A stretch of DNA of 64,000 bases. Source: Cherax quadricarinatus. Taxonomy: Eukaryota; Arthropoda; Malacostraca; Decapoda; Parastacidae. The notes beneath the pieces were generated by a model. It had not been told where the DNA came from. It searched no databases and worked only from the letters and a program-made list of their open reading frames with translations. This document shows, piece after piece, positions 1 through 64,000 of the stretch (the first letter of the stretch is position 1; every line of letters starts with the position of its first letter). The position numbers were made by a program, and so were the translations under genes. Location: positions 50,459,668 to 50,523,667 of the forward strand of contig NC_091300.1 in NCBI RefSeq assembly GCF_038502225.1, given 5' to 3'.

Positions 1-235
1 GGTGCTGTTCGCACCTACTCCTAGGTTGAGGGACTGATTACCTCATCTTCTGTACATAGTTCTACTGTCTTCAAGTTATGTCCTAGAATTTGTATTGATA
101 AAGCCACTGGATGGCGAAACGTCTACAATAAAGATACCCAGATGTTGCACATGTGTCTTACTTTCATCTTGTCGGTATTATATACCATTCGTACACACCT
201 TCAAAACTACCATTAGAAAGCATCTTATCTCCCTG
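1..235 (+). mobile_element. F4 repeat piece with hammerhead-like motif
   Basis: The window opens inside a PLE-related repeat unit (called F4 here). It has the same order of parts as the other families in the window: a 'gagggactgattac' box, a hammerhead fold at 90-128, an AATAAAG signal, a 'ttgcacatgtgtctta' stretch and then 'gtcggtattatatacc'. The left end is outside the window. No protein is suggested. The right boundary is approximate because the match fades after about 200-235. A more decayed relative lies at 4465-4692. Confidence 0.6.
90..128 (+). ncRNA. Hammerhead ribozyme, U3-A8 core variant (F4)
   Basis: Type I-like hammerhead read from the sequence. Stem I is 90-94 (UUGUA) with 124-128 (UACAA), five perfect pairs. 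The core box 95-101 is UUGAUAA instead of CUGANGA. An extra A sits at 102. Stem II is 103-106 with 112-115. GAAA is 116-119, stem III is the 2-bp AC/GU, and cleavage would follow C123. Both C3 and G8 are changed, to U and A, so the tertiary core pair could still form as U-A. Activity is not shown by sequence alone. Confidence 0.6.
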
Positions 236-597
236 ATACACCCCGTCAACTAACTACACGAATACCACCTGGTGGTTCAAACTTAAACTCACTCACTCAT
301 TTGACCATAAACAGAAATATTAATCTCAATCTTAAAATAATGAATCCTGTGATACTCCAATACTGAAACTATGTACTGTGCCAAAACAAAAGCATTCACA
401 TTGCTAAACTCACAAACTAGTATTTAGTCACTTAGCCATAATACCAACTTACCTCATAATTTGTAATATTTTACAATTAAGAATAAAACTAAGTCTGCCC
501 GAAATGCCTAGCCATGCTAAGCGTTCTAGTGGTACACTCTGTAATCACTATTTTACTACATGTAAGCCACACAATAAACAGATTTCTGTAAACTCAG
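236..597. other. AT-rich stretch, nothing recognised
   Basis: No coding frame, RNA gene or repeat that I recognise. The sequence reads as unconstrained AT-rich DNA between the F4 piece and the PLE-A insertion. Confidence 0.5.
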
Positions 598-650
598 CAT
601 TGTAATCCTTGGTTTAGAAAGACACGTAAGCAAACACTATAACATATTTA

Positions 651-690
651 TTAGAAAACGTTTCGGTCCTGGGACCTTGATCACTTCTAA
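651..690 (-). ncRNA. Hammerhead ribozyme with G3-C8 core exchange (PLE-A, left arm)
   Basis: Exact reverse-complement copy of the motif at 4238-4277, lying downstream of the PLE-A coding frame on the minus strand. Stem I has six perfect pairs (UUAGAA with UUCUAA). The core box is GUGAUCA and is followed by an extra A. Stem II is GGUC/GACC with a CCAG loop. GAAAC-GUU completes the core, and AAUAAA follows. See the plus-strand entry for numbering. Confidence 0.65.
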
Positions 691-769
691 CATACAGAGG
701 TAGAAAGACATTATATATATAGGCGGAGAGTGAGATGTGACGCACGTGACCTGAGGAATGTCATAAGAA

Positions 770-842
770 CATAAGAATGGAGGAACACTGTAGAAGGCCT
801 ACTGGCCCATGCGAGGCAGGTCCTTATCAAAACAACCTCTGT
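770..842 (-). mobile_element. CR1 3'-tail fragment inside PLE-A
   Basis: The sequence matches the CR1 3' UTR seen elsewhere in the window (aggcctactggccc, aggaacactgtag, aagaacataag), here in reverse orientation. The same piece sits in the inverted arm at about 4090-4165. It was therefore part of the PLE-A 3' region before the two arms were formed. Confidence 0.65.
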
Positions 843-1297
843 CTATGATGAGGACCAGTAGACGATGAAATCATGTGACTCCTGTGTTGAACATTATGAA
901 CATTAAAATGGTATAAAATACCGACAGATTGTTAGGTAAGACACATATGCAACAGTTATGTGTCTTACCTAACAATCTGTCGGTATTTTATACCATTTTA
1001 ATGTTCATTCTGTCAGACACTGCAACACAAGGGTATCTTGGTACAGACCATCTACTTCGACAACCTCTACTAGTGAGAACGGCTGGGTTTGAGAGGGACC
1101 TGCCCTCCCAAATCAACCTACGTCTCACCTCCTGGCACTATATAAGGCCCGATTCTGTCACTTCAACTTCATATTGTTTCAGACAACGGAACAATGCTCT
1201 TCTCCAGACTGAGGGACTGACCACCTCAAAACTTTAAGGGTGATGGACTGATTACATCGTCTTCAAGTATCTTCTGCTTCTATCAACTTTTCTGTAC

Positions 1298-1336
1298 TCG
1301 ACTGAAGAAGCCTACTGTGTAGGCGAAACGTTTCAA
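1298..1336 (+). ncRNA. Hammerhead ribozyme, F1 unit 1
   Basis: CUGAAGA core (N7 is A) at 1302-1308, extra A 1309, 6-bp stem II 1310-1315/1319-1324 with a UGU loop, GAAAC-GUU at 1325-1332. Stem I UCGA/UCAA has one mismatch (C1299 with A1335). A TATATAAG box lies about 160 bases upstream, and an A/T-rich AATATAAAG follows. Confidence 0.65.
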
Positions 1337-1702
1337 AATATAAAGATACCTAACTGTTGCATATGTGTCTTACCTAACAATCTGTCGGTATTTTATACCA
1401 TTTTAATGTTCATTCTGTCAGACACTGCAACACAAGGGTATCTTGGTACAGACCATCTACTTCGACAACCTCTACTAGTGAGAACGGCTGGGTTTGAGAG
1501 GGACCTGCCCTCCCAAATCAACCTACGTCTCACCTCCTGGCACTATATAAGGCCCGATTCTGTCACTTCAACTTCATATTGTTTCAGACAACGGAACAAT
1601 TCTCTTCTCCAGACTGAGGGACTGACCACCTCAAAACTTTAAGGGTGATGGACTGATTACATCGTCTTCAAGTATCTTCTGCTTCTATCAACTTTTCTGT
1701 AC

Positions 1703-1741
1703 TCGACTGAAGAAGCCTACTGTGTAGGCGAAACGTTTCAA
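1703..1741 (+). ncRNA. Hammerhead ribozyme, F1 unit 2
   Basis: Same fold as at 1298-1336. C3 is 1707 and H17 is U1737. Stem I UCGA/UCAA again has the C-A mismatch, so the two units of this insertion share a private substitution. Confidence 0.65.
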
Positions 1742-1772
1742 AATAAAGATACCTAACTGTTGCATATGTGTC

Positions 1773-3620
1773 TTACCTGACTCCTGTGTTGTTGGGTTGG
1801 TGCTGCTTAAGTATCATGTATGCCAATGTTTTTGAAATTTTGTAGTTTCCAGTGTTGCGTTCTATAGTGTCGGTGACGGTGATTAGTGAGGCTTCTAGGC
1901 ACCGTCGGCGTCTGAGGTCTGGTTCGGTGAGAACGAGTTGTGCCTCGTTCCAGTTCATCAAATGCCCCGTTGAGTCTCTGTGGAGGACACAGGCGTACCT
2001 TACATCGTCTCTGTTAGAGGCATTTCGATGCTCATTCAGGCTGACTGCAAGATCTCTGCCTGTCTCGCCTACATATTTCTTGGGACAGAACCCACAAGGG
2101 ATCGTGTAGACGCCTGCTGTAGAAGTTAGAGGTGTGGGGCTGCGTTTAGTAGTGAGGTCTTTGATAGAGGATGTGTTTATGGTGGAAACGTTGATGTTAC
2201 TCATAGCAAGTGCCCGGCGAGTATTGTTGGCAACATCGCCACATGGGAGTACTATGAACTGTTTAGGGGGCTGTTCCATGGGCGGTTTGTTGAGGATAGC
2301 TTGTGCCTTGAGTCTGCAATCTCGGATGAAGAAAGATGGGAACTGAAGACGTGTAAAGGCTTGTGTTATGTAAGTGCATTCTTCTTCTAGAAAACAAGGG
2401 CTGGAGATGCGAAGAGCTCTCAAGAAGAAGCCAATGAGGACTCCTCTCTTAGTGCGGGTATCTTGGTGTGAATAAAAGTGTATAAGATCGTCCTTGTTGG
2501 TAGGTTTTCTATACACTTTGAAGAGAAGTTTGTCACTGTCGGGAGATCTGCACAGTAGAACGTCGAGGAAAGGAAGTTTGCCATCATTTTCGAGTTCAAG
2601 TGTAAACTTTATTGATGGTTCAACTGCATTGATCTTGTTGAGAAGGGCCTGGATATTGAGACGTCTTGGATAGAAAACCAATATATCATCAACGTATCTT
2701 AGCCAGGTAACGGTGTTGGGAATGAGGGTGCTGAATTTCTCTGTCTCCAAGTTTTCCATGAAGAGGTTGGCAAGCACAGCACTGAGCGGGCTTCCCATTG
2801 CCATCCCAAAGCATTGTTTGTAACAGTTGTCCTGATACTTGAAGAAGTTGAAATTAACACACAGTTCCACTAGATTGATGAAATCTAGAAGAGGTAAAGG
2901 GAGGTCGTGGTTTTCAGTGAGCCTCTGTCTCAGAATGTTGATTGCAGCGTCAGTAGGAACGTTGGTAAAGAGGGCTGTGACATCGAAGGAAGCCATGCTT
3001 TTGTTTTTGACATTCAGGTTGGAAATTCGGGAGAGAAGGTCACCTGAATGTTTGAGGTGGGCTTGACTGATAGTGCCCAGAAGCGCTGAAAGGTATTTGG
3101 CAAGGTGGCCGGCTAATTTGTGTGGTGCACTCCCTATGCCCGAAGTGATAGGCCGTAGTGGGATGCCAGGTTTGTGTGTCTTAGGAAGGCCATACAGGCG
3201 TGCTGGTTTCGGTTGACCTGGTAAAAGTTTAAGTAGTTTTTTGCCTTGTTCTGATTTTCGTAAGATGCTACGAGCCTTTTGAAGGAAAGTCTGGGTACTT
3301 TGAAGTAGCACTGATTCCGATACAGGCTGGTATGTGTTGGCATCGTTGAGAAGATTTAAGACTTTATTGTTGTAGTCGACAGTGTTGAGTAACACCACAC
3401 CACCTCCTTTGTCAGCGGTTGTAATGACGATATCATCGTTGTTGGCCAAGTTCCTGAGTGCTTGGATGTATCTTCTGGGAATGACCGGTCTTGAAGGCTC
3501 AGTAGCTGCAGCAGTGATGATTCCTTGGACAAAGCCCTTTTGAAACTCGGAGTCTCCAAAAGGTTGGTTCTTGGTTACCATATCCACCAGATTATGTTGC
3601 CACGAATACTCGCCGGGCAC
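1773..3620 (-). CDS. Penelope-like reverse transcriptase with GIY-YIG endonuclease (PLE-A), 5'-truncated
   Basis: An open frame of 615 codons without internal stops. Near residue 70 it has the DKGGGVV stretch typical of PLE RTs. YGLPKTHKP and PLRPI follow, then FDVTALFTNVP (RT motif A), GMAMGSPLS (motif B), RYVDDILVF (motif C, catalytic YVDD near residue 310) and FKVYRKPT. The C-terminus holds a GIY-YIG nuclease: GVYTIPC, CPKKYVGETGRDL and NEHR. The encoded enzyme would reverse-transcribe its RNA at a nicked target. The apparent start (MPGEYSW) is an artefact: its first residues come from the inverted arm, so the true N-terminus is missing. The stop falls at the F1 insertion border. Confidence 0.85.
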   Translation of the reverse strand: MPGEYSWQHNLVDMVTKNQPFGDSEFQKGFVQGIITAAATEPSRPVIPRRYIQALRNLANNDDIVITTADKGGGVVLLNTVDYNNKVLNLLNDANTYQPVSESVLLQSTQTFLQKARSILRKSEQGKKLLKLLPGQPKPARLYGLPKTHKPGIPLRPITSGIGSAPHKLAGHLAKYLSALLGTISQAHLKHSGDLLSRISNLNVKNKSMASFDVTALFTNVPTDAAINILRQRLTENHDLPLPLLDFINLVELCVNFNFFKYQDNCYKQCFGMAMGSPLSAVLANLFMENLETEKFSTLIPNTVTWLRYVDDILVFYPRRLNIQALLNKINAVEPSIKFTLELENDGKLPFLDVLLCRSPDSDKLLFKVYRKPTNKDDLIHFYSHQDTRTKRGVLIGFFLRALRISSPCFLEEECTYITQAFTRLQFPSFFIRDCRLKAQAILNKPPMEQPPKQFIVLPCGDVANNTRRALAMSNINVSTINTSSIKDLTTKRSPTPLTSTAGVYTIPCGFCPKKYVGETGRDLAVSLNEHRNASNRDDVRYACVLHRDSTGHLMNWNEAQLVLTEPDLRRRRCLEASLITVTDTIERNTGNYKISKTLAYMILKQHQPNNTGVR

Positions 3621-3625
3621 TTGCT

Positions 3626-4057
3626 ATGAGTAACATCAACGTTTCCACCATAAACACATCCTCTATCAAAGACCTCACTACTAAACGCAGCCCCACACCT
3701 CTAACTTCTACAGCAGGCGTCTACACGATCCCTTGTGGGTTCTGTCCCAAGAAATATATAGGCGAGACAGGCAGAGATCTTGCAGTCCGCCTGAATGAGC
3801 ATCGAAATGCCTCTAACAGAGACGATGTAAGGTACGCCTGTGTCCTCCACAGAGACTCAACGGGGCATTTGATGAACTGGAACGAGGCACAACTCGTTCT
3901 CACCGAACCAGACCTCAGACGCCGACGGTGCCTAGAAGCCTCACTAATCACCGTCACCGACACTATAGAACGCAACACTGGAAACTACAAAATTTCAAAA
4001 ACATTGGCATACATGATACTTAAGCAGCACCAACCCAACAACACAGGAGTCACATGA
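3626..4057 (+). pseudogene. Inverted partial copy of PLE-A GIY-YIG domain
   Basis: A 143-codon frame repeating the last part of the PLE-A protein, from MSNINVST to the C-terminus, on the opposite strand. It keeps GVYTIPC, YIGETGRDLAVRLNEHR and the RRRRCLEASLI block. It lacks the RT and is a by-product of the inverted insertion structure, not an independent gene. A few substitutions (V/I, S/R) separate it from the minus-strand copy. Confidence 0.85.
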
Positions 4058-4237
4058 TTTCATCGTCTACTGGTCCTCATCATAGACAGAGGTTGTTTTG
4101 ATAAGGACCTGCCTCGCATGGGCCAGTAGGCCTTCTACAGTGTTCCTCCATTCTTATGTTCTTATGACATTCCTCAGGTCACGTGCGTCACATCTCACTC
4201 TCCGCCTATATATATAATGTCTTTCTACCTCTGTATG

Positions 4238-4277
4238 TTAGAAGTGATCAAGGTCCCAGGACCGAAACGTTTTCTAA
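4238..4277 (+). ncRNA. Hammerhead ribozyme with G3-C8 core exchange (PLE-A, right arm)
   Basis: Stem I: 4238-4243 (UUAGAA) pairs with 4272-4277 (UUCUAA). The core box 4244-4250 reads GUGAUCA where CUGANGA is expected: position 3 is G and position 8 is C. An extra A is at 4251. Stem II is 4252-4255/4260-4263 (GGUC/GACC). GAAA is 4264-4267, C-G make the short stem III, and cleavage would follow U4271. AATAAA begins just downstream (4277-4282). Positions 3 and 8 pair with each other in known hammerhead structures, so the double change keeps that pair. Confidence 0.65.
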
Positions 4278-4464
4278 TAAATATGTTATAGTGTTTGCTT
4301 ACGTGTCTTTCTAAACCAACTTGTCGGTATTTATTACCAAGGTTTATACCATTGTAATCCTTATAGAGAATAAACTTTGATTTTGAATTTGAATTGTCAC
4401 TGGTAATGGGAGAATCCCCAGTGGAAATAGTTATACCCAATGAATGGACCAGTATTAAACAAGT

Positions 4465-4692
4465 ATGTTGTGTAGATGTCCTCTGTACCAAGATGCCACG
4501 ATGTTACAGTATACAATACCGACAAGATGAGGAATTAGATACATGTGCATTATGCAACATCTGCGTATCTTTAATTGTATATATTTCCTCACATTATGTT
4601 CTTGCACTGTACTGATAAAGCCACTGGTTGCCGAAACGTCTACAATTGAAGATACTCAGATGTTGCAAATGTGTCTAATTCCTCATTATTAT
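4465..4692. mobile_element. Small F4 fold-back insertion
   Basis: A minus-strand half (about 4480-4560: ctgtaccaagatgcca, caataccgacaagatg, tgcaacatctg) folds onto a plus-strand half (about 4560-4680) that ends ttgcaaatgtgtctaatt. The 3' ends face outward, as in the other insertions. I did not find a clean TSD, so the borders are approximate. An (ATT)n tract follows at 4684-4724. Confidence 0.6.
4608..4642 (+). ncRNA. Decayed hammerhead motif (F4 second copy)
   Basis: Core box CUGAUAA at 4612-4618 and GAAAC-GUC at 4633-4640. Stem I UGUA/UACA is intact, but stem II is broken (the 3' strand reads UUGCC instead of UGGC). C3 faces A8. It is probably inactive. Confidence 0.5.
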
Positions 4693-4756
4693 TATCATTA
4701 TTTTTATTATTATTATTATTATTATCAAGGGCGAAGCGTTAAACCTGTAGGATTAT

Positions 4757-4870
4757 AAGAACATAAGAACATAAGAAAGAAGGACACTGCAAAAGGCCTA
4801 CTGGCCTTTACGAGGTAGGTCCACTTCTCCCACCGGCTTAAGCCAATGCCTTGACCTAGTGAGGTCAGAC
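4757..4870 (-). mobile_element. CR1 3'-end fragment, strongly 5'-truncated
   Basis: About 115 bases of CR1 3' UTR on the minus strand, ending in the octamer-type tail (aagaacataagaacataag on the plus strand). A second CR1 (CR1-A) begins directly after it with its own tail at 4871. Confidence 0.65.
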
Positions 4871-5024
4871 ATAAGAACATAAGAACATAAGAAAGGAGGA
4901 ACACTGCAGCAGGCCTGTTGGCCCATACTAGGCAGGTCCTTTACAATTCATCCCACTAACAAACATTTGACCAACCCAATTTTCAATGCCACCCAAGAAA
5001 CAAGCTCCGATGTGCAAGTCCCTC

Positions 5025-6660
5025 TCAAATCCAACCCCTCCCACTCATGTACTTATCCAACCTAAATTTGAAACTACCCAAAGTCCTAGCCTCAATAACC
5101 CAACTAGGTAGACTGTTCCACTCATCAACTACCCTATTTCCAAACCAATACTTTCCTATGTCCTTTCTAAATCTAAACTTATTTAATTTAAATCCATTAC
5201 TGCGGGTTCTCTCTTGGAGAGATATCCTCAAGACCTTGTTAATATCCCCTTTATTAATACCTATCATCCACTTATACACTTCGATCAGGTCTCCCCTCAT
5301 TCTTCGTCTAACAAGTGAATGTAACTTAAGAGTCTTCAATCTTTCTTCATAAGGAAGATTTCTAATGCTATGTATTAATTTAGTCGTCCTACGCTGAATG
5401 TTTTCTAACGAATTTATGTCCATTCTGTAATATGGAGACCAGAATTGAGCTGCATAATCTAGGTGAGGCCTTACTAATGATGTATAAAGCTGCAGTATGA
5501 CCTCTGGACTTTTGTTGCTTACACTTCTTGATATAAATCCCAGTAATCTTTTGCCTTATTACGTACACTTAGGCATTGCTGTCTTGGTTTAAGGTTGCTG
5601 CTTACCATAACCCCCAAGTCCTTTTCGCAATCTGTATGGCTAAGTTCTACATTATTTAACTTATAAGTGCTAGGGTTATGGACACTCCCGAGCTTCAGAA
5701 CCTTGCATTCATCTACATTGAACTGCATCTGCCACTTTTCTGACCAAGAGTAGAGTTTGTCTAAATCCTCCTGAAGTTCCCTAACATCTACGTTTGAATC
5801 AATTATCCTACCTATCTTCGTGTCATCGGCGAATTTGCTCATATCACTAGTAATTCCTTCATCAAGATCATTGATATATATTATAAACAACAACGGGCCC
5901 AAGACTGATCCCTGTGGAACGCCACTTGTTACTGATCCCCACTCGGATTTAACCCCATTTATGGACACTCTCTGCTTCCTGTCTGTGAGCCATGATTCGA
6001 TCCACGAGAGCACCGTTCCCCCAATGCCATGAGCTGCCACTTTCTTCAACAGTCTTTGGTGCGGAACTCTATCAAATGCCTTACTAAAATCTAAGTAAAC
6101 AATATCAAATTCTTTATCGTGGTCAACAGCCTCAAAAGCTTTACTGAAGAAAGTTAATAAATTAGTTAGACAAGACCGGCCTCTTGTGAATCCATGCTGA
6201 GTATCCTTAATCAAGCTATGCTTATCGAGATGGCTTCTTATAATCTCAGCTATAATTGACTCTAGTAATTTGCCTACAATTGAGGTCAGGCTTATTGGGC
6301 GGTAATTTGACGGTAACGACTTGTCCCGTTTTAAAAATAGGAATTACATTAGCCATCTTCCACATATCAGACACTACACCTGTTTGAAGAGATAAATTAA
6401 AAATATTAGTTAATGGTTCACAGACTTCCATTTTGCATTCCTTAAGAACCCTTGAAAAAACCTCATCAGGACCCGGTGACTTATTTTGCTTCAGTCGGTC
6501 TGTCTGCTTCACAACCATTTCACTAGTGACTGTGATGTTACATAATTCATCTTCTTCTGATCCACTATAAAAATTAATTACCGGAATATTATTAGTGTCT
6601 TCCTGTGTAAAAACCGAGAGAAAATAATTATTTAAAATCGAGCACATTTCATTCTCTTTG
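5025..6660 (-). pseudogene. CR1-A ORF2 reverse transcriptase remnant
   Basis: Three minus-strand frames (6246-6647, 5519-6214, 5025-5423) belong to one broken RT. Visible in order: [49 protein letters not shown] (motif A), [20 protein letters not shown] (motif B), KFADDTK (motif C), then RTTKLIHSIRNLPYEERL and the C-terminal FRKDIGKYWFGNRVVDEWNSLP block. Frame changes near 6230 and 5515 and loss of the endonuclease make it non-functional. In life this enzyme primes reverse transcription at a nick cut by the linked endonuclease. Confidence 0.8.
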
Positions 6661-6772
6661 TCAGTAAGATGCCCATAGTTATTTTTAAGGGGACCTATTG
6701 AACATTAAAATGGTATAAAATACCGACAGGTTGTTAGGTAAGACACATATGCAACAGTTAGGTATCTTTATT

Positions 6773-6811
6773 ATGAAACGTTTCGCCTACACAGTAGGCT
6801 TCTTCAGTCAA
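6773..6811 (-). ncRNA. Hammerhead ribozyme, F1 (stem I U-A variant)
   Basis: The minus-strand fold has core CUGAAGA, an extra A, a 6-bp stem II and GAAAC-GUU. Stem I reads UUGA/UCAU, so the usual third C-G pair is replaced by U-A. Confidence 0.7.
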
Positions 6812-7248
6812 GTACAGAAAAGTTGATAGAAGCAGAAGATACTTGAAGACGATGTAATCAGTCCATCACCCTTACTCTTGCATATGTGTCTTACCTAACA
6901 ACCTGTCGGTATTTTATACCATTTTAATGTTCAATCTGTCAGACACTGCAACACAAGGGTATCTTGGTACAGACCTGCAATCAACTTCGACAACTTCCAC
7001 CAGTGAGAGCGGCTGGATTTGAGAAGGACCTGACCTTTCAACATCTGAGTTCTTACCTCTCCTAGTGGCCTACGTCTCACCTCTTGGCGCTATAAAAGCT
7101 CCATCCTGTCACTTCATCTCCATATTGTTTCATACTATGGAACAATACTCTTCTCCAGACTGAGGGACTGACCACCTCAAAACTTTAAGGGTGATGGACT
7201 GATTACACCGTCTTCAAGTATCTTCTGCTTCTATCAACTTTTCTGTAC

Positions 7249-7287
7249 TTGACTGAAGAAGCCTACTGTGTAGGCGAAACGTTTCAT
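7249..7287 (+). ncRNA. Hammerhead ribozyme, F1 (stem I U-A variant)
   Basis: C3 is 7253, stem II 7261-7266/7270-7275, GAAA 7276-7279, H17 U7283. Stem I 7249-7252 UUGA pairs with 7284-7287 UCAU, again with U-A at the third position. Confidence 0.7.
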
Positions 7288-7629
7288 AATAAAGATACCT
7301 AACTGTTGCATATGTGTCTTACCTAACAAGGGGACCTATCTTTTCTCTGACTTTTGTTCTATAGACTTGGAAAAAAACTTTTTGGGTTAGTTTTAGAATC
7401 CCTAACAACTTTAATTTCATAGTCCCTTTTAGCTTTTCTTATCCCCTTTTAATGTCCCTCTTAATGTCAATATACTGATTCATATGATGACCCTCGCCTC
7501 TTTTGATACGCCTATAAATTCCTTTCTTATGCCCTAGTAGATATTTCGTCACTTAAGGGAGGAGCACTGCACCCGCCCTAGTAGCACAAGTTAGGTAAGA
7601 CACATATGCAACAGTTAAGTATCTTTATT

Positions 7630-7668
7630 TCGAAACGTTTCGCCTACACAGTAGGCTTCTTCAGTCGA
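7630..7668 (-). ncRNA. Hammerhead ribozyme, F1 array
   Basis: Minus-strand fold: stem I UCGA/UCGA (4 bp), core CUGAAGA, extra A, stem II GCCUAC/GUAGGC with UGU loop, GAAAC-GUU. Confidence 0.7.
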
Positions 7669-8029
7669 GTACAGAAAAGTTGATAGCAGAAGATACTTGA
7701 AGACGATGTAATCAGTCCATCACCCTTAAAGTTTTGAGGTGGTCAGTCCCTCAGTCTGGAGAAGAGCATTGTTCCGTTGTCTGAAACAATATGAAGTTGA
7801 AGTGACAGGATGGAGCCTTATATAGTGCCAGGAGGTGAGACGTAGGTTGCTTTGGGAGGGCAGGTCCCTCTCAAACCCAGCCGTTCTCACTAGTAGAGGT
7901 TGTCGAAGTTGATGGTCTGTACCAAGATACCCTTGTGTTGCAGTGTCTGACAGAATGAACATTAAAATGGTATAAAATACCGACAGATTGTTAGGTAAGA
8001 CACATATGCAACAGTTAGGTATCTTTATT

Positions 8030-8068
8030 TCGAAACGTTTCGCCTACACAGTAGGCTTCTTCAGTCGA
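8030..8068 (-). ncRNA. Hammerhead ribozyme, F1 array
   Basis: Same fold as 7630-7668, one unit further on; all core and stem bases are unchanged. Confidence 0.7.
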
Positions 8069-8432
8069 GTACAGAAAAGTTGATAGAAGCAGAAGATACT
8101 TGAAGACGATGTAATCAGTCCATCACCCTTAAAGTTTTGAGGTGGTCAGTCTCTCAGTCTGGAGAAGAGCATTGTTCCGTTGTCTGAAACAATATGAAGT
8201 TGAAGTGACAGGATGGAGCCTTATATAGTGCCATGAGGTGAGACGTAGGTTGCTTTGGGAGGGCAGGTCCCTCTCAAACCCAGCCGTTCTCACTAGTAGA
8301 GGTTGTCGAAGTTGATGGTCTGTACCAAGATACCCTTGTGTTGCAGTGTCTGACAGAATGAACATTAAAATGGTATAAAATACCGACAGATTGTTAGGTA
8401 AGACACATATGCAACAGTTAGGTATCTTTATT

Positions 8433-8471
8433 TCGAAACGTTTCGCCTACACAGTAGGCTTCTTCAGTCGA
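8433..8471 (-). ncRNA. Hammerhead ribozyme, F1 array
   Basis: Same fold as 7630-7668, at a 403-base spacing from the previous unit; all core and stem bases are unchanged. Confidence 0.7.
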
Positions 8472-8930
8472 GTACAGAAAAGTTGATAGAAGCAGAAGAT
8501 ACTTGAAGACGATGTAATCAGTCCATCACCCTTAAAGTTTTGAGGTGGTCAGTCCCTCAGTCTGGAGAAGAGCATTGTTCCGTTGTCTGAAACAATATGA
8601 AGTTGAAGTGACAGGATGGAGCCTTATATAGTGCCAGGAGGTGAGACGTAGGTTGCTTTGGGAGGGCAGGTCCCTCTCAAACCCAGCCGTTCTCACTAGT
8701 AGAGGTTGTCGAAGTTGATGGTCTGTACCAAGATACCCTTGTGTTGCAGTGTCTGACAGAATGAACATTAAAATGGTATAAAATACCGACAGATTGTTAG
8801 GTAAGACACATATGCAACAGTCTTCTCCAGACTGAGGGACTGACCACCTCAAAACTTTAAGGGTGATGGACTAATTACATCGTCTTCAAGTATCTTCTGC
8901 TTCTATCAACTTTTCTGTACTCGACTGAAG

Positions 8931-8959
8931 AAGCCTACTGTGTAGGCGAAACGTTTCGA
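8931..8959 (+). ncRNA. Hammerhead ribozyme, F1 array, plus arm
   Basis: Stem I 5' strand UCGA at 8931-8934, C3 at 8935, 3' strand UCGA at 8956-8959. Core and stem II are identical to the minus-arm copies. Confidence 0.7.
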
Positions 8960-9320
8960 AATAAAGATACCTAACTGTTGCATATGTGTCTTACCTAACA
9001 ATCTGTCGGTATTTTATACCATTTTAATGTTCATTCTGTCAGACACTGCAACACAAGGGTATCTTGGTAGACCATCAACTTCGACAACCTCTACTAGTGA
9101 GAACGGCTGGGTTTGAGAGGGACCTGCCCTCCCAAAGCAACCTACATCTCACCTCCTGGCACTATATAAGGCTCCATCCTGTCACTTCAACTTCATATGT
9201 TTCAGACAACGGAACAATGCTCTTCTCCTGACTGAGAGACTGACCACCTCAAAACTTTAAGGGTGATGGACTGATTACATCGTCTTCAAGTATCTTCTGC
9301 TTCTATCAACTTTTCTGTAC

Positions 9321-9359
9321 TCGACTGAAGAAGCCTACTGTGTAGGCGAAACGTTTCGA
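9321..9359 (+). ncRNA. Hammerhead ribozyme, F1 array, plus arm
   Basis: Stem I UCGA 9321-9324 with UCGA 9356-9359; CUGAAGA core, extra A, 6-bp stem II, GAAAC-GUU. Confidence 0.7.
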
Positions 9360-9564
9360 AATAAAGATACCTAACTGTTGCATATGTGTCTTACCTAACA
9401 ATCTGTCGGTATTTTATACCATTTTAATGTTCATTCTGTCAGACACTGCAACACAAGGGTATCTTGGTACAGACCATCAACTTCGACAACCTCTACTAGT
9501 GAGAACGGCTGGGTTTGAGAGGGACCTGCCCTCCCAAAGCAACCTACGTCTCACCTCCTGGCAC

Positions 9565-9572
9565 TATATAAG
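9565..9572 (+). promoter_or_regulatory. TATA-like box in F1 unit
   Basis: TATATAAG, conserved in nearly all F1 units (for example near 1140 and 1543) and at the equivalent place in F2 (16667-16674). It lies about 160 bases before the hammerhead. A promoter role is inference from position and conservation between two otherwise diverged families. Confidence 0.4.
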
Positions 9573-9723
9573 GCTCCATCCTGTCACTTCAACTTCATAT
9601 TGTTTCAGACAACGGAACAATGCTCTTCTCCAGACTGAGGGACTGACCACCTCAAAACTTTAAGGGTGATGGACTGATTACATCGTCTTCAAGTATCTTC
9701 TGCTTCTATCAACTTTTCTGTAC

Positions 9724-9762
9724 TCGACTGAAGAAGCCTACTGTGTAGGCGAAACGTTTCGA
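9724..9762 (+). ncRNA. Hammerhead ribozyme, F1 array, plus arm
   Basis: Stem I UCGA 9724-9727 with UCGA 9759-9762; same core as its neighbours. The downstream AATAAAG begins four bases later. Confidence 0.7.
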
Positions 9763-9951
9763 AATAAAGATACCTAACTGTTGCGTATGTGTCTTACCTA
9801 ACAATCTGTCGGTATTTTATACCATTTTAATGTTCATTCAGCACAAGTTAGTCAGGTACAACTCACACCCACCCACACCCACTCATGTATTTATCCAACC
9901 TATTTTTAAAACTACACAACGTCTTAGCGTCTATGACGGTACTCAGGAGTT

Positions 9952-10384
9952 TGTTCTACTCATCCACAACTCTATTAAAAAAACAGTGCTTTCCTATTTC
10001 CTTCCTGAATCTGAATTTTTTCAATTTAAAATCATTGCTGCGAGCCCTGTCTATGTTAGATATTTTTAGCACGCTATTTACATCCCCTTTATTAATTCCT
10101 GTTTTCCATTTATACACCTCAATCTTATCATCCCTAATTCTACGCCTTTCTAGAGAGTGCAGATTCAGGGCTCTCAGCCTATCCTTATAGGGAAGATTTC
10201 TGATACATGGGATCAACTTTGTCATCCTCCTTTGTATGTTGTCCAGTGCATTTATATCTATTCTGTAATACGGTGACCAGAACAGAGCAGCATAATCTAA
10301 ATGATGCCTAACCAAAGATATATAGAGCTGAAGAACAACCTGAGGACTTTTATTATTTATACTTCTTGTTATGAAGCCAAGGTG
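9952..10384 (-). pseudogene. CR1-B ORF2 C-terminal fragment
   Basis: The minus strand encodes the end of a CR1 ORF2: SPQVVLQLYISLVRHHLDYAALFWSPYYR, NIQRRMTKLIPCIRNLPY, LHSLERRRIRD, then FRFRKEIGKHCFFNRVVDE. RT catalytic motifs and endonuclease are absent. This block is the conserved C-terminal domain found in all the CR1 copies here. Confidence 0.75.
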
Positions 10385-10444
10385 GTGACCTGTATTTAAC
10401 TCTGTGAGGACGTGTTTTGTGTGCTCTCTGTGAATCTGAACAAG

Positions 10445-11268
10445 ATGTCCTCTCTTGAGCAACTCTACCAGCAGCTAAAGGAAGAACTGAGGGTGGCTAC
10501 TCTTGAGATACAGCGACTGACTGAGGAAAACAAGAAGATTCGTAGTAATCCTCCTGTTGAGAATCCTCAAGCCAAGAAAGGAACCTGAACAGTGGCTGGA
10601 AAGCAAGGGACAAAGTTAAGGATCAAGAGGACAGATTGAGAGGTAGAATCAACGAAGATCCAGGAAACTGCTGTGGAAACATCGAACCCATTCTCCATGC
10701 TACCCGATGAATGTGAGTCGACTACTAGGAACATCACGACGAACGACGCCAAGGAAGGTAAAAGCATTGTTGTTGTTGGGGATAGCCAAGTTAGGTATAT
10801 GGATAGGGCCTTCTGCTTGAAGGATAGGAGTAGGAGATAGAGGGTTTGCTTTCCTGGGGCTGGGATGGAGGATATTGTTAGACGGCTTGACAACATCATG
10901 ATTGGTTATGGGATCAATCCAATTATCTGCCTCAGTGCTGGAGGCAATGATGTAGGCAAGCATAGAAGTGAGGATTTAGTTAGAATGTACAGGAGAGCAA
11001 TAGACATAATTAAGAAGAAGGGGGGCGCACTGTTGTATGTGGCATTTTGCCAAGAAGCGGTGTTGGAAATGAATGGTTATCCAGAGCAATTGGTATAAAT
11101 TGTTGGCTGGACAAGCACTGTAAGGATAATGCAGTACCATTCATTGACAACTGGGACCACTTCTACGGTAGAAATGACATGTATGCCAGGGATGAGGTTC
11201 ATTTATCTAGGGCAGGTGTGGGTTTTCTTGCTAGCTCAGTTGAGGGGGTGGTTAGGACTTTAAACTAG
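10445..11268 (+). pseudogene. CR1-C ORF1: coiled coil and SGNH esterase-like domain, frameshifted
   Basis: Starts at ATG 10445 with a leucine/glutamate-rich stretch (MSSLEQLYQQLKEEL), likely a short coiled coil. After frameshifts come VVVGDSQVRYMD (GDS motif with the catalytic serine), CLSAGGNDV (GxND block), a shift near 11090, then IDNWDHFYG and DEVHLSRAG (the D-x-x-H block of SGNH hydrolases). An esterase domain in ORF1 is known for CR1-type LINEs. At least three frame changes or stops, including a stop after KDRSR, make this copy dead. Catalytic residues Ser, Asn and His are all still readable. Confidence 0.75.
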
Positions 11269-12671
11269 GATTAGTTAGAAGTATGGGCTTGGAAATGGAG
11301 AATAATGAGTATGAATATATTGACTTAGGCTTTGATATTATGAATCTTAATAATAACAGTCATGGAGTAACACAGGGTAATGATAATTACAGAATTTGTG
11401 TAAAAAAAAGCAAAGGTGAATAGGAAAAAGGTGCAGAAGAAAAAACATATAACTGTATTTTATACTAACAGTCGAAGTGCAAGAAATAAGATTAATGAAT
11501 TACGTTTGGTAGCATGTGCTGGGAACTTTGATATCATTGCATTAACTGAAACGTGGTATGATTTAAAGAGTCGGGATATGACTGCTGAGTGTTAAATTCA
11601 AGGGTTTAAGTTGTTCAATGTGGATAGATCTAATGGGAAGGAGGAGTAGCGGTATACGTACAAGAAAATATAAATTGTTGGGCAAAAAAAGGTATAAAAA
11701 TAGATGGAGCAGTAACAGAGTCTGTTTGGGTAGAGTTCGTGGAGGGTCAAGAAAAGCTAATTCTAGGTGTAATATACCGACCTCCAGGCTTGGATCACGA
11801 TAGAGGGAGACTTCTTTGGAACGAAATTGTTAGGGCTTCTGAACAAAGTAACGTAGTGATAGTAGGGGATTTTAACTTTAGTCAAATTGACTGGACTTCT
11901 TTGGCCGGTAATCTGGAGTCCAGTGACTTTATGGAAGTATTTCAGGACTGTTTTCTGAAGCAGTGTGTAACAGAGCCTAACAAAGGTAATAATTTGCTCT
12001 ACCTAGTTTTGTCAAATAAGGAAACACTCTTAAATACTCTGGAGATCGCTGAAAAGCTTGGTGCTAGTGACCACAAATCCATTACTTTTAGCATTAGTTG
12101 GGAATGCAAGAATAATGATAATACGGTAAAAGTCCTTGATTTTAGTTCTGCAGATTATAATTTACTTAGGGAACTCCTGTCTAATCTAGATTGGTTTAAT
12201 CTAGCTAATAATTTTACTGATGATCATACTCACTATTACGAAAGGATCTGCGATTATGAATTTTTTCTTAATAATGTACAACGAGCTCAGGGTATATATA
12301 TTCCCCAAAGAGATATTAGGTCAAATAATAAAGACCCCAAATGGGTTAACAGGAGGCTAAAACATTTACTAGGAGAGAAAAGGGAAATTTATAGGCGCAT
12401 CAAAAGAGGAGAGATTAACCTTATTGACCAATATGTTTAGTTAAAATGAGAAGGAAAAAAGAGGATTAGTGAAGCTAAACGTGACTATGAAATTAAAGTT
12501 GCTAATGAATCAAAGACTAATCCAAAAGCATTCTTTCAAGTGTACAGGACGATGGTTAAGGAAAAAATAGAACCTCTGAAAATTGGGAATGGATAGCTGA
12601 CGGATAACGAGCTGGAAATGTGTTCTCTATTTAATGACTATTTTTTGTCAGTCTTTACTCAAGAAGACCTT

Positions 12672-12955
12672 TACCTGGAGTTTATCTGGAGAGGGTTTTG
12701 GGAGTCAACGCCCCCGCGGCCCGGTCTGAGACCAGGCCTCATTGTGGATCAGGGTCTGATCAACCAGGCTGTTACAGCCCGGTTGGTCAGGTACTGACTT
12801 TAGGTGTTTGTCCAGTGCCTTCTTGAAGACAGTCAGGGGTCTATTGGTAATTCCCCTTACGTATGCTGGGAGGCAATTGAACAGTTTTGGGCCCCGGACA
12901 CTTATTGTGTTGTCTCTCAGTGTACTCGTGGCGCCCCTGCTTTTCATCGTTAATG
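12672..12955 (-). mobile_element. LINE 3'-end fragment inserted in CR1-C
   Basis: A minus-strand piece related to 34650-34985, containing cctggagagggttt, gcccccgcggcc and the RGPKLFNCLPAYVRGITNRPLTVFKKALDKHL block, which is the C-terminus of a LINE RT plus its 3' UTR. It interrupts the CR1-C frame between EDLY and NEIPEINNY. Confidence 0.7.
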
Positions 12956-13988
12956 AGATTCCAGAAATTAACAATTATTCACTTTCTGAAGAATTCATAT
13001 TAGCGAATATTACTGTCACGAGGGACATGGTTATCAGACCGGTAGATAAATTGAAACAAAATAAGTCCCCGAGACCCGACGAGTTGTTTTCCAGGGTACT
13101 TAAAGAATGCAAGATGGAACTTAGTCAGCCATTAACGAGCGTGTTTAATGCGCCCATTTTAACTGGTCTTGTGCCAGAGATGTGGAAGATGGTTAATGTA
13201 GTTCCTATATTCAAATCAGGGGATAGGTTCATTCCATCAGATTACCGTCCAACCAATAGAAAGCAGAGAGTTTCCATTAATGGGGTCAAATCTGAATAGG
13301 GATTAGTCACTAGTGACGTTCCACAAGGATCGGTTTTAGGCCCTCTTTATTTCGTAATTTACATTAATGACCTTGATGAAGGAATTAAAAGTAACATGAA
13401 CAAATTTGCTGATGATGCGATTCATCATACGATTCATACTGAAGAGCATACCAATGAACTCCAGGAGGATTTGAACAAATTAATGTCTTGGTCTGAAAAG
13501 TGGCAGATGAGGATCAATGTGGATAAGTGTAAGGTACTCTTCCTTGGTAATGAAAATAACTCTTGTAGCTATAAACTAGGTGAAATAGAGCTTGATCATA
13601 CAGTATGTAAAAAAGACTTGGGAGTCATGGTAAGCAGAAATCTAAAGCCAAGACAGCAGTGCCTAAGTGTGCAGAACAAGGCTAATGGATTACTGGGATT
13701 TATTTCAAGACGTGCAAGTAAAAGAAGTCCTAAAGTTATTTTACAGCTTTATACATTACTAGTGAGGCCTGATTTGGATTATGCCGCTCACTTTTGATTT
13801 CCTTACTACAGGATGGATATAGACTCATTAGGGAACATACATTGAAAATGACTAAAAGGATTTACTGTGTAAAGAATCTGTCGTATGAAGATAGACTTAG
13901 AGCTTTTGTTCTTTGAATCTCCACTCTCTGGAGACATGTAGAATGACGGGAGATGTCATTGAGGTATATGAGTGGATGACGGGCGTAA

Positions 13989-14317
13989 ACAAAGGTGATA
14001 TTGTTAGGTAAGACACATATGCAACAGTTAGGTATCTTTATTTCGAAACGTTTCGCCTACACAGTAGGCTTTTCAGTATTGTTTCAGAAATGCTCTTCTC
14101 CAGACTGAGGGACTGACCACCTCAAAACTTTAAGGGTGATGGACTGATTACATCGTCTTCAAGTATCTTCTGCTTCTATCAACTTTTCTGTACTCGACTG
14201 AAGAAGCCTACTGTGTAGGCGAAACGTTTCGAAATAAAGATACCTAACTGTTGCATATGTGTCTTACCTAACAATCTGTCGGTATTTTATACCATTTTAA
14301 TGTACAAAGGTGATATT
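13989..14317. mobile_element. F1 fold-back insertion in CR1-C, 14-bp TSD
   Basis: The TSD acaaaggtgatatt lies at 13989-14002 and 14304-14317. The 301-base insert has a short minus part (14003 to about 14080) and a plus part (to 14303). Removing it and one TSD copy restores the reading NKGDINEVLRVSNQ, which confirms the insertion. Confidence 0.85.
14204..14232 (+). ncRNA. Hammerhead ribozyme, F1 insertion in CR1-C
   Basis: UCGA at 14204-14207, C3 at 14208, stem I 3' strand UCGA at 14229-14232. Core and stem II match the F1 consensus. The minus-strand partner at 14043-14080 keeps GAAAC and stem II but has lost part of the core and stem I. Confidence 0.7.
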
Positions 14318-14655
14318 AATGAAGTACTGAGGGTGTCGAACCAGGATAGAACCAGAAATAATGGATTTAAGTCGGACAAATTTAGATTTAGAAAGTACAT
14401 AGGTAAGTACTGGTTTTCGAACAGAGTGGTGGATGTGTGGAATGGTCTTCCGAGTAGCGTGATCGAGGCTAGGACCTTGGGCAGCTTTAAAAAGAGCTTG
14501 GACAAATATATGAGTGGGAGGGGCAGTGTTTGATTGGTGTCGTGGGTATGGGAGTTAATTCTTGTGGAGTTTTGGGCAGGGGTGGTTTTGATAAGGACCT
14601 GCCTTGTATGGGCCAGTAGGCCTTCTCAGTGTTCCTCCATTCTTATGTTCTTATA

Positions 14656-14964
14656 CTGTTAGCTTCATTGCAAACACTAATGCACTGTTGTCTTAGTTTT
14701 AGATTACTGCTAACCAGAACTCCTAAATCCTTTTCGCAATCCGTAATATTAAGATACACATTATTTAGTTTATATGTGGCATGGTTATTTTCCTGTCCAA
14801 CATTTAGAACTTTGCATTTGTCTATATTAAACTGCATTTGCCACTTTCTGACTCTGCATCAGTCTATTCAAATCATCCTGGAGTGCTCTAATGTCCTCAT
14901 AGAATGAATTGGATGGCCTATTTTGGTGTCAACAGCAAATTTGCTTATGTCGCTGTTTATTCCA
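14656..14964 (-). pseudogene. CR1-D ORF2 fragment after the F2 insertion
   Basis: The minus strand encodes MQFNIDKCKVLNVGQENNHATYKLNNVYLNITDCEKDLGVLVSSNLKLRQQCISVCNEAN, the segment that follows RT motif C in CR1. The upstream part lies beyond the F2 array at 16887 and higher. The C-terminal end of the protein is missing. Confidence 0.75.
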
Positions 14965-15051
14965 TCATCTATATCGTTTGTGATGAATGGTTTGAAAAAC
15001 CGACATGTTGAAGATTGAGACACTTATGCAGCATATGGGAATCTTTATTCA

Positions 15052-15086
15052 GGAAACGTTTCGCCACGCAGTGGCTTCATCAGTCC
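15052..15086 (-). ncRNA. Hammerhead ribozyme, F2 unit
   Basis: Minus strand: stem I GGA/UCC, canonical core CUGAUGA, an extra A, stem II GCCAC/GUGGC with UGC loop, GAAAC-GUU. This is the closest match to the textbook core among the families here. Confidence 0.75.
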
Positions 15087-15429
15087 AATACAAAGAGGAA
15101 GGCGTAAGGAGAGGAGGAGAATGAGGTAATCAGTCCCTCAACCTGGAGTCGATGTGTTCAGTCCATCAATCTTGTAGAATGTACAGCATAGGGCCGTAGA
15201 CGTGGCTTATATACTGTAGTGAGGTGACGTGAAGCAGTTGGAGGCGGGGTCATAGTGGTACCATCCACTAGTCGAAGTAGGTCTTCGTCCAAAGGTTGAA
15301 CAAGTGTTGAAGAATTCTTTGTAACAAGATCCCATGATGCTGCTGTGTCTGACAGTTGTGATGAATGGTTTGAAAAACCGACATGTTGAAGATTGAGACA
15401 CTTATGCAGCATATGGGAATCTTTATTCA

Positions 15430-15464
15430 GGAAACGTTTCGCCACGCAGTGGCTTCATCAGTCC
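15430..15464 (-). ncRNA. Hammerhead ribozyme, F2 unit
   Basis: Identical to 15052-15086 at a 378-base spacing. Confidence 0.75.
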
Positions 15465-15807
15465 AATACAAAGAGGAAGGCGTAAGGAGAGGAGGAGAAT
15501 GAGGTAATCAGTCCCTCAACCTGGAGTCGATGTGTTCAGTCCATCAATCTTGTAGAATGTACAGCATAGGGCCGTAGACGTGGCTTATATACTGTAGTGA
15601 GGTGACGTGAAGCAGTTGGAGGCGGGGTCATAGTGGTACCATCCACTAGTCGAAGTAGGTCTTCGTCCAAAGGTTGAACAAGTGTTGAAGAATTCTTTGT
15701 AACAAGATCCCATGATGCTGCTGTGTCTGACAGTTGTGATGAATGGTTTGAAAAACCGACATGTTGAAGATTGAGACACTTATGCAGCATATGGGAATCT
15801 TTATTCA

Positions 15808-15842
15808 GGAAACGTTTCGCCACGCAGTGGCTTCATCAGTCC
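15808..15842 (-). ncRNA. Hammerhead ribozyme, F2 unit
   Basis: Identical to 15052-15086, two units on. Confidence 0.75.
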
Positions 15843-16185
15843 AATACAAAGAGGAAGGCGTAAGGAGAGGAGGAGAATGAGGTAATCAGTCCCTCAACCT
15901 GGAGTCGATGTGTTCAGTCCATCAATCTTGTAGAATGTACAGCATAGGGCCGTAGACGTGGCTTATATACTGTAGTGAGGTGACGTGAAGCAGTTGGAGG
16001 CGGGGTCATAGTGGTACCATCCACTAGTCGAAGTAGGTCTTCGTCCAAAGGTTGAACAAGTGTTGAAGAATTCTTTGTAACAAGATCCCATGATGCTGCT
16101 GTGTCTGACAGTTGTGATGAATGGTTTGAAAAACCGACATGTTGAAGATTGAGACACTTATGCAGCATATGGGAATCTTTATTCA

Positions 16186-16220
16186 GGAAACGTTTCGCCA
16201 CGCAGTGGCTTCATCAGTCC
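16186..16220 (-). ncRNA. Hammerhead ribozyme, F2 unit
   Basis: Identical to 15052-15086, three units on; the last minus-strand copy before the inversion. Confidence 0.75.
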
Positions 16221-16415
16221 AATACAAAGAGGAAGGCGTAAGGAGAGGAGGAGAATGAGGTAATCAGTCCCTCAACCTGGAGTCGATGTATATAAGCCAC
16301 GTCTACGGCCCTATGCTGTACATTCTACAAGATTGATGGACTGAACACATCGACTCCAGGTTGAGGGACTGATTACCTCATTCTCCTCCTCTCCTTACGC
16401 CTTCCTCTTTGTATT

Positions 16416-16450
16416 GGACTGATGAAGCCACTGCGTGGCGAAACGTTTCC
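16416..16450 (+). ncRNA. Hammerhead ribozyme, F2 plus arm
   Basis: GGA 16416-16418, core CUGAUGA 16419-16425, extra A 16426, stem II 16427-16431/16435-16439, GAAA 16440-16443, cleavage predicted after U16447, UCC 16448-16450. Confidence 0.75.
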
Positions 16451-16666
16451 TGAATAAAGATTCCCATATGCTGCATAAGTGTCTCAATCTTCAACATGTC
16501 GGTTTTTCAAACCATTCATCACAACTGTCAGACACAGCAGCATCATGGGATCTTGTTACAAAGAATTCTTCAACACTTGTTCAACCTTTGGACGAAGACC
16601 TACTTCGACTAGTGGATGGTACCACTATGACCCCGCCTCCAACTGCTTCACGTCACCTCACTACAG

Positions 16667-16674
16667 TATATAAG
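16667..16674 (+). promoter_or_regulatory. TATA-like box in F2 unit
   Basis: TATATAAG 127 bases before the hammerhead, matching the box in F1. Promoter function is inferred. Confidence 0.4.
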
Positions 16675-16793
16675 CCACGTCTACGGCCCTATGCTGTACA
16701 TTCTACAAGATTGATGGACTGAACACATCGACTCCAGGTTGAGGGACTGATTACCTCATTCTCCTCCTCTCCTTACGCCTTCCTCTTTGTATT

Positions 16794-16828
16794 GGACTGA
16801 TGAAGCCACTGCGTGGCGAAACGTTTCC
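16794..16828 (+). ncRNA. Hammerhead ribozyme, F2 plus arm
   Basis: Same as 16416-16450; C3 is 16797. The insertion ends about 43 bases later. Confidence 0.75.
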
Positions 16829-16886
16829 TGAATAAAGATTCCCATATGCTGCATAAGTGTCTCAATCTTCTTCATCTATATCGTTT

Positions 16887-18700
16887 ATGTAGATTGTGAA
16901 CAACAAGGGGCCAACACTAACCCCTGAAGTCCATATATACAATATCATATTCAATACCATGATCTACCTCCTCAAATACCTTAGTGAAGAAAGTTAGTAA
17001 ATTAACGAGACAGGAACGCCCCTTTATAAAATCGTGCTGAGATTCTTTAAACAATTTATGCCTTTTGAGATTGCTACGAATTGCTTCGGTAATTATTGAT
17101 TCCATAAATTTTCCCACTATGGAGGTAAGGCTTATTGGTCTATAGTTCGAAGCCAAGGACCTGTCACCTACCTTGTAAATAGGTATTACATTTGCCATTT
17201 TCCATTTATCAGGCACTATGCCAGTTTGCAGTGATATGTTGAAAAGATTAGCCAAAGGTATGCTATGTTCCTCTTTACACTCCTTTAACACTCTTGCAAA
17301 CAGTTCATCAGGGCCTGGGGAATTGTTAGGTTTTAATTTCTCTATTTGTCTGAGAACCATATCACTAGTTACTGCAATCGTGCATTGTTTATCATCGTTC
17401 TATTCTACATAATCTATTATTATTGGAATTTCGCTAGTATTTTCCTGGGTAAAAACTGAGAGGAAGTAAGTATTGAAAATTTCACACATATCCTTATCAC
17501 TGTCAGTGATCTGACCTGAGTTAAGTGGGCCTGTCTTGTCCCTAATCTTACTTCTAGATGAATGGTTCAAAGAACCGACATGTTGTTAATTTAGACACAT
17601 GTGCAACCCAAGAGTTGCACATGTGTCTAATTTAACAATCTTACTTCTGTATAACTGAAAGAATCCTTTTTGGTTAGTCTTCGAATCCCTTGCGACCTTA
17701 GTCTCATAATCCCTTTTTACTTTTCTTATTCCTTTTTTTTATTTCTCTCTTTAATTGAATATATTGATTTCTTAACTGCCCATCCCCTCTTTTGATACGC
17801 CTATATATGCCTCTCTTTTGGCCAATGAGATGTTTTAATCTATTGCTCATCCATTTGGGATCCTTTTTGTTAGATCTAATTTCCCTAATGAGAACAAAAG
17901 TTGTCTGGGCAGCTAGAACTATACTCTGAAAAACATCATATTGGCAACGAAGACCACCTACCTGACCCATAGTCAGGATGTCCCAATTTAGCCCACCCAG
18001 GTAATTTTTCAGTCCCATAAAATCGGCCAAGCAAAAGTCTGGGACAGAGATTTGATTACAGTTATCTGGGTAGTTCCATGATATATTGAAACTAAGTGAT
18101 TTGCGATTGCTTTCCCCAAGCTCATCATTAACTTCAAGATTATTAATTGGTGATTCTTTGTTGGCAAGAACCAAGTCAAGTAGATTGTTTCCTCTAGTTT
18201 GTTCTGTCACAAACTGTTTTAAAAAGCAATCTTGAACTGTATCAAAAAGTTACTAGACTCAAGATTTCCTGTCACATTGTTCAAATCAATTTGTCTAAAG
18301 TTAAAATCTCCCAAAAATGCAATATTTTCATATCTAGATGCCATATGAATTTCGTCCCATAACAGCTTACTACACTCACTATCAAGGTGTGGGGGCCTAT
18401 AAATCACACCCAAAATTAATTTGTCACGACCCTCGAGAAACTGTAGCCAAACAGATTCTGTGTCCGTTGTTTCTGATTTTATATCATGTCTAAGACAGCA
18501 ATTTAAATTTTCTCTGACTTATATCGCCACTCCACCACCCTTCGTGTTGACCCTATCAGTGTGGAATAGTTTATAACCCTGGATGTTACATTCAGAAGGC
18601 ATTTCTCTATCTTTCAGGTTGAACCAGGTCTCTGTTATAGCAATAATATCTATATTACCTACACTTGCAAGTAATCTTAGCTAATCTATCTATTTGCATA
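16887..18700 (-). pseudogene. CR1-D ORF2: endonuclease and N-terminal RT, broken
   Basis: Read on the minus strand. Endonuclease: IAITETWF and GGGVAI (about 18640-18520), GVIYRPPHLDSECSKLLWDEIH, LGDFNFRQIDLNNVTGNLESS and RGNNLLDLVLANKES (18413-18100). Linker: [42 protein letters not shown] start at 17360: [47 protein letters not shown], ending DIVYMDFRG near motif A at 16917. Frameshifts near 18215 and 17700 and a stop near 18530 show decay. The frame is interrupted by the 81-bp hairpin at 17556-17636. Confidence 0.8.
17544..17648. mobile_element. 81-bp minimal hairpin insertion with 12-bp TSD
   Basis: The TSD aatcttacttct lies at 17544-17555 and 17637-17648. The insert 17556-17636 is almost only an inverted repeat: tagacacatgtgcaac (17592-17607) and gttgcacatgtgtcta (17614-17629) flank a short centre, with the outer ttgttaaa arms extending the pairing. 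It contains the 3' terminus of a PLE-type repeat twice, head to head, and no hammerhead. Confidence 0.85.
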
Positions 18701-18783
18701 GTAAACCTTGTGATTATCAAATGGGATACAATACCGACAGGTTGGTAGATAAGACACATAGGCAACATTTAAGTAACTTTATT

Positions 18784-18824
18784 TCGAAACGTTTCGCCTA
18801 CACAGTAGGCTTCTTCAATTGAGT
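18784..18824 (-). ncRNA. Decayed hammerhead, F3 minus unit
   Basis: Keeps stem II GCCUAC/GUAGGC and GAAAC-GUU, but the core reads UUGAAGA and stem I is weakened (CAAUUGAA against UCGA). G8 remains, so position 3 alone is changed. Likely inactive. Confidence 0.45.
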
Positions 18825-19339
18825 ACAGAAAGTAGGCAGGAGCAGTAGAGATGTGTAGACGATGTAATCAGTCCATCACCCTTGAAGTCGTAGATTTGAG
18901 GTTGTCAGTCCCTCAGCCTGGAGAAGTTCTGTTCGAAAGTCTGGAACTAACTGAAGATCAAGCGACAGTGTTGAGACTTTAACATTGTCGGAAGGAGAGG
19001 TGCAGAGTAGTAGTAGTGAGAATTTAGCCACTGGGAGGTCATGTCCCTCTCAGATCAAACAGTTCTCACTTGAAAAAGTTGTCCAAGGTGTTTTCTCTTC
19101 TGTACCAAGATGCCATTGTGTTGCAGTGTCTGACAGAGTGATTATCAAAAGGTATACAATACCGACAGGTTGGTAAATAACAAAAAAAAAGGCACAATAC
19201 CGTGACTGGAACGATTCACAAATAACCCGCACATAGAAGAGAGGAGCTTACGACGACGTTTCGGTCCAACTTGGACCATTTACAAAGTCACACTAACCAG
19301 AAGTGGAGCAGGACGGCTATGTATAGGCAGGAAGAGGTA

Positions 19340-19345
19340 CTGGGG

Positions 19346-19385
<40 letters not shown>

Positions 19386-19450
19386 TAGTAGTAGTAGTAG
19401 TAGTGGTAGTAGTAGTAGTAGTAGTAGTTGTAGTAATAGTGGTAGTAGTG
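19340..19450 (+). repeat. (GTA)n microsatellite
   Basis: About 110 bases of GTA repeats with a few GTG and TTG interruptions, inside the 3' UTR of PLE-B. The long valine or tyrosine runs in its frames are not protein. Confidence 0.9.
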
Positions 19451-19689
19451 GGGAACTAAGGAAGAGGAGCCAGTCAAATATAAAGAAAGGGGAGGACTGC
19501 AAGGGAGCTAGGTGCCCACAGAGGGAGAGCAAGTGCACAGAGGTGGGGGGAAGGAGAACGATGAAATAAATAATGAAGGAACAGAAACACGCGACAGAAG
19601 AAAGACAAAAAAAGAGACAAAAAAAAAGGAAAGGGGAAGAGGGAGAAGAAGAAAATGAGGAATCATTTTACAATGTAGTGGGAGAGGAA

Positions 19690-21290
19690 GGCATCTAGAG
19701 AGAAGAAGCCAGGACTAAGATTCATACAAGGAAAGTTGTGTATTAGAGAGGATTCAACAAGACAGCGACTGTTAAAGTTGGAAGTAGGGAAGACAGTTTT
19801 AGCAGAAGACCAGTCTATAGGATGGCTGTGATCTCTGACGTGACAGAAAAGAGCATTGTTAGTGTCGGCGAGCCTAACGCTTTTTTTGTGCTCCCTAAGT
19901 CTCTCAGAAAGAGATCGGCCAGTTTCTCCAAAGTATTGAAGAGGACAGGAGGAGCAAGAAATAGAGTAGACACCAGGAACATCTCTAGAGGGAGGAGAGG
20001 TATGAAGGAGATTAGTGCGCAGAGTGTTAGTCTGGTGGAAAGTAAGCTTGATGTCTAAGGGACGGAGATAATTGTTGAGATTAGAAAGACCGGAAATGTA
20101 GGAAAGGCAGAAGACAGAAGAGTTCCCAGGAGTAGAGAGTTTGGGAGAGAAGAAATTACGTTTAGCCCGTGAGAAGGCAGAGTTTATGAAATGGGAAGGG
20201 TAGCCAAGACGGGAAAACGAATTGTGAAGAGTGGAAATTTCTGCTGGAAGGAACTGAGGATCACAGATGCGGAGGGCACGGAGAAAGAGGGAGGCCCAGT
20301 AGGCCTTCTGCAGTGTTCCTACATTCTTATGTTCTTATGTTCTTATGTTCTTATGTTCTTAAGAACACTTTTCTTGACAGGGGAAGCATGATAGGAAAAG
20401 TAGTGAATGTACATGCCACTGTGCATAGGTTTTCGGTAAACGGAAAAGGAAAAACCTGTATCTGAGCGGTGGACATGGACATCAAGGAAAGGAAGCAAGG
20501 AATTAGATTCCCATTCAGCCTTAAACTTAATGGAAGGGGCAAGATTATTAAGAGCTTCAAGAAAAGGTTGGAAGAGGTTGGAGTCATGAGGCCACAGAGC
20601 AAATATGTCGTCCACTCAGCGGAACCAGAGTGAAGGTTGCATATCGATGGTAGGAAGAAGAACAGTCTCGAAGTATTCCATGTAAAGATTAGCAAGGACA
20701 GGAGAGAGAGGAGAGTCCATAGCGACACCGAAGGTTTGAGAATAATATTTCCCTTGGAAGGAAAAGGAATTAGAGTCCAGAGGCGGATAAGATCAAGAAA
20801 GACATCAATAGGTATAGGGAGATGTAGAAACACTTCAAGGGCCTTCTCTCTAAGGAAATCAAGGACATCATCAAGAGGGACATTGGTGAAGAGGGACTCA
20901 ACGTCAAGACTAAGCATCTTACAGGTTGGGAGAGAGCGATCCCGTTCAATGAAGTCTTGAGAGTGACGGAGGTGGGCAGGAGAAAAAGTACCAAGAAAGG
21001 GAGTGATGGTTTTAGCCAACCAAGAAGCAAGAGAATAAGAGACAGAACCTCTAGAGGATATGATAGGACGTAGGGGAATATCAGGTTTCTGAGTTTTGGG
21101 AAGGCCATAGAAATAGGGAAGAGGGGGATAGATGACACGAAACCGTTGAACAAGGTCAAAGTCAGGAGGACAGAGGTCGGAGAGAGTCCTTAGTTTCTTG
21201 TTGAAAGTTCTCTTGATGCTATCAAGACGGTTGGAAACGAGAGGAGTGTAGGTACGTGAGTCAGAGAGCAAGACATCCGCTTGACTTTGT
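19690..21290 (-). pseudogene. PLE-B RT and GIY-YIG, frameshifted
   Basis: Minus strand. The RT part shows LPYFYGLPKTQKPDIPLRPIISSRGSVSYSLASWLAKT, MLSLDVESLFTNVPLDDVLDFLREKA (motif A), then frameshifts through the YVDD-like region near 20600 (VDDIFALWPHD) and LPFLDVHVHRSDTGFSFSVYRKPMHSG. A CR1 tail interrupts at 20361-20288. Beyond it, the reverse complement of 20290-19690 encodes the GIY-YIG part (CPPSLEMFLVSTLFLVLLVLF in one frame; the ETGRSLS-type frame is near 19930). It is the same family as 44180-46118, which gives a cleaner reading. Confidence 0.75.
20288..20361 (+). mobile_element. CR1 3' tail inserted in PLE-B RT
   Basis: About 70 bases: ggcccagtaggccttctgca, then five TTCTTATG octamers. 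It splits the PLE-B frame at the site that reads gttcttatctccctcttt in the intact relative at 45014. It is an extreme 5' truncation with the octamer tail intact. Confidence 0.8.
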
Positions 21291-21585
21291 AAATGGTCCA
21301 AGTCGGACCGAAACGTCGTCGTAAGCACACAGTAGGCTTCTTCAGTCGAGTACAGAAAGTAGGACATGACCTCTCAGTGGCTACATTCTCACTACTACTA
21401 CTCTGCACCTCTCCTTCCGACAATATTTAAGTCTCAACACTGTCGCTTGATCTTCAGTTAGTTCCAGACTTTGGAACAGAACTTCTCCAGGCTGAGGGAC
21501 TGACAACCTCAAATCTACGACTTCAAGGTTGATGGACGGATTTCATCGTCTTCACATCTCTACTGCTCCTGCCTACTTTCTGTAC

Positions 21586-21624
21586 TCGACTGAAGAAGCC
21601 TACTGTGTAGGCGAAACGTTTCGA
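21586..21624 (+). ncRNA. Hammerhead ribozyme, F3 plus unit
   Basis: UCGA 21586-21589, core CUGAAGA from 21590, extra A, stem II GCCUAC/GUAGGC, GAAAC-GUU, UCGA 21621-21624. Same fold as F1, with AAUAAAG downstream. Confidence 0.7.
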
Positions 21625-21802
21625 AATAAAGTTACCTAAATGTTGTCTATGTCTTATCTATAGTAAACCTTAATGGAGCTAGTCACTCGTTGCCCTCTAC
21701 TATCTCTCTTTGTTTGTTGATCAATTGCTTTGCTTTTGCTAGCAACTTTATTTTGAATATTGTCTTTTAAACATATCCACGACAAGTCATCAATTACCCC
21801 CC

Positions 21803-22609
21803 TCAGTTGAATTGGCTAATGTAACCACTCCGGCCCCAGAGAGATGAAGCCCATCTCTTGCATACCTTGCCATAGAATTTGTCCCAGTTATCAATGAATG
21901 GGATTGCAGGTTCCTTGCAGTACCTGTCTAGCCAGCAATTTATACCAATTGCCCTAGACATCCATTCATTGCCCACTCCCTTTCTAGGCAAGATGCTACA
22001 TATGATTGGGATTCCTCCCATAGACCTGACCACTTCTATGGCTGACCTGTACTTATGCAGTAGCTCTTGTCTCCTGCCCTTCCTAATGTCATTACCCCCA
22101 GTACTAAGACAGATAATGGGCTTGTTCCGATTACCTGACATAATATTACCTAGCCTGCTGACTATGTCACCAACACCAGAGTATGGGAGGCACACCCTCT
22201 GTCTGACCTTCCTATCTCCGTTACAAAAAGCACAGTCTGTATTTCTTACCTGATAATCTCCTACAATTAGAATATTCTTACCTTGATTAGCTGGGGAGTC
22301 AGTGATATCTTTAACCTCACTAACCACTGAGATACACTCGTCTTGGAGAACAGAGAATCGATTTCCTACCTTCACATCTCTATTAACCCTCCTTATTTTC
22401 CTTCTTCCTGAGTTGTGAACCACTTGCCACTTAAAACAGCTGCCACTTTCACAGCTGGTGACCATTTCCTCTTTACCAGCTCCATCCATCTCACACTCAC
22501 TCCCAGACCCATATAGACGAGGCTTCAGCTTCCTATTTTCCTCCTGAAGAAGTAGAACCTCCTCCTTCAGCACTTTAACCTGAGATTCAAAAACACTACA
22601 ACAAGCCAT
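21803..22609 (-). CDS. CR1-D ORF1 protein: coiled coil plus SGNH esterase-like domain
   Basis: A 268-codon open frame. Residues 5-30 (VFESQVKVLKEEVLLLQEENRKL) form a leucine-heptad coiled coil. A basic segment (GRRKIRRVNRDVK) follows. From about residue 115 comes the SGNH-like domain: ILIVGDYQVRN, CLSTGGNDIRKG, GGIPIICSILPRKGVGNEW and IDNWDKFYG. The GDS serine, still present in CR1-C (GDSQ), is tyrosine here, and the terminal D-x-x-H block is lost by a frameshift after FYGK. CR1 ORF1 proteins bind RNA and accompany ORF2; the esterase role is unclear. This copy is probably inactive as an enzyme. Confidence 0.75.
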   Translation of the reverse strand: MACCSVFESQVKVLKEEVLLLQEENRKLKPRLYGSGSECEMDGAGKEEMVTSCESGSCFKWQVVHNSGRRKIRRVNRDVKVGNRFSVLQDECISVVSEVKDITDSPANQGKNILIVGDYQVRNTDCAFCNGDRKVRQRVCLPYSGVGDIVSRLGNIMSGNRNKPIICLSTGGNDIRKGRRQELLHKYRSAIEVVRSMGGIPIICSILPRKGVGNEWMSRAIGINCWLDRYCKEPAIPFIDNWDKFYGKVCKRWASSLWGRSGYISQFN

Positions 22610-22770
22610 GGTGTTCTGTAAAACCTCACGCTAACTCCCCGAGAGCTTAGGACAGAAGCACAGATCCAATTCTCTAGATCAAGAGCCCCTGAACAGCATC
22701 AAGGAACCTTCCTTGAGGGGACTAAGTCCTCGTAAACCACAAATATAGATCAGATTGTATTAATGAACAA

Positions 22771-25140
22771 CATAGTGTTGAAGATTGAGTTCTAAACAGA
22801 TTAACAACATTATGCTTAAATTGAGATTGTAGTTACAATCAACAGTTATTTACAATATATTCGCAGAGAAACACTAAACCCGCATGTGCCATAGTGTACC
22901 TGGGTAATGGAAAATACTCATGTCTAACTCGAAAATATCATTATTCATCCAAAGCGGCAACATAGTTATCATGAATTCTTAATAATTTTCTTTGTCATCA
23001 TCATATGGAGAGAATAATTATCAGAAACAAAAAGTAATAATAATTTACGGCAATTATGTACGGTAATTATAGCAGGTAATCGTAACAACATAACAATATA
23101 GCAAAAAAAATCACTAATTAAATGGGAAAGAAATGTAATACACACCAGCGAGAAAAAGAAAACGGAAAAGAACATGGGACTCCTTGTCTACAAAATCATG
23201 TAATGCTGAACCGAAGAAGAGAATCATCCAAAGGGAAACGTAACTTTCAAAAATTAAATAGAAGTATCGAAAGGTTAAATAACAGGAAAACCTATAGATA
23301 TATAAAAAAAGAGTTGAAATTATTAAAAAGAAGAGATGGCACAGGAAAAAAACAATGATGATCGAAAAAAATTATGAAAGGGTTACAAGGTGACATTAAC
23401 CACTTCTTCCGGTAGACAATATTAAACAACACTATGCTCAACGAAGATATATTTCAGTCGCATCACAATGAAAAATATTAAGACATAAAAATAGGAAATA
23501 AAAGAAAAAAAACTTAAACCACCCGTCTTTCGTTACACTTAAGTGACTTACGGTTACTGATATCGAGGATCTTACAGCCATGTTTCACTACACTGACACT
23601 ATCACAACTACATGGAATATAATCTGGACTACAAGAATCTTCAAAACAAAAGATACAAAGCTAATGATGATACACTTCTGGGAACTTATACTATCTTATA
23701 CAGAAATACTGCAGCACATTAGCAACACTACCTGTGGCATGCTAAAAGTATGTTACAGTTTATTCTGCGTATGTCACACTCTCATATAAGCTGCCTCCCA
23801 ACCAGCGAACCAGGTGCTAAGGGTTTAACGATCAATAGGGTACCCATTGTTAAATCAGTACCTTGCCGCATTGACCAGTCACAGGCAAGCCCACCAAAGC
23901 TGAAGCAACGTGGTTCAAATTATATCTGGTGAAGGATATAAGAGTCATAAAATTGTTGAGTTTGCTCAACTTTGAAACCCATTACGACCAGGTCTCAGGC
24001 CTTTGTTCGTAATATCACTTTAGGCAGGTGAATTTTCCCAGATCTGCAGCAAGTACTGAGAATATTCACGTCTTGTACAAAATCAGTAAGAGTCTTAATT
24101 ATTGGGAATGTATAAATTTCTTTACGAGGGTAGGCTCTGAAATGCAGGCGAGAAAGATACATCATTGTTTATTCATGAGAAAAATTGAAAAGATTGGTTC
24201 AACATCACCAAAAACATGTACTAATTTAAAAAAGCTGAAAAGAAACTAAATATTTATTTTTGTGAGATTGTAAATGCTTCATCCATTTGGAATCAAACCA
24301 TTACTACCGCACCCCATCCCCTTCAAAGAAAAAAATTGGCCTGTTTGTTGTAACAGGAGTAGACTTATCCTTGTGTCCTATAGTATTTAATTAGGTATCT
24401 CAGAATGGATATTTTGAAGCAGTTGCCTTAATTTTTGTTTTTAAAATTTTCATTTATAAATTTAGAATGTCTCATTCGACCAGTTTCAAATTTTAGGGGA
24501 TAAGGAACTTTTGCATTATTGGCATGTGCTGGTGACCTCTGGTTAGCGAGGAAGTGACGATTTCCCTGTTCCTTGGAATGGTTTAGAAGGCCTATCAAAT
24601 ATCTTCTGTTTAGCTTCATGTATTCAGCACTTGTGTTTTCTACTAAAACAGTCATAATGTTTGCCGGAGTAGGTGCACATCTGCCAGTTTTGTGTTGGAA
24701 AAAACTGAAGCTTCATACAAAAAGGAGAGTTCTCAGTAAGAGTAGTTTTTGATAACCTACATTAAAATTCTGAATGGTTGTATTGTGAACAATAAACTGA
24801 GATTGCCTTTTTTGACAGGCTTCAAACTATCAGTGTGGTGGGCCTTATTGAAAGTTAATTTGTTATTCATTTTGAGCTGTGTAATTTTAATTTACCTTTT
24901 CTATTAATAATCTGATTTAAATGCAACAACTGGAAAATAGCTTTTTCTTCGACTTCAAATCCTAAAAGACAGTTTATCATAAATAGAAATATCTGTAGAT
25001 TGTTTTAGGGGTGTGTAGTGACCAATTTAAAAAATATATATATTGAAAAATTGTTACGGCTGAGACATTAATTTGCAATGCAATAACTTGTATATGCCTC
25101 ACCCAATCATACATGGCTTATTTCACAAAGCTTTGGACTG
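22771..25140. other. AT-rich region, no gene recognised
   Basis: Short frames only (up to about 78 codons), low complexity and many A/T runs. Nothing resembling a conserved protein, tRNA or repeat found elsewhere in the window. It may be old, decayed repeats or plain intergenic DNA. Confidence 0.5.
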
Positions 25141-26395
25141 CTATTGGATTGTATAGATGCTGGTAGGACAATTCTCACTTTACACCTATGCTCTTCTCTC
25201 AGAGCTCCTCTTCAAGGGGGGCTTGTGGTGAAGAGGCTATCGGTCTGAGGAACTGGACCTTTTGGTCTTCTTCCACAGACCAAACCTAATTACCCCACAA
25301 TCCTCCCTTCTCTATCCCATGCTCTCCATCCCGCCTTTATTTCCCTTTCCTCTCCCTCCCAACCCACCCCCTTTCCCCGTCCCCTTTGTAGCCTTTGGGG
25401 TCCTTCCCTCTGGCATTACGTTTTCTAGGTAGAGGGAAGTATGCCCGAGTTCATCCTGCTCTGCGAGGTTCTGCGGGTGTGGTGTAGTTTGCCGTGAAAT
25501 CTGGATTATCTGGAGGAGCCCTGCTCCCTTTCTGGATTTCTGAGAAGTGGGTGGGATGTCCTGCAGATGATGGGTGTATCTCCAGAGGCTGCCTGTCGAT
25601 TTTGGGAGGTGGCAGCCGAAGGAGGTATGCTCTGTGGCAGGTTTCTGACTGCTCCCTCTTTTGTCCGCCAAGGTGGCTTTGTAGATTTCAGGTTGTTATT
25701 CCGGAGAGCTGGTGTACTTGTGTGACGGATAAGGTATGGCATGGCTTCAATGCTGCATCTGCACTGCTTGTGGTCTCGAGGTCCTCTCAGATGAAAGGAA
25801 GAACTTACAGCCCTTTCATGCCTTATAGTAACTGTCCTTATGCTGTCCCTTTTTTTTTTCTTTCCTGCTTTTTTTTAATAACAATAAGAAAGAAGTCCCA
25901 TCATCACAGAGTCTTCATTCCGTAATAACCCTCCTCCTCCTAGGCCCCTTTTTGTTACCACATCCTGTTCTGACATGGCTTCATTATTGGACCATTCTTC
26001 AGACTCTTCCCATACCCCTGTACCTCCTGCTGGTGGCACTTCGTCATGCTCTCCAGTTGCTGAGGCTCCTCCTGTTTCTTCTAGTGCCTCAGCCTCTTGC
26101 ACACCTTCCCTGAATATGGTGTGATGGTTTTTGGATCGCCCACCTACACGAGTTCGGACTGTCCACGGTACTACACCTAAACGTTACAGACCATTTATTG
26201 ACGATGGTTCTTCGATGTCTCCTCATTCTACCCAAAAACGACCTACGTGATACCCACTTCCTTTACACACCATGCTTACAGGTACACGCCATGTTTACAA
26301 GTACAAAGGAACTATGCATGCTTTCGGGCAATCGCTAAGTACCTTACCCTCTGCCATACATTTATTAAATAAAAACACTAACCACTCCAAATAAC
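25141..26395 (+). other. Possible decayed transposon 5' region, unclassified
   Basis: The sequence changes to GC-richer, with ccttttggtcttcttccaca and pyrimidine-rich stretches. Plus-strand frames include 25494-25925 (143 codons: W/C-rich ending in ITIRKKSHHHRVFIP), then a Ser/Pro-rich segment (about 25975-26120) and PPTRVRTVHGTTPKRYRPFIDDGSS near 26140. This looks like the broken ORF1 of some retroelement, but I cannot name the family. Confidence 0.3.
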
Positions 26396-26537
<142 letters not shown>

Positions 26538-26665
26538 GTGTGTGTATGCCCAGTTTGGTTCATATTTCGTGGCACTGTGGTGCTGCCATCTATAGGCCTA
26601 CCCAGCTCAGCCCGCACCACACATACCATGTCTCACTCATGCAGCCGACGTCACTCTAGAAACAA

Positions 26666-29436
26666 GGTCTACTCAGAGAAAATTTAAATTGTTGTCTTAG
26701 ACATGATGTAAGATTAGAAACATCGAACACAGAATCTGTTTGGCTACAGTTTCTCGAGGGACATGACAAATTAATTTTGGGTGTGATTTATAGGCCCCCA
26801 AACCTTGATAGGGAGGGCAGTAAGCTGTTACGGGACGAAATTCATAAGGCATCTAGATATGAAAATGTTGTTATAATGGGAGATTTTAACTTTAGACAAA
26901 TTGATTGGAACAATATGACAGGAAATGTTGAGTCTAGTGACTTTCTTGATACGGTTCAGGATTGCTTTTTAGAACAGTTTGTGACAGAACCAACTAGAGG
27001 AAACAATCTGCTTGACTTGGTTCTTGCCAACAAAGATTCACTAATTAATAATCTTGAGGTTAATGATGAGCTTGGGGAAAGTGTTCACAAATCACTTAGT
27101 TTTAATATATCATGGAATTACCAAGATAACTACAATCAAATCTCTGTCCCAGATTTTCGCTTGGCCGACTTCATGGGATTGAAAAATTACCTGGGTGGGC
27201 TAAATTGGGATGTCCTGACTATGGGTCAGGTAGGTGATCTTGGTTGCCAATATGACGTTTTTCAGAGCATAGTCCTAGCCGCCCAGACAACTTTTGTTCC
27301 GAGTAGGGAAATTAGATCTAACAAAAATGATCCCAAATGATGAACAATAGATTAAAAGATTTCATTGGTCAAAAGAGAGGCATATATAGGCGTATCAAAA
27401 GAGGGGATGGGCAGTTAAGAAATCAATATATTCAATTAAAGAGAGAAATAAAGAAAGAAATAAGAAAAGCAAAAAGGGATTATGAGGCTAAGGTCGCAAG
27501 GGATTCAAAGATTAACTCTAAAGGATTCTTTCAGGTATACAGAAGTAAGATTAGGGACAAGATTGGCCCACTTAAGAGTAACTCTGGTCAGATCACTGAC
27601 AGTGATAAGGATATGTGTGAAATTCTAAATGCCTACTTCCTCTCAGTTTTCACCCAGGAAAATACTAGTGATGTTCCTGAAATAATAGATTATGTAGAAC
27701 AGGATGATAATAAACTATGCACGATTGCGGTAACTAGTGACATGGTCCTCAGACAAATAGAGAAACTAAAACCTAACAAATCCCCAGGTCCTGATGAACT
27801 GTTTGCAAGGGTGTTAAAGGAATGTAAAGAGGAACTTAGCATACCTTTGGCTAATCTTTTTAACATATCACTACAAACTGGCATGGTGCCTGATACGTGG
27901 AAAATGGCGAATGTAAAACCTATTTACAAGGCAGGTGACAGGTCCTTGGCTTCGAACTATAGACCATTAAGCCTTACCTCCATAATGGGAAAATTTATGG
28001 AATCAATAATTGCCCAAGCAATTCGTAGCCATCTTGACAGGCACAGACTGATTAATGAATCTCAATACGGTTTTACAAAGGGACATTCCTGTCATACGAA
28101 TTTACTAATTTTTTTCACTAAGGTGTTTGAGGAGGTAGATTATGGTAATGAATATGATATTGTGTATATGGACTTCAGTAAGGCTTTCGATAAAGTTCCA
28201 CACCAGAGGCTACTGAGGAAACTTAAGGCACACGGAATAGGAGGAGAAATTTTTTCCTGGGTAGAGGCATGGCTGACAAATAGACAGCAGAGAGTTTGCA
28301 TAAATGGGGAGAAATCAGAATGGGGGCACGTCACAAGCGGTGTTCCTCAGGGGTCAGTGTTGGGCCCGTTGTTGTTCACAATTTACATAAACGACATAGA
28401 TGAGGGAATAAATAGCGACATAAGCAAATTTGCTGATGACACCTAAATAGGCAGTCCAATTCATTCTAATGAGGACACTAGAGCACTCCAGGATGATTTG
28501 AATAGACTGATGCAAAGGTCGGAGAAGTGGCAGATACAGTTTAATATTGACAAATGCAAAGTTCTAAATGTTGGACAGGTAAATAACCATGCCACTTATA
28601 AACTAAATAATGTAGATCTTAATACTACTGATTGCGAAAAGGATTTAAGAGTTCTGGTTAGCAGTAATTTAAAACCAAGACAACAGTGCATTAGTGTTCG
28701 CAATAAAACTAACAGAATTCTTGGCTTCATATGTAGAAGTATAAATAATAGAAGTCCTCAGGTTGTTCTTCAACTCTATATATCCTTGGTTAGGCCTCAT
28801 TTAGACTATGCTGCTCAGTTCTGGTCACCGTATTACAGAATGGATATAAATGCTCTGGAAAACGTACATAGGAGGATGACAAAGATGATCCCATGTATCA
28901 GAAATCTTCCCTATGAGGATAGACTGAGGGCCCTGAATCTGCACTCTCTTGAAAGGCGTAGAATTAGGGAGGATATGATCGAGGTGTATAAATGGAAAAC
29001 AGGAATAAATAAAGGGGATGTGAATAGCGTGCTGAAAATTTCCAGCCAAGACAGGACTCGCAACACTGGTTTTAAGCTGGAAAAAATCAGATTCAGAAAG
29101 GATATAGGAAAGCACTGGTTTGGTAATAGAGTTGTGGATGAGTGGAATAAACTCCCGAGTACAGTTATTCAGGCTAAAACGTTGTGTAGTTTTTAAAATA
29201 GGTTAGATAAATACATGAGTGGGTGTGGGTGGGTGTGAGTTGGACCTGACTAGCTTGTGCTGCTGGGTCTGGTGCAGTGCTCCATCCTTGAGTGGAGGCG
29301 ATCAGACTGGGTGGGTCATTGGGCTAATCCGGGGGGGGGATCATTGGTCTAATCCGGGGGGGGGCATGGACCTGCTCCGCATGGGTCAGTAGGCCTGTTA
29401 CAGTGCTCCTTCTTTCTTATGTTCTTATGTTCTTAT
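26666..29436 (+). mobile_element. CR1 LINE copy CR1-E, 5'-truncated
   Basis: Plus-strand CR1 starting inside the endonuclease region (agaaaatttaaattg) and ending in octamers ttcttatgttcttatgttctt at 29412-29436. It interrupts the repeat whose uninterrupted form at about 31670 reads ggtctactctgtcac, with about 4 bases (actc) duplicated. It is the best preserved CR1 body in the window. Confidence 0.85.
26720..29240 (+). pseudogene. CR1-E ORF2: endonuclease and reverse transcriptase, nearly intact
   Basis: The AP endonuclease C-terminal half (GVIYRPPNLDREGSKLLRDEIHK, MGDFNFRQIDWNN, RGNNLLDLVLANKDS) runs to 27338, where one missing base (DPK then TGA) shifts the frame. RT at 27337-28446: [73 protein letters not shown] (motif A), [19 protein letters not shown] (motif B), KFADDT (motif C). 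A TAA (28444) and another near 29194 replace expected lysine codons. The C-terminal block FRKDIGKHWFGNRVVDEWNKLP ends the protein. The N-terminal part of the endonuclease is missing. Confidence 0.85.
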
Positions 29437-30054
29437 TACTCTTCCCTGGGCATGACCCTCCTGGGCCAGGCTTAAACGTACTGCCTGTATACCAAGAACC
29501 CAAATAAAGTAATGAAGCCTCCGAAGCTTTATCACTGACCCCGCTTGTGTAAGCACCCAAATCATTACGATAAATGGTGATAATGGTGGTTGCAGCAAAT
29601 GCGTTGTCTGGAGAAAGGAAGGAATGAAGATGTTGTCTCCACTTCATCGTCCCATTCAAGAAGCATCCATCTCTGAATGAGTTTTCCGATGTTGTGTCTG
29701 CAAGGATCAATAGGATCCAGGCCGAATTTTCCTCGAGAATTCTTCGTGCTGCTGTTGTACAGCTCAGCACGGCTATTTCAGCAAGTCAGAGGTGAGTGTG
29801 GTTGATTCTCCAAGTGGGTATGTTGGGTGCTGACGAAGCAGCCGGATCCTCCACCCACACTCATCACACTACCACCATACACCACCACACTCTCACACTC
29901 TCTTTGATGTTTATCTCTGAATTCAGTGTGAATTCAGAGATAAACATCCAAGTACCCGAGGTCACTCGAAGCCACGTGGATCACGAAGCCATGTGTGGAT
30001 AAGGCCATGTGGATCTACACGCCATGTGGAGTGAGCCACTGTGAGTTACCAAAG

Positions 30055-30400
30055 CCACATGCTATTGTCTATTGCCTGACATCACCCATGACGTCACCAA
30101 GCTGGCCGCAACACTTACCTGACGTCAGCCACGACGTCTGCCCGACGTCACCTCGCAATATTACCCATTATGTCTCTGACGTCACCCTGGATGTTGCCTG
30201 ACGCTACACACGACGTTTGCCTAACGTCACCTCACGACCTCACCCTGAACGTCTGCCTGACGTCACCTTGCGAAGTCAATTAGGACGTCTGCCCAATGTC
30301 ACCCACAAAGTCTGCCCTGACATCACCTCGCAATGTCACCCCACGACATCCCTCACGAAGCCACGCCTGACATCACTACATGATGTCACGTGGACAGTGT
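30055..30400 (+). repeat. Degenerate minisatellite rich in ACGTCA motifs
   Basis: Irregular 30-40-base units built on 'gacgtcacc', 'gacgtctgcc', 'gacatcacc' and 'cacgacgt'. At least five contain the CRE-like core (T)GACGTCA. It lies in the non-coding interval between the LTR-like repeats. Frames across it have no resemblance to a known protein. Confidence 0.6.
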
Positions 30401-31560
30401 TATAGTTTCAGCGAGAAATTTGTTGCAGTATTGTTGAGAAGGATTGAGAGAAGATATGTCACGTGTTAATTTCTCTCAGTCAGTGTTCTCTCATGTTCGT
30501 GTATATCTTAGTGTCGATTTTTGCACAGAAAAGTGACATTTGCTAGTGCAAGCTATGTTGTAACTGCAGTGTGGGTGTGTGCAGTTTTCTGTGTGTCCCT
30601 ATGTGTGGTCTGAGCCCAGGTGTGTGTGTAGACCACAGTGTGGTATGAACCCAGACCATTGGTAACACCTTTGTATTACATGTCACCATGTTGTGACCCT
30701 TCGACGACTGACACTAGCCAGTCCAGGCAACAGTTACAAGTGTCGAGCCCCCATGTATAGATAGTTCTCGTGCTCGCTGTTTGTAGACATCATGCCTGAG
30801 TCGTACCTGCTGTGACTCACCGTTGAGACTCGTTTCACGCCACCTCCTGACTGTCAAAGTGCAGTTATATGTAGAAAACCAGTCTGAGGACACTTAGACT
30901 AACCTCTGCTATGACTTGAACTCTGTTGAGAGAATGACATTGTCAAATCGTAGTAGCCCTGTTGGCAGTCAACTGTCTGAATCCTGTCACAGTATCAGTG
31001 AGCAGCCTGCACAAAGATGATGTCACTTTGACTGCTAGCCCGCTCACTCCAGTAGGGGTGTATGCTGCTATGACTCCAAGATGATGCACCTGAGTCGTCT
31101 TAGCCACGATTCATGCCCGCTGGCACCACTAAGCTATGTTATGCATTCCCAGTAGTGACTGCCCAGTGACAGTACCAGTCGAGAAATGTCCACCTGAGTC
31201 GCTTGCCAAAAGAAGTCCCACATCACACGAGGGCATCAGCAGGTTGTGCCCCAGGTTGAGGAGACCATACCCTGTTATGTCACAGCTCAACCACAGCAAT
31301 GTCTCCTGTGCTGTAGTATCTGTTCAAATGAAGGAAGGCGTGCAGTGACACCCGCCGAGGCTCACTGCCTTGGACCACAATGTTAGCACATCTCGTCCTT
31401 TTCTTTTTCTTCCCTCCCAGTAGGAGGTTTTTGTGTCCCTGTCCACATGTATATATATTTTTATTCTGTGTTCTGTGCCCAGTTCCTGAGACAGAGAGAC
31501 CAAGTTTTTTCTTACAGTTAATCATAATCGAGGACAACCATGGGTAGGTGGCTGAGCGAT
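30401..31560. other. Non-coding interval within the LTR-like pair
   Basis: GC-balanced sequence with no frame beyond about 85 codons and no recognised domain. It includes a pyrimidine-rich run (ccttttctttttcttccctccc near 31397). Confidence 0.45.
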
Positions 31561-31859
31561 GTATGCCCAGTTGGGTTCAAATTTTGTGGCACTGTGGTGC
31601 TGCCATCTATAGGCTTCAGCCCACTCCAGACTTACCTTGTCTCACTCAGGCAGTTGACATCACTCACTAAACAAGGTCTACTCTGTCACTCTCTACATGG
31701 CATGGCCCTCCTGTGCCAGGGCACTTAAACACACTTCCTTTGTACCAAGAACTCAAATAAAGTGATGTCACCTCTGAAGCCTTATCACTGACCCTGCTTG
31801 GATAAGCACCCAAGTCATTATGATATATATATTTATGTATAGAGTTTGGTGCTCCAGCA

Positions 31860-32640
31860 CCAAACCCTGGTGCAGCGCTGGCTTACAAACAGTCAAGCTG
31901 GGATGGCCCCATCGCTGAAAAGGTGCTTACCAACATGCTCAGGGCTGCAACATCAGACAGGGAGACTGCCCGTCTCCAAGCTATGAGCGCACCTCACTCC
32001 AGGGACTTCCTCCCAACAATTCCTATATCGGCAATGGGAACGCGCCGCGACCCTAAGAACCTACGTATTCCAGTGGCTCTGCGCCTTGCTGCCCCAATTC
32101 ACACGGAATATACGTGTATTTGTGGTGATGCACAAGCCGACCAATATGGTCTACATGGTTTTAATTGTTCCAAAACCAAGGGCTGGCATGCACGACACAA
32201 TGAGGTCAATGACATCATAAAGAGAACCCTTGCTACAGCCGGATGCCCAGCCGAGAGAGAGCCCCGATCACTAGCAGTCAACAATATCCACAACCCAGCA
32301 AACCTCCCTGATGGGATCACCATCTATCCTTGGAAGAATGGCAAGCTCTTAGCATGGGACTATACCTGTGTATCTTCACTGGCTGACACCTATATCCATC
32401 AGTGTCGGGCGACAGAGAGGAGTTGCTGACCACAGAGAGGAATACAAAATCGGCAAGTACAGGGACATAAGCCAACAGTATAAATTTGTCCCAGTGAGAT
32501 CAGAGACCTTGAGATCATGGGTAAAACATGCCACTTGTTTCCTTAAACAACTGGGTTCCAGACTCATCGACACCCCCAGGGACCCAAGGGCAGCCACTTT
32601 CATGTTCCCGTACTTCAGCATAGCCATCTAGAGGGGAAAT
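31860..32640 (+). pseudogene. LINE C-terminal domain with CxC-H-C motif and PD-(D/E)XK-like core
   Basis: The plus frame 31923-32429 encodes RLQAMSAPHSRDFLPTIPIS, then YTCICGDAQADQYGLHGFNC (a zinc-type C-x-C..H..C cluster), RHNEVNDIIKRTLATAGCPAEREP and LPDGITIYPWKNGKLLAWDYTC. After a frameshift near 32410, EEYKIGKYRDISQQYKFVPVRSETLRSW and PRDPRAATFMFPYFSIAI continue. This arrangement matches the C-terminal tail that follows the RT in some metazoan non-LTR elements. PDG, WD.T and K..KY fit a restriction-like nuclease core; that is inference. The RT itself is absent. Confidence 0.5.
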
Positions 32641-32921
32641 GCATGCTGAATATTGGGCTCACGTCCGGCTTCGGAGGAGCTGGAGGAGATTCATAACCAT
32701 TGATATATTGTACCAATGTACTCATGTTTGTGTTTTCTATCAATGTAATCTGTCTATTAATAAAGCACATATATAATATAAATTACAGGGGGCGGTAGGA
32801 GAAGAAAATATTAAAACAGCTCCGGGGAGAACCTTGAGTTTTCCCTGAGGTACGTTTATTGTCTTCTCTGAGGATGAGGGTCCCCAGTAAAGTTCTATAG
32901 GTGGTACCTCTCTATATTTTA

Positions 32922-33760
<839 letters not shown>

Positions 33761-34090
33761 CTAGGATGATCGCACATGTGCACCCATTCCTAAATGAACC
33801 CCCATACCTACTTCCTTACTACTGATGTTGTAGCCGATTGGGTTATACATACCATGATGTTCAGTTTGCGACCTTCCACCCCAGTGGGTGATTGCAAGAG
33901 CTGACATGGTTAAAGAGTACATTCGACACCTGGACCGTCCTGATTGAGTACTCTTGTTGGGATAATCTAGTTTCCAGAGATGTCGAATGCAGTCTTTAAC
34001 CATGTCAGCTCTTGCAATCACCCACCGGGGTGGGCGGCCGCCCAGCCCGAATCACACAGTTCTCAGCCACAATAGTCGACCTCATACTTT
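33761..34090. mobile_element. PLE GIY-YIG 3'-end fragment in inverted arms
   Basis: The left part, 33868-33918 (ccaccccagtgggtgattgc, aagagctgacatggttaaag), is the reverse complement of 33998-34036 (tttaaccatgtcagctcttg, caatcacccaccggggtggg). The plus-arm sequence corresponds to the NHVSSCNHPPGWAA-type end of a PLE GIY-YIG domain, as also seen at 61590-61640. The arms again point 3' outward. The fragment is otherwise non-coding. Confidence 0.5.
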
Positions 34091-34375
34091 GTAACCGATC
34101 TGATAACATTAGTCATTCGGGCGTCATTACCAACGTAATGTGGTAATGATGTCTGATGCATTTATTGCGCCAGAAAAAAATCATTTGGGAATGGATAGGC
34201 CTACACAGTCCAAAATCACTGACCGGATTAGTTCAAAAATAAGTGATCCACTGACTGGATTCATCCAATGACTGGATTCATAAGCTGACAGGGTTTCTAG
34301 GTGCCCTTAAAACCCAATCGGATTATTTGAAAAATAAGGTATCCTCTGACCGGATTCATAAGCTGAATCATAAGC
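34091..34375. other. Intergenic with a short imperfect repeat
   Basis: Contains three or four imperfect copies of 'ctgaccggattcataagctga' and 'tccactgactggattcat' between 34215 and 34372. No gene seen. Confidence 0.4.
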
Positions 34376-34990
34376 GATTTGAACAGAATCATCATCTTCA
34401 AATCGCTTGTTCTCTCTAGGCTGGAATACTGCTGTACATTAACTGCCTTCCCCCTCAAGACAAGCGAAATTGCTGACCTGGAGAGTGCACAGAAAGCTAT
34501 CACGGAACATATAAGTACGATAAGAAACGTAAATTACTGGGAACGATTGAAGTTCCTTGATTTGTATTTCCTGGAACGCAGGCGAGAGAGATGCATGATA
34601 ATGTACACGTGGGAAATCCTAAAAAATGCACGAAAATCACTCCCTATGAAGGCAAAAGTCTCGGCAGGAGATGCAACATTCTTCCAATAAAAAGCAAAGG
34701 CTCCACGAGTACATTGAAACACAACACAGTAAGTGTCAGGGGCCCAAGACTGTTCAACTGCCTCCCAGCATACATAAGGGCGATTACCAAGAGACCCCTG
34801 GCTGTCTTCAAGAAGGCACTGGACAGACACCTGTAGTCAATACCTGACCAGCCTGGCTGTGGTTCGTATGTCAGTTTGCGTGTGGCCAACAGTAAGAGCC
34901 TGGTTGATGAAACCCTGATCCACCACGAGGCCTGGTCTCAGGCCAAGCCGCGGGGGCGTTGACTCCCGAAACCCTCTCCAGGTATGCTTC
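34376..34990 (+). pseudogene. LINE RT C-terminus and 3' UTR fragment
   Basis: Frame 34379-34690 encodes IIIFKSLVLSRLEYCCTLTAFPL, SAQKAITEHISTIRNVNYWERLKFLDLYFLERRRERCMIMYTWEIL, then (next frame) TLKHNTVSVRGPRLFNCLPAYIRAITKRPLAVFKKALDRHL to 34836. This is the C-terminal domain that follows LINE RTs. The 3' UTR ends in the ctccaggt-type block at 34975-34983. It is the same family as 12672-12955, which is in reverse orientation. Confidence 0.7.
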
Positions 34991-35405
34991 AGATATAACA
35001 CCTCCCTAATTAATCTGATGAAATACATGAGAACTGAAATATCGCTAGGGAATCTCATAGGCTTGCAAAAGGCCTTCGATACAATCAACCACAATATATT
35101 ATGTACGAAAGAACAACCTATAGACATAGGTTCTGTAGACTAGTTTAAGTCCTATCTGAGCAACAGTAAACAAATTATCAAGATCAACAACACAGAATCA
35201 GAATCCCTGCCAATAGCATGTGGGTTTCCCCAAGATAGTATTCTGGTTCTCTTATTAATCCTATGTTATGTAAATGACATGCCCATTAGTGTCAAGTGTC
35301 TGGTGCATACAGAAGACACTGCTCTGTTAGTGTCAGGTCAAGACCCACGAGATATGGCTTATGTACTCTCACTAGAACTAGAGTACGTTGCCACAATAAA
35401 ATGTC
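34991..35405 (+). pseudogene. LINE reverse-transcriptase fragment
   Basis: Plus-strand reading shows LMKYMRTEISLG, KAFDTINHNILC (motif A), FKSYLSNSKQIIKINNTESESLPIACGFPQDSIL (motif B region), LCYVNDMPISVKCLVHTEDTALLVSG (motif C, with HTEDT in place of YADDT). Several substitutions and stops show it is dead. L2/CR1-like group. Confidence 0.55.
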
Positions 35406-36225
35406 GCATTAGTTGTACTTGTGTCCAAAATTTTACCTAACATATTGTCGGTAATTCTACCAACATTATTAAACATATTCTATCATGTAAGTAATTATAT
35501 AAATTATTAAAAAATAGAGCTGTGATTATTTCATTTTAAGCTGTGATATATCTATTTAATAATACGTATTGAATACACATTGATTATACTTGTTTTGGTA
35601 GCATCAGTGTTAATTTTTAGTATATAACAATTGACTCGTTAATAATCTCATGCGATGTTTGAAGTGATAATTCAATATCTCTAGTGAGGAATAAATATTC
35701 TTTAATACAATATAATAAAATATTCTCAGTGTTTGTATCCTAGTAATGTTGCAATCAAAGGTGAAATTCGTAATGGGGTGGGAGTTTTTAGCAATGCTAA
35801 TTACGTGTGAATTAACATATCCCTGTGTACAGAGGTTTATTCTCAATGTTAAAGTTGTTTGGTGTTAATACAAACTTAGCAGTGTTGATAAAGGAAGTCC
35901 TGTCTTCAGCGCTGGCAAACAGTAAACATGCGCCGTCAATTAGGTGTAATATTGGTGCTTTCACCTTATCCTTTCCGACGCAAATATGAAGGAATGTTTA
36001 GTGTTTTCTTTAATATTGCGAATAATTCTTCCACATTCGCATTTACATTTTTTTATTCTGTTTCTATGTGTAGGATATATATGTTGGTTATAACTGTCCA
36101 TATTTTTTAAAGGGATGGACCGGTAAGCCTTGGAGGTTTTGGTCAGATGACCAAAAGCTCCAACGGCGGGTCATCATATGACTAAGACCCGCGTCAGGAA
36201 ACACTTGTCCTTTTTCCTGACGAAC
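35406..36225. other. AT-rich stretch with a short PLE-repeat relic and a hairpin
   Basis: 35435-35470 (ttacctaacatattgtcggt, then accaacattatt) is a degenerate piece of the F1-type 3' end. At 36193-36222 gtcaggaaa..ttttcctgac forms a hairpin just before the telomere-like tract. Otherwise no gene is recognised; the 60-codon frame at 35928 is unconvincing. Confidence 0.4.
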
Positions 36226-36267
36226 CTTACCTAACTTAACCTAACCTAACCTAACCTAACATAACCT
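36226..36267 (-). repeat. Short interstitial (TTAGG)n-like tract
   Basis: About eight CCTAA or near-CCTAA units (cttacctaacttaacctaac, then ctaacctaacctaacataac). TTAGG is the usual arthropod telomere repeat; here it is short and internal. Confidence 0.7.
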
Positions 36268-36418
36268 CTTTCTATGTGTAACCATATTTAGTGTTCATAG
36301 TTCTCAGGGTTTCCTGAAACACTAAGTCTGGCTTGACTTATCTTTACACCCAACAAGTTCCGCTAATTGCTGTCGTAATTTAGGATTGTTTAGGAGCCTG
36401 AATATAGTTTAGTAACCT

Positions 36419-39400
36419 GAGGATGTGTTAGAACCCTGAAGATGGATTAGAACCCTAAGGATGGGATTGGAACCTGAGGATGTGTTAGAAACCTGAGGAT
36501 GGTTTAGGAACCTGAGGGTGGTTTAGGAACCTGAGGGTGGTTTAGGAACCTGAGGGTGGTTTAGGAACCTGAGGGTGGTTTAGGAACCTGAGGGTGGTTC
36601 AGGAACCTGAGGGTGGTTTAGGAACCTAAGGGTGGTTTAAGAACCTGAGGGTGGTTTAGGAACCTGAGGATGGTTTAAGAACCTGAGGGTGGTTTAGGAA
36701 CCTGAGGGTGGTTTAGGAACCTGAGGGTGGTTTAATAACCTGAGGGTGGTTTAGGAACCTGAGGGTGGTTTAGGAACCTGAGGGTGGTTTAGGAACCTGA
36801 GGGTGGTTTAGGAACCTGAGGGTGGTTTAGGAACCTGAGGGTGGTTTAGGAACCTGAGGGTGGTTTAGGAACCTGAGGGTGGTTTAGGAACCTGAGGGTG
36901 GTTTAGAAACCTGAGGGTGGTTTAGGAACCTGAGGGTGGTTTAGGAACCTGAGGGTGGTTTAAGAACCTGAGGGTGGTTTAGGAACCTGAGGGTGGTTTA
37001 GGAACCTGAGGGTGGTTTAGGAACCTAAGGGTGGTTTAAGAACCTGAGGGTGGTTTAGGAACCTGAGGATGGTTTAAGAACCTGAGGGTGGTTTAGGAAC
37101 CTGAGGGTGGTTTAGGAACCTGAGGGTGGTTTAGGAACCTGAGGGTGGTTTAGGAACCTGAGGGTGGTTTAGGAACCTGAGGGTGGTTTAGGAACCTGAG
37201 GGTGGTTTAGGAACCTGAGGGTGGTTTAGGAACCTGAGGGTGGTTTAAGAACCTGAGGGTGGTTTAGGAACCTGAGGGTGGTTTAGGAACCTGAGGGTGG
37301 TTTAGGAACCTAAGGGTGGTTTAAGAACCTGAAGGTGGTTTAGGAACCTGAGGATGGTTTAAGAACCTGAGGGTGGTTTAGGAACCTGAGGGTGGTTTAG
37401 GAACCTGAGGGTGGTTTAGGAACCTGAGGGTGGTTTAGGAACCTGAGGGTGGTTTAGGAACCTGAGGGTGGTTTAGGAACCTGAGGGTGGTTTAGGAACC
37501 TAAGGGTGGTTTAAGAACCTGAGGGTGGTTTAGGAACCTGAGGATGGTTTAAGAACCTAAGGGTGGTTTAGGAACCTGAGGGTGGTTTAGGAACCTGAGG
37601 GTGGTTTAGGAACCTAAGGGTGGTTTAAGAACCTGAGGGTGGTTTAAGAACCTGAGGATGGTTTAAGAACCTGAGGGTGGTTTAGGAACCTGAGGGTGGT
37701 TTAGGAACCTGAGGATGATTTAGGAACCTGAAGGTGGTTTAGGAACCTGAGGATGATTTAGGAACCTGAGGGTGGTTTAGGAACCTGAGGATGATTTAGG
37801 AACCTGAAGGTGGTTTAGGAACCTGAGGATGATTTAGGAACCTGAAAGTGGTTTAAGAACCTGAGGGTGGTTTAAGAACCTGAGGGTGGTTTAGGAACCT
37901 GAGGGTGGTTTAAGAACCTGAGGGTGGTTTAAGAACCTGAGGGTGGTTTTGGAACCTGAGGGTGGTTTAGGAACCTGAGGGTGGTTTAAGAACCTGAGGG
38001 TGGTTTAGGAACCTGAGGGTGGTTTAGGAACCTGAGAGTGGTTTAGGAACCTGAGGGTGGTTTAGGAACTTGAGGATGATTTAGGAACCTGAAGGTGGTT
38101 TAGGAACCTGAGGATGATTTAGGAACCTGAGGATGGTTTAGGAACCTGAGGATGATTTAGGAACCTGAAAGTGGTTTAGGAACCTGAGGATGATTTAGGA
38201 ACCTGAGGGTGGTTTAGGAACCTGAGGATGATTTAGGAACCTGAAGGTGGTTTAGGAACCTGAGGATGATTTAGGAACCTGAGGGTGGTTTAAGAACCTG
38301 AGGGTGGTTTAGGAACCTGAGGATGGTTTAAGAACCTGAGGGTGGTTTAGGAACCTGAGGGTGGTTTAGGAACCTGAGGGTGGTTTAATAACCTGAGGGT
38401 GGTTTAGGAACCTGAGGGTGGTTTAGGAACCTGAGGGTGGTTTAGGAACCTGAGGGTGGTTTAGGAACCTGAGGGTGGTTTAGGAACCTGAGGGTGGTTT
38501 AGGAACCTGAGGGTGGTTTAGGAACCTGAGGGTGGTTTAGGAACCTGAGGGTGGTTTAGAAACCTGAGGGTGGTTTAGGAACCTGAGGGTGGTTTAGGAA
38601 CCTGAGGGTGGTTTAAGAACCTGAGGGTGGTTTAGGAACCTGAGGGTGGTTTAGGAACCTGAGGGTGGTTTAGGAACCTAAGGGTGGTTTAAGAACCTGA
38701 GGGTGGTTTAGGAACCTGAGGATGGTTTAAGAACCTGAGGGTGGTTTAGGAACCTGAGGGTGGTTTAGGAACCTGAGGGTGGTTTAGGAACCTTGGTTTA
38801 GGAACCTGAGGGTGGTTTAGGAACCTGAGGGTGGTTTAGGAACCTGAGGGTGGTTTAGGAACCTGAGGGTGGTTTAAGAACCTGAGGGTGGTTTAGGAAC
38901 CTGAGGGTGGTTTAGGAACCTGAGGGTGGTTTAGGAACCTAAGGGTGGTTTAAGAACCTGAAGGTGGTTTAGGAACCTGAGGATGGTTTAAGAACCTGAG
39001 GGTGGTTTAGGAACCTGAGGGTGGTTTAGGAACCTGAGGGTGGTTTAGGAACCTGAGGGTGGTTTAGGAACCTGAGGGTGGTTTAGGAACCTGAGGGTGG
39101 TTTAGGAACCTGAGGGTGGTTTAGGAACCTAAGGGTGGTTTAAGAACCTGAGGGTGGTTTAGGAACCTGAGGATGGTTTAAGAACCTAAGGGTGGTTTAG
39201 GAACCTGAGGGTGGTTTAGGAACCTGAGGGTGGTTTAGGAACCTAAGGGTGGTTTAAGAACCTGAGGGTGGTTTAAGAACCTGAGGATGGTTTAAGAACC
39301 TGAGGGTGGTTTAGGAACCTGAGGGTGGTTTAGGAACCTGAGGATGATTTAGGAACCTGAAGGTGGTTTAGGAACCTGAGGATGATTTAGGAACCTGAGG

Positions 39401-41405
39401 GTGGTTTAGGAACCTGAGGATGATTTAGGAACCTGAAGGTGGTTTAGGAACCTGAGGATGATTTAGGAACCTGAAAGTGGTTTAAGAACCTGAGGGTGGT
39501 TTAGGAACCTGAGGGTGGTTTAGGAACCTGAGGGTGGTTTAAGAACCTGAGGGTGGTTTAAGAACCTGAGGGTGGTTTTGGAACCTGAGGGTGGTTTAGG
39601 AACCTGAGGGTGGTTTAAGAACCTGAGGGTGGTTTAGGAACCTGAGGGTGGTTTAGGAACCTGAGAGTGGTTTAGGAACCTGAGGGTGGTTTAGGAACTT
39701 GAGGATGATTTAGGAACCTGAAGGTGGTTTAGGAACCTGAGGATGATTTAGGAACCTGAGGATGGTTTAGGAACCTGAGGATGATTTAGGAACCTGAAAG
39801 TGGTTTAGGAACCTGAGGATGATTTAGGAACCTGAGGGTGGTTTAGGAACCTGAGGATGATTTAGGAACCTGAAGGTGGTTTAGGAACCTGAGGATGATT
39901 TAGGAACCTGAGGGTGGTTTAAGAACCTGAGGGTGGTTTAGGAACCTGAGGGTGGTTTAGGAACCTGAGGGTGGTTTAGGAACCTGAAGGTGGTTTAGGA
40001 ACCTGAGGATGATTTAGGAACCTGAGGGTGGTTTAGGAACCTGAGGATGATTTAGGAACCTGAGGATGATTTAGGAACCTGAAGGTGGTTTAGGAACCTG
40101 AGGATGATTTAGGAACCTGAAGGTGGTTTAGGAACCTGAGGATGGTTTAGGAACCTGAGGATGATTTAGGAACCTGAAGGTGGTTTAGGAACCTGAGGAT
40201 GATTTAGGAACCTGAGGGTGGTTTAGGAACCTGATGGTGGTTTAGGAACCTGAGGGTGGTTTAGGAACCTGAGGGTGGTTTAGGAACCTGAGGGTGGTTT
40301 AGGAACCTGAGGGTGGTTTAGGAACCTGAGGATGATTTAGGAACCTGAGGGTGGTTTAGGAACCTGAGGATGATTTAGGAACCTGAAGGTGGTTTAGGAA
40401 CCTGAGGATGATTTAGGAACCTGAGGGTGGTTTAGGAACCTGATGGTGGTTTAGGAACCTGAGGGTGGTTTAGGAACCTGAGGATGATTTAGGAACCTGA
40501 GGGTGGTTTAGGAACCTGAGGATGATTTAGGAACCTGAGGGTGGTTTAGGAACCTGAGTGTGGTTTAGGAACCTGAGGGTGGTTTAGGAACCTGAGGGTG
40601 GTTTAGGAACCTGAGGGTGGTTTAGGAACCTGAGGATGATTTAGGAACCTGAAGGTGGTTTAGGAACCTGAGGATGATTTAGGAACCTGAGGGTGGTTTA
40701 GGAACCTGAGGATGATTTAGGAACCTGAAGGTGGTTTAGGAACCTGAGGGTGGTTTAGGAACCTGAGGATGATTTAGGAACCTGAAGGTGGTTTAGGAAC
40801 CTGAGGGTGGTTTAGGAACCTGAAGATGATTTAGGAACCTGAAGGTGGTTTAGGAACCTGAGGATGATTTAGGAACCTGAGGGTGGTTTAGGAACCTGAG
40901 GATGATTTAGGAACCTGAAGGTGGTTTAGGAACCTGAGGATGATTTAGGAACCTGAGGGTGGTTTAGGAACCTGATGGTGGTTTAGGAACCTGAGGGTGG
41001 TTTAGGAACCTGAGGATGATTTAGGAACCTGAGGGTGGTTTAGGAACCTGAGGATGATTTAGGAACCTGAGGGTGGTTTAGGAACCTGATGGTGGTTTAG
41101 GAACCTGAGGGTGGTTTAGGAACCTGAGGATGATTTAGGAACCTGAGGGTGGTTTAGGAACCTGAAGGTGGTTTAGGAACCTGAGGGTGGTATAGGAACC
41201 TGAGGATAGTTTAGGAACCTGAGGGTGGTTTAGGAACCTGAGGATAGTTTAGGAACCTGAGGGTGGTTTAGGAACCTGAGGGTGGTTTAGGAACCTGAGG
41301 GTGGTATAGGAACCTGAGGATAGTTTAGGAACCTGAGGGTGGTTTAAGAACCTGAGGGTGGTTTAAGAACCTGAGGGTGGTTTAGGAACCTGAGGATGGT
41401 TTAGA
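36419..41405 (+). repeat. 5-kb minisatellite, 19-bp unit, about 260 copies
   Basis: The unit gtggtttaggaacctgagg repeats without interruption for about 4.99 kb. Variants (gatgattt, gaaggtgg, taagaacc, ttttgg, aacttgag) recur in the same order, giving a higher-order repeat. For example, tttaataacc occurs at 36731 and 38384 (1,653 bases, 87 units apart), and ttttggaacc at about 37947 and 39576 (1,629 apart). A 24-base deletion near 38791 explains the difference. The first few units (36419-36500) are more diverged. No open frame crosses it. Confidence 0.95.
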
Positions 41406-41912
41406 AATTGCTGCTTAACTATATTAAAATATTATTTCCAACAACATATTAAATTTTGTTTCAGATTCTAATAACAATTTGGTCTACATAATTAGCATAA
41501 TAGGAAGATGTAGAGGAGGAGGAGGAAATGAAAGAGCAGGAAGAGCAGGAGTAGGAGAAAGAAGGCGGAAAATAATTAGGATAATAACCTAGTTTGGAGG
41601 GGTATCGACTGGGTGTCCAAGAATCTGACTCCCCACTACCCTGCACCTCGCCTCTCCACACGGTTCCCCATCTCTCCCTCCCCCACCAGGTGGGGGGAAG
41701 GAAGCAGAGATTCTCTCCCTCCTTCTCCCCGGGTTCGTGAATCTTCCACTCCCGTCGGGTACCTAACTCATCATCCAACCCCAGCCACTGCCCCGCCTCT
41801 CCACGACCCACATATCATTTTTTTTCTATTTCCCTAGAGTCCAGCTTATTCTGTCTGAAGAAAGTCATACCCAGTAGTAATCATCACGTCTGTATAATCC
41901 ATCTGGCATTCA
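41406..41912. other. Intergenic, nothing recognised
   Basis: A purine-rich run (gaggaggaggaaatgaaaga) at about 41513 and GC-rich sequence. Frames of 74-116 codons on both strands look like composition effects. Confidence 0.4.
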
Positions 41913-42230
<318 letters not shown>

Positions 42231-42320
42231 TTCTCAACGGGACAGTCAGCAAGACACTATTGGAGCAAGCGTGCCACAGGGGGCCATTGCTAGGGAATGT
42301 CTACTTCAGTGGCCTTCATC

Positions 42321-43754
42321 ACATCCAAGATTTTTTTTATTTTTTTTATTAACACACTGGCCGATTCCCACCAAGGCAGGGTGGCCCGAAAAAGAAAACC
42401 TTTCACCATCATTCACTCCATCACTGTCTTGCCAGAAGGGTGCTTTACACTACAGTTTTTAAACTGCAACATTAACACCCTTCCTTCAGAGTGCAGGCAC
42501 TGTACTTCCCATCTCCAGGACTCAAGTCCGGCCTGCCGGTTTCCCTGAATCCCTTCATAAATGTTACTTTGCTCACACTCCAACAGCACGTCAAGTATTA
42601 AAAACCATTTGTCTCCATTCACTCCTATCAAACACGCTCACGCATGCCTGCTGGAAGTCCAAGCCCCTCGCACACAAAACCTCCTTTACCCCCTCCCTCC
42701 AACCTTTCCTAGGCCGACCCCTACCCCGCCTTCCTTCCACTACAGACTGATACACTCTTGAAGTCATTCTGTTTCGCTCCATTCTCTCTACATGTCCGAA
42801 CCACATCAACAACCCTTCTTCAACCCTCTGGACAACAGTTTTGGTAATCCCGCACCTCCTCCTAACTTCCAAACTACGAATTCTCTGCATTATATTCACA
42901 CCACACATTGCCCTCAGACATGACATCTCCACTGCCTCCAGCCTTCTCCTCGCTGCAACGTTCATCACCCAAGCTTCACACCCATATAAGAGCATTGGTA
43001 AAACTATACTCTCATACATTCCCCTCTTTGCCTCCAAGGACAAAGTTCTTTGTCTCCACAGACTCCTAAGTGCAACGCTCATCCTTTTCCCCTCATCAAT
43101 TCTATGATTCACCTCATCTTTCATAGACCCATCCGCTGACACGTCCACTCCCAAATATCTGAATACATTCACTTCCTCCATACTCTCTCCCTCCAATCTG
43201 ATATCCAATCTTTCATCACCTAATCTTTTTGTTATCCTCATAACCTTACTCTTTCCTGTATTCACTTTTAATTTTCTTCTTTTGCATACCCTACCAAATT
43301 CATCCACCAACCTCAGCAACTTCTCTTCAGAATCTCCCAAGAGCACAGTGTCATCAGCAAAGAGCAACTGTGACAACTCCCACTTTATGTGTGATTCTTC
43401 ATCTTTTAACTCCACGCCTCTTGCCAAGACCCTCGCATTTACTTCTCTTACAACCCCATCTATAAATATATTAAACAACCACAGTGACATCACACATCCT
43501 TGTCTAAGGCCTACTTTTACTGGGAAATAATCTCCCTCTTTCCTACATACTCTAACTTGAGCCTCACTATCCTCGTAAAAACTCTTCACTGCTTTCAGTA
43601 ACCTACCTCCTACACCATACACCTGCAACATCTGCCACATTGCCCCCCTATCCACCCTGTCATACGCCTTTTCCAAATCCATAAATGCCACAAAGACCTC
43701 TTTAGCCTTATCTAAATACTGTTCACTTATATGTTTCACTGTAAACATCCAAGA
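42321..43754 (-). mobile_element. RTE-type LINE, 5'-truncated, with 10-bp TSD
   Basis: The TSD acatccaaga lies at 42321-42330 and 43745-43754. The insert runs on the minus strand from 43744 to a T-rich end (poly(A) on the coding strand) at 42331-42349, preceded by the conserved 3' UTR (ggtggcccgaaaaagaaaac). It separates the two halves of another LINE. Confidence 0.8.
42591..43744 (-). CDS. RTE reverse transcriptase C-terminal half
   Basis: Open for about 384 codons. It shows VKHISEQYLDKAKEVFVAFMDLEKAYDRVDR (motif A), VKVGLRQGCVMSLWLFNIFIDGVVRE (motif B), LLFADDTVLLGDSEEKL (motif C), KSKVMRI, VNVFRYLGVDVSADGS and MLLYGCEAWVMN. The C-terminal FGHVERMERNRMTSRVYQS, GRRGRGRPRKGWREGV block follows. 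This is the RTE/BovB-like order of domains. The endonuclease and N-terminal RT are missing by 5' truncation. The stop is natural and there are no internal stops, so the insertion is fairly young. A related 5' half is at 62640-64000. Confidence 0.85.
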
Positions 43755-44189
43755 ATCTCAAGTAAATGCAGACGACTGTACTCTGACATTTACTTATCCA
43801 AGAGAGGAAATGCTTTAAGTTACATCAATCACCAGCTTACAGCTGTATCAACCTGGAGAAAACTACGGTAGATCACAATTGCTATTGAGAAAGCACTAAT
43901 GATGATAGTCTATGGGCATCTAGATGGTAATGCTGGAGCAATAAGTATGAATGGGAGAGTGTTGGTACCAGGAGACAAAGCTGATATCTTTGGGGTGAAA
44001 TTTGGCAAAAGACTGACTGTGAAGAACAATGCTGCAAATCTTGCAAACAAAGCTGCCAGGAAGATTATACCTCATCGATATATCTCGTATGTGCTCGAGA
44101 GTAGTGGTTGCAAGATTCTGCATGAGGCACACGTGCACTCCCACCTTGAGTATGCTTCACTTTCATGGATAGCCTAACAAGAAACTAAG

Positions 44190-45682
44190 GACTCTCTCCG
44201 ACCTCTGTCCTGACTTTTACCTTGTTCAACGTTTTCGTGCCATCTGTCCCTCTCTACCCTATTTCTATGGCCTTCCCAAAACCCATAAACCTGATATTCC
44301 GCTACATCCTATCATATCCTCTAGAGGTTCTGTTTCTTATTCTCTTGCTTCTTGGCTGGCCAAAACCCTCACCCCCTTTCTTGGTACTTTTTCTCCTGCC
44401 CACCTCCGTCACTCTCAAGACTTCATTGAACGGGTTCGCTCTCTCCCAACCTGTAAGATGCTTAGTCTTGATGTTGAGTCCCTCTTCACCAATGTCCCTC
44501 TTGATGATGTCCTTGATTTTCTTAGAGAGAAGGCCAATAAGGGTTTCTTCATATTCCTATACCTACTGATGTTTTTCTTGATCTTATCCGCCTCTGCGTG
44601 GACTCTAATTCCTTTTCCTAACAAGGGAAATATTATTCTCAAACCTTCGGTGTCGCTATGGGCTCTCCTCTCTCTCCTGTCCTTGCTAATCTTTACATGG
44701 AATACTTCGAAACTGTTCTTCTTCCTGCTATCGATGTGCGCCCTTCACTCTGGCTCCGCTATGTTGATGACATCTTTGCTCTGTGGCCTCATGACTCTTG
44801 TCTCTTCCAACCATTTCTTGATGCTCTTAATAATCTTGTCCCTTCCATTAAGTTTAAAGCTGAATGGGAATCTACCCTTTGGTTCCTTATCTTGATGTTC
44901 ATGTCCACCGCTCGGATACAGGTTTTTCCTTTTCCATTTACCGCAGACCTATGCACATTGGCACGTACATTCACTACTTTTTTTATCATGCTTCCTCTGT
45001 CAAGAAAAGTGTTCTTATCTCCCTCTTTCTCCGTGCCCTCCGCATCTGTGATCCTCAGTTCCTTCAATCCGAAATTTCCACTCTTCATAATTCATTTTCC
45101 CGTCTTGGCTACCCTTCCCATTTCATAAACTCTGCCTTCTCACGTGCTAAACGTAGTTTCTTTTCTCCCAAGCTCTCTACTCCTGGGAACACTTCTGTCC
45201 TCTGCCTTCCCTATATTTCCCGTCTTACTAATCTCAACAACTCTCTTCGTTCCTTAGACATCAAACTTACTTTCCACCAGACTAACACTCCTGGCACTAA
45301 TCTTGTTCATACCTCTCTTCCCTCTAGAGATGCTCCTGGTGTCTACTCTATTTCTTGTTCCTCCTGTCCTCTTCAATACTTTGGAGAAACTGGTCGATCT
45401 CTTTCTGACAGACTTAGGGAGCACAAAAATAGTGTTAGGCTTGCCGACACTAACAATGCTCTTTTCTGTCACGTCAGAGATCACAGCCATCCTATTGACT
45501 GGTCTTCTGCTAAAACTGTCTTCCCTACTTCCAACTTTAACAGTCGCCGTCTGGTTGAATTCTCCCTAATACACAACTTTCCTTGTATGAATCTTAGTCT
45601 TGGCTTCGTCTCTGTGGATGCCTTCCTCTCCCACTACATTGTAAAATGCTCCAAACTTCAGAACACCCGTGACCTAACCTGA
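44190..45682 (+). pseudogene. PLE-B RT plus GIY-YIG, frameshifted
   Basis: RT: ISSRGSVSYSLASWLAKTLTPFLGTFSPAHLRHSQDF, KMLSLDVESLFTNVPLDDVLDFLREK (motif A, 44458 frame), then a shift to MGSPLSPVLANLYMEYFETVLLPA, LRYVDDIFALWPHD (YVDD, 44658 frame), then a shift to PYLDVHVHRSDTGFSFSIYRRPMH (44864 frame). This last frame runs open to 45682 with GVYSISCSSCPLQYFGETGRSLSDRLREHKNS, the GIY-YIG domain, and HPIDWSSAK. Three frames are needed, so the copy is inactive. Confidence 0.8.
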
Positions 45683-46007
45683 TTCCTCCTTTTTCTTCTT
45701 CTTCTCCCTCTTCCCCTTTTCCTCTTTCCTTTTTCTCCTTTGGGTTGTCTTTCTTCTGCCCTGTGTATTTGTTCCTTTTATTTATTTATTTGTTCCCCCC
45801 CCCTCGGTGTTCTTGCTCTTACCCTCTGTAGGCACCTAGCTCCCTTGCAGTGCTCCCCTTTCTTAGTATTTAACTGGCTCCTCCTACTCATACCACCTCC
45901 CCTCTACTACTTCCTTTCACCTCCACTACTACCACTGCTACTACTACTACTACTACTACGTCCTCCTGCCTATATATACCCATCCTGCTCTCCTTTTCGT
46001 TAGTGTG

Positions 46008-46048
46008 ACTTTGTAAATGGTCCAATTCGGACCGAAGCGTCGTCGTAA
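46008..46048 (+). ncRNA. Hammerhead-like half motif of PLE-B
   Basis: GGUCC-AAUUC-GGACC-GAAGC-GUC resembles stem II, GAAA and the cleavage triplet, but no CUGANGA box precedes it (UUGUAAAU instead) and stem I is not found. The copies at 19255-19290 (minus) and 21293-21325 (plus) read GGUCC-GGACC-GAAACGUC. Probably a hammerhead relic, not an active ribozyme. Confidence 0.3.
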
Positions 46049-46118
46049 GCTCCTCTCTTTTATGTGCGGGTTATTTGTGCATTGTTCCAGTCACGGTATT
46101 GTGCCTTTATGTTATTTA

Positions 46119-46817
46119 CAGAGAATGCATTCTGAATGCAACATACAGGGTTATAAACTATTCCACGCTGATAGGGTCAACAGGAAGGGTGGTGGAGTGG
46201 CGATGTATGTCAGAAACATCAGACACAGAATGTTTGGCTACAGTTTCTGGGTGTGATTTATAGGCCCCCAAACCTTGATAAAGAGTGCAATAAGCTGTTA
46301 TGGGATGAAATTCATAAGGCATCTAGATATGAAAATGTTGTGTTTATGGGAGATTTTAACTTTAGACAAATTGACTGGAACAATGTGACAGGAATTCTTG
46401 AGTCTAATGACTTTCTTGATACGATTCAGGACTGCTTTTTAGAACAGTTTGTGACAGAACCAACTAGAGGAAACAATCTGCTTGACTTGGTTCTTGCCAA
46501 CAAAGAATCGCTAATTATTAATCTTGAGGTTAATGACGAGCTTGGGAAAAGTGATCACAAATCACTTAGTTTAAATATATATAACTGCAATCAAGTCTAT
46601 GTACCAGACTTCCGCTTGGCCGATTTCATGGCACTGAGAAATTACCTGGATGGGCTAAATTGGGATGACCTGACTATGGGTCAGGTTGGTGGTGTTGCTT
46701 GCCAATGTGACGTTTTTCAGAGCCTAGCCCTAGCTGCCCAGACAACTTTTGTTCCGAGTAGGGAAATTAGATCTAACAAAAATAATCCCAAATGAATGAA
46801 CAATAGATTAAAACATC

Positions 46818-46818
<1 letters not shown>
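46119..46818 (+). pseudogene. CR1-F ORF2 endonuclease fragment
   Basis: Plus-strand CR1 starting at tgcattctgaatgcaacata and covering the endonuclease: GYKLFHADRVNRKGGGVAMYV, then (frame 46253) IYRPPNLDKECNKLLWDEIHK, FMGDFNFRQIDWNN, FLEQFVTEPTRGNNLLDLVLANKES, GKSDHKSLSLNI. It ends NNPK, then a frameshift and MNNRLKHL before the (TA)n tract. RT and 3' end are missing. Confidence 0.8.
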
Positions 46819-46912
<94 letters not shown>

Positions 46913-46922
46913 TATATAAAAT
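46819..46922. repeat. (TA)n microsatellite
   Basis: About 100 bases of TA with a TAAATA interruption at the right end. Confidence 0.95.
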
Positions 46923-46925
46923 ATA

Positions 46926-47370
46926 CACTGATCTCTGGCTGAAGGAGACTCGAACCTACGAACCTTGGAACAAGGTACGCAGTGCTTTACCAATCTACCC
47001 ACACTGGACAATACCTTGGAGTCCAGCTTGTGCTAGACTTTGATCCAAGGCAGCCAGCTTTCAAGGAGAAGGCTTACAGCTTTTCATCTCATCCCCTGCA
47101 TGCATCAGCCTTACTAGAGATATTAACAATGCAAGGAATTCGCCAGAGCAGGCGAAATATACACAAACACTGATCTCTGGCTGAAGGAGACTCGAACCTA
47201 CGAACCTTGGAACAAGGTACGCGGTGCTTTACCAATCTACCCACACTGGACAATACCTTGGAGTCCAGCTTGCACTAGACTTTGATCCAAGGCAGCCAGC
47301 TTTCAGGGTGAAGGCTTACAGCTTTTCATCTCATCCCCTGCATGCATCAGCCTTACTAGAGATATTAACG
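46926..47370 (-). repeat. Tandem pair of a tRNA-like, 242-bp repeat
   Basis: Two near-identical copies start at 46926 and 47168 (cactgatctctggctgaagg). On the minus strand each carries a box A-like TGGGTAGATTGG and a box B-like GGTTCGAGTCTC in tRNA order (box B at about 46946-46957 and 47188-47199 on the plus strand), with the spacing of a tRNA. The rest (taccttggagtccagcttg, ccaaggcagccagc) is non-tRNA. It is likely a tRNA-derived SINE or its head. The anticodon arm is not canonical, so I do not call a tRNA gene. Confidence 0.5.
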
Positions 47371-47594
47371 AATCCACAGGCCAGAATATCTGTCAACAAC
47401 TTAATCTCAAAAAACTTCATATACAGATTACTTAATAGGAGAGACATTGGTTTTCCCATAGCCATTCACTGTCTTTGAGCATAATATTTCCCTTCGAACT
47501 CAAACTTATAATCAACTACACAAAACTTAATGAACTCAATAATGGTGTTCTTACTGAACAGCAAGGGGAACTCATCTAATTCTTCATCAAGATT

Positions 47595-47962
47595 GGATAA
47601 GATAAGATAAGATAAGATTTCGTTCGGATTTTTAACCCCGGAGGGTTAGCCACCCAGGATAACCCAAGAAAGTCAGTGCATCATCGAGGACTGTCTAACT
47701 TATTTCCATTGGGGTCCTTAATCTTGTCCCCCAGGATGCGACCCACACCAGTCGACTAACACCCAGGTACCTATTTGCTGCTAGGTGAACAGGACAACAG
47801 GTGTAAGGAAACGTGTCGAAATGTTTCCACCCGCCGGGAATCGAACCCGGGCCCTCCGTGTGTGAAGCGGGAGCTTTAGCCACCAGGCCACCGGGCCCCC
47901 ACCAGGCCACCGGGCCCCCACCAGGCCACCGGGCCCCCACCAGGCCACCGGGCCTGGGTAAA
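47595..47962 (-). mobile_element. tRNA-Val-related SINE with (CTTAT)n tail
   Basis: Read on the minus strand: a tRNA-like head with box A TGGCCTGGTGGC (complement at 47879-47890), an anticodon-arm-like region whose loop reads TTCACAC (CAC, Val), and box B GGGTTCGATTCCC (complement at 47836-47848). A body of about 190 bases and a (CTTAT)n tail (gataagataagataagataag at 47597-47618) follow. The box A end is repeated about four times as a 20-21-base unit (ccaccaggccaccgggcccc) at 47880-47955. Confidence 0.8.
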
Positions 47963-49628
47963 CAATGCAGTTTTATCAAACCTTATGAGTTTAGTCAGAA
48001 TTTATGCAAATTAGAATTTTTACTGAAATAGTTTTAAAGCTTGGAATCGCGGGAGTCAGATCAATTACTGAAGAATTCCTCTGATTGACTTCAAAATTTT
48101 TCCATTATTATTAAAACAACTTTTCACTCACTGTCAGTTGTGAAAATTTCAATTTGCCAATTGTATTAAGCAAATTGTTTCCAATGTAATATGTAGAGAA
48201 TTCCTCTTGATCAGCACGAAGCCCTAAATGATTTTTGTGCAGTTATTGCAACTATTTTGTATTAATTTCGGGTAAGGTGGGGTGGCAGTCTACCATTTTT
48301 TTTTTTTGCTATTTCTTTGACGCTTGTAAAGACTTTTAAATAGTGTAAATGAGAGAGGAAAGTAGAAATAAAATATAAAGCCATTGTTTTATTGTGTTTT
48401 TAATTTAAACAAGGAAAGGCTTTCTTATTTTCGACACATTATTAGCAACTTTATCGCTTGCTTTATCACAAGTTTCGTTTATTACTTGAGAACGGCTCAT
48501 TTGGTTGGCTTAAAATTTTCAGTGCTTGTGTAATGTACCTTGGGCAAGATTCGTGGGAATATTTGCCTGTGTGGGTGCTCAGTGCACAGTGCTACACAAG
48601 TTATTCCAAAATTTTGTTTCTGCGTGACAGGCTCCTCTGATAGGATTCAAAATTTCGACGTTGGTGTATCCAACTAAGAAGGTTGATGTATTTAATGCAG
48701 TGTGTGGATGACACTGTCACTTTCAATCTCGTAATGGTATAGTATTATTTCACCGTATAGCATTTATTTTGCCTTGATACTGGTGACGGGCTCTTGATCC
48801 AAGAAACTAGATATATCTTCCCCGTTTGCTTGGATTGAATTTGAATGCCTCCCATTTCTACAGGTGCTGTATAACCCGTACGGGTTTAGCGTTTTCCTTT
48901 GATTACTAAATAAATGAAATTGATGGAATGTTTCGTTGGTTTAGGCTGTGTAGGCACAAACTGTGTTTGTATTTTATACAATAACTGGAAAATACATCTT
49001 CTGGTCATCTTTAAATGTTTTTCTCGAAGGAAAAAATCTATTAACCTTAGGTTGTGTGTGTCAGTTTAATTAATTTAATTTATTTAAGTGAAATAATTGA
49101 AGAATGTCTCTTCTGATCCAAAATATGTCAGTGCTTGAGTTTATTTCGTTATCTTAGGAAAATTCAACTTAATGTTCTTTTGTGTGCCTATAATATTTTT
49201 GAGTCTTCAAGTATTGTTAAAAGTTTGTTTGTTATGTATTCTAAGCTTACGCGAAACTTACTTATTTACTTACTTTATTTCTGTTTTACTTAAAGAAAAG
49301 TTTGGAATGATTTTTCTCTATGTAGGCCCGAATTTGCTTTTTTTGGAAGAAATTGGAAGACGTGAAATACTGATTTTTTTTGTGTGTGATAATTCTGAGT
49401 GTCACATCTGATTAGTTACAATCTTTTCTAGCTAATAATTTGATAATGCTACTTCTGAGTGGCTTGAAGCGTAATGTGATTATGTATTATAGAATAATGG
49501 TCTCTTTGAAAGATCTGAATTAGATTTGGATTGTGTATGTCTTAATTTATCATTTTTATTGGAGTAATTTTAATATTTTTTTCCCACATGATGATTTGTA
49601 AATGCCTCTCCTGATTCCCTTCAAATAT
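47963..49628. other. AT-rich intergenic, no gene recognised
   Basis: Small frames only (60-79 codons). A short motif tataacccgtacgggtttag at about 48869 may be the end of an old repeat. No further support for any gene. Confidence 0.45.
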
Positions 49629-49855
49629 TTAACCCTTAAACTGTCCAAGCAGATCTACGTTCACATGTGTAGTGCTCCAAAAGTAGATCTATGTTTTTCT
49701 TTTTTTTACATATTTTCAAATATAACAAAAAAAACGTAGATCAAAGTTTTTTTACACTTTTTCAAATGTGAAAAAATAAAAGAAGATCTACTTTTTTTAC
49801 GTACTTTCAACTGTTGAAAAAACGTAGATCTACGTTTGGACAGTTTAAGGGTTAA
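49629..49855. mobile_element. piggyBac-type MITE
   Basis: A 227-base unit with TTAA at both borders (49629-49632, 49852-49855) and terminal inverted repeats CCCTTAAACTGTCCA (49633-49647) and its complement (49837-49851). The inner agatctacgtt motifs extend the inverted symmetry. TTAA duplication and CCC..GGG ends fit piggyBac superfamily MITEs. There is no coding capacity; inner sequence is A/T-rich with several further AGATCTAC copies. Confidence 0.75.
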
Positions 49856-50329
49856 TGATAGTTTGTACATGCGGTATCAACTTAAGCTGCATTCTACACT
49901 CTGCATTAAGACACAGGGACATGAGATCATGGAATAGAGGGATGCCTTTCTCGGATTTCACACTGACCGAAATACTTGTAGTTTAAGAAAGGCATCATGG
50001 TGCCATGAAACACGAAAGCCCACGGGAATTTCTACAATCAACAATTATGTATTCTACGCGGCGGAGGCGGCGGCAGCGGCAGCAACGGTATCCTACCAGC
50101 TCTTCTTTCTCAAAAAAACATCGCTCATCAAAACTTGTGATGGCCTAAGTGAAAGTTCAACTACATGAACCCACGTAGACCACAACATGACCCAAGAATA
50201 CTAAGAATGTAACCCAAATCTTGACAAAATTAGAAGATCTAAGGAAGACAGCCCTGCTAACCCAAACACTGCCTCCGCTGCCAGACAACCACTTAACCCA
50301 AGCTCCGAGAAAACAAGCTTTCTCCTCCA

Positions 50330-51307
50330 TTGCTACACAGTATCTACTTCAGTGATACTATGAAAGGATATCGCAGAAGAAACAACACCAGTAATAATAG
50401 AATAACAGCAAGGACGCTAGAACTCAACTTGTCTACCCAGCAGGACGCCGGTGTATCATCAACCCCCCTCACCGCCGCCACCCAGGGAACAACAACAACA
50501 ACAACAAACATGGCTGACTCCCCCTCCAACTCCACTCCCTTCAAAAGATTCATCCATGATAACTCAGGTATGATTATTCCTGACAATATCAAGGACTACA
50601 TCGTTGCTCTAGAAAATGAAATCAAAGATATCAAAGCAACACTCGAACGACGAGAATCCAAGATAACCAACCTCGAGAATAAGATCCAAAACCTTGAAGA
50701 GAAGATTACATCGGGAAGTGTTGACACAGAAAATACTCTAAAAGCAGCAATAGCCAGTCACACTGAGCAAATAACAACAATAAATATGAAGATTGAAGAA
50801 GCAATCAAGGACTGGAATCAGAACATGCACACTCGACTAAATGAATACCTTGATTTCCAAGACGACAAAACTGAACAAGACAAGTTGTCTGATACAGTTA
50901 TAATAAACAGTCCACACATTCCTAGTGACATAACACAAGCACAGTGCAAAGAAACTGCTGTCAGGATAATACAGGACCACGTACAAGTCATCGTGCAAAA
51001 CAATGAAATCAAAGAAACACGTTTGCTAGGAAAACCAGGAAGTAAACACAGTATAATGATCAGACTTCATTCATACGATAAAAGAAATGATCTAATTAAA
51101 TCAGCAATTACAATGAAAAATGGAGTGTACATAAATGAGTGTCTAACAAAAAAACGTCAAAACCTTCTGTTCAGGCTGAGAAAACTTAAACAGGAAAACA
51201 AAATACATCAGTGTTTCACGCAAGATGGGAAAATACTAGTAAGGAAAACATCAACAGGACAACAATATACTATCTCAAAAGAACACGATTTTCTCTACCT
51301 TCCTTAG
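50330..51307 (+). CDS. LINE ORF1 protein (coiled coil, RNA-binding-like)
   Basis: 325 codons from ATG 50330; an internal ATG at 50360 (MKGYRRRNN) may be the real start. The N-terminus is low complexity and Thr-rich. Residues about 80-125 (YIVALENEIKDIKATLERRE, NLENKIQNLEEKI) form a long coiled coil expected to trimerise. The C-terminal part (TVIINSPHIP, ETRLLGK, SIMIRL, MKNGVYINECLTKKRQNLLFRLRKLKQ, CFTQDGKILVRKT) matches the pattern of L1 ORF1/FP-like nucleic-acid-binding domains. It would coat LINE RNA with ORF2. The frame is intact. Confidence 0.75.
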   Translation: MLHSIYFSDTMKGYRRRNNTSNNRITARTLELNLSTQQDAGVSSTPLTAATQGTTTTTTNMADSPSNSTPFKRFIHDNSGMIIPDNIKDYIVALENEIKDIKATLERRESKITNLENKIQNLEEKITSGSVDTENTLKAAIASHTEQITTINMKIEEAIKDWNQNMHTRLNEYLDFQDDKTEQDKLSDTVIINSPHIPSDITQAQCKETAVRIIQDHVQVIVQNNEIKETRLLGKPGSKHSIMIRLHSYDKRNDLIKSAITMKNGVYINECLTKKRQNLLFRLRKLKQENKIHQCFTQDGKILVRKTSTGQQYTISKEHDFLYLP

Positions 51308-52138
51308 AAAAGTTGACATTTCTGTAACAGATTAGATAAGTGCCCTTAATACATATACACGTGTGGTGCATATAGTGTACGTTACTATTATATTGTACAT
51401 TATTATTTTTATTATTTTTCATCACTAGCTAATGCCAACTACCTCCAATACTTTAAACTTCTTTCTTACTGCTATTAATTGCTCATAATTTTAAATTACA
51501 AGTCAAATCTTACTCCAAATTAATAATATTCATTATTCTTACCTGTCCATTTAATTTTGTTTATCACTACTTGTTTTTTAGTCACTTTTCATTGTGTATG
51601 CAATTAGTGTATATTCCAATTACTTTTTTGCAAGTACCAAAACTATCTTTTGCTAGCTAGTACCAACTACCTCATTTTTTTACTTTTATTGTGCAATAAA
51701 CTGCTCAATTTATTTAATATTACAAATCAGATCTTACTCCTAAACCAATATTATTTCATAGTGACCACCTGTCCATTTAACTTTGTTTACCATTACTTAA
51801 TTTTAATCCCTTATATATTTTCTCCTTTATTTTAGCTTTATATAACTACCCTAGTTTATATATTCACAATTGTTAAAATAATCAAGGTGCTATTCTCAGG
51901 TGCTAAAGTAGAATAAGTTCACAATTTTGCCATTATATTCCAAAGCTCATTTATTTGATTACCACTTTATTGTTCACCACAACTTATATTAGTCCCTTTT
52001 ATTTTATAATTTTATACTATAATTCTAACTTTAAAGAATTACCTTTATAGTACTACCTTCTATCATATTCCCAAGCTCCATTATTTGATCATCACTTTAT
52101 TTGTATTAGTCCCTTTTATATTGTCTCCTTTATTTTAG

Positions 52139-52175
<37 letters not shown>

Positions 52176-52286
52176 ACCTTAGCTCATTATTTTACATTTG
52201 TTAAATAATTCAGGTGCTATTTTTTAGCTTAAGACTATTTACTTTGTTTTATACTTAATTCTAACTATAGATTCACTACAAATCTT
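51308..52286 (+). other. LINE inter-ORF region with poly(A) and diverged duplications
   Basis: Very AT-rich. The block built on 'tcccttttatat', 'ttctcctttattttagctt' and 'ctaccctag..' appears in two or three diverged copies (around 51800, 52005 and 52110). A run of about 31 A lies at 52143-52173. No coding frame over 61 codons. Confidence 0.6.
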
Positions 52287-55241
52287 ATGATTACAAGCAT
52301 TGATCCTGATACCAACCTCTTATTTAATGACTTAAATGAATCAAACAGTTACTGTAATTACTACACTGCAGAACAATCAAAGGCACTTCTCAGTGCCAAC
52401 AACAACATAACTATCTTTAACTACAATATCAGATCTTTAAGCAAGCATTACGATGACCTCATAGCATTACTAAATTCCTTACATGCCAATATGTCCATCA
52501 TTACACTAACTGAAACCTGGCTAAAGCCTGATAGTACAGATGTCTATGCCATTCCTGGTTACACAGCCATACACAACTGTAGGCCAGACCAACAAGGGGG
52601 TGGCACAGCCATATACTACTCAGACCAACTAGAATGTATCACTAATACTTGCACAAGGGATGAACATGGGGAATATATAATAGCCAAATTCAAATCCAAA
52701 TACCTACAAAAACCTCTCACATTGATAAACATCTACAGAGTTCCATAGTCAAACATTAGCCAATTTAGTCAAAACCTAGGAAGTATGATAACTGATGCAC
52801 GCATGAACAAAGATCACTTACTACTCTCAGGTGACTTCAATATAAATCTCCTGCAAGACCAGGACCCACACGTTACTGAATTCACAAACACAATGAGTAA
52901 CTGTATGTTGCTACCAACAGTAACAAAACCTACAAGAGTTACAGAGACTAGTGTTTCCCTACTTGACCACATCTGGACCAACACCATATCCCCTTTAAAA
53001 TCAGGCATAATTACAGATAATACCACAGACCACTACCCTACTTTCCTCATAACAACTCTTGGTAAATTACCCCAAGACACTACTAAAGTCACCTTCAGAC
53101 TTCACAATGAGGCAGCCATTAATAACTTCACAACAGCAGTAGCAAACATTGACTGGCACACTGAGCTAGAAATCTATACAGATATTGACGAATGTATTAA
53201 TAATTTTCTAAAAAAGACCCAATACCTCTATAACAAGCACTGCCCTAAAAAAACTAAACAGATGACAGCTAAGAGACTGAACAGTCCCTGGCTAACACCC
53301 AGCATTCTCAAATCCATAAATACAAAACACCAATATGAAAAACAGTACAGAATGGGTCACATAACCAGAGACCAAACAAAACGTTACTCGTCAGTCCTAA
53401 CCAGCCTGATAAGAAGGGCAAAAAAATTGTATTATGAGAACAGATTATCCAACTTACGAGGTGATATAAAAAAGACCTGGAAAACCCTATCAGAAATTCT
53501 AGGAACAAAAAAGATATCACGAAATAGCGAAATAAAATTAGCAAAATCAGATGAACCCCAACTCCCACCAACAGAAACAGCAAACAGACTCAATGATTTC
53601 TTCTCCACTATAGGACAAAACCTTGCCAATAAAATCCCAAGCTCAGATACCCCACCAAATGACTACCTCACCGGCAACTACCCGAACACACTGTTCCTAG
53701 CTCCGACTAACCCATACGAAGTCTCCCTTATTATCAACACACTAAAAAACAAGGCAGGAGATTTAAATACCTTACCACCCTTTATATACAAAAAAGTGTC
53801 ACAAGTGCTATCACCAATCATTGCAACACTCTTTAACAAATCCATTGAATCCTCCACCTTCCCTACAGTACTCAAAATAACAAGGGTCACCCCGATCCAC
53901 AAAGGAGGAGACCAAACAGAGTTGAATAACTATAGGCCAATATCCAACTTACACCCTCTCTCAAAAATCTTCGAAAAATTAATTCATAAACGAATCTACT
54001 CCTACCTTATCTCCCAAAACATACTCAACCCCTGCCAATTTGGATTCAGGCCTAATAAAAATACTAATGATGCTATTATACACATGCTAGAACATATATA
54101 CACTGCAATAGAGTAAAAAGAAGTCCCACTGGGGATCTTCATTGACTTACGTAAAGCTTTTGATACAGTTGACCATGACTTGCTCCACGTAAAATTGTCA
54201 CACTATGATATTAGAGGGCACTCCCTCAACTACCTCAAGTCATACCTCAGCAACAGAAGCCAATATGTGTACGCAAATGGGGCAAACTCTTCTGCACAAC
54301 CAATTACAGTTGGTGTCCCACAGGGAAGTGTCCTTGGCCCTCTTCTCTTTCTCCTATACATAAATGACCTACCAAATGCTTCGCAATTACTCAAACCCAC
54401 ACTATTTGCAGATGACACTACATTCGTCTTCTCCCACCCGAGCCCAGTCACGCTAGCCAATACTGTAAATACCGAATTACAGAAAATATCTACCTGGATG
54501 AGGACTAACAAACTTACACTAAACATTGACAAAACCTACTTCATTCAGTTTGGTAACAGAGCTACAGATGTCCCTCTTAACATAATGATAAACGGATTAC
54601 CTATCACAAAGCTAACAGAGGGAAAATTCTTAGGAATCCACCTTGATAATAGACTCAAATTTCATACACATATACAACAAATTTCTAAGAAAATTTCTAA
54701 GACTGTAGGCATACTATCGAAGATACGGTACTGTGCTCCACAGTCAGCCCTCCTGGCCCTATATCACTCTCTTATTTACCCCTATCTCACCTATGGAATT
54801 TGTGCATGGGGCTCAACAACAAGTAACCATCTCAGACCACTAATTACCCAACAAAAGGCTGCAGTTAGAATGATAACAAATTCTCACTACAGGCAGCACA
54901 CTCCACCAATATTCAATACACTAAACCTACTCACCATACAAAACATCCATACTTATTACTGCACCTATTACATACATAGAACACTTAACTCTGATATTAA
55001 CCCTCCTCTCAAACATCTCCTTGCCAACCTCAACAGAACACATGACCATAACACAAGGCACAGATCACTCTTTGATGTTCCTCGTGTCCATCTCACACTA
55101 TGCAAAAACTCAATGCACATAAAAGGCCCTAAAATCTGGAATTCATTACCTGTAAATATAAAAGAAACACTACCTGTTTATAAATTCAAGTCTCTTCTCA
55201 AAGATCACTTACTCACCCAAAACCAAATAAATACTGAATAA
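52287..55241 (+). pseudogene. LINE ORF2: AP endonuclease and reverse transcriptase with two nonsense codons
   Basis: One continuous frame of about 985 codons, broken only by TAG at 52746 and TAA at 54114. Endonuclease: TIFNYNIRSLSKHYDD, ITLTETWLKPD, GGGTAIYYSD, LLLSGDFNINLL and DHIWTN, TDHYPTFL. RT: RVTPIHKGGDQTELNNYRPISNL, FGFRPNKNT, FIDLRKAFDTVDHDLL (motif A, after the TAA), [21 protein letters not shown] (motif B), LFADDTTFVF (motif C), IHLDNRLKFHTHI, then GPKIWNSLPVNIKE at the C-terminus. All catalytic residues are readable. Only a point change at each stop separates it from an intact frame. Confidence 0.85.
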
Positions 55242-55589
55242 CTGAACCTTATAAATTGTATATCTTAAATGTTTCTCACAATTATATCACATAAATGTTA
55301 AACCTAAAACCCAATCTAACTTTATTATTTTTTAAATACACTACCTAACAGAATACTCCATACGACTGAATGTACAACAATGCATGCAACCATATGACCT
55401 GTCTTTGTAATACTCACTTGTGCTTTATAGTAATCTATTTACATTAATGTTTTATCACTGATTTCATCATTGCTTAGTTAATCTTAAGTTAATTTTAAGC
55501 CAGCCCGTAATGCTATGCATAGTATAAGTGGCTTTGGCATGCTGCTCTTATCTGTATTTTTTTGTACCTCTGTATGTGTGCTCAAATTG

Positions 55590-55622
55590 TTAATAAATAA
55601 ATAAATAAATAAATAAATAAAC
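55590..55622 (+). repeat. (TAAA)n tail of the LINE
   Basis: About eight TAAA/AAAT units marking the LINE 3' end. Confidence 0.85.
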
Positions 55623-56265
55623 ATATTTGAGAAGAGCATGCTTCAGGGTCACATGTAACTGCATCCTGATCTTAGAGCAAGAAGTGAATTTATTTGTCTG
55701 CCTATTGGAAATGTTGAGGATGCAGTGCTAGCCATAACATGATGCACGCCCCACTTGATGACCAATGGTAAGGGCTTGTGACTCTTTCACCAGGATTCTG
55801 TGGCAACATGTTTAAATGCAAATGCAAACCCTGATTTATTTGCAGGTCGTTAATAGAATTAAATTCTAATAAAACAATAATAATGTTTATTATTGGTTTA
55901 CCACCACATGTGAGACAGGTGCTCATGTCTCATTCTTCTTCTTCTGGGACGAAAGCTGACAAACTTGGTACCAGCTCTAATCTATTTAGAGGCTAGAGAC
56001 TTGGTAGAAGCCATATATTTTTTTTTTTGTAATGCTGTATGTCATTCTTTTCTCATCCGTAAAATATAAAAAATGGTTGTACCATAGATTATGCATCCTT
56101 TACTGTATTATTATACACTCGGATTTTTTCTGATTATGCCATGAGGCATATGTCGACAATATCTTATGCCCGATATATACGGGATATAATAATTTACATT
56201 CTTCATACCCTTCATGCCTGGGATGAGACATGAATCTGAAGAGACGGAGGGTATGGCTGATGTAT
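55623..56265. other. Intergenic, no gene recognised
   Basis: No convincing frame. The 74-codon minus frame at 55702 has no recognisable features. Confidence 0.45.
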
Positions 56266-56959
56266 ACTTAAATATTACAGCCTTACCAGAGTAACTAAGT
56301 GATGTATATTACAACATTACTAGGTTAACCATGTGATGTATACCATTATATTACAGCCGTACCAGGGTAACCATGTGATGTATAACTGTATATTACAGCC
56401 GTACCAGGGTAACCATGTGATGTATAACTGTATATTACAGCATTACCAGAGAAATTATGTTATGTATACCAGTATATTACAGCGTTACCAAGGAACCATG
56501 TGATTAATACCAATATATTACTGCCTTACCAGGGTAACCATGTGATGTATACCAGTATATTACAGAGTTACCAGGGTAACCATGTGATGTATACCAGTAT
56601 ATTACAGAGTTACCAGGGTAACCATGTGATGTATACCAGTATATTACAGAGTTACCAGGGTAACCATGTGATGTATACCAGTATATTACAGAGTTACCAG
56701 GGTAACCATGTGATGCATACCAGTATATTACAGAGTTACCAGGGTAACCATGTGATGTATACCAGTATATTAGAGAGTTACCAGGGTAACCATGTGATGT
56801 ATACCAGTATATTACAGACTTACCAGGGTAACCATGTGAGGTATACCATGAGTTACCAGGGTAACCATGTGATGTATACCAGTATATTACAGAGTTACCA
56901 GGGTAACCATGTGATGTATACCAGTATATTACAGAGTTACCAGGATAACCATGTGATGT
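56266..56959 (+). repeat. Minisatellite with 42-bp unit
   Basis: About 16 copies of taccagggtaaccatgtgat followed by gtataccagtatattacagagt. The left copies are diverged and of uneven length; those from about 56520 are near-identical. Because 42 is divisible by three, one frame (56500-56964) stays open as a repeating 14-residue peptide. I regard it as a consequence of the repeat, not a gene. Confidence 0.9.
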
Positions 56960-57545
56960 ACTAATTTAGAAAACGACAAACTGAATAATCGTCTCCAGGC
57001 AGAAGAACTGATCATCCCATTTTCCTCTCATCTTTCAAAGTTCATCTCTGTACTAAACCGACGAAGTCACTGGCTGGAGAAACGTTCCCTCGGTAAACAT
57101 TCCTATATCTTCCACAAATGCTGCATTCTTCAAAGCAACCATATATGGCTAGTATACACCCATTCAGGTTGCCTTGAAATTATATCTGCTGGAGTGTCTG
57201 ACAGTAGATTATTGGTATTTCAACAATTTTATTCTCAATGAACAATGTTTAACTGACTTTACTTAGGTAATATTTAGTATAAATATACCCCGACATAATT
57301 ATATTATGTAATAATCGCGAGCAAGCAAAACAAGATGCCGACCAACCACTGGGGGAGTTGAATGATAACCTGTTTATCTGCCCCTGCTGTTGTATTGCAT
57401 AATATGTTAAATAAATTATTCCTTTTTTTTATCAATATATAAAGTTATGCATGAATTATTGCAAATAAAACTGAGTTAATGGAAGCACTGAGCAGGTAAA
57501 CACTGCGTCTGTGAAGATGTGTCTCCGTCACAGATGTTAATGGCA
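56960..57545. other. Intergenic with a weak hammerhead-like relic
   Basis: At 57058-57095 CCGACGA, an A, a damaged stem II and GAAACGUU occur in hammerhead order, and 'ctgatcatccc' and 'ttcctatatcttccacaaatgctgc' around it resemble the F2 unit layout. The core U4 and stem II are altered, so it is only a relic. Otherwise no feature. Confidence 0.35.
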
Positions 57546-58380
57546 GGAGAGAGCTTCCCGCTTCCCCAGTGTGGGGAAGAGAGCTCTTTCTGCTTCCCCA
57601 CTATGTGAAAGAGAGCGCTTCTCGATCTTCCCCATTGTGGGAAGAAAAGGGTTCCCTCTTCCCCAGTGTGGGTAAGCGAGCTCTTTCCGCTTCCCTAGTG
57701 TGCGAAGCAGAGCTCTTCCCGCTTCTCCAGTGTGGGGAAGAGAGCTCTTTCTGCTTCTCCACTATGTGAAAGAGAGCGCTTCTCGATCTTCCCCATTGTG
57801 GGAAGAAGAGGGTTCCCTCTTCCCCAGTGTGGGTAAGCGAGCTCTTTCCGCTTCCCTAGTGTGCGAAGCAGAGCTCTTCCCGCTTCTCCAGTGTGGGGAA
57901 GAGAGCTCTTTCTGCTTCCCCACCATGTGAAAGAGAGCGCTTCTCGATCTTCCCCATTGTGGGAAGAAGAGGGTTCCCTCTTCCCCAGTGTGGGTAAGCG
58001 AGCTCTTTCCGCTTCCCTAGTGTGCGAAGCAGAGCTCTTCCCGCTTCTCCAGTGTGGGGAGGAGAGAGCTTCCCGCTTTCCCAGTGTAAGAAGGAGCGTT
58101 CTTCTCTCTTCCCCAGTGTGGGGAAAAGAGAGCTTTTCGCCTTCCCAGTGTGGAAAGGAGAACTCTTCCCGCTTCCCCAATGCGGGGAGGAGAATTCTTC
58201 CAGCTTTACAAGTGTGGGGAAGAGAACTCTTCCCTCTTCCCCAGTGTGGGGAGGACAACTCTTCCCTCTTCTCTAGTGTGGGGGAGAAGAACTATTCCCT
58301 CTTCCCCAGTGTGCGGAAGAGAACTCTTCTCGCTTCACAAATGTGGGAAGGAGAGGGCTTCCCGCTTCCCCAGTGTGCCA
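57546..58380 (+). repeat. Minisatellite of about 32-bp subunits in 161-bp higher-order repeats
   Basis: The subunit (agagctcttcccgcttcccc agtgtggggaag and variants) is about 32 bases. Five subunits form a 161-base block repeated at 57700, 57861 and 58022; after that the subunits continue singly. Long frames on both strands (up to 187 codons) reflect the absence of stops in the unit and shift between blocks because 161 is not a multiple of three. Confidence 0.9.
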
Positions 58381-58408
58381 GGGCAATATAAAGCAGCTTT
58401 AACTTGAG

Positions 58409-59865
<1,457 letters not shown>

Positions 59866-60020
59866 AAATGGAGGTGCGGGGTTACTAAAAGTATCATCCA
59901 AAGGGTTAAAGAGATTTTGCTGAGGTGGTTTGAACACTTACAGAGACTATGAAGAAAAATAGAATGACTTGGAGGGTGTATAAATATGTAGCGGAGGGTA
60001 CTGAGGTCTGACGGAAGCCA
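59866..60020 (+). pseudogene. RTE LINE C-terminal scrap
   Basis: Plus-strand reading CGVTKSIIQRVKEILLRWFEHLQRL corresponds to CGITKTVVQRVEEGLLMWFGHVERM of the RTE copy at 42591-43744. It is a short, diverged remnant with frameshifts. Confidence 0.6.
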
Positions 60021-60205
60021 AAAGAGTCAGCTTTCTACCCTGGAAAGACGGTAAGTAGATTGAATGAGACTACACCTGTTCGCCTATATTGGCTGACACA
60101 CACTTACAATACTTTTTAATTAAGCTGCCAGTTTCATGGAGACCCAGAAGACCAACAAATATAGTGAGCTGGCACTATGCTATAGCATCGTCCCAGAAAC
60201 GTCAG

Positions 60206-62191
60206 GAACTCTCGGAGCGTGAGGCAAGTTTGCTTTCAGATTCCTTAATGAGTTGGGGGACAAACTCATCACGGGAACCAAGGACTCCAGAGCTACCAGC
60301 TTCCTTTTCCAGAGACTCAGCAATGCGTTTCAGAAAGGAATTCCCTGTAGCATTCTGAACATACGACCGACCTCTGGGGAACTGGATAAAGTATTTAAGA
60401 TGTAATCTCTGAGAAATCATGCATGTTGTTCTCCTTCTCCTTCAATAAATGCCTTACAACGTTATTGAAGGGGAATAATGAATTAATTAAGTATTAATTA
60501 ATTAACTCTACCGTTTCTTTATGAATTAATCAAGACTCATAAACCAGAGAACTCAGTTCGTCCTGTTATAAATTCAGTAGGCTAGGCAGAATGGTTAGTT
60601 AAACTTTTAACTCCAATGGTCGGGAAGATCTGGGATGCACATACTAAAAGTGATGTTGACCTTACAGAGAGGCTCCAGAAATTAAACGTTTCATATAACT
60701 CTACCCTTGTGAGTTTGATGTCACAGCATTGTTTACCAGAGTCTCTGTCCCTGATTTGCTTACGTACTTTGAAGAGGAGCTAGAAAACTTCTCCTTGCCC
60801 TTCCCCAAGAATATAATTATTGAACCAATTAAACTTTGTATTACAGACCGCAGGTTAGTGTTTGAGGGTAAATACTATGCTCAAAAACAAGGCATGGCCG
60901 TGGGAAATCCCCTTAGTCCCTTACTCAGCAAGTTGTATATGGAATTCTATGAGACTAGAATCCAATTAAATCTAGGTGGTTCAAAGATGTAGACGATGTT
61001 CCTTGCCTTTGGCCAAGAGATCACAATACTTACGAGATTCTACCTAGATTCAGTGATCAAGTACGTTTTATTAAGTTCACAACTGAGCATGAAATATACA
61101 GCAATTTACCTTTCCTGACTGTTTTAATCCATCATGTTGACAGAAGATTTAGATTTACAGTTTACAGGAAGTCAATCAATGTGTCATCATAAATTTACTA
61201 TTATTCCAGTCATGGGTCTAGGGTTAAAAAGAGTATTTTCCTTACAAAGTTCTTGAGAGCCTTGCATATCTGTAGCCGGAGTATTTAGAAGATGAAATTA
61301 ATCAGATATTCAACATGGCTACAAAACTGAGATATCCTTGGGATTTTGTTGAGAAAGTTCTATTTTCAGTTAGAAAGATTTTCTATGGGAATGAACATAC
61401 CTTCCAGGTTTTACCCTACAACGAGAACAGTGGAACAGTGAAACAGAGGTTGATTAAGACGTCTAATAGAGTTGGTAGTGTTCACAAGGTCCCATGCATC
61501 TTTACTCTGTGTCATACATTGAACAAACTCATAAATCACTGGAAACCAGATTAACCCAGCATCGGTAACCAATCAAGAGTCGGATGCTATCTTCAACCAC
61601 GTCAGTTCTTGCAGTCACCCACCAGGGTGGGCAGCTGCTCAGATCATTGTACCCAATAGTTTCATCATGGGAAGAAACATAACTGAATCCTCGCTCTTGA
61701 AACATGATAGGAATACCTAATACAATTCAAGTTATAGGTTGTACAAAGTCGATAGCTATTTAATGGAGCCTGTTTTGAACAACCCTAAGCAACAGTGCTA
61801 TACAAAAATGTAAAATTTCTCGTTCTGCCATTGAGCCTCCAGAGAATTTGGAGACGTTAAACCAGCATTCTCTGCGCCTATCCTGCACCTTTGGCTTTCC
61901 GGGGAATGCGTCCTGCCCATCAGTATAATAAGTAACCAATAGTAGTAAGCCCATTTGGTACGGTTGTATAAGGATAATGATAAGGAATGATCGGAAAATT
62001 CATGAATAGTCAGGATATCTGGTCATAAATAATAATCGAAATACTAAGGAAGATTTATTTATAACAACAAAAAAAAACAGTAAGAAACTCTCGGAGCGTG
62101 AGGCAAATTTGCATTCAGATTTCTTAATGAGTTGGGGGACAAACTCATCACGGGAACCAAGGACTCCAGAGCTTCCAGCTTCCTTTTCCAG
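60206..62191 (+). mobile_element. Decayed Penelope-like element PLE-C between direct repeats
   Basis: A 107-base sequence (gaactctcggagcgtgaggc to cttccttttccag) occurs at 60206-60312 and 62085-62191 in the same orientation. Between them lie PLE RT and GIY-YIG remnants. The direct repeats could be the terminal (pLTR-like) repeats of this PLE, or the result of a tandem arrangement. Confidence 0.5.
60530..61720 (+). pseudogene. PLE-C RT and GIY-YIG remnants
   Basis: RT: a KTHKPENSVRPV-like piece near 60540, FDVTALFTRVSVPDLLTYFEEELENFSLPFPKN (motif A region, 60715-60810), YYAQKQGMAVGNPLSPLLSKLYMEFYETRI (motif B, to 60962), then a frameshift over the VDDVPCLWP-like motif C near 60990, and RRFRFTVYRKSINVSS and SSHGSRVKKSIFLTKFLRALHIC in shifted frames to 61280. 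A GIY-YIG piece follows: RVGSVHKVPCIF at about 61470 and FNHVSSCSHPPGWAAAQIIVPNS at about 61592-61660. Many stops and shifts; inactive. Confidence 0.65.
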
Positions 62192-62629
62192 TCAGATACT
62201 GAGGCCATATGAAGGCAGTATTTTTAAGGAATACATGAAGAGATTCTTCTGAGCACTCCTAAAGCCTTCTAGAACCATCTTGGACGTATGGTAATTTAAG
62301 TTGACAAGGAATATATATATATTCCTTTATTCATTTATGTTAATGTAAAATTAATAATTTTGTACCAAAAGAACCGTAGAAAACTTACCTAACATTATTA
62401 TAACAAGCGCAATTTAATTTAGCTTAATGCAACTAAATACATTTTAGAAAAGTTTACAATAATTTAATAATAAACAAACTCAATGAAATATATTTTTTTT
62501 CGTTAGATTCAGAATGATTTTTGCAAAATTACTGCATACGCAAATTTTCGCTAGCCTTATTCGACAAGAGGAGCGTTGCTATTTAATCCAAAATCGCAAG
62601 TTTTACCTATTCGGCACGACATATACATG
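62192..62629. other. AT-rich gap, nothing recognised
   Basis: No feature seen between PLE-C and the RTE copy. Confidence 0.45.
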
Positions 62630-64000
62630 GCTGCATGATTGGTGGAATGATGAAGTAAAGGGTGTGATAAAAGAGAAAAAGGTAGCTTATGAGAGGCTTT
62701 TACAAAGCAGAAGTGTTATAAGAAGAGCAGAGTATATGGAGAGTAAAAGAAAGGTGAAGAGAGTGGTGAGAGAGCGCAAAAGGAGAGCAGATGATAGAGT
62801 GGGAGAGGCACTGTCAAGAAATTTTAATGAAAACAAGAAAAATTTTGGAGTGAGATAAATAAGTTAAGAAAGCCTAAGGAACGAATGGATTTGTCAGTTA
62901 AAACAGAGTAGGGGAGTTAGTAGATGGGGAGCTGGAGGTATTGGGTAGATGGAGTGAATATTTTGAAATTTTTTTAAATGTCGACGAAGAAAGAGAGTGG
63001 GCCATTTCATGCACTGGCCAGGGAGGTATAACATCTTTTAGGAGTCAAGAAGAGCAGGATGTGAGTGTGGGAGAGGTGAGTGAGGTATTATGTAGAATGA
63101 AAGGGGGTAAAGCAGCTGGAACTGACGGGATCATGACAGAAATGTTAAAAGCAGGGGGGAATATAGTGTTGGACTGGTTGGTATTTTTGTTTAACAAATG
63201 TATGGAAGAGGGAAAGGTACCTAGGGATTGGCAGAGAGCATGTATAGTTCCTTTATATAAAGGGAAGGGGGACAAAAGATATTGCAAAAATTATACAGGA
63301 ATAAGTTTACTGAGTATACCAGGAAAAGTGTACGGTAGGGTTATTACTGAAAGAATTAGAGGTAAGACAGAGAGTAGGATTGCGGATGAGCAAGGAGGCT
63401 TTAGAGTGGGTAGGGAATGTGTAGATCAAGTGTTTACATTGAAGCATATATGTGAACAGTATTTAGATAAAGGTAGGGAAGTTTTCATTGCATTTATGGA
63501 TTTAGAAAAGGCAAATGATAGAGTGGATAGGGGAGCAATGTGGCAGATGTTGCAAGTATATGGAATAGGTAGTAAGTTACTAAATGCTACAAAGAGTTTT
63601 TATGAGGATAGTGAGGCTTAGGTTAGGGTGTGTAGAAGAGAGGGAGACTACTTCCCAGCAAAAGTAGGTCTTAGACAGGGATGGGGTTGTAAAAAAAGTA
63701 AATGCTAGGGTGTTCGGGAGAGGGGTGGGATTAAATTATGGGGAATCAAATACAAAATGGGAGTTGACACAGTTACTTTTTTGCTCATGGGAGATTCTAA
63801 AGAAAAACTGTATAGGTCAGTGGACGAGACTGGGAGTGTGTGTAAAGGTAGAAAGCTGAAAGTGAACATAGATAAGAGTAAGGTAATAAGGGTATCGAAT
63901 GATTTAGATAAAGAAAAATTGGATATCACATTGGAGAGAAGGAATACGGAAGAAGTGAAAGTTTTCAGATATTTGGGAGTTGACGTGTCAGCTGATGGGT
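62630..64000 (+). pseudogene. RTE LINE ORF2, N-terminal RT half, decayed; runs off the window
   Basis: Reading starts at WWNDEVKGVIKEKKVAYERLLQ (62640), with EYMESKRKVKRVVRERKRRADDRVGEALS to 62850, a frameshift, then frame 62941-63621: LGRWSEYFEIFLNVDEE, VLCRMKGGKAAGTDGIMTEMLKAGG, PRDWQRACIVPLYKGKGDKRYCKNYTGISLLS, EQGGFRVGRECVDQVFTLKHICEQYLDKGREVFIAFMDLEKANDRVDR (motif A; the usual Y is N). A TAG at 63619 follows DSEA. Beyond, GLRQGWGCKK.. shows a deletion across motif B, and FRYLGVDVSADG is at the window edge. The endonuclease is missing. Confidence 0.75.

Follow-up and report, generated by a model that had tools for sequence, protein, structure and literature searches.

The pair between core positions 3 and 8 of the hammerhead ribozyme was derived from crystal structures and is backed by double mutants; its natural identities so far are C-G and, rarely, U-A. 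In Penelope-like elements (PLEs), minimal type I hammerheads were reportedly described by Cervera and De la Pena in 2014 and by Lunse, Weinberg and Breaker in 2017. PLE hammerheads lie in the pseudo-LTR (pLTR), have a type I layout and a reduced helix III (PMC7761336, PMC6155905); the motif described here is alike in these respects but has G-C at 3-8 where the consensus has C-G. Perreault et al. 2011 found that this pair covaries in nature (PMC3088659), with U3-A8 there and G-C here. In PAc, the Poseidon PLE hammerhead of Anolis, single mutants abolish cleavage and the C3G/G8C double mutant partly restores it (PMC11167929); the same exchange was engineered there, whereas it is a natural family state here. 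Inverted pLTRs, an optional 31-bp tail, a TSD and palindromes at inverted junctions, as seen here, are known from Penelope elements of Adineta vaga, in a paper whose text does not contain the word hammerhead (PMC3846280). A literature search, whose reach ended short of the primary 2014 and 2017 PLE-hammerhead papers, found no published report of a natural, fixed G3-C8 hammerhead family.

The window analysed (a stretch of 64,000 nucleotides from Cherax quadricarinatus) contains a motif with a minimal type I hammerhead fold on both arms of one PLE insertion, with G at position 3 and C at position 8 (Table 1). A first-pass annotation had placed this fold at 4238-4277 (plus) and 651-690 (minus), with the core GUGAUCA and thus C3 changed to G and G8 to C. 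Fold and core were recovered on both arms, the fold within slightly wider limits; an additional A that separates A9 from stem II had been overlooked. It is common to all 17 aligned PLE motifs. In a natural viroid hammerhead, too, an extra core nucleotide reportedly follows A9. Apart from this A, the hammerhead core (U4, G5, A6 and A9; G12, A13 and A14; A15.1-U16.1; H17) is present together with stems I and II, whereas the consensus C3-G8 is absent and replaced by G3-C8, which is still a Watson-Crick pair. Stem I has eight pairs, one G-U included, and stem II is predicted to have four pairs and a 4-nt loop (a script count of five includes a pair that would close a 2-nt loop). Motifs with at least four stem II and at least five stem I pairs occurred three times in the window, whereas 60 dinucleotide shuffles gave 0.15 on average; they are the two G3-C8 arms and the U3-A8 motif at 90-128. 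The Rfam hammerhead models reached their gathering score nowhere in the whole window and gave no match at E≤10 in 500-10000; by covariance model, the G3-C8 motif is not a canonical hammerhead.

Table 1. Features of the insertion, its hammerhead-like motifs and motifs of other PLE families (window positions).
Feature	Positions	Strand	Remark
Whole PLE insertion, head-to-head inverted arms	611-4350	.	arms meet at 3593/3594
Left TSD CATTGTAATCCTT	598-610	.	13 bp
Right TSD CATTGTAATCCTT	4350-4362	.	first C may be part of tail
Hammerhead-like motif, minus arm	649-692	-	letters identical to plus-arm copy
Nested insertion, other PLE family (C3-G8 motifs)	890-1777	.	own 14-bp TSD
Nested-insertion TSD TGACTCCTGTGTTG	876-889 and 1778-1791	.	
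ORF with RT core (YVDD, DKG) and GIY-YIG-type C-terminus	1773-3620	-	RVT_1 E=9.6e-11
Second copy of ORF C-terminus, 5'-truncated (GIY-YIG endonuclease)	3626-4057	+	just under Pfam cutoff
TATA-like stretch TATATATATAA	4207-4217	+	first T 37 nt upstream of G3
Interval (pLTR 185-205) where 40/136 arms of fetched copies start	4223-4243	+	arm 5' ends
Hammerhead-like motif, plus arm	4236-4279	+	predicted fold, core GUGAUCA; cross-family covariation
Stem I, plus arm	4236-4243/4272-4279	+	strands TGTTAGAA/TTCTAATA
G3	4244	+	
U4-A9	4245-4250	+	C8 = 4249
Extra A following A9	4251	+	
Stem II and loop	4252-4263	+	within GGTCCCAGGACC
G12-A15.1 (GAAA)	4264-4267	+	
CG; U16.1; U17	4268-4269; 4270; 4271	+	
Predicted cut	4271/4272	+	GUU triplet precedes cleavage site
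Optional 3' tail	4320-4350	+	31 nt, on one arm only
Motif of different PLE family, U3-A8 (UUGAUAA)	90-128	+	GUC triplet
C3-G8 family F1 example (CUGAAGA-A)	8921-8959	+	
C3-G8 family F2 example (CUGAUGA-A)	16416-16450	+	

The PLE anatomy of the host insertion is directly visible, inverted pLTR arms, optional tail and TSD all being present. The clean TSD and nearly identical arms claimed for it were borne out: the 13-bp duplication stands on both sides, and the arms show 4 mismatches over 459 positions and none over 281, these stretches sharing 14 positions (the outer arms are the 0/281), a divergence of 0.5%. The closest relatives among the fetched copies are ∼99% identical. These values agree with the youth ascribed to the element, but the copy has lost its 5' part and is interrupted by a nested insertion. 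Its supposedly intact RT frame keeps the RT and endonuclease part but is not full-length, being ∼165 N-terminal residues short of full-length relatives; its last residue also deviates (TGVR, expected TGVT) where the nested insertion sits, which breaks the minus arm at or adjoining the ORF end. On the plus-arm fragment, the match to a GIY-YIG domain stayed slightly short of the threshold (E=0.00037; 21.2 bits vs a cutoff of 22.6); in the 615-aa ORF there was no match to it at E≤1, and its conserved columns are visible in the alignment of relatives. The reverse transcriptase is of PLE type, a label that we take from the DKG/YVDD/GIY-YIG layout. Of 7,988 proteins scored in a search with it, 853 reached E≤1e-10, their annotations being Pfam domains and organism names. 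Among 34 fetched loci that have a single left and a single right end, 30 had flanks sharing a word of at least seven bases, although a few shared words are simple repeats and two of the loci (L038 and L087) are one insertion. The window copy is an ordinary 5'-truncated, head-to-head PLE insertion and not itself autonomous; because of the truncation and the nested insertion it cannot be the active element.

In other PLE families of this genome, the same columns hold C3-G8 or U3-A8, and covariation across these families established the fold, with both stems covarying in the predicted register. Among the 17 aligned motifs, 79.9% of cells were paired, compared with 58.2% after shuffling; covariation was 0.615 compared with 0.212 (none of 500 shuffles was as high) and fell to 0.04-0.18 on shifts of one to three columns. 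Pair 3-8 was GC in eight motifs, UA in five, CG in three and other in one, but six of the GC rows owe their inclusion to patterns that specified G3/C8, either themselves or through their partner arm, and a seventh is the window finding; the other ten rows are GC 1, UA 5, CG 3 and other 1. One alignment row (L047) came from a pattern whose stem II loop was one base too long (three places) and which was not used for counts. Scanning the fetched loci and the window for TGA, A9 and GAAAC, with positions 3 and 8 left free, gave 24 distinct core-plus-stem II classes, 20 of them Watson-Crick at 3-8 (UA 8, CG 7, GC 5; the others GG 2, UG 1, GU 1), the GC classes being enriched by the way the loci were chosen. 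From these alignments, the core pair 3-8 itself seems to covary in nature between C-G, U-A and G-C. The C3-G8 PLE motifs of the window were also missed by the Rfam hammerhead models.

A pattern with positions 3, 7 and 8 free matches the host assembly (3.95 Gb) at 5,820 places, the first 100 matches listed containing GUGAUCA in 98 cases, and 16,199 places match at ≤3 mismatches (reversed control, 0); G3-C8 is thus no private mutation but fixed in the family. The family arm sequence 3' of the cut site, as search pattern, is AATAAATATGTYATAGTGTTTGCTTACGTG. Outside the large family, G3-C8 with a stem II starting GC was found at 28 places, of which 17, read from the listing, are decayed copies of that family. 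Nine of the other 11 have at least four stem II pairs, and five of these also at least three stem I pairs, two of the five (L091 and L092) being alike. A second G3-C8 relative with a different stem I has a single exact place. The one-sided G3.G8 combination, again with stem II starting GC, occurs at 464 places. Most of the 21 such copies compared have varied flanking sequences or sit at junctions, although L125 and L128 have flanks in common, and they look like scattered mutants; one large amplified G3.G8 family as an intermediate is unsupported. A pattern scan of viral contigs for the motif gave 0 matches, and of 13 stretches matched in a protein-profile scan of other DNA sources none was confirmed.

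The first-pass annotation had asserted a natural G3-C8 exchange and had named as a refutation that the two arms are copies of an isolated mutant among otherwise C3-G8 relatives. No evidence was found for such a mutant, which the thousands of copies with G3-C8 as their family state rule out for practical purposes. It is also quite improbable that the extra A shifts the numbering, the C then being an insertion and G3 facing another residue, so that the core would be altered rather than its pair exchanged. Eight letters instead of seven do separate stem I from stem II in 17/17 motifs, but the same columns hold C-G, U-A or G-C according to family, with only 1/17 unpaired, and an extra core nucleotide is known from a natural viroid hammerhead (De la Pena and Flores 2001).

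A dead hammerhead remnant deserves more weight, although we consider it unlikely: the segment would be kept for its overlap with the promoter start and for its palindrome (UGAUCA) in self-priming or head-to-head joining, and G3-C8 would have hitch-hiked on a successful master copy. Of 184 arm matches, 44 ending before pLTR 230 were dropped and four of the remaining 140, cross-hits to another family, removed, leaving 136 arms from 80 loci (overlapping duplicates, L001 and L003-L008, were excluded). Consistent with a remnant, 40/136 of these arms (40/134 if L038 and L087, which are one insertion, are counted once) start at pLTR 185-205, 16-36 nt past the first T of the TATA-like stretch, an interval that marks probable RNA 5' ends; among the starts at 1, 43 and 126, many reflect breaks in the alignment or the limits of the query and are no true 5' ends. 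Five inverted pairs (L001, L029-L032) are joined just 5' of the core, and PLE insertion in vitro was independent of cleavage, ribozyme mutants being without effect (PMC11167929). Only 1/136 arms, in a sample biased against such ends, starts within one base of the predicted cut; readable insertion ends do not show cleaved templates. Both this count and the in vitro result speak against ribozyme-dependent mobility. Against a remnant stand the retention of the remaining core (U4, G5, A6, A9, GAAA and ACGU) and both stems and the joint change of the two sides of pair 3-8 across families; nor does the UGAUCA palindrome demand a G at position 3.

We therefore judge it probable that the motif is a PLE-type minimal hammerhead ribozyme in the pseudo-LTR, in which core pair 3-8 switched from C-G to G-C and the new pair became fixed throughout a very large family; that C-G came first is suggested by the hammerhead consensus. 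The GUU triplet, the missing Rfam match, the lack of a 5'-end pile-up at the cut (1/136, biased sample) and the ribozyme-independent insertion in vitro were counted against this reading, and family-wide fixation alone is no proof of function, since the amplification machinery may ignore the motif. The RNA would still adopt the hammerhead core because G3-C8 can stand in for C3-G8 as a Watson-Crick pair, and could cleave itself after U17, just before the 3' strand of stem I; as a monomer it would probably do so weakly. Stem III appears reduced to the self-complementary A-C-G-U, as reported for other PLE hammerheads, so that help from another copy or from the PLE protein should be needed. GAAACGT was found in 17/17 aligned motifs, although eight came from patterns or listings demanding GAAACG and five from a scan demanding GAAAC; the open GAAAC scan also gave two copies with GAAACA, outside the alignment. 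The RNA 5' end would lie inside stem I, which would put the motif right where the transcript begins. A bolder reading can be offered only tentatively: this may be the first natural, family-fixed and catalytically competent G3-C8 hammerhead, dimer- or protein-assisted and placed exactly at the transcript 5' end, with 3-8 having evolved as C-G, U-A and G-C in one genome like an ordinary covarying pair.

Here an exchange familiar from mutants studied in vitro looks, from its genomic copies, like the ordinary condition of a very abundant family. A high-copy G-C family beside C-G and U-A families in one genome is natural comparative evidence for the 3-8 pair, and thousands of motifs would escape any hammerhead search that requires C3/G8 (CUGANGA). 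The families also offer matched natural ribozymes for the effect of pair identity, dimerisation and the PLE protein on activity.

The Penelope-like element (PLE) insertion at the start of the window consists of two copies that meet head-to-head at 3593/3594; the minus-strand copy has most of the ORF, the plus-strand copy its 3′ part only. The first-pass annotation had described nearly identical arms and a target site duplication (TSD), and both descriptions hold: the arms show 4 mismatches over 459 positions and 0 over 281, and copies of the same word lie on either side. The reverse transcriptase (RT) frame, reported there as intact, does match RVT_1, but about 165 N-terminal residues are absent when it is aligned to relatives of ∼770 aa. 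Because the ORF is incomplete and the minus arm carries a nested insertion (which is later than its host copy), the window copy is an ordinary truncated insertion and is not autonomous. At 914-990 (−), a long inverted repeat scored 36.7 bits with the mir-1002 model, below the gathering score of 85; the repeat is a palindromic junction of the nested element and most likely no microRNA.

PLE-related features in the window
Feature	Position	Strand	Remark
PLE insertion	611-4350	both	flanked by copies of CATTGTAATCCTT
G3-C8 motif	4236-4279; 649-692	+; −	one per arm
ORF with RT	1773-3620	−	RVT_1, E=9.6e-11
Nested insertion, other PLE family	890-1777		within minus arm; 14-bp TSD at/adjoining ORF end
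U3-A8 PLE motif (UUGAUAA)	90-128		one side of element 611-4350
Decayed relative	4606-4646		other side of element 611-4350; C3.A8, broken stem II
pLTR motif of another PLE	19262; 21310	−; +	RT similarity 19669-21340 (−)
C3-G8 PLE motifs, families F1 and F2	8921-8959; 16416-16450	+	
Further PLE RT fragments	44230-45658; 60517-61276	+	

Common to both arms is TGTTAGAA-GTGATCA-A-GGTCCCAGGACC-GAAA-CG-U-U-TTCTAATA. Read as a hammerhead, it has a stem I of eight pairs (one of them G-U), the core G3 U4 G5 A6 U7 C8 A9 with one additional A after it, four stem II pairs closing a 4-nt loop (adding a fifth would leave 2 nt), and, 3′ of stem II, G12 A13 A14 A15.1, C-G, U16.1, and U17. The previously proposed hammerhead fold with a G3/C8 core was confirmed on both arms, with corrections: G3 and C8 are present, but the extra A between A9 and stem II had gone unmentioned. 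The predicted fold of 4228-4287 includes stems I and II (z=−2.55; 2 of 200 shuffles equally good). Three other PLE motifs, folded likewise, gave z values of −1.06 to −1.65, and the predicted fold of one of them, F2, has different pairs within the core. No match to the Rfam models was called on the G3-C8 motif or on the other folded PLE motifs.

In the 3.95-Gb host assembly, a 25-base pattern of the motif occurs at 16,199 places with up to three mismatches, its reversed control at 0 places. A 34-base pattern in which positions 3, 7, and 8 may be any base matches exactly at 5,820 places; both counts are possible lower bounds. The core was GTGATCA in 98 of the first 100 listed of these places (all from one contig), GTGATTA in one, and GTGATGA in one. 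That the two window copies are an isolated mutant among their genomic relatives, the case envisaged against the original claim, is ruled out by the 16,199 places together with these 98. The G3-C8 exchange occurs naturally and has become fixed in a large family. Fetched family copies have inverted arms, with a 31-nt tail on one arm in most pairs shown, the same anatomy as that described for A. vaga Penelope elements (PMC3846280). Among the 34 loci that have a single left and a single right end, 30 share a flank word of at least 7 bases, as expected for TSDs, a count that includes a few simple repeats and one insertion represented by two fetched copies (L038 and L087).

Pair 3-8, C3-G8 in the consensus, appears to covary among the PLE motifs of the genome: beside the G3-C8 family, C3-G8 families read CUGAAGA-A and CUGAUGA-A, U3-A8 families UUGAUAA-A, UUGAAAA-A, and UUGAYAA-A. 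Scanning the fetched loci and the window for TGA, A9, and GAAAC, with positions 3 and 8 unconstrained, yielded 24 distinct core-plus-stem II classes (UA 8, CG 7, GC 5, GG 2, UG 1, GU 1), among which GC is enriched because most loci were fetched for the G3-C8 motif. With the hammerhead structure imposed on 17 aligned motifs, 79.9% of cells were paired versus 58.2% in shuffles and covariation was 0.615 versus 0.212, values as high as which were found in 0 of 500 shuffles; pairs changed on both sides (28 of 500) and further pair types (129 of 500) were less clear. Sliding the partner by 1-3 columns reduced covariation to 0.04-0.18; the shuffle control does not take out relatedness; the slide control retains it. 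Pair 3-8 was GC in eight rows (six selected by requiring G3/C8, one the window finding itself), UA in five, CG in three, and C.A in one, the decayed copy at 4606; the remaining ten rows comprise GC 1, UA 5, CG 3, and other 1. The covariation across these aligned sequences supports the predicted hammerhead fold.

G3 opposite G8, with stem II starting GC, occurs at 464 places in the host assembly; most of 21 such copies compared lie in diverse flanks or at junctions, and two share flanks. Two fetched copies (L088 and L094) are kin to a U3-A8 family (stem I GUGAC/GUCAAU) yet read GUGAUCA, possibly an independent move to G3-C8.

Of 136 arms, 40 start within positions 185-205 of the pseudo-LTR (pLTR; window 4223-4243 (+)), an interval that lies 16-36 nt past the initial T of a TATA-like stretch and ends at the base preceding G3. 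Most simply read, this places the 5′ end of the element RNA within the 5′ strand of stem I or immediately ahead of it. Starts downstream of G3 were seen for eight arms or fragments, one of them no more than a single base from the predicted cut (235 versus 234), but the sample is an unfair measure of cleaved ends because the loci were selected for an intact core. Five fetched copies (L001 and L029-L032) are very short inverted pairs joined at most a few bases 5′ of G3; their junction sequences all differ, and the PLE insert 5′ end at stem I recurs.

Elsewhere in the window, C3-G8 motifs cluster on both strands at 6774-9762 and 15052-16828, several spacings being about 400 and 378 bp; minus-strand copies mostly precede plus-strand copies. 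The pLTR at 19262/21310 keeps the GGTCC..GGACC-GAAACGTC part and has no CUGA box, with UUUGUAAAU and variants instead; it may represent either a degenerate RNA motif or one of a different kind. A hairpin scan 3′ of the two further RT fragments recognized no hammerhead motif.

Przybilski and Hammann reportedly found in 2007 that type III hammerheads remain active with other Watson-Crick pairs at 3-8. For an Anolis PLE, cleavage is abolished by C3G or G8C and partly restored by the double change; it was observed only with the element's protein present, and ribozyme mutants left insertion in vitro unaffected (PMC11167929). PLE hammerheads are characterized, in reviews, as minimal type I motifs without helix III, perhaps active as dimers, with a role described as unknown (PMC7761336, PMC6155905, PMC7229834). 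Natural hammerheads with U3-A8 have been described by Perreault et al (PMC3088659), in the available part of which G3-C8 goes without mention, and no natural G3-C8 hammerhead was found in the literature searched, where alternative spellings would escape; absence from print is not claimed. For the G3-C8 motif of this family, ribozyme function appears plausible.
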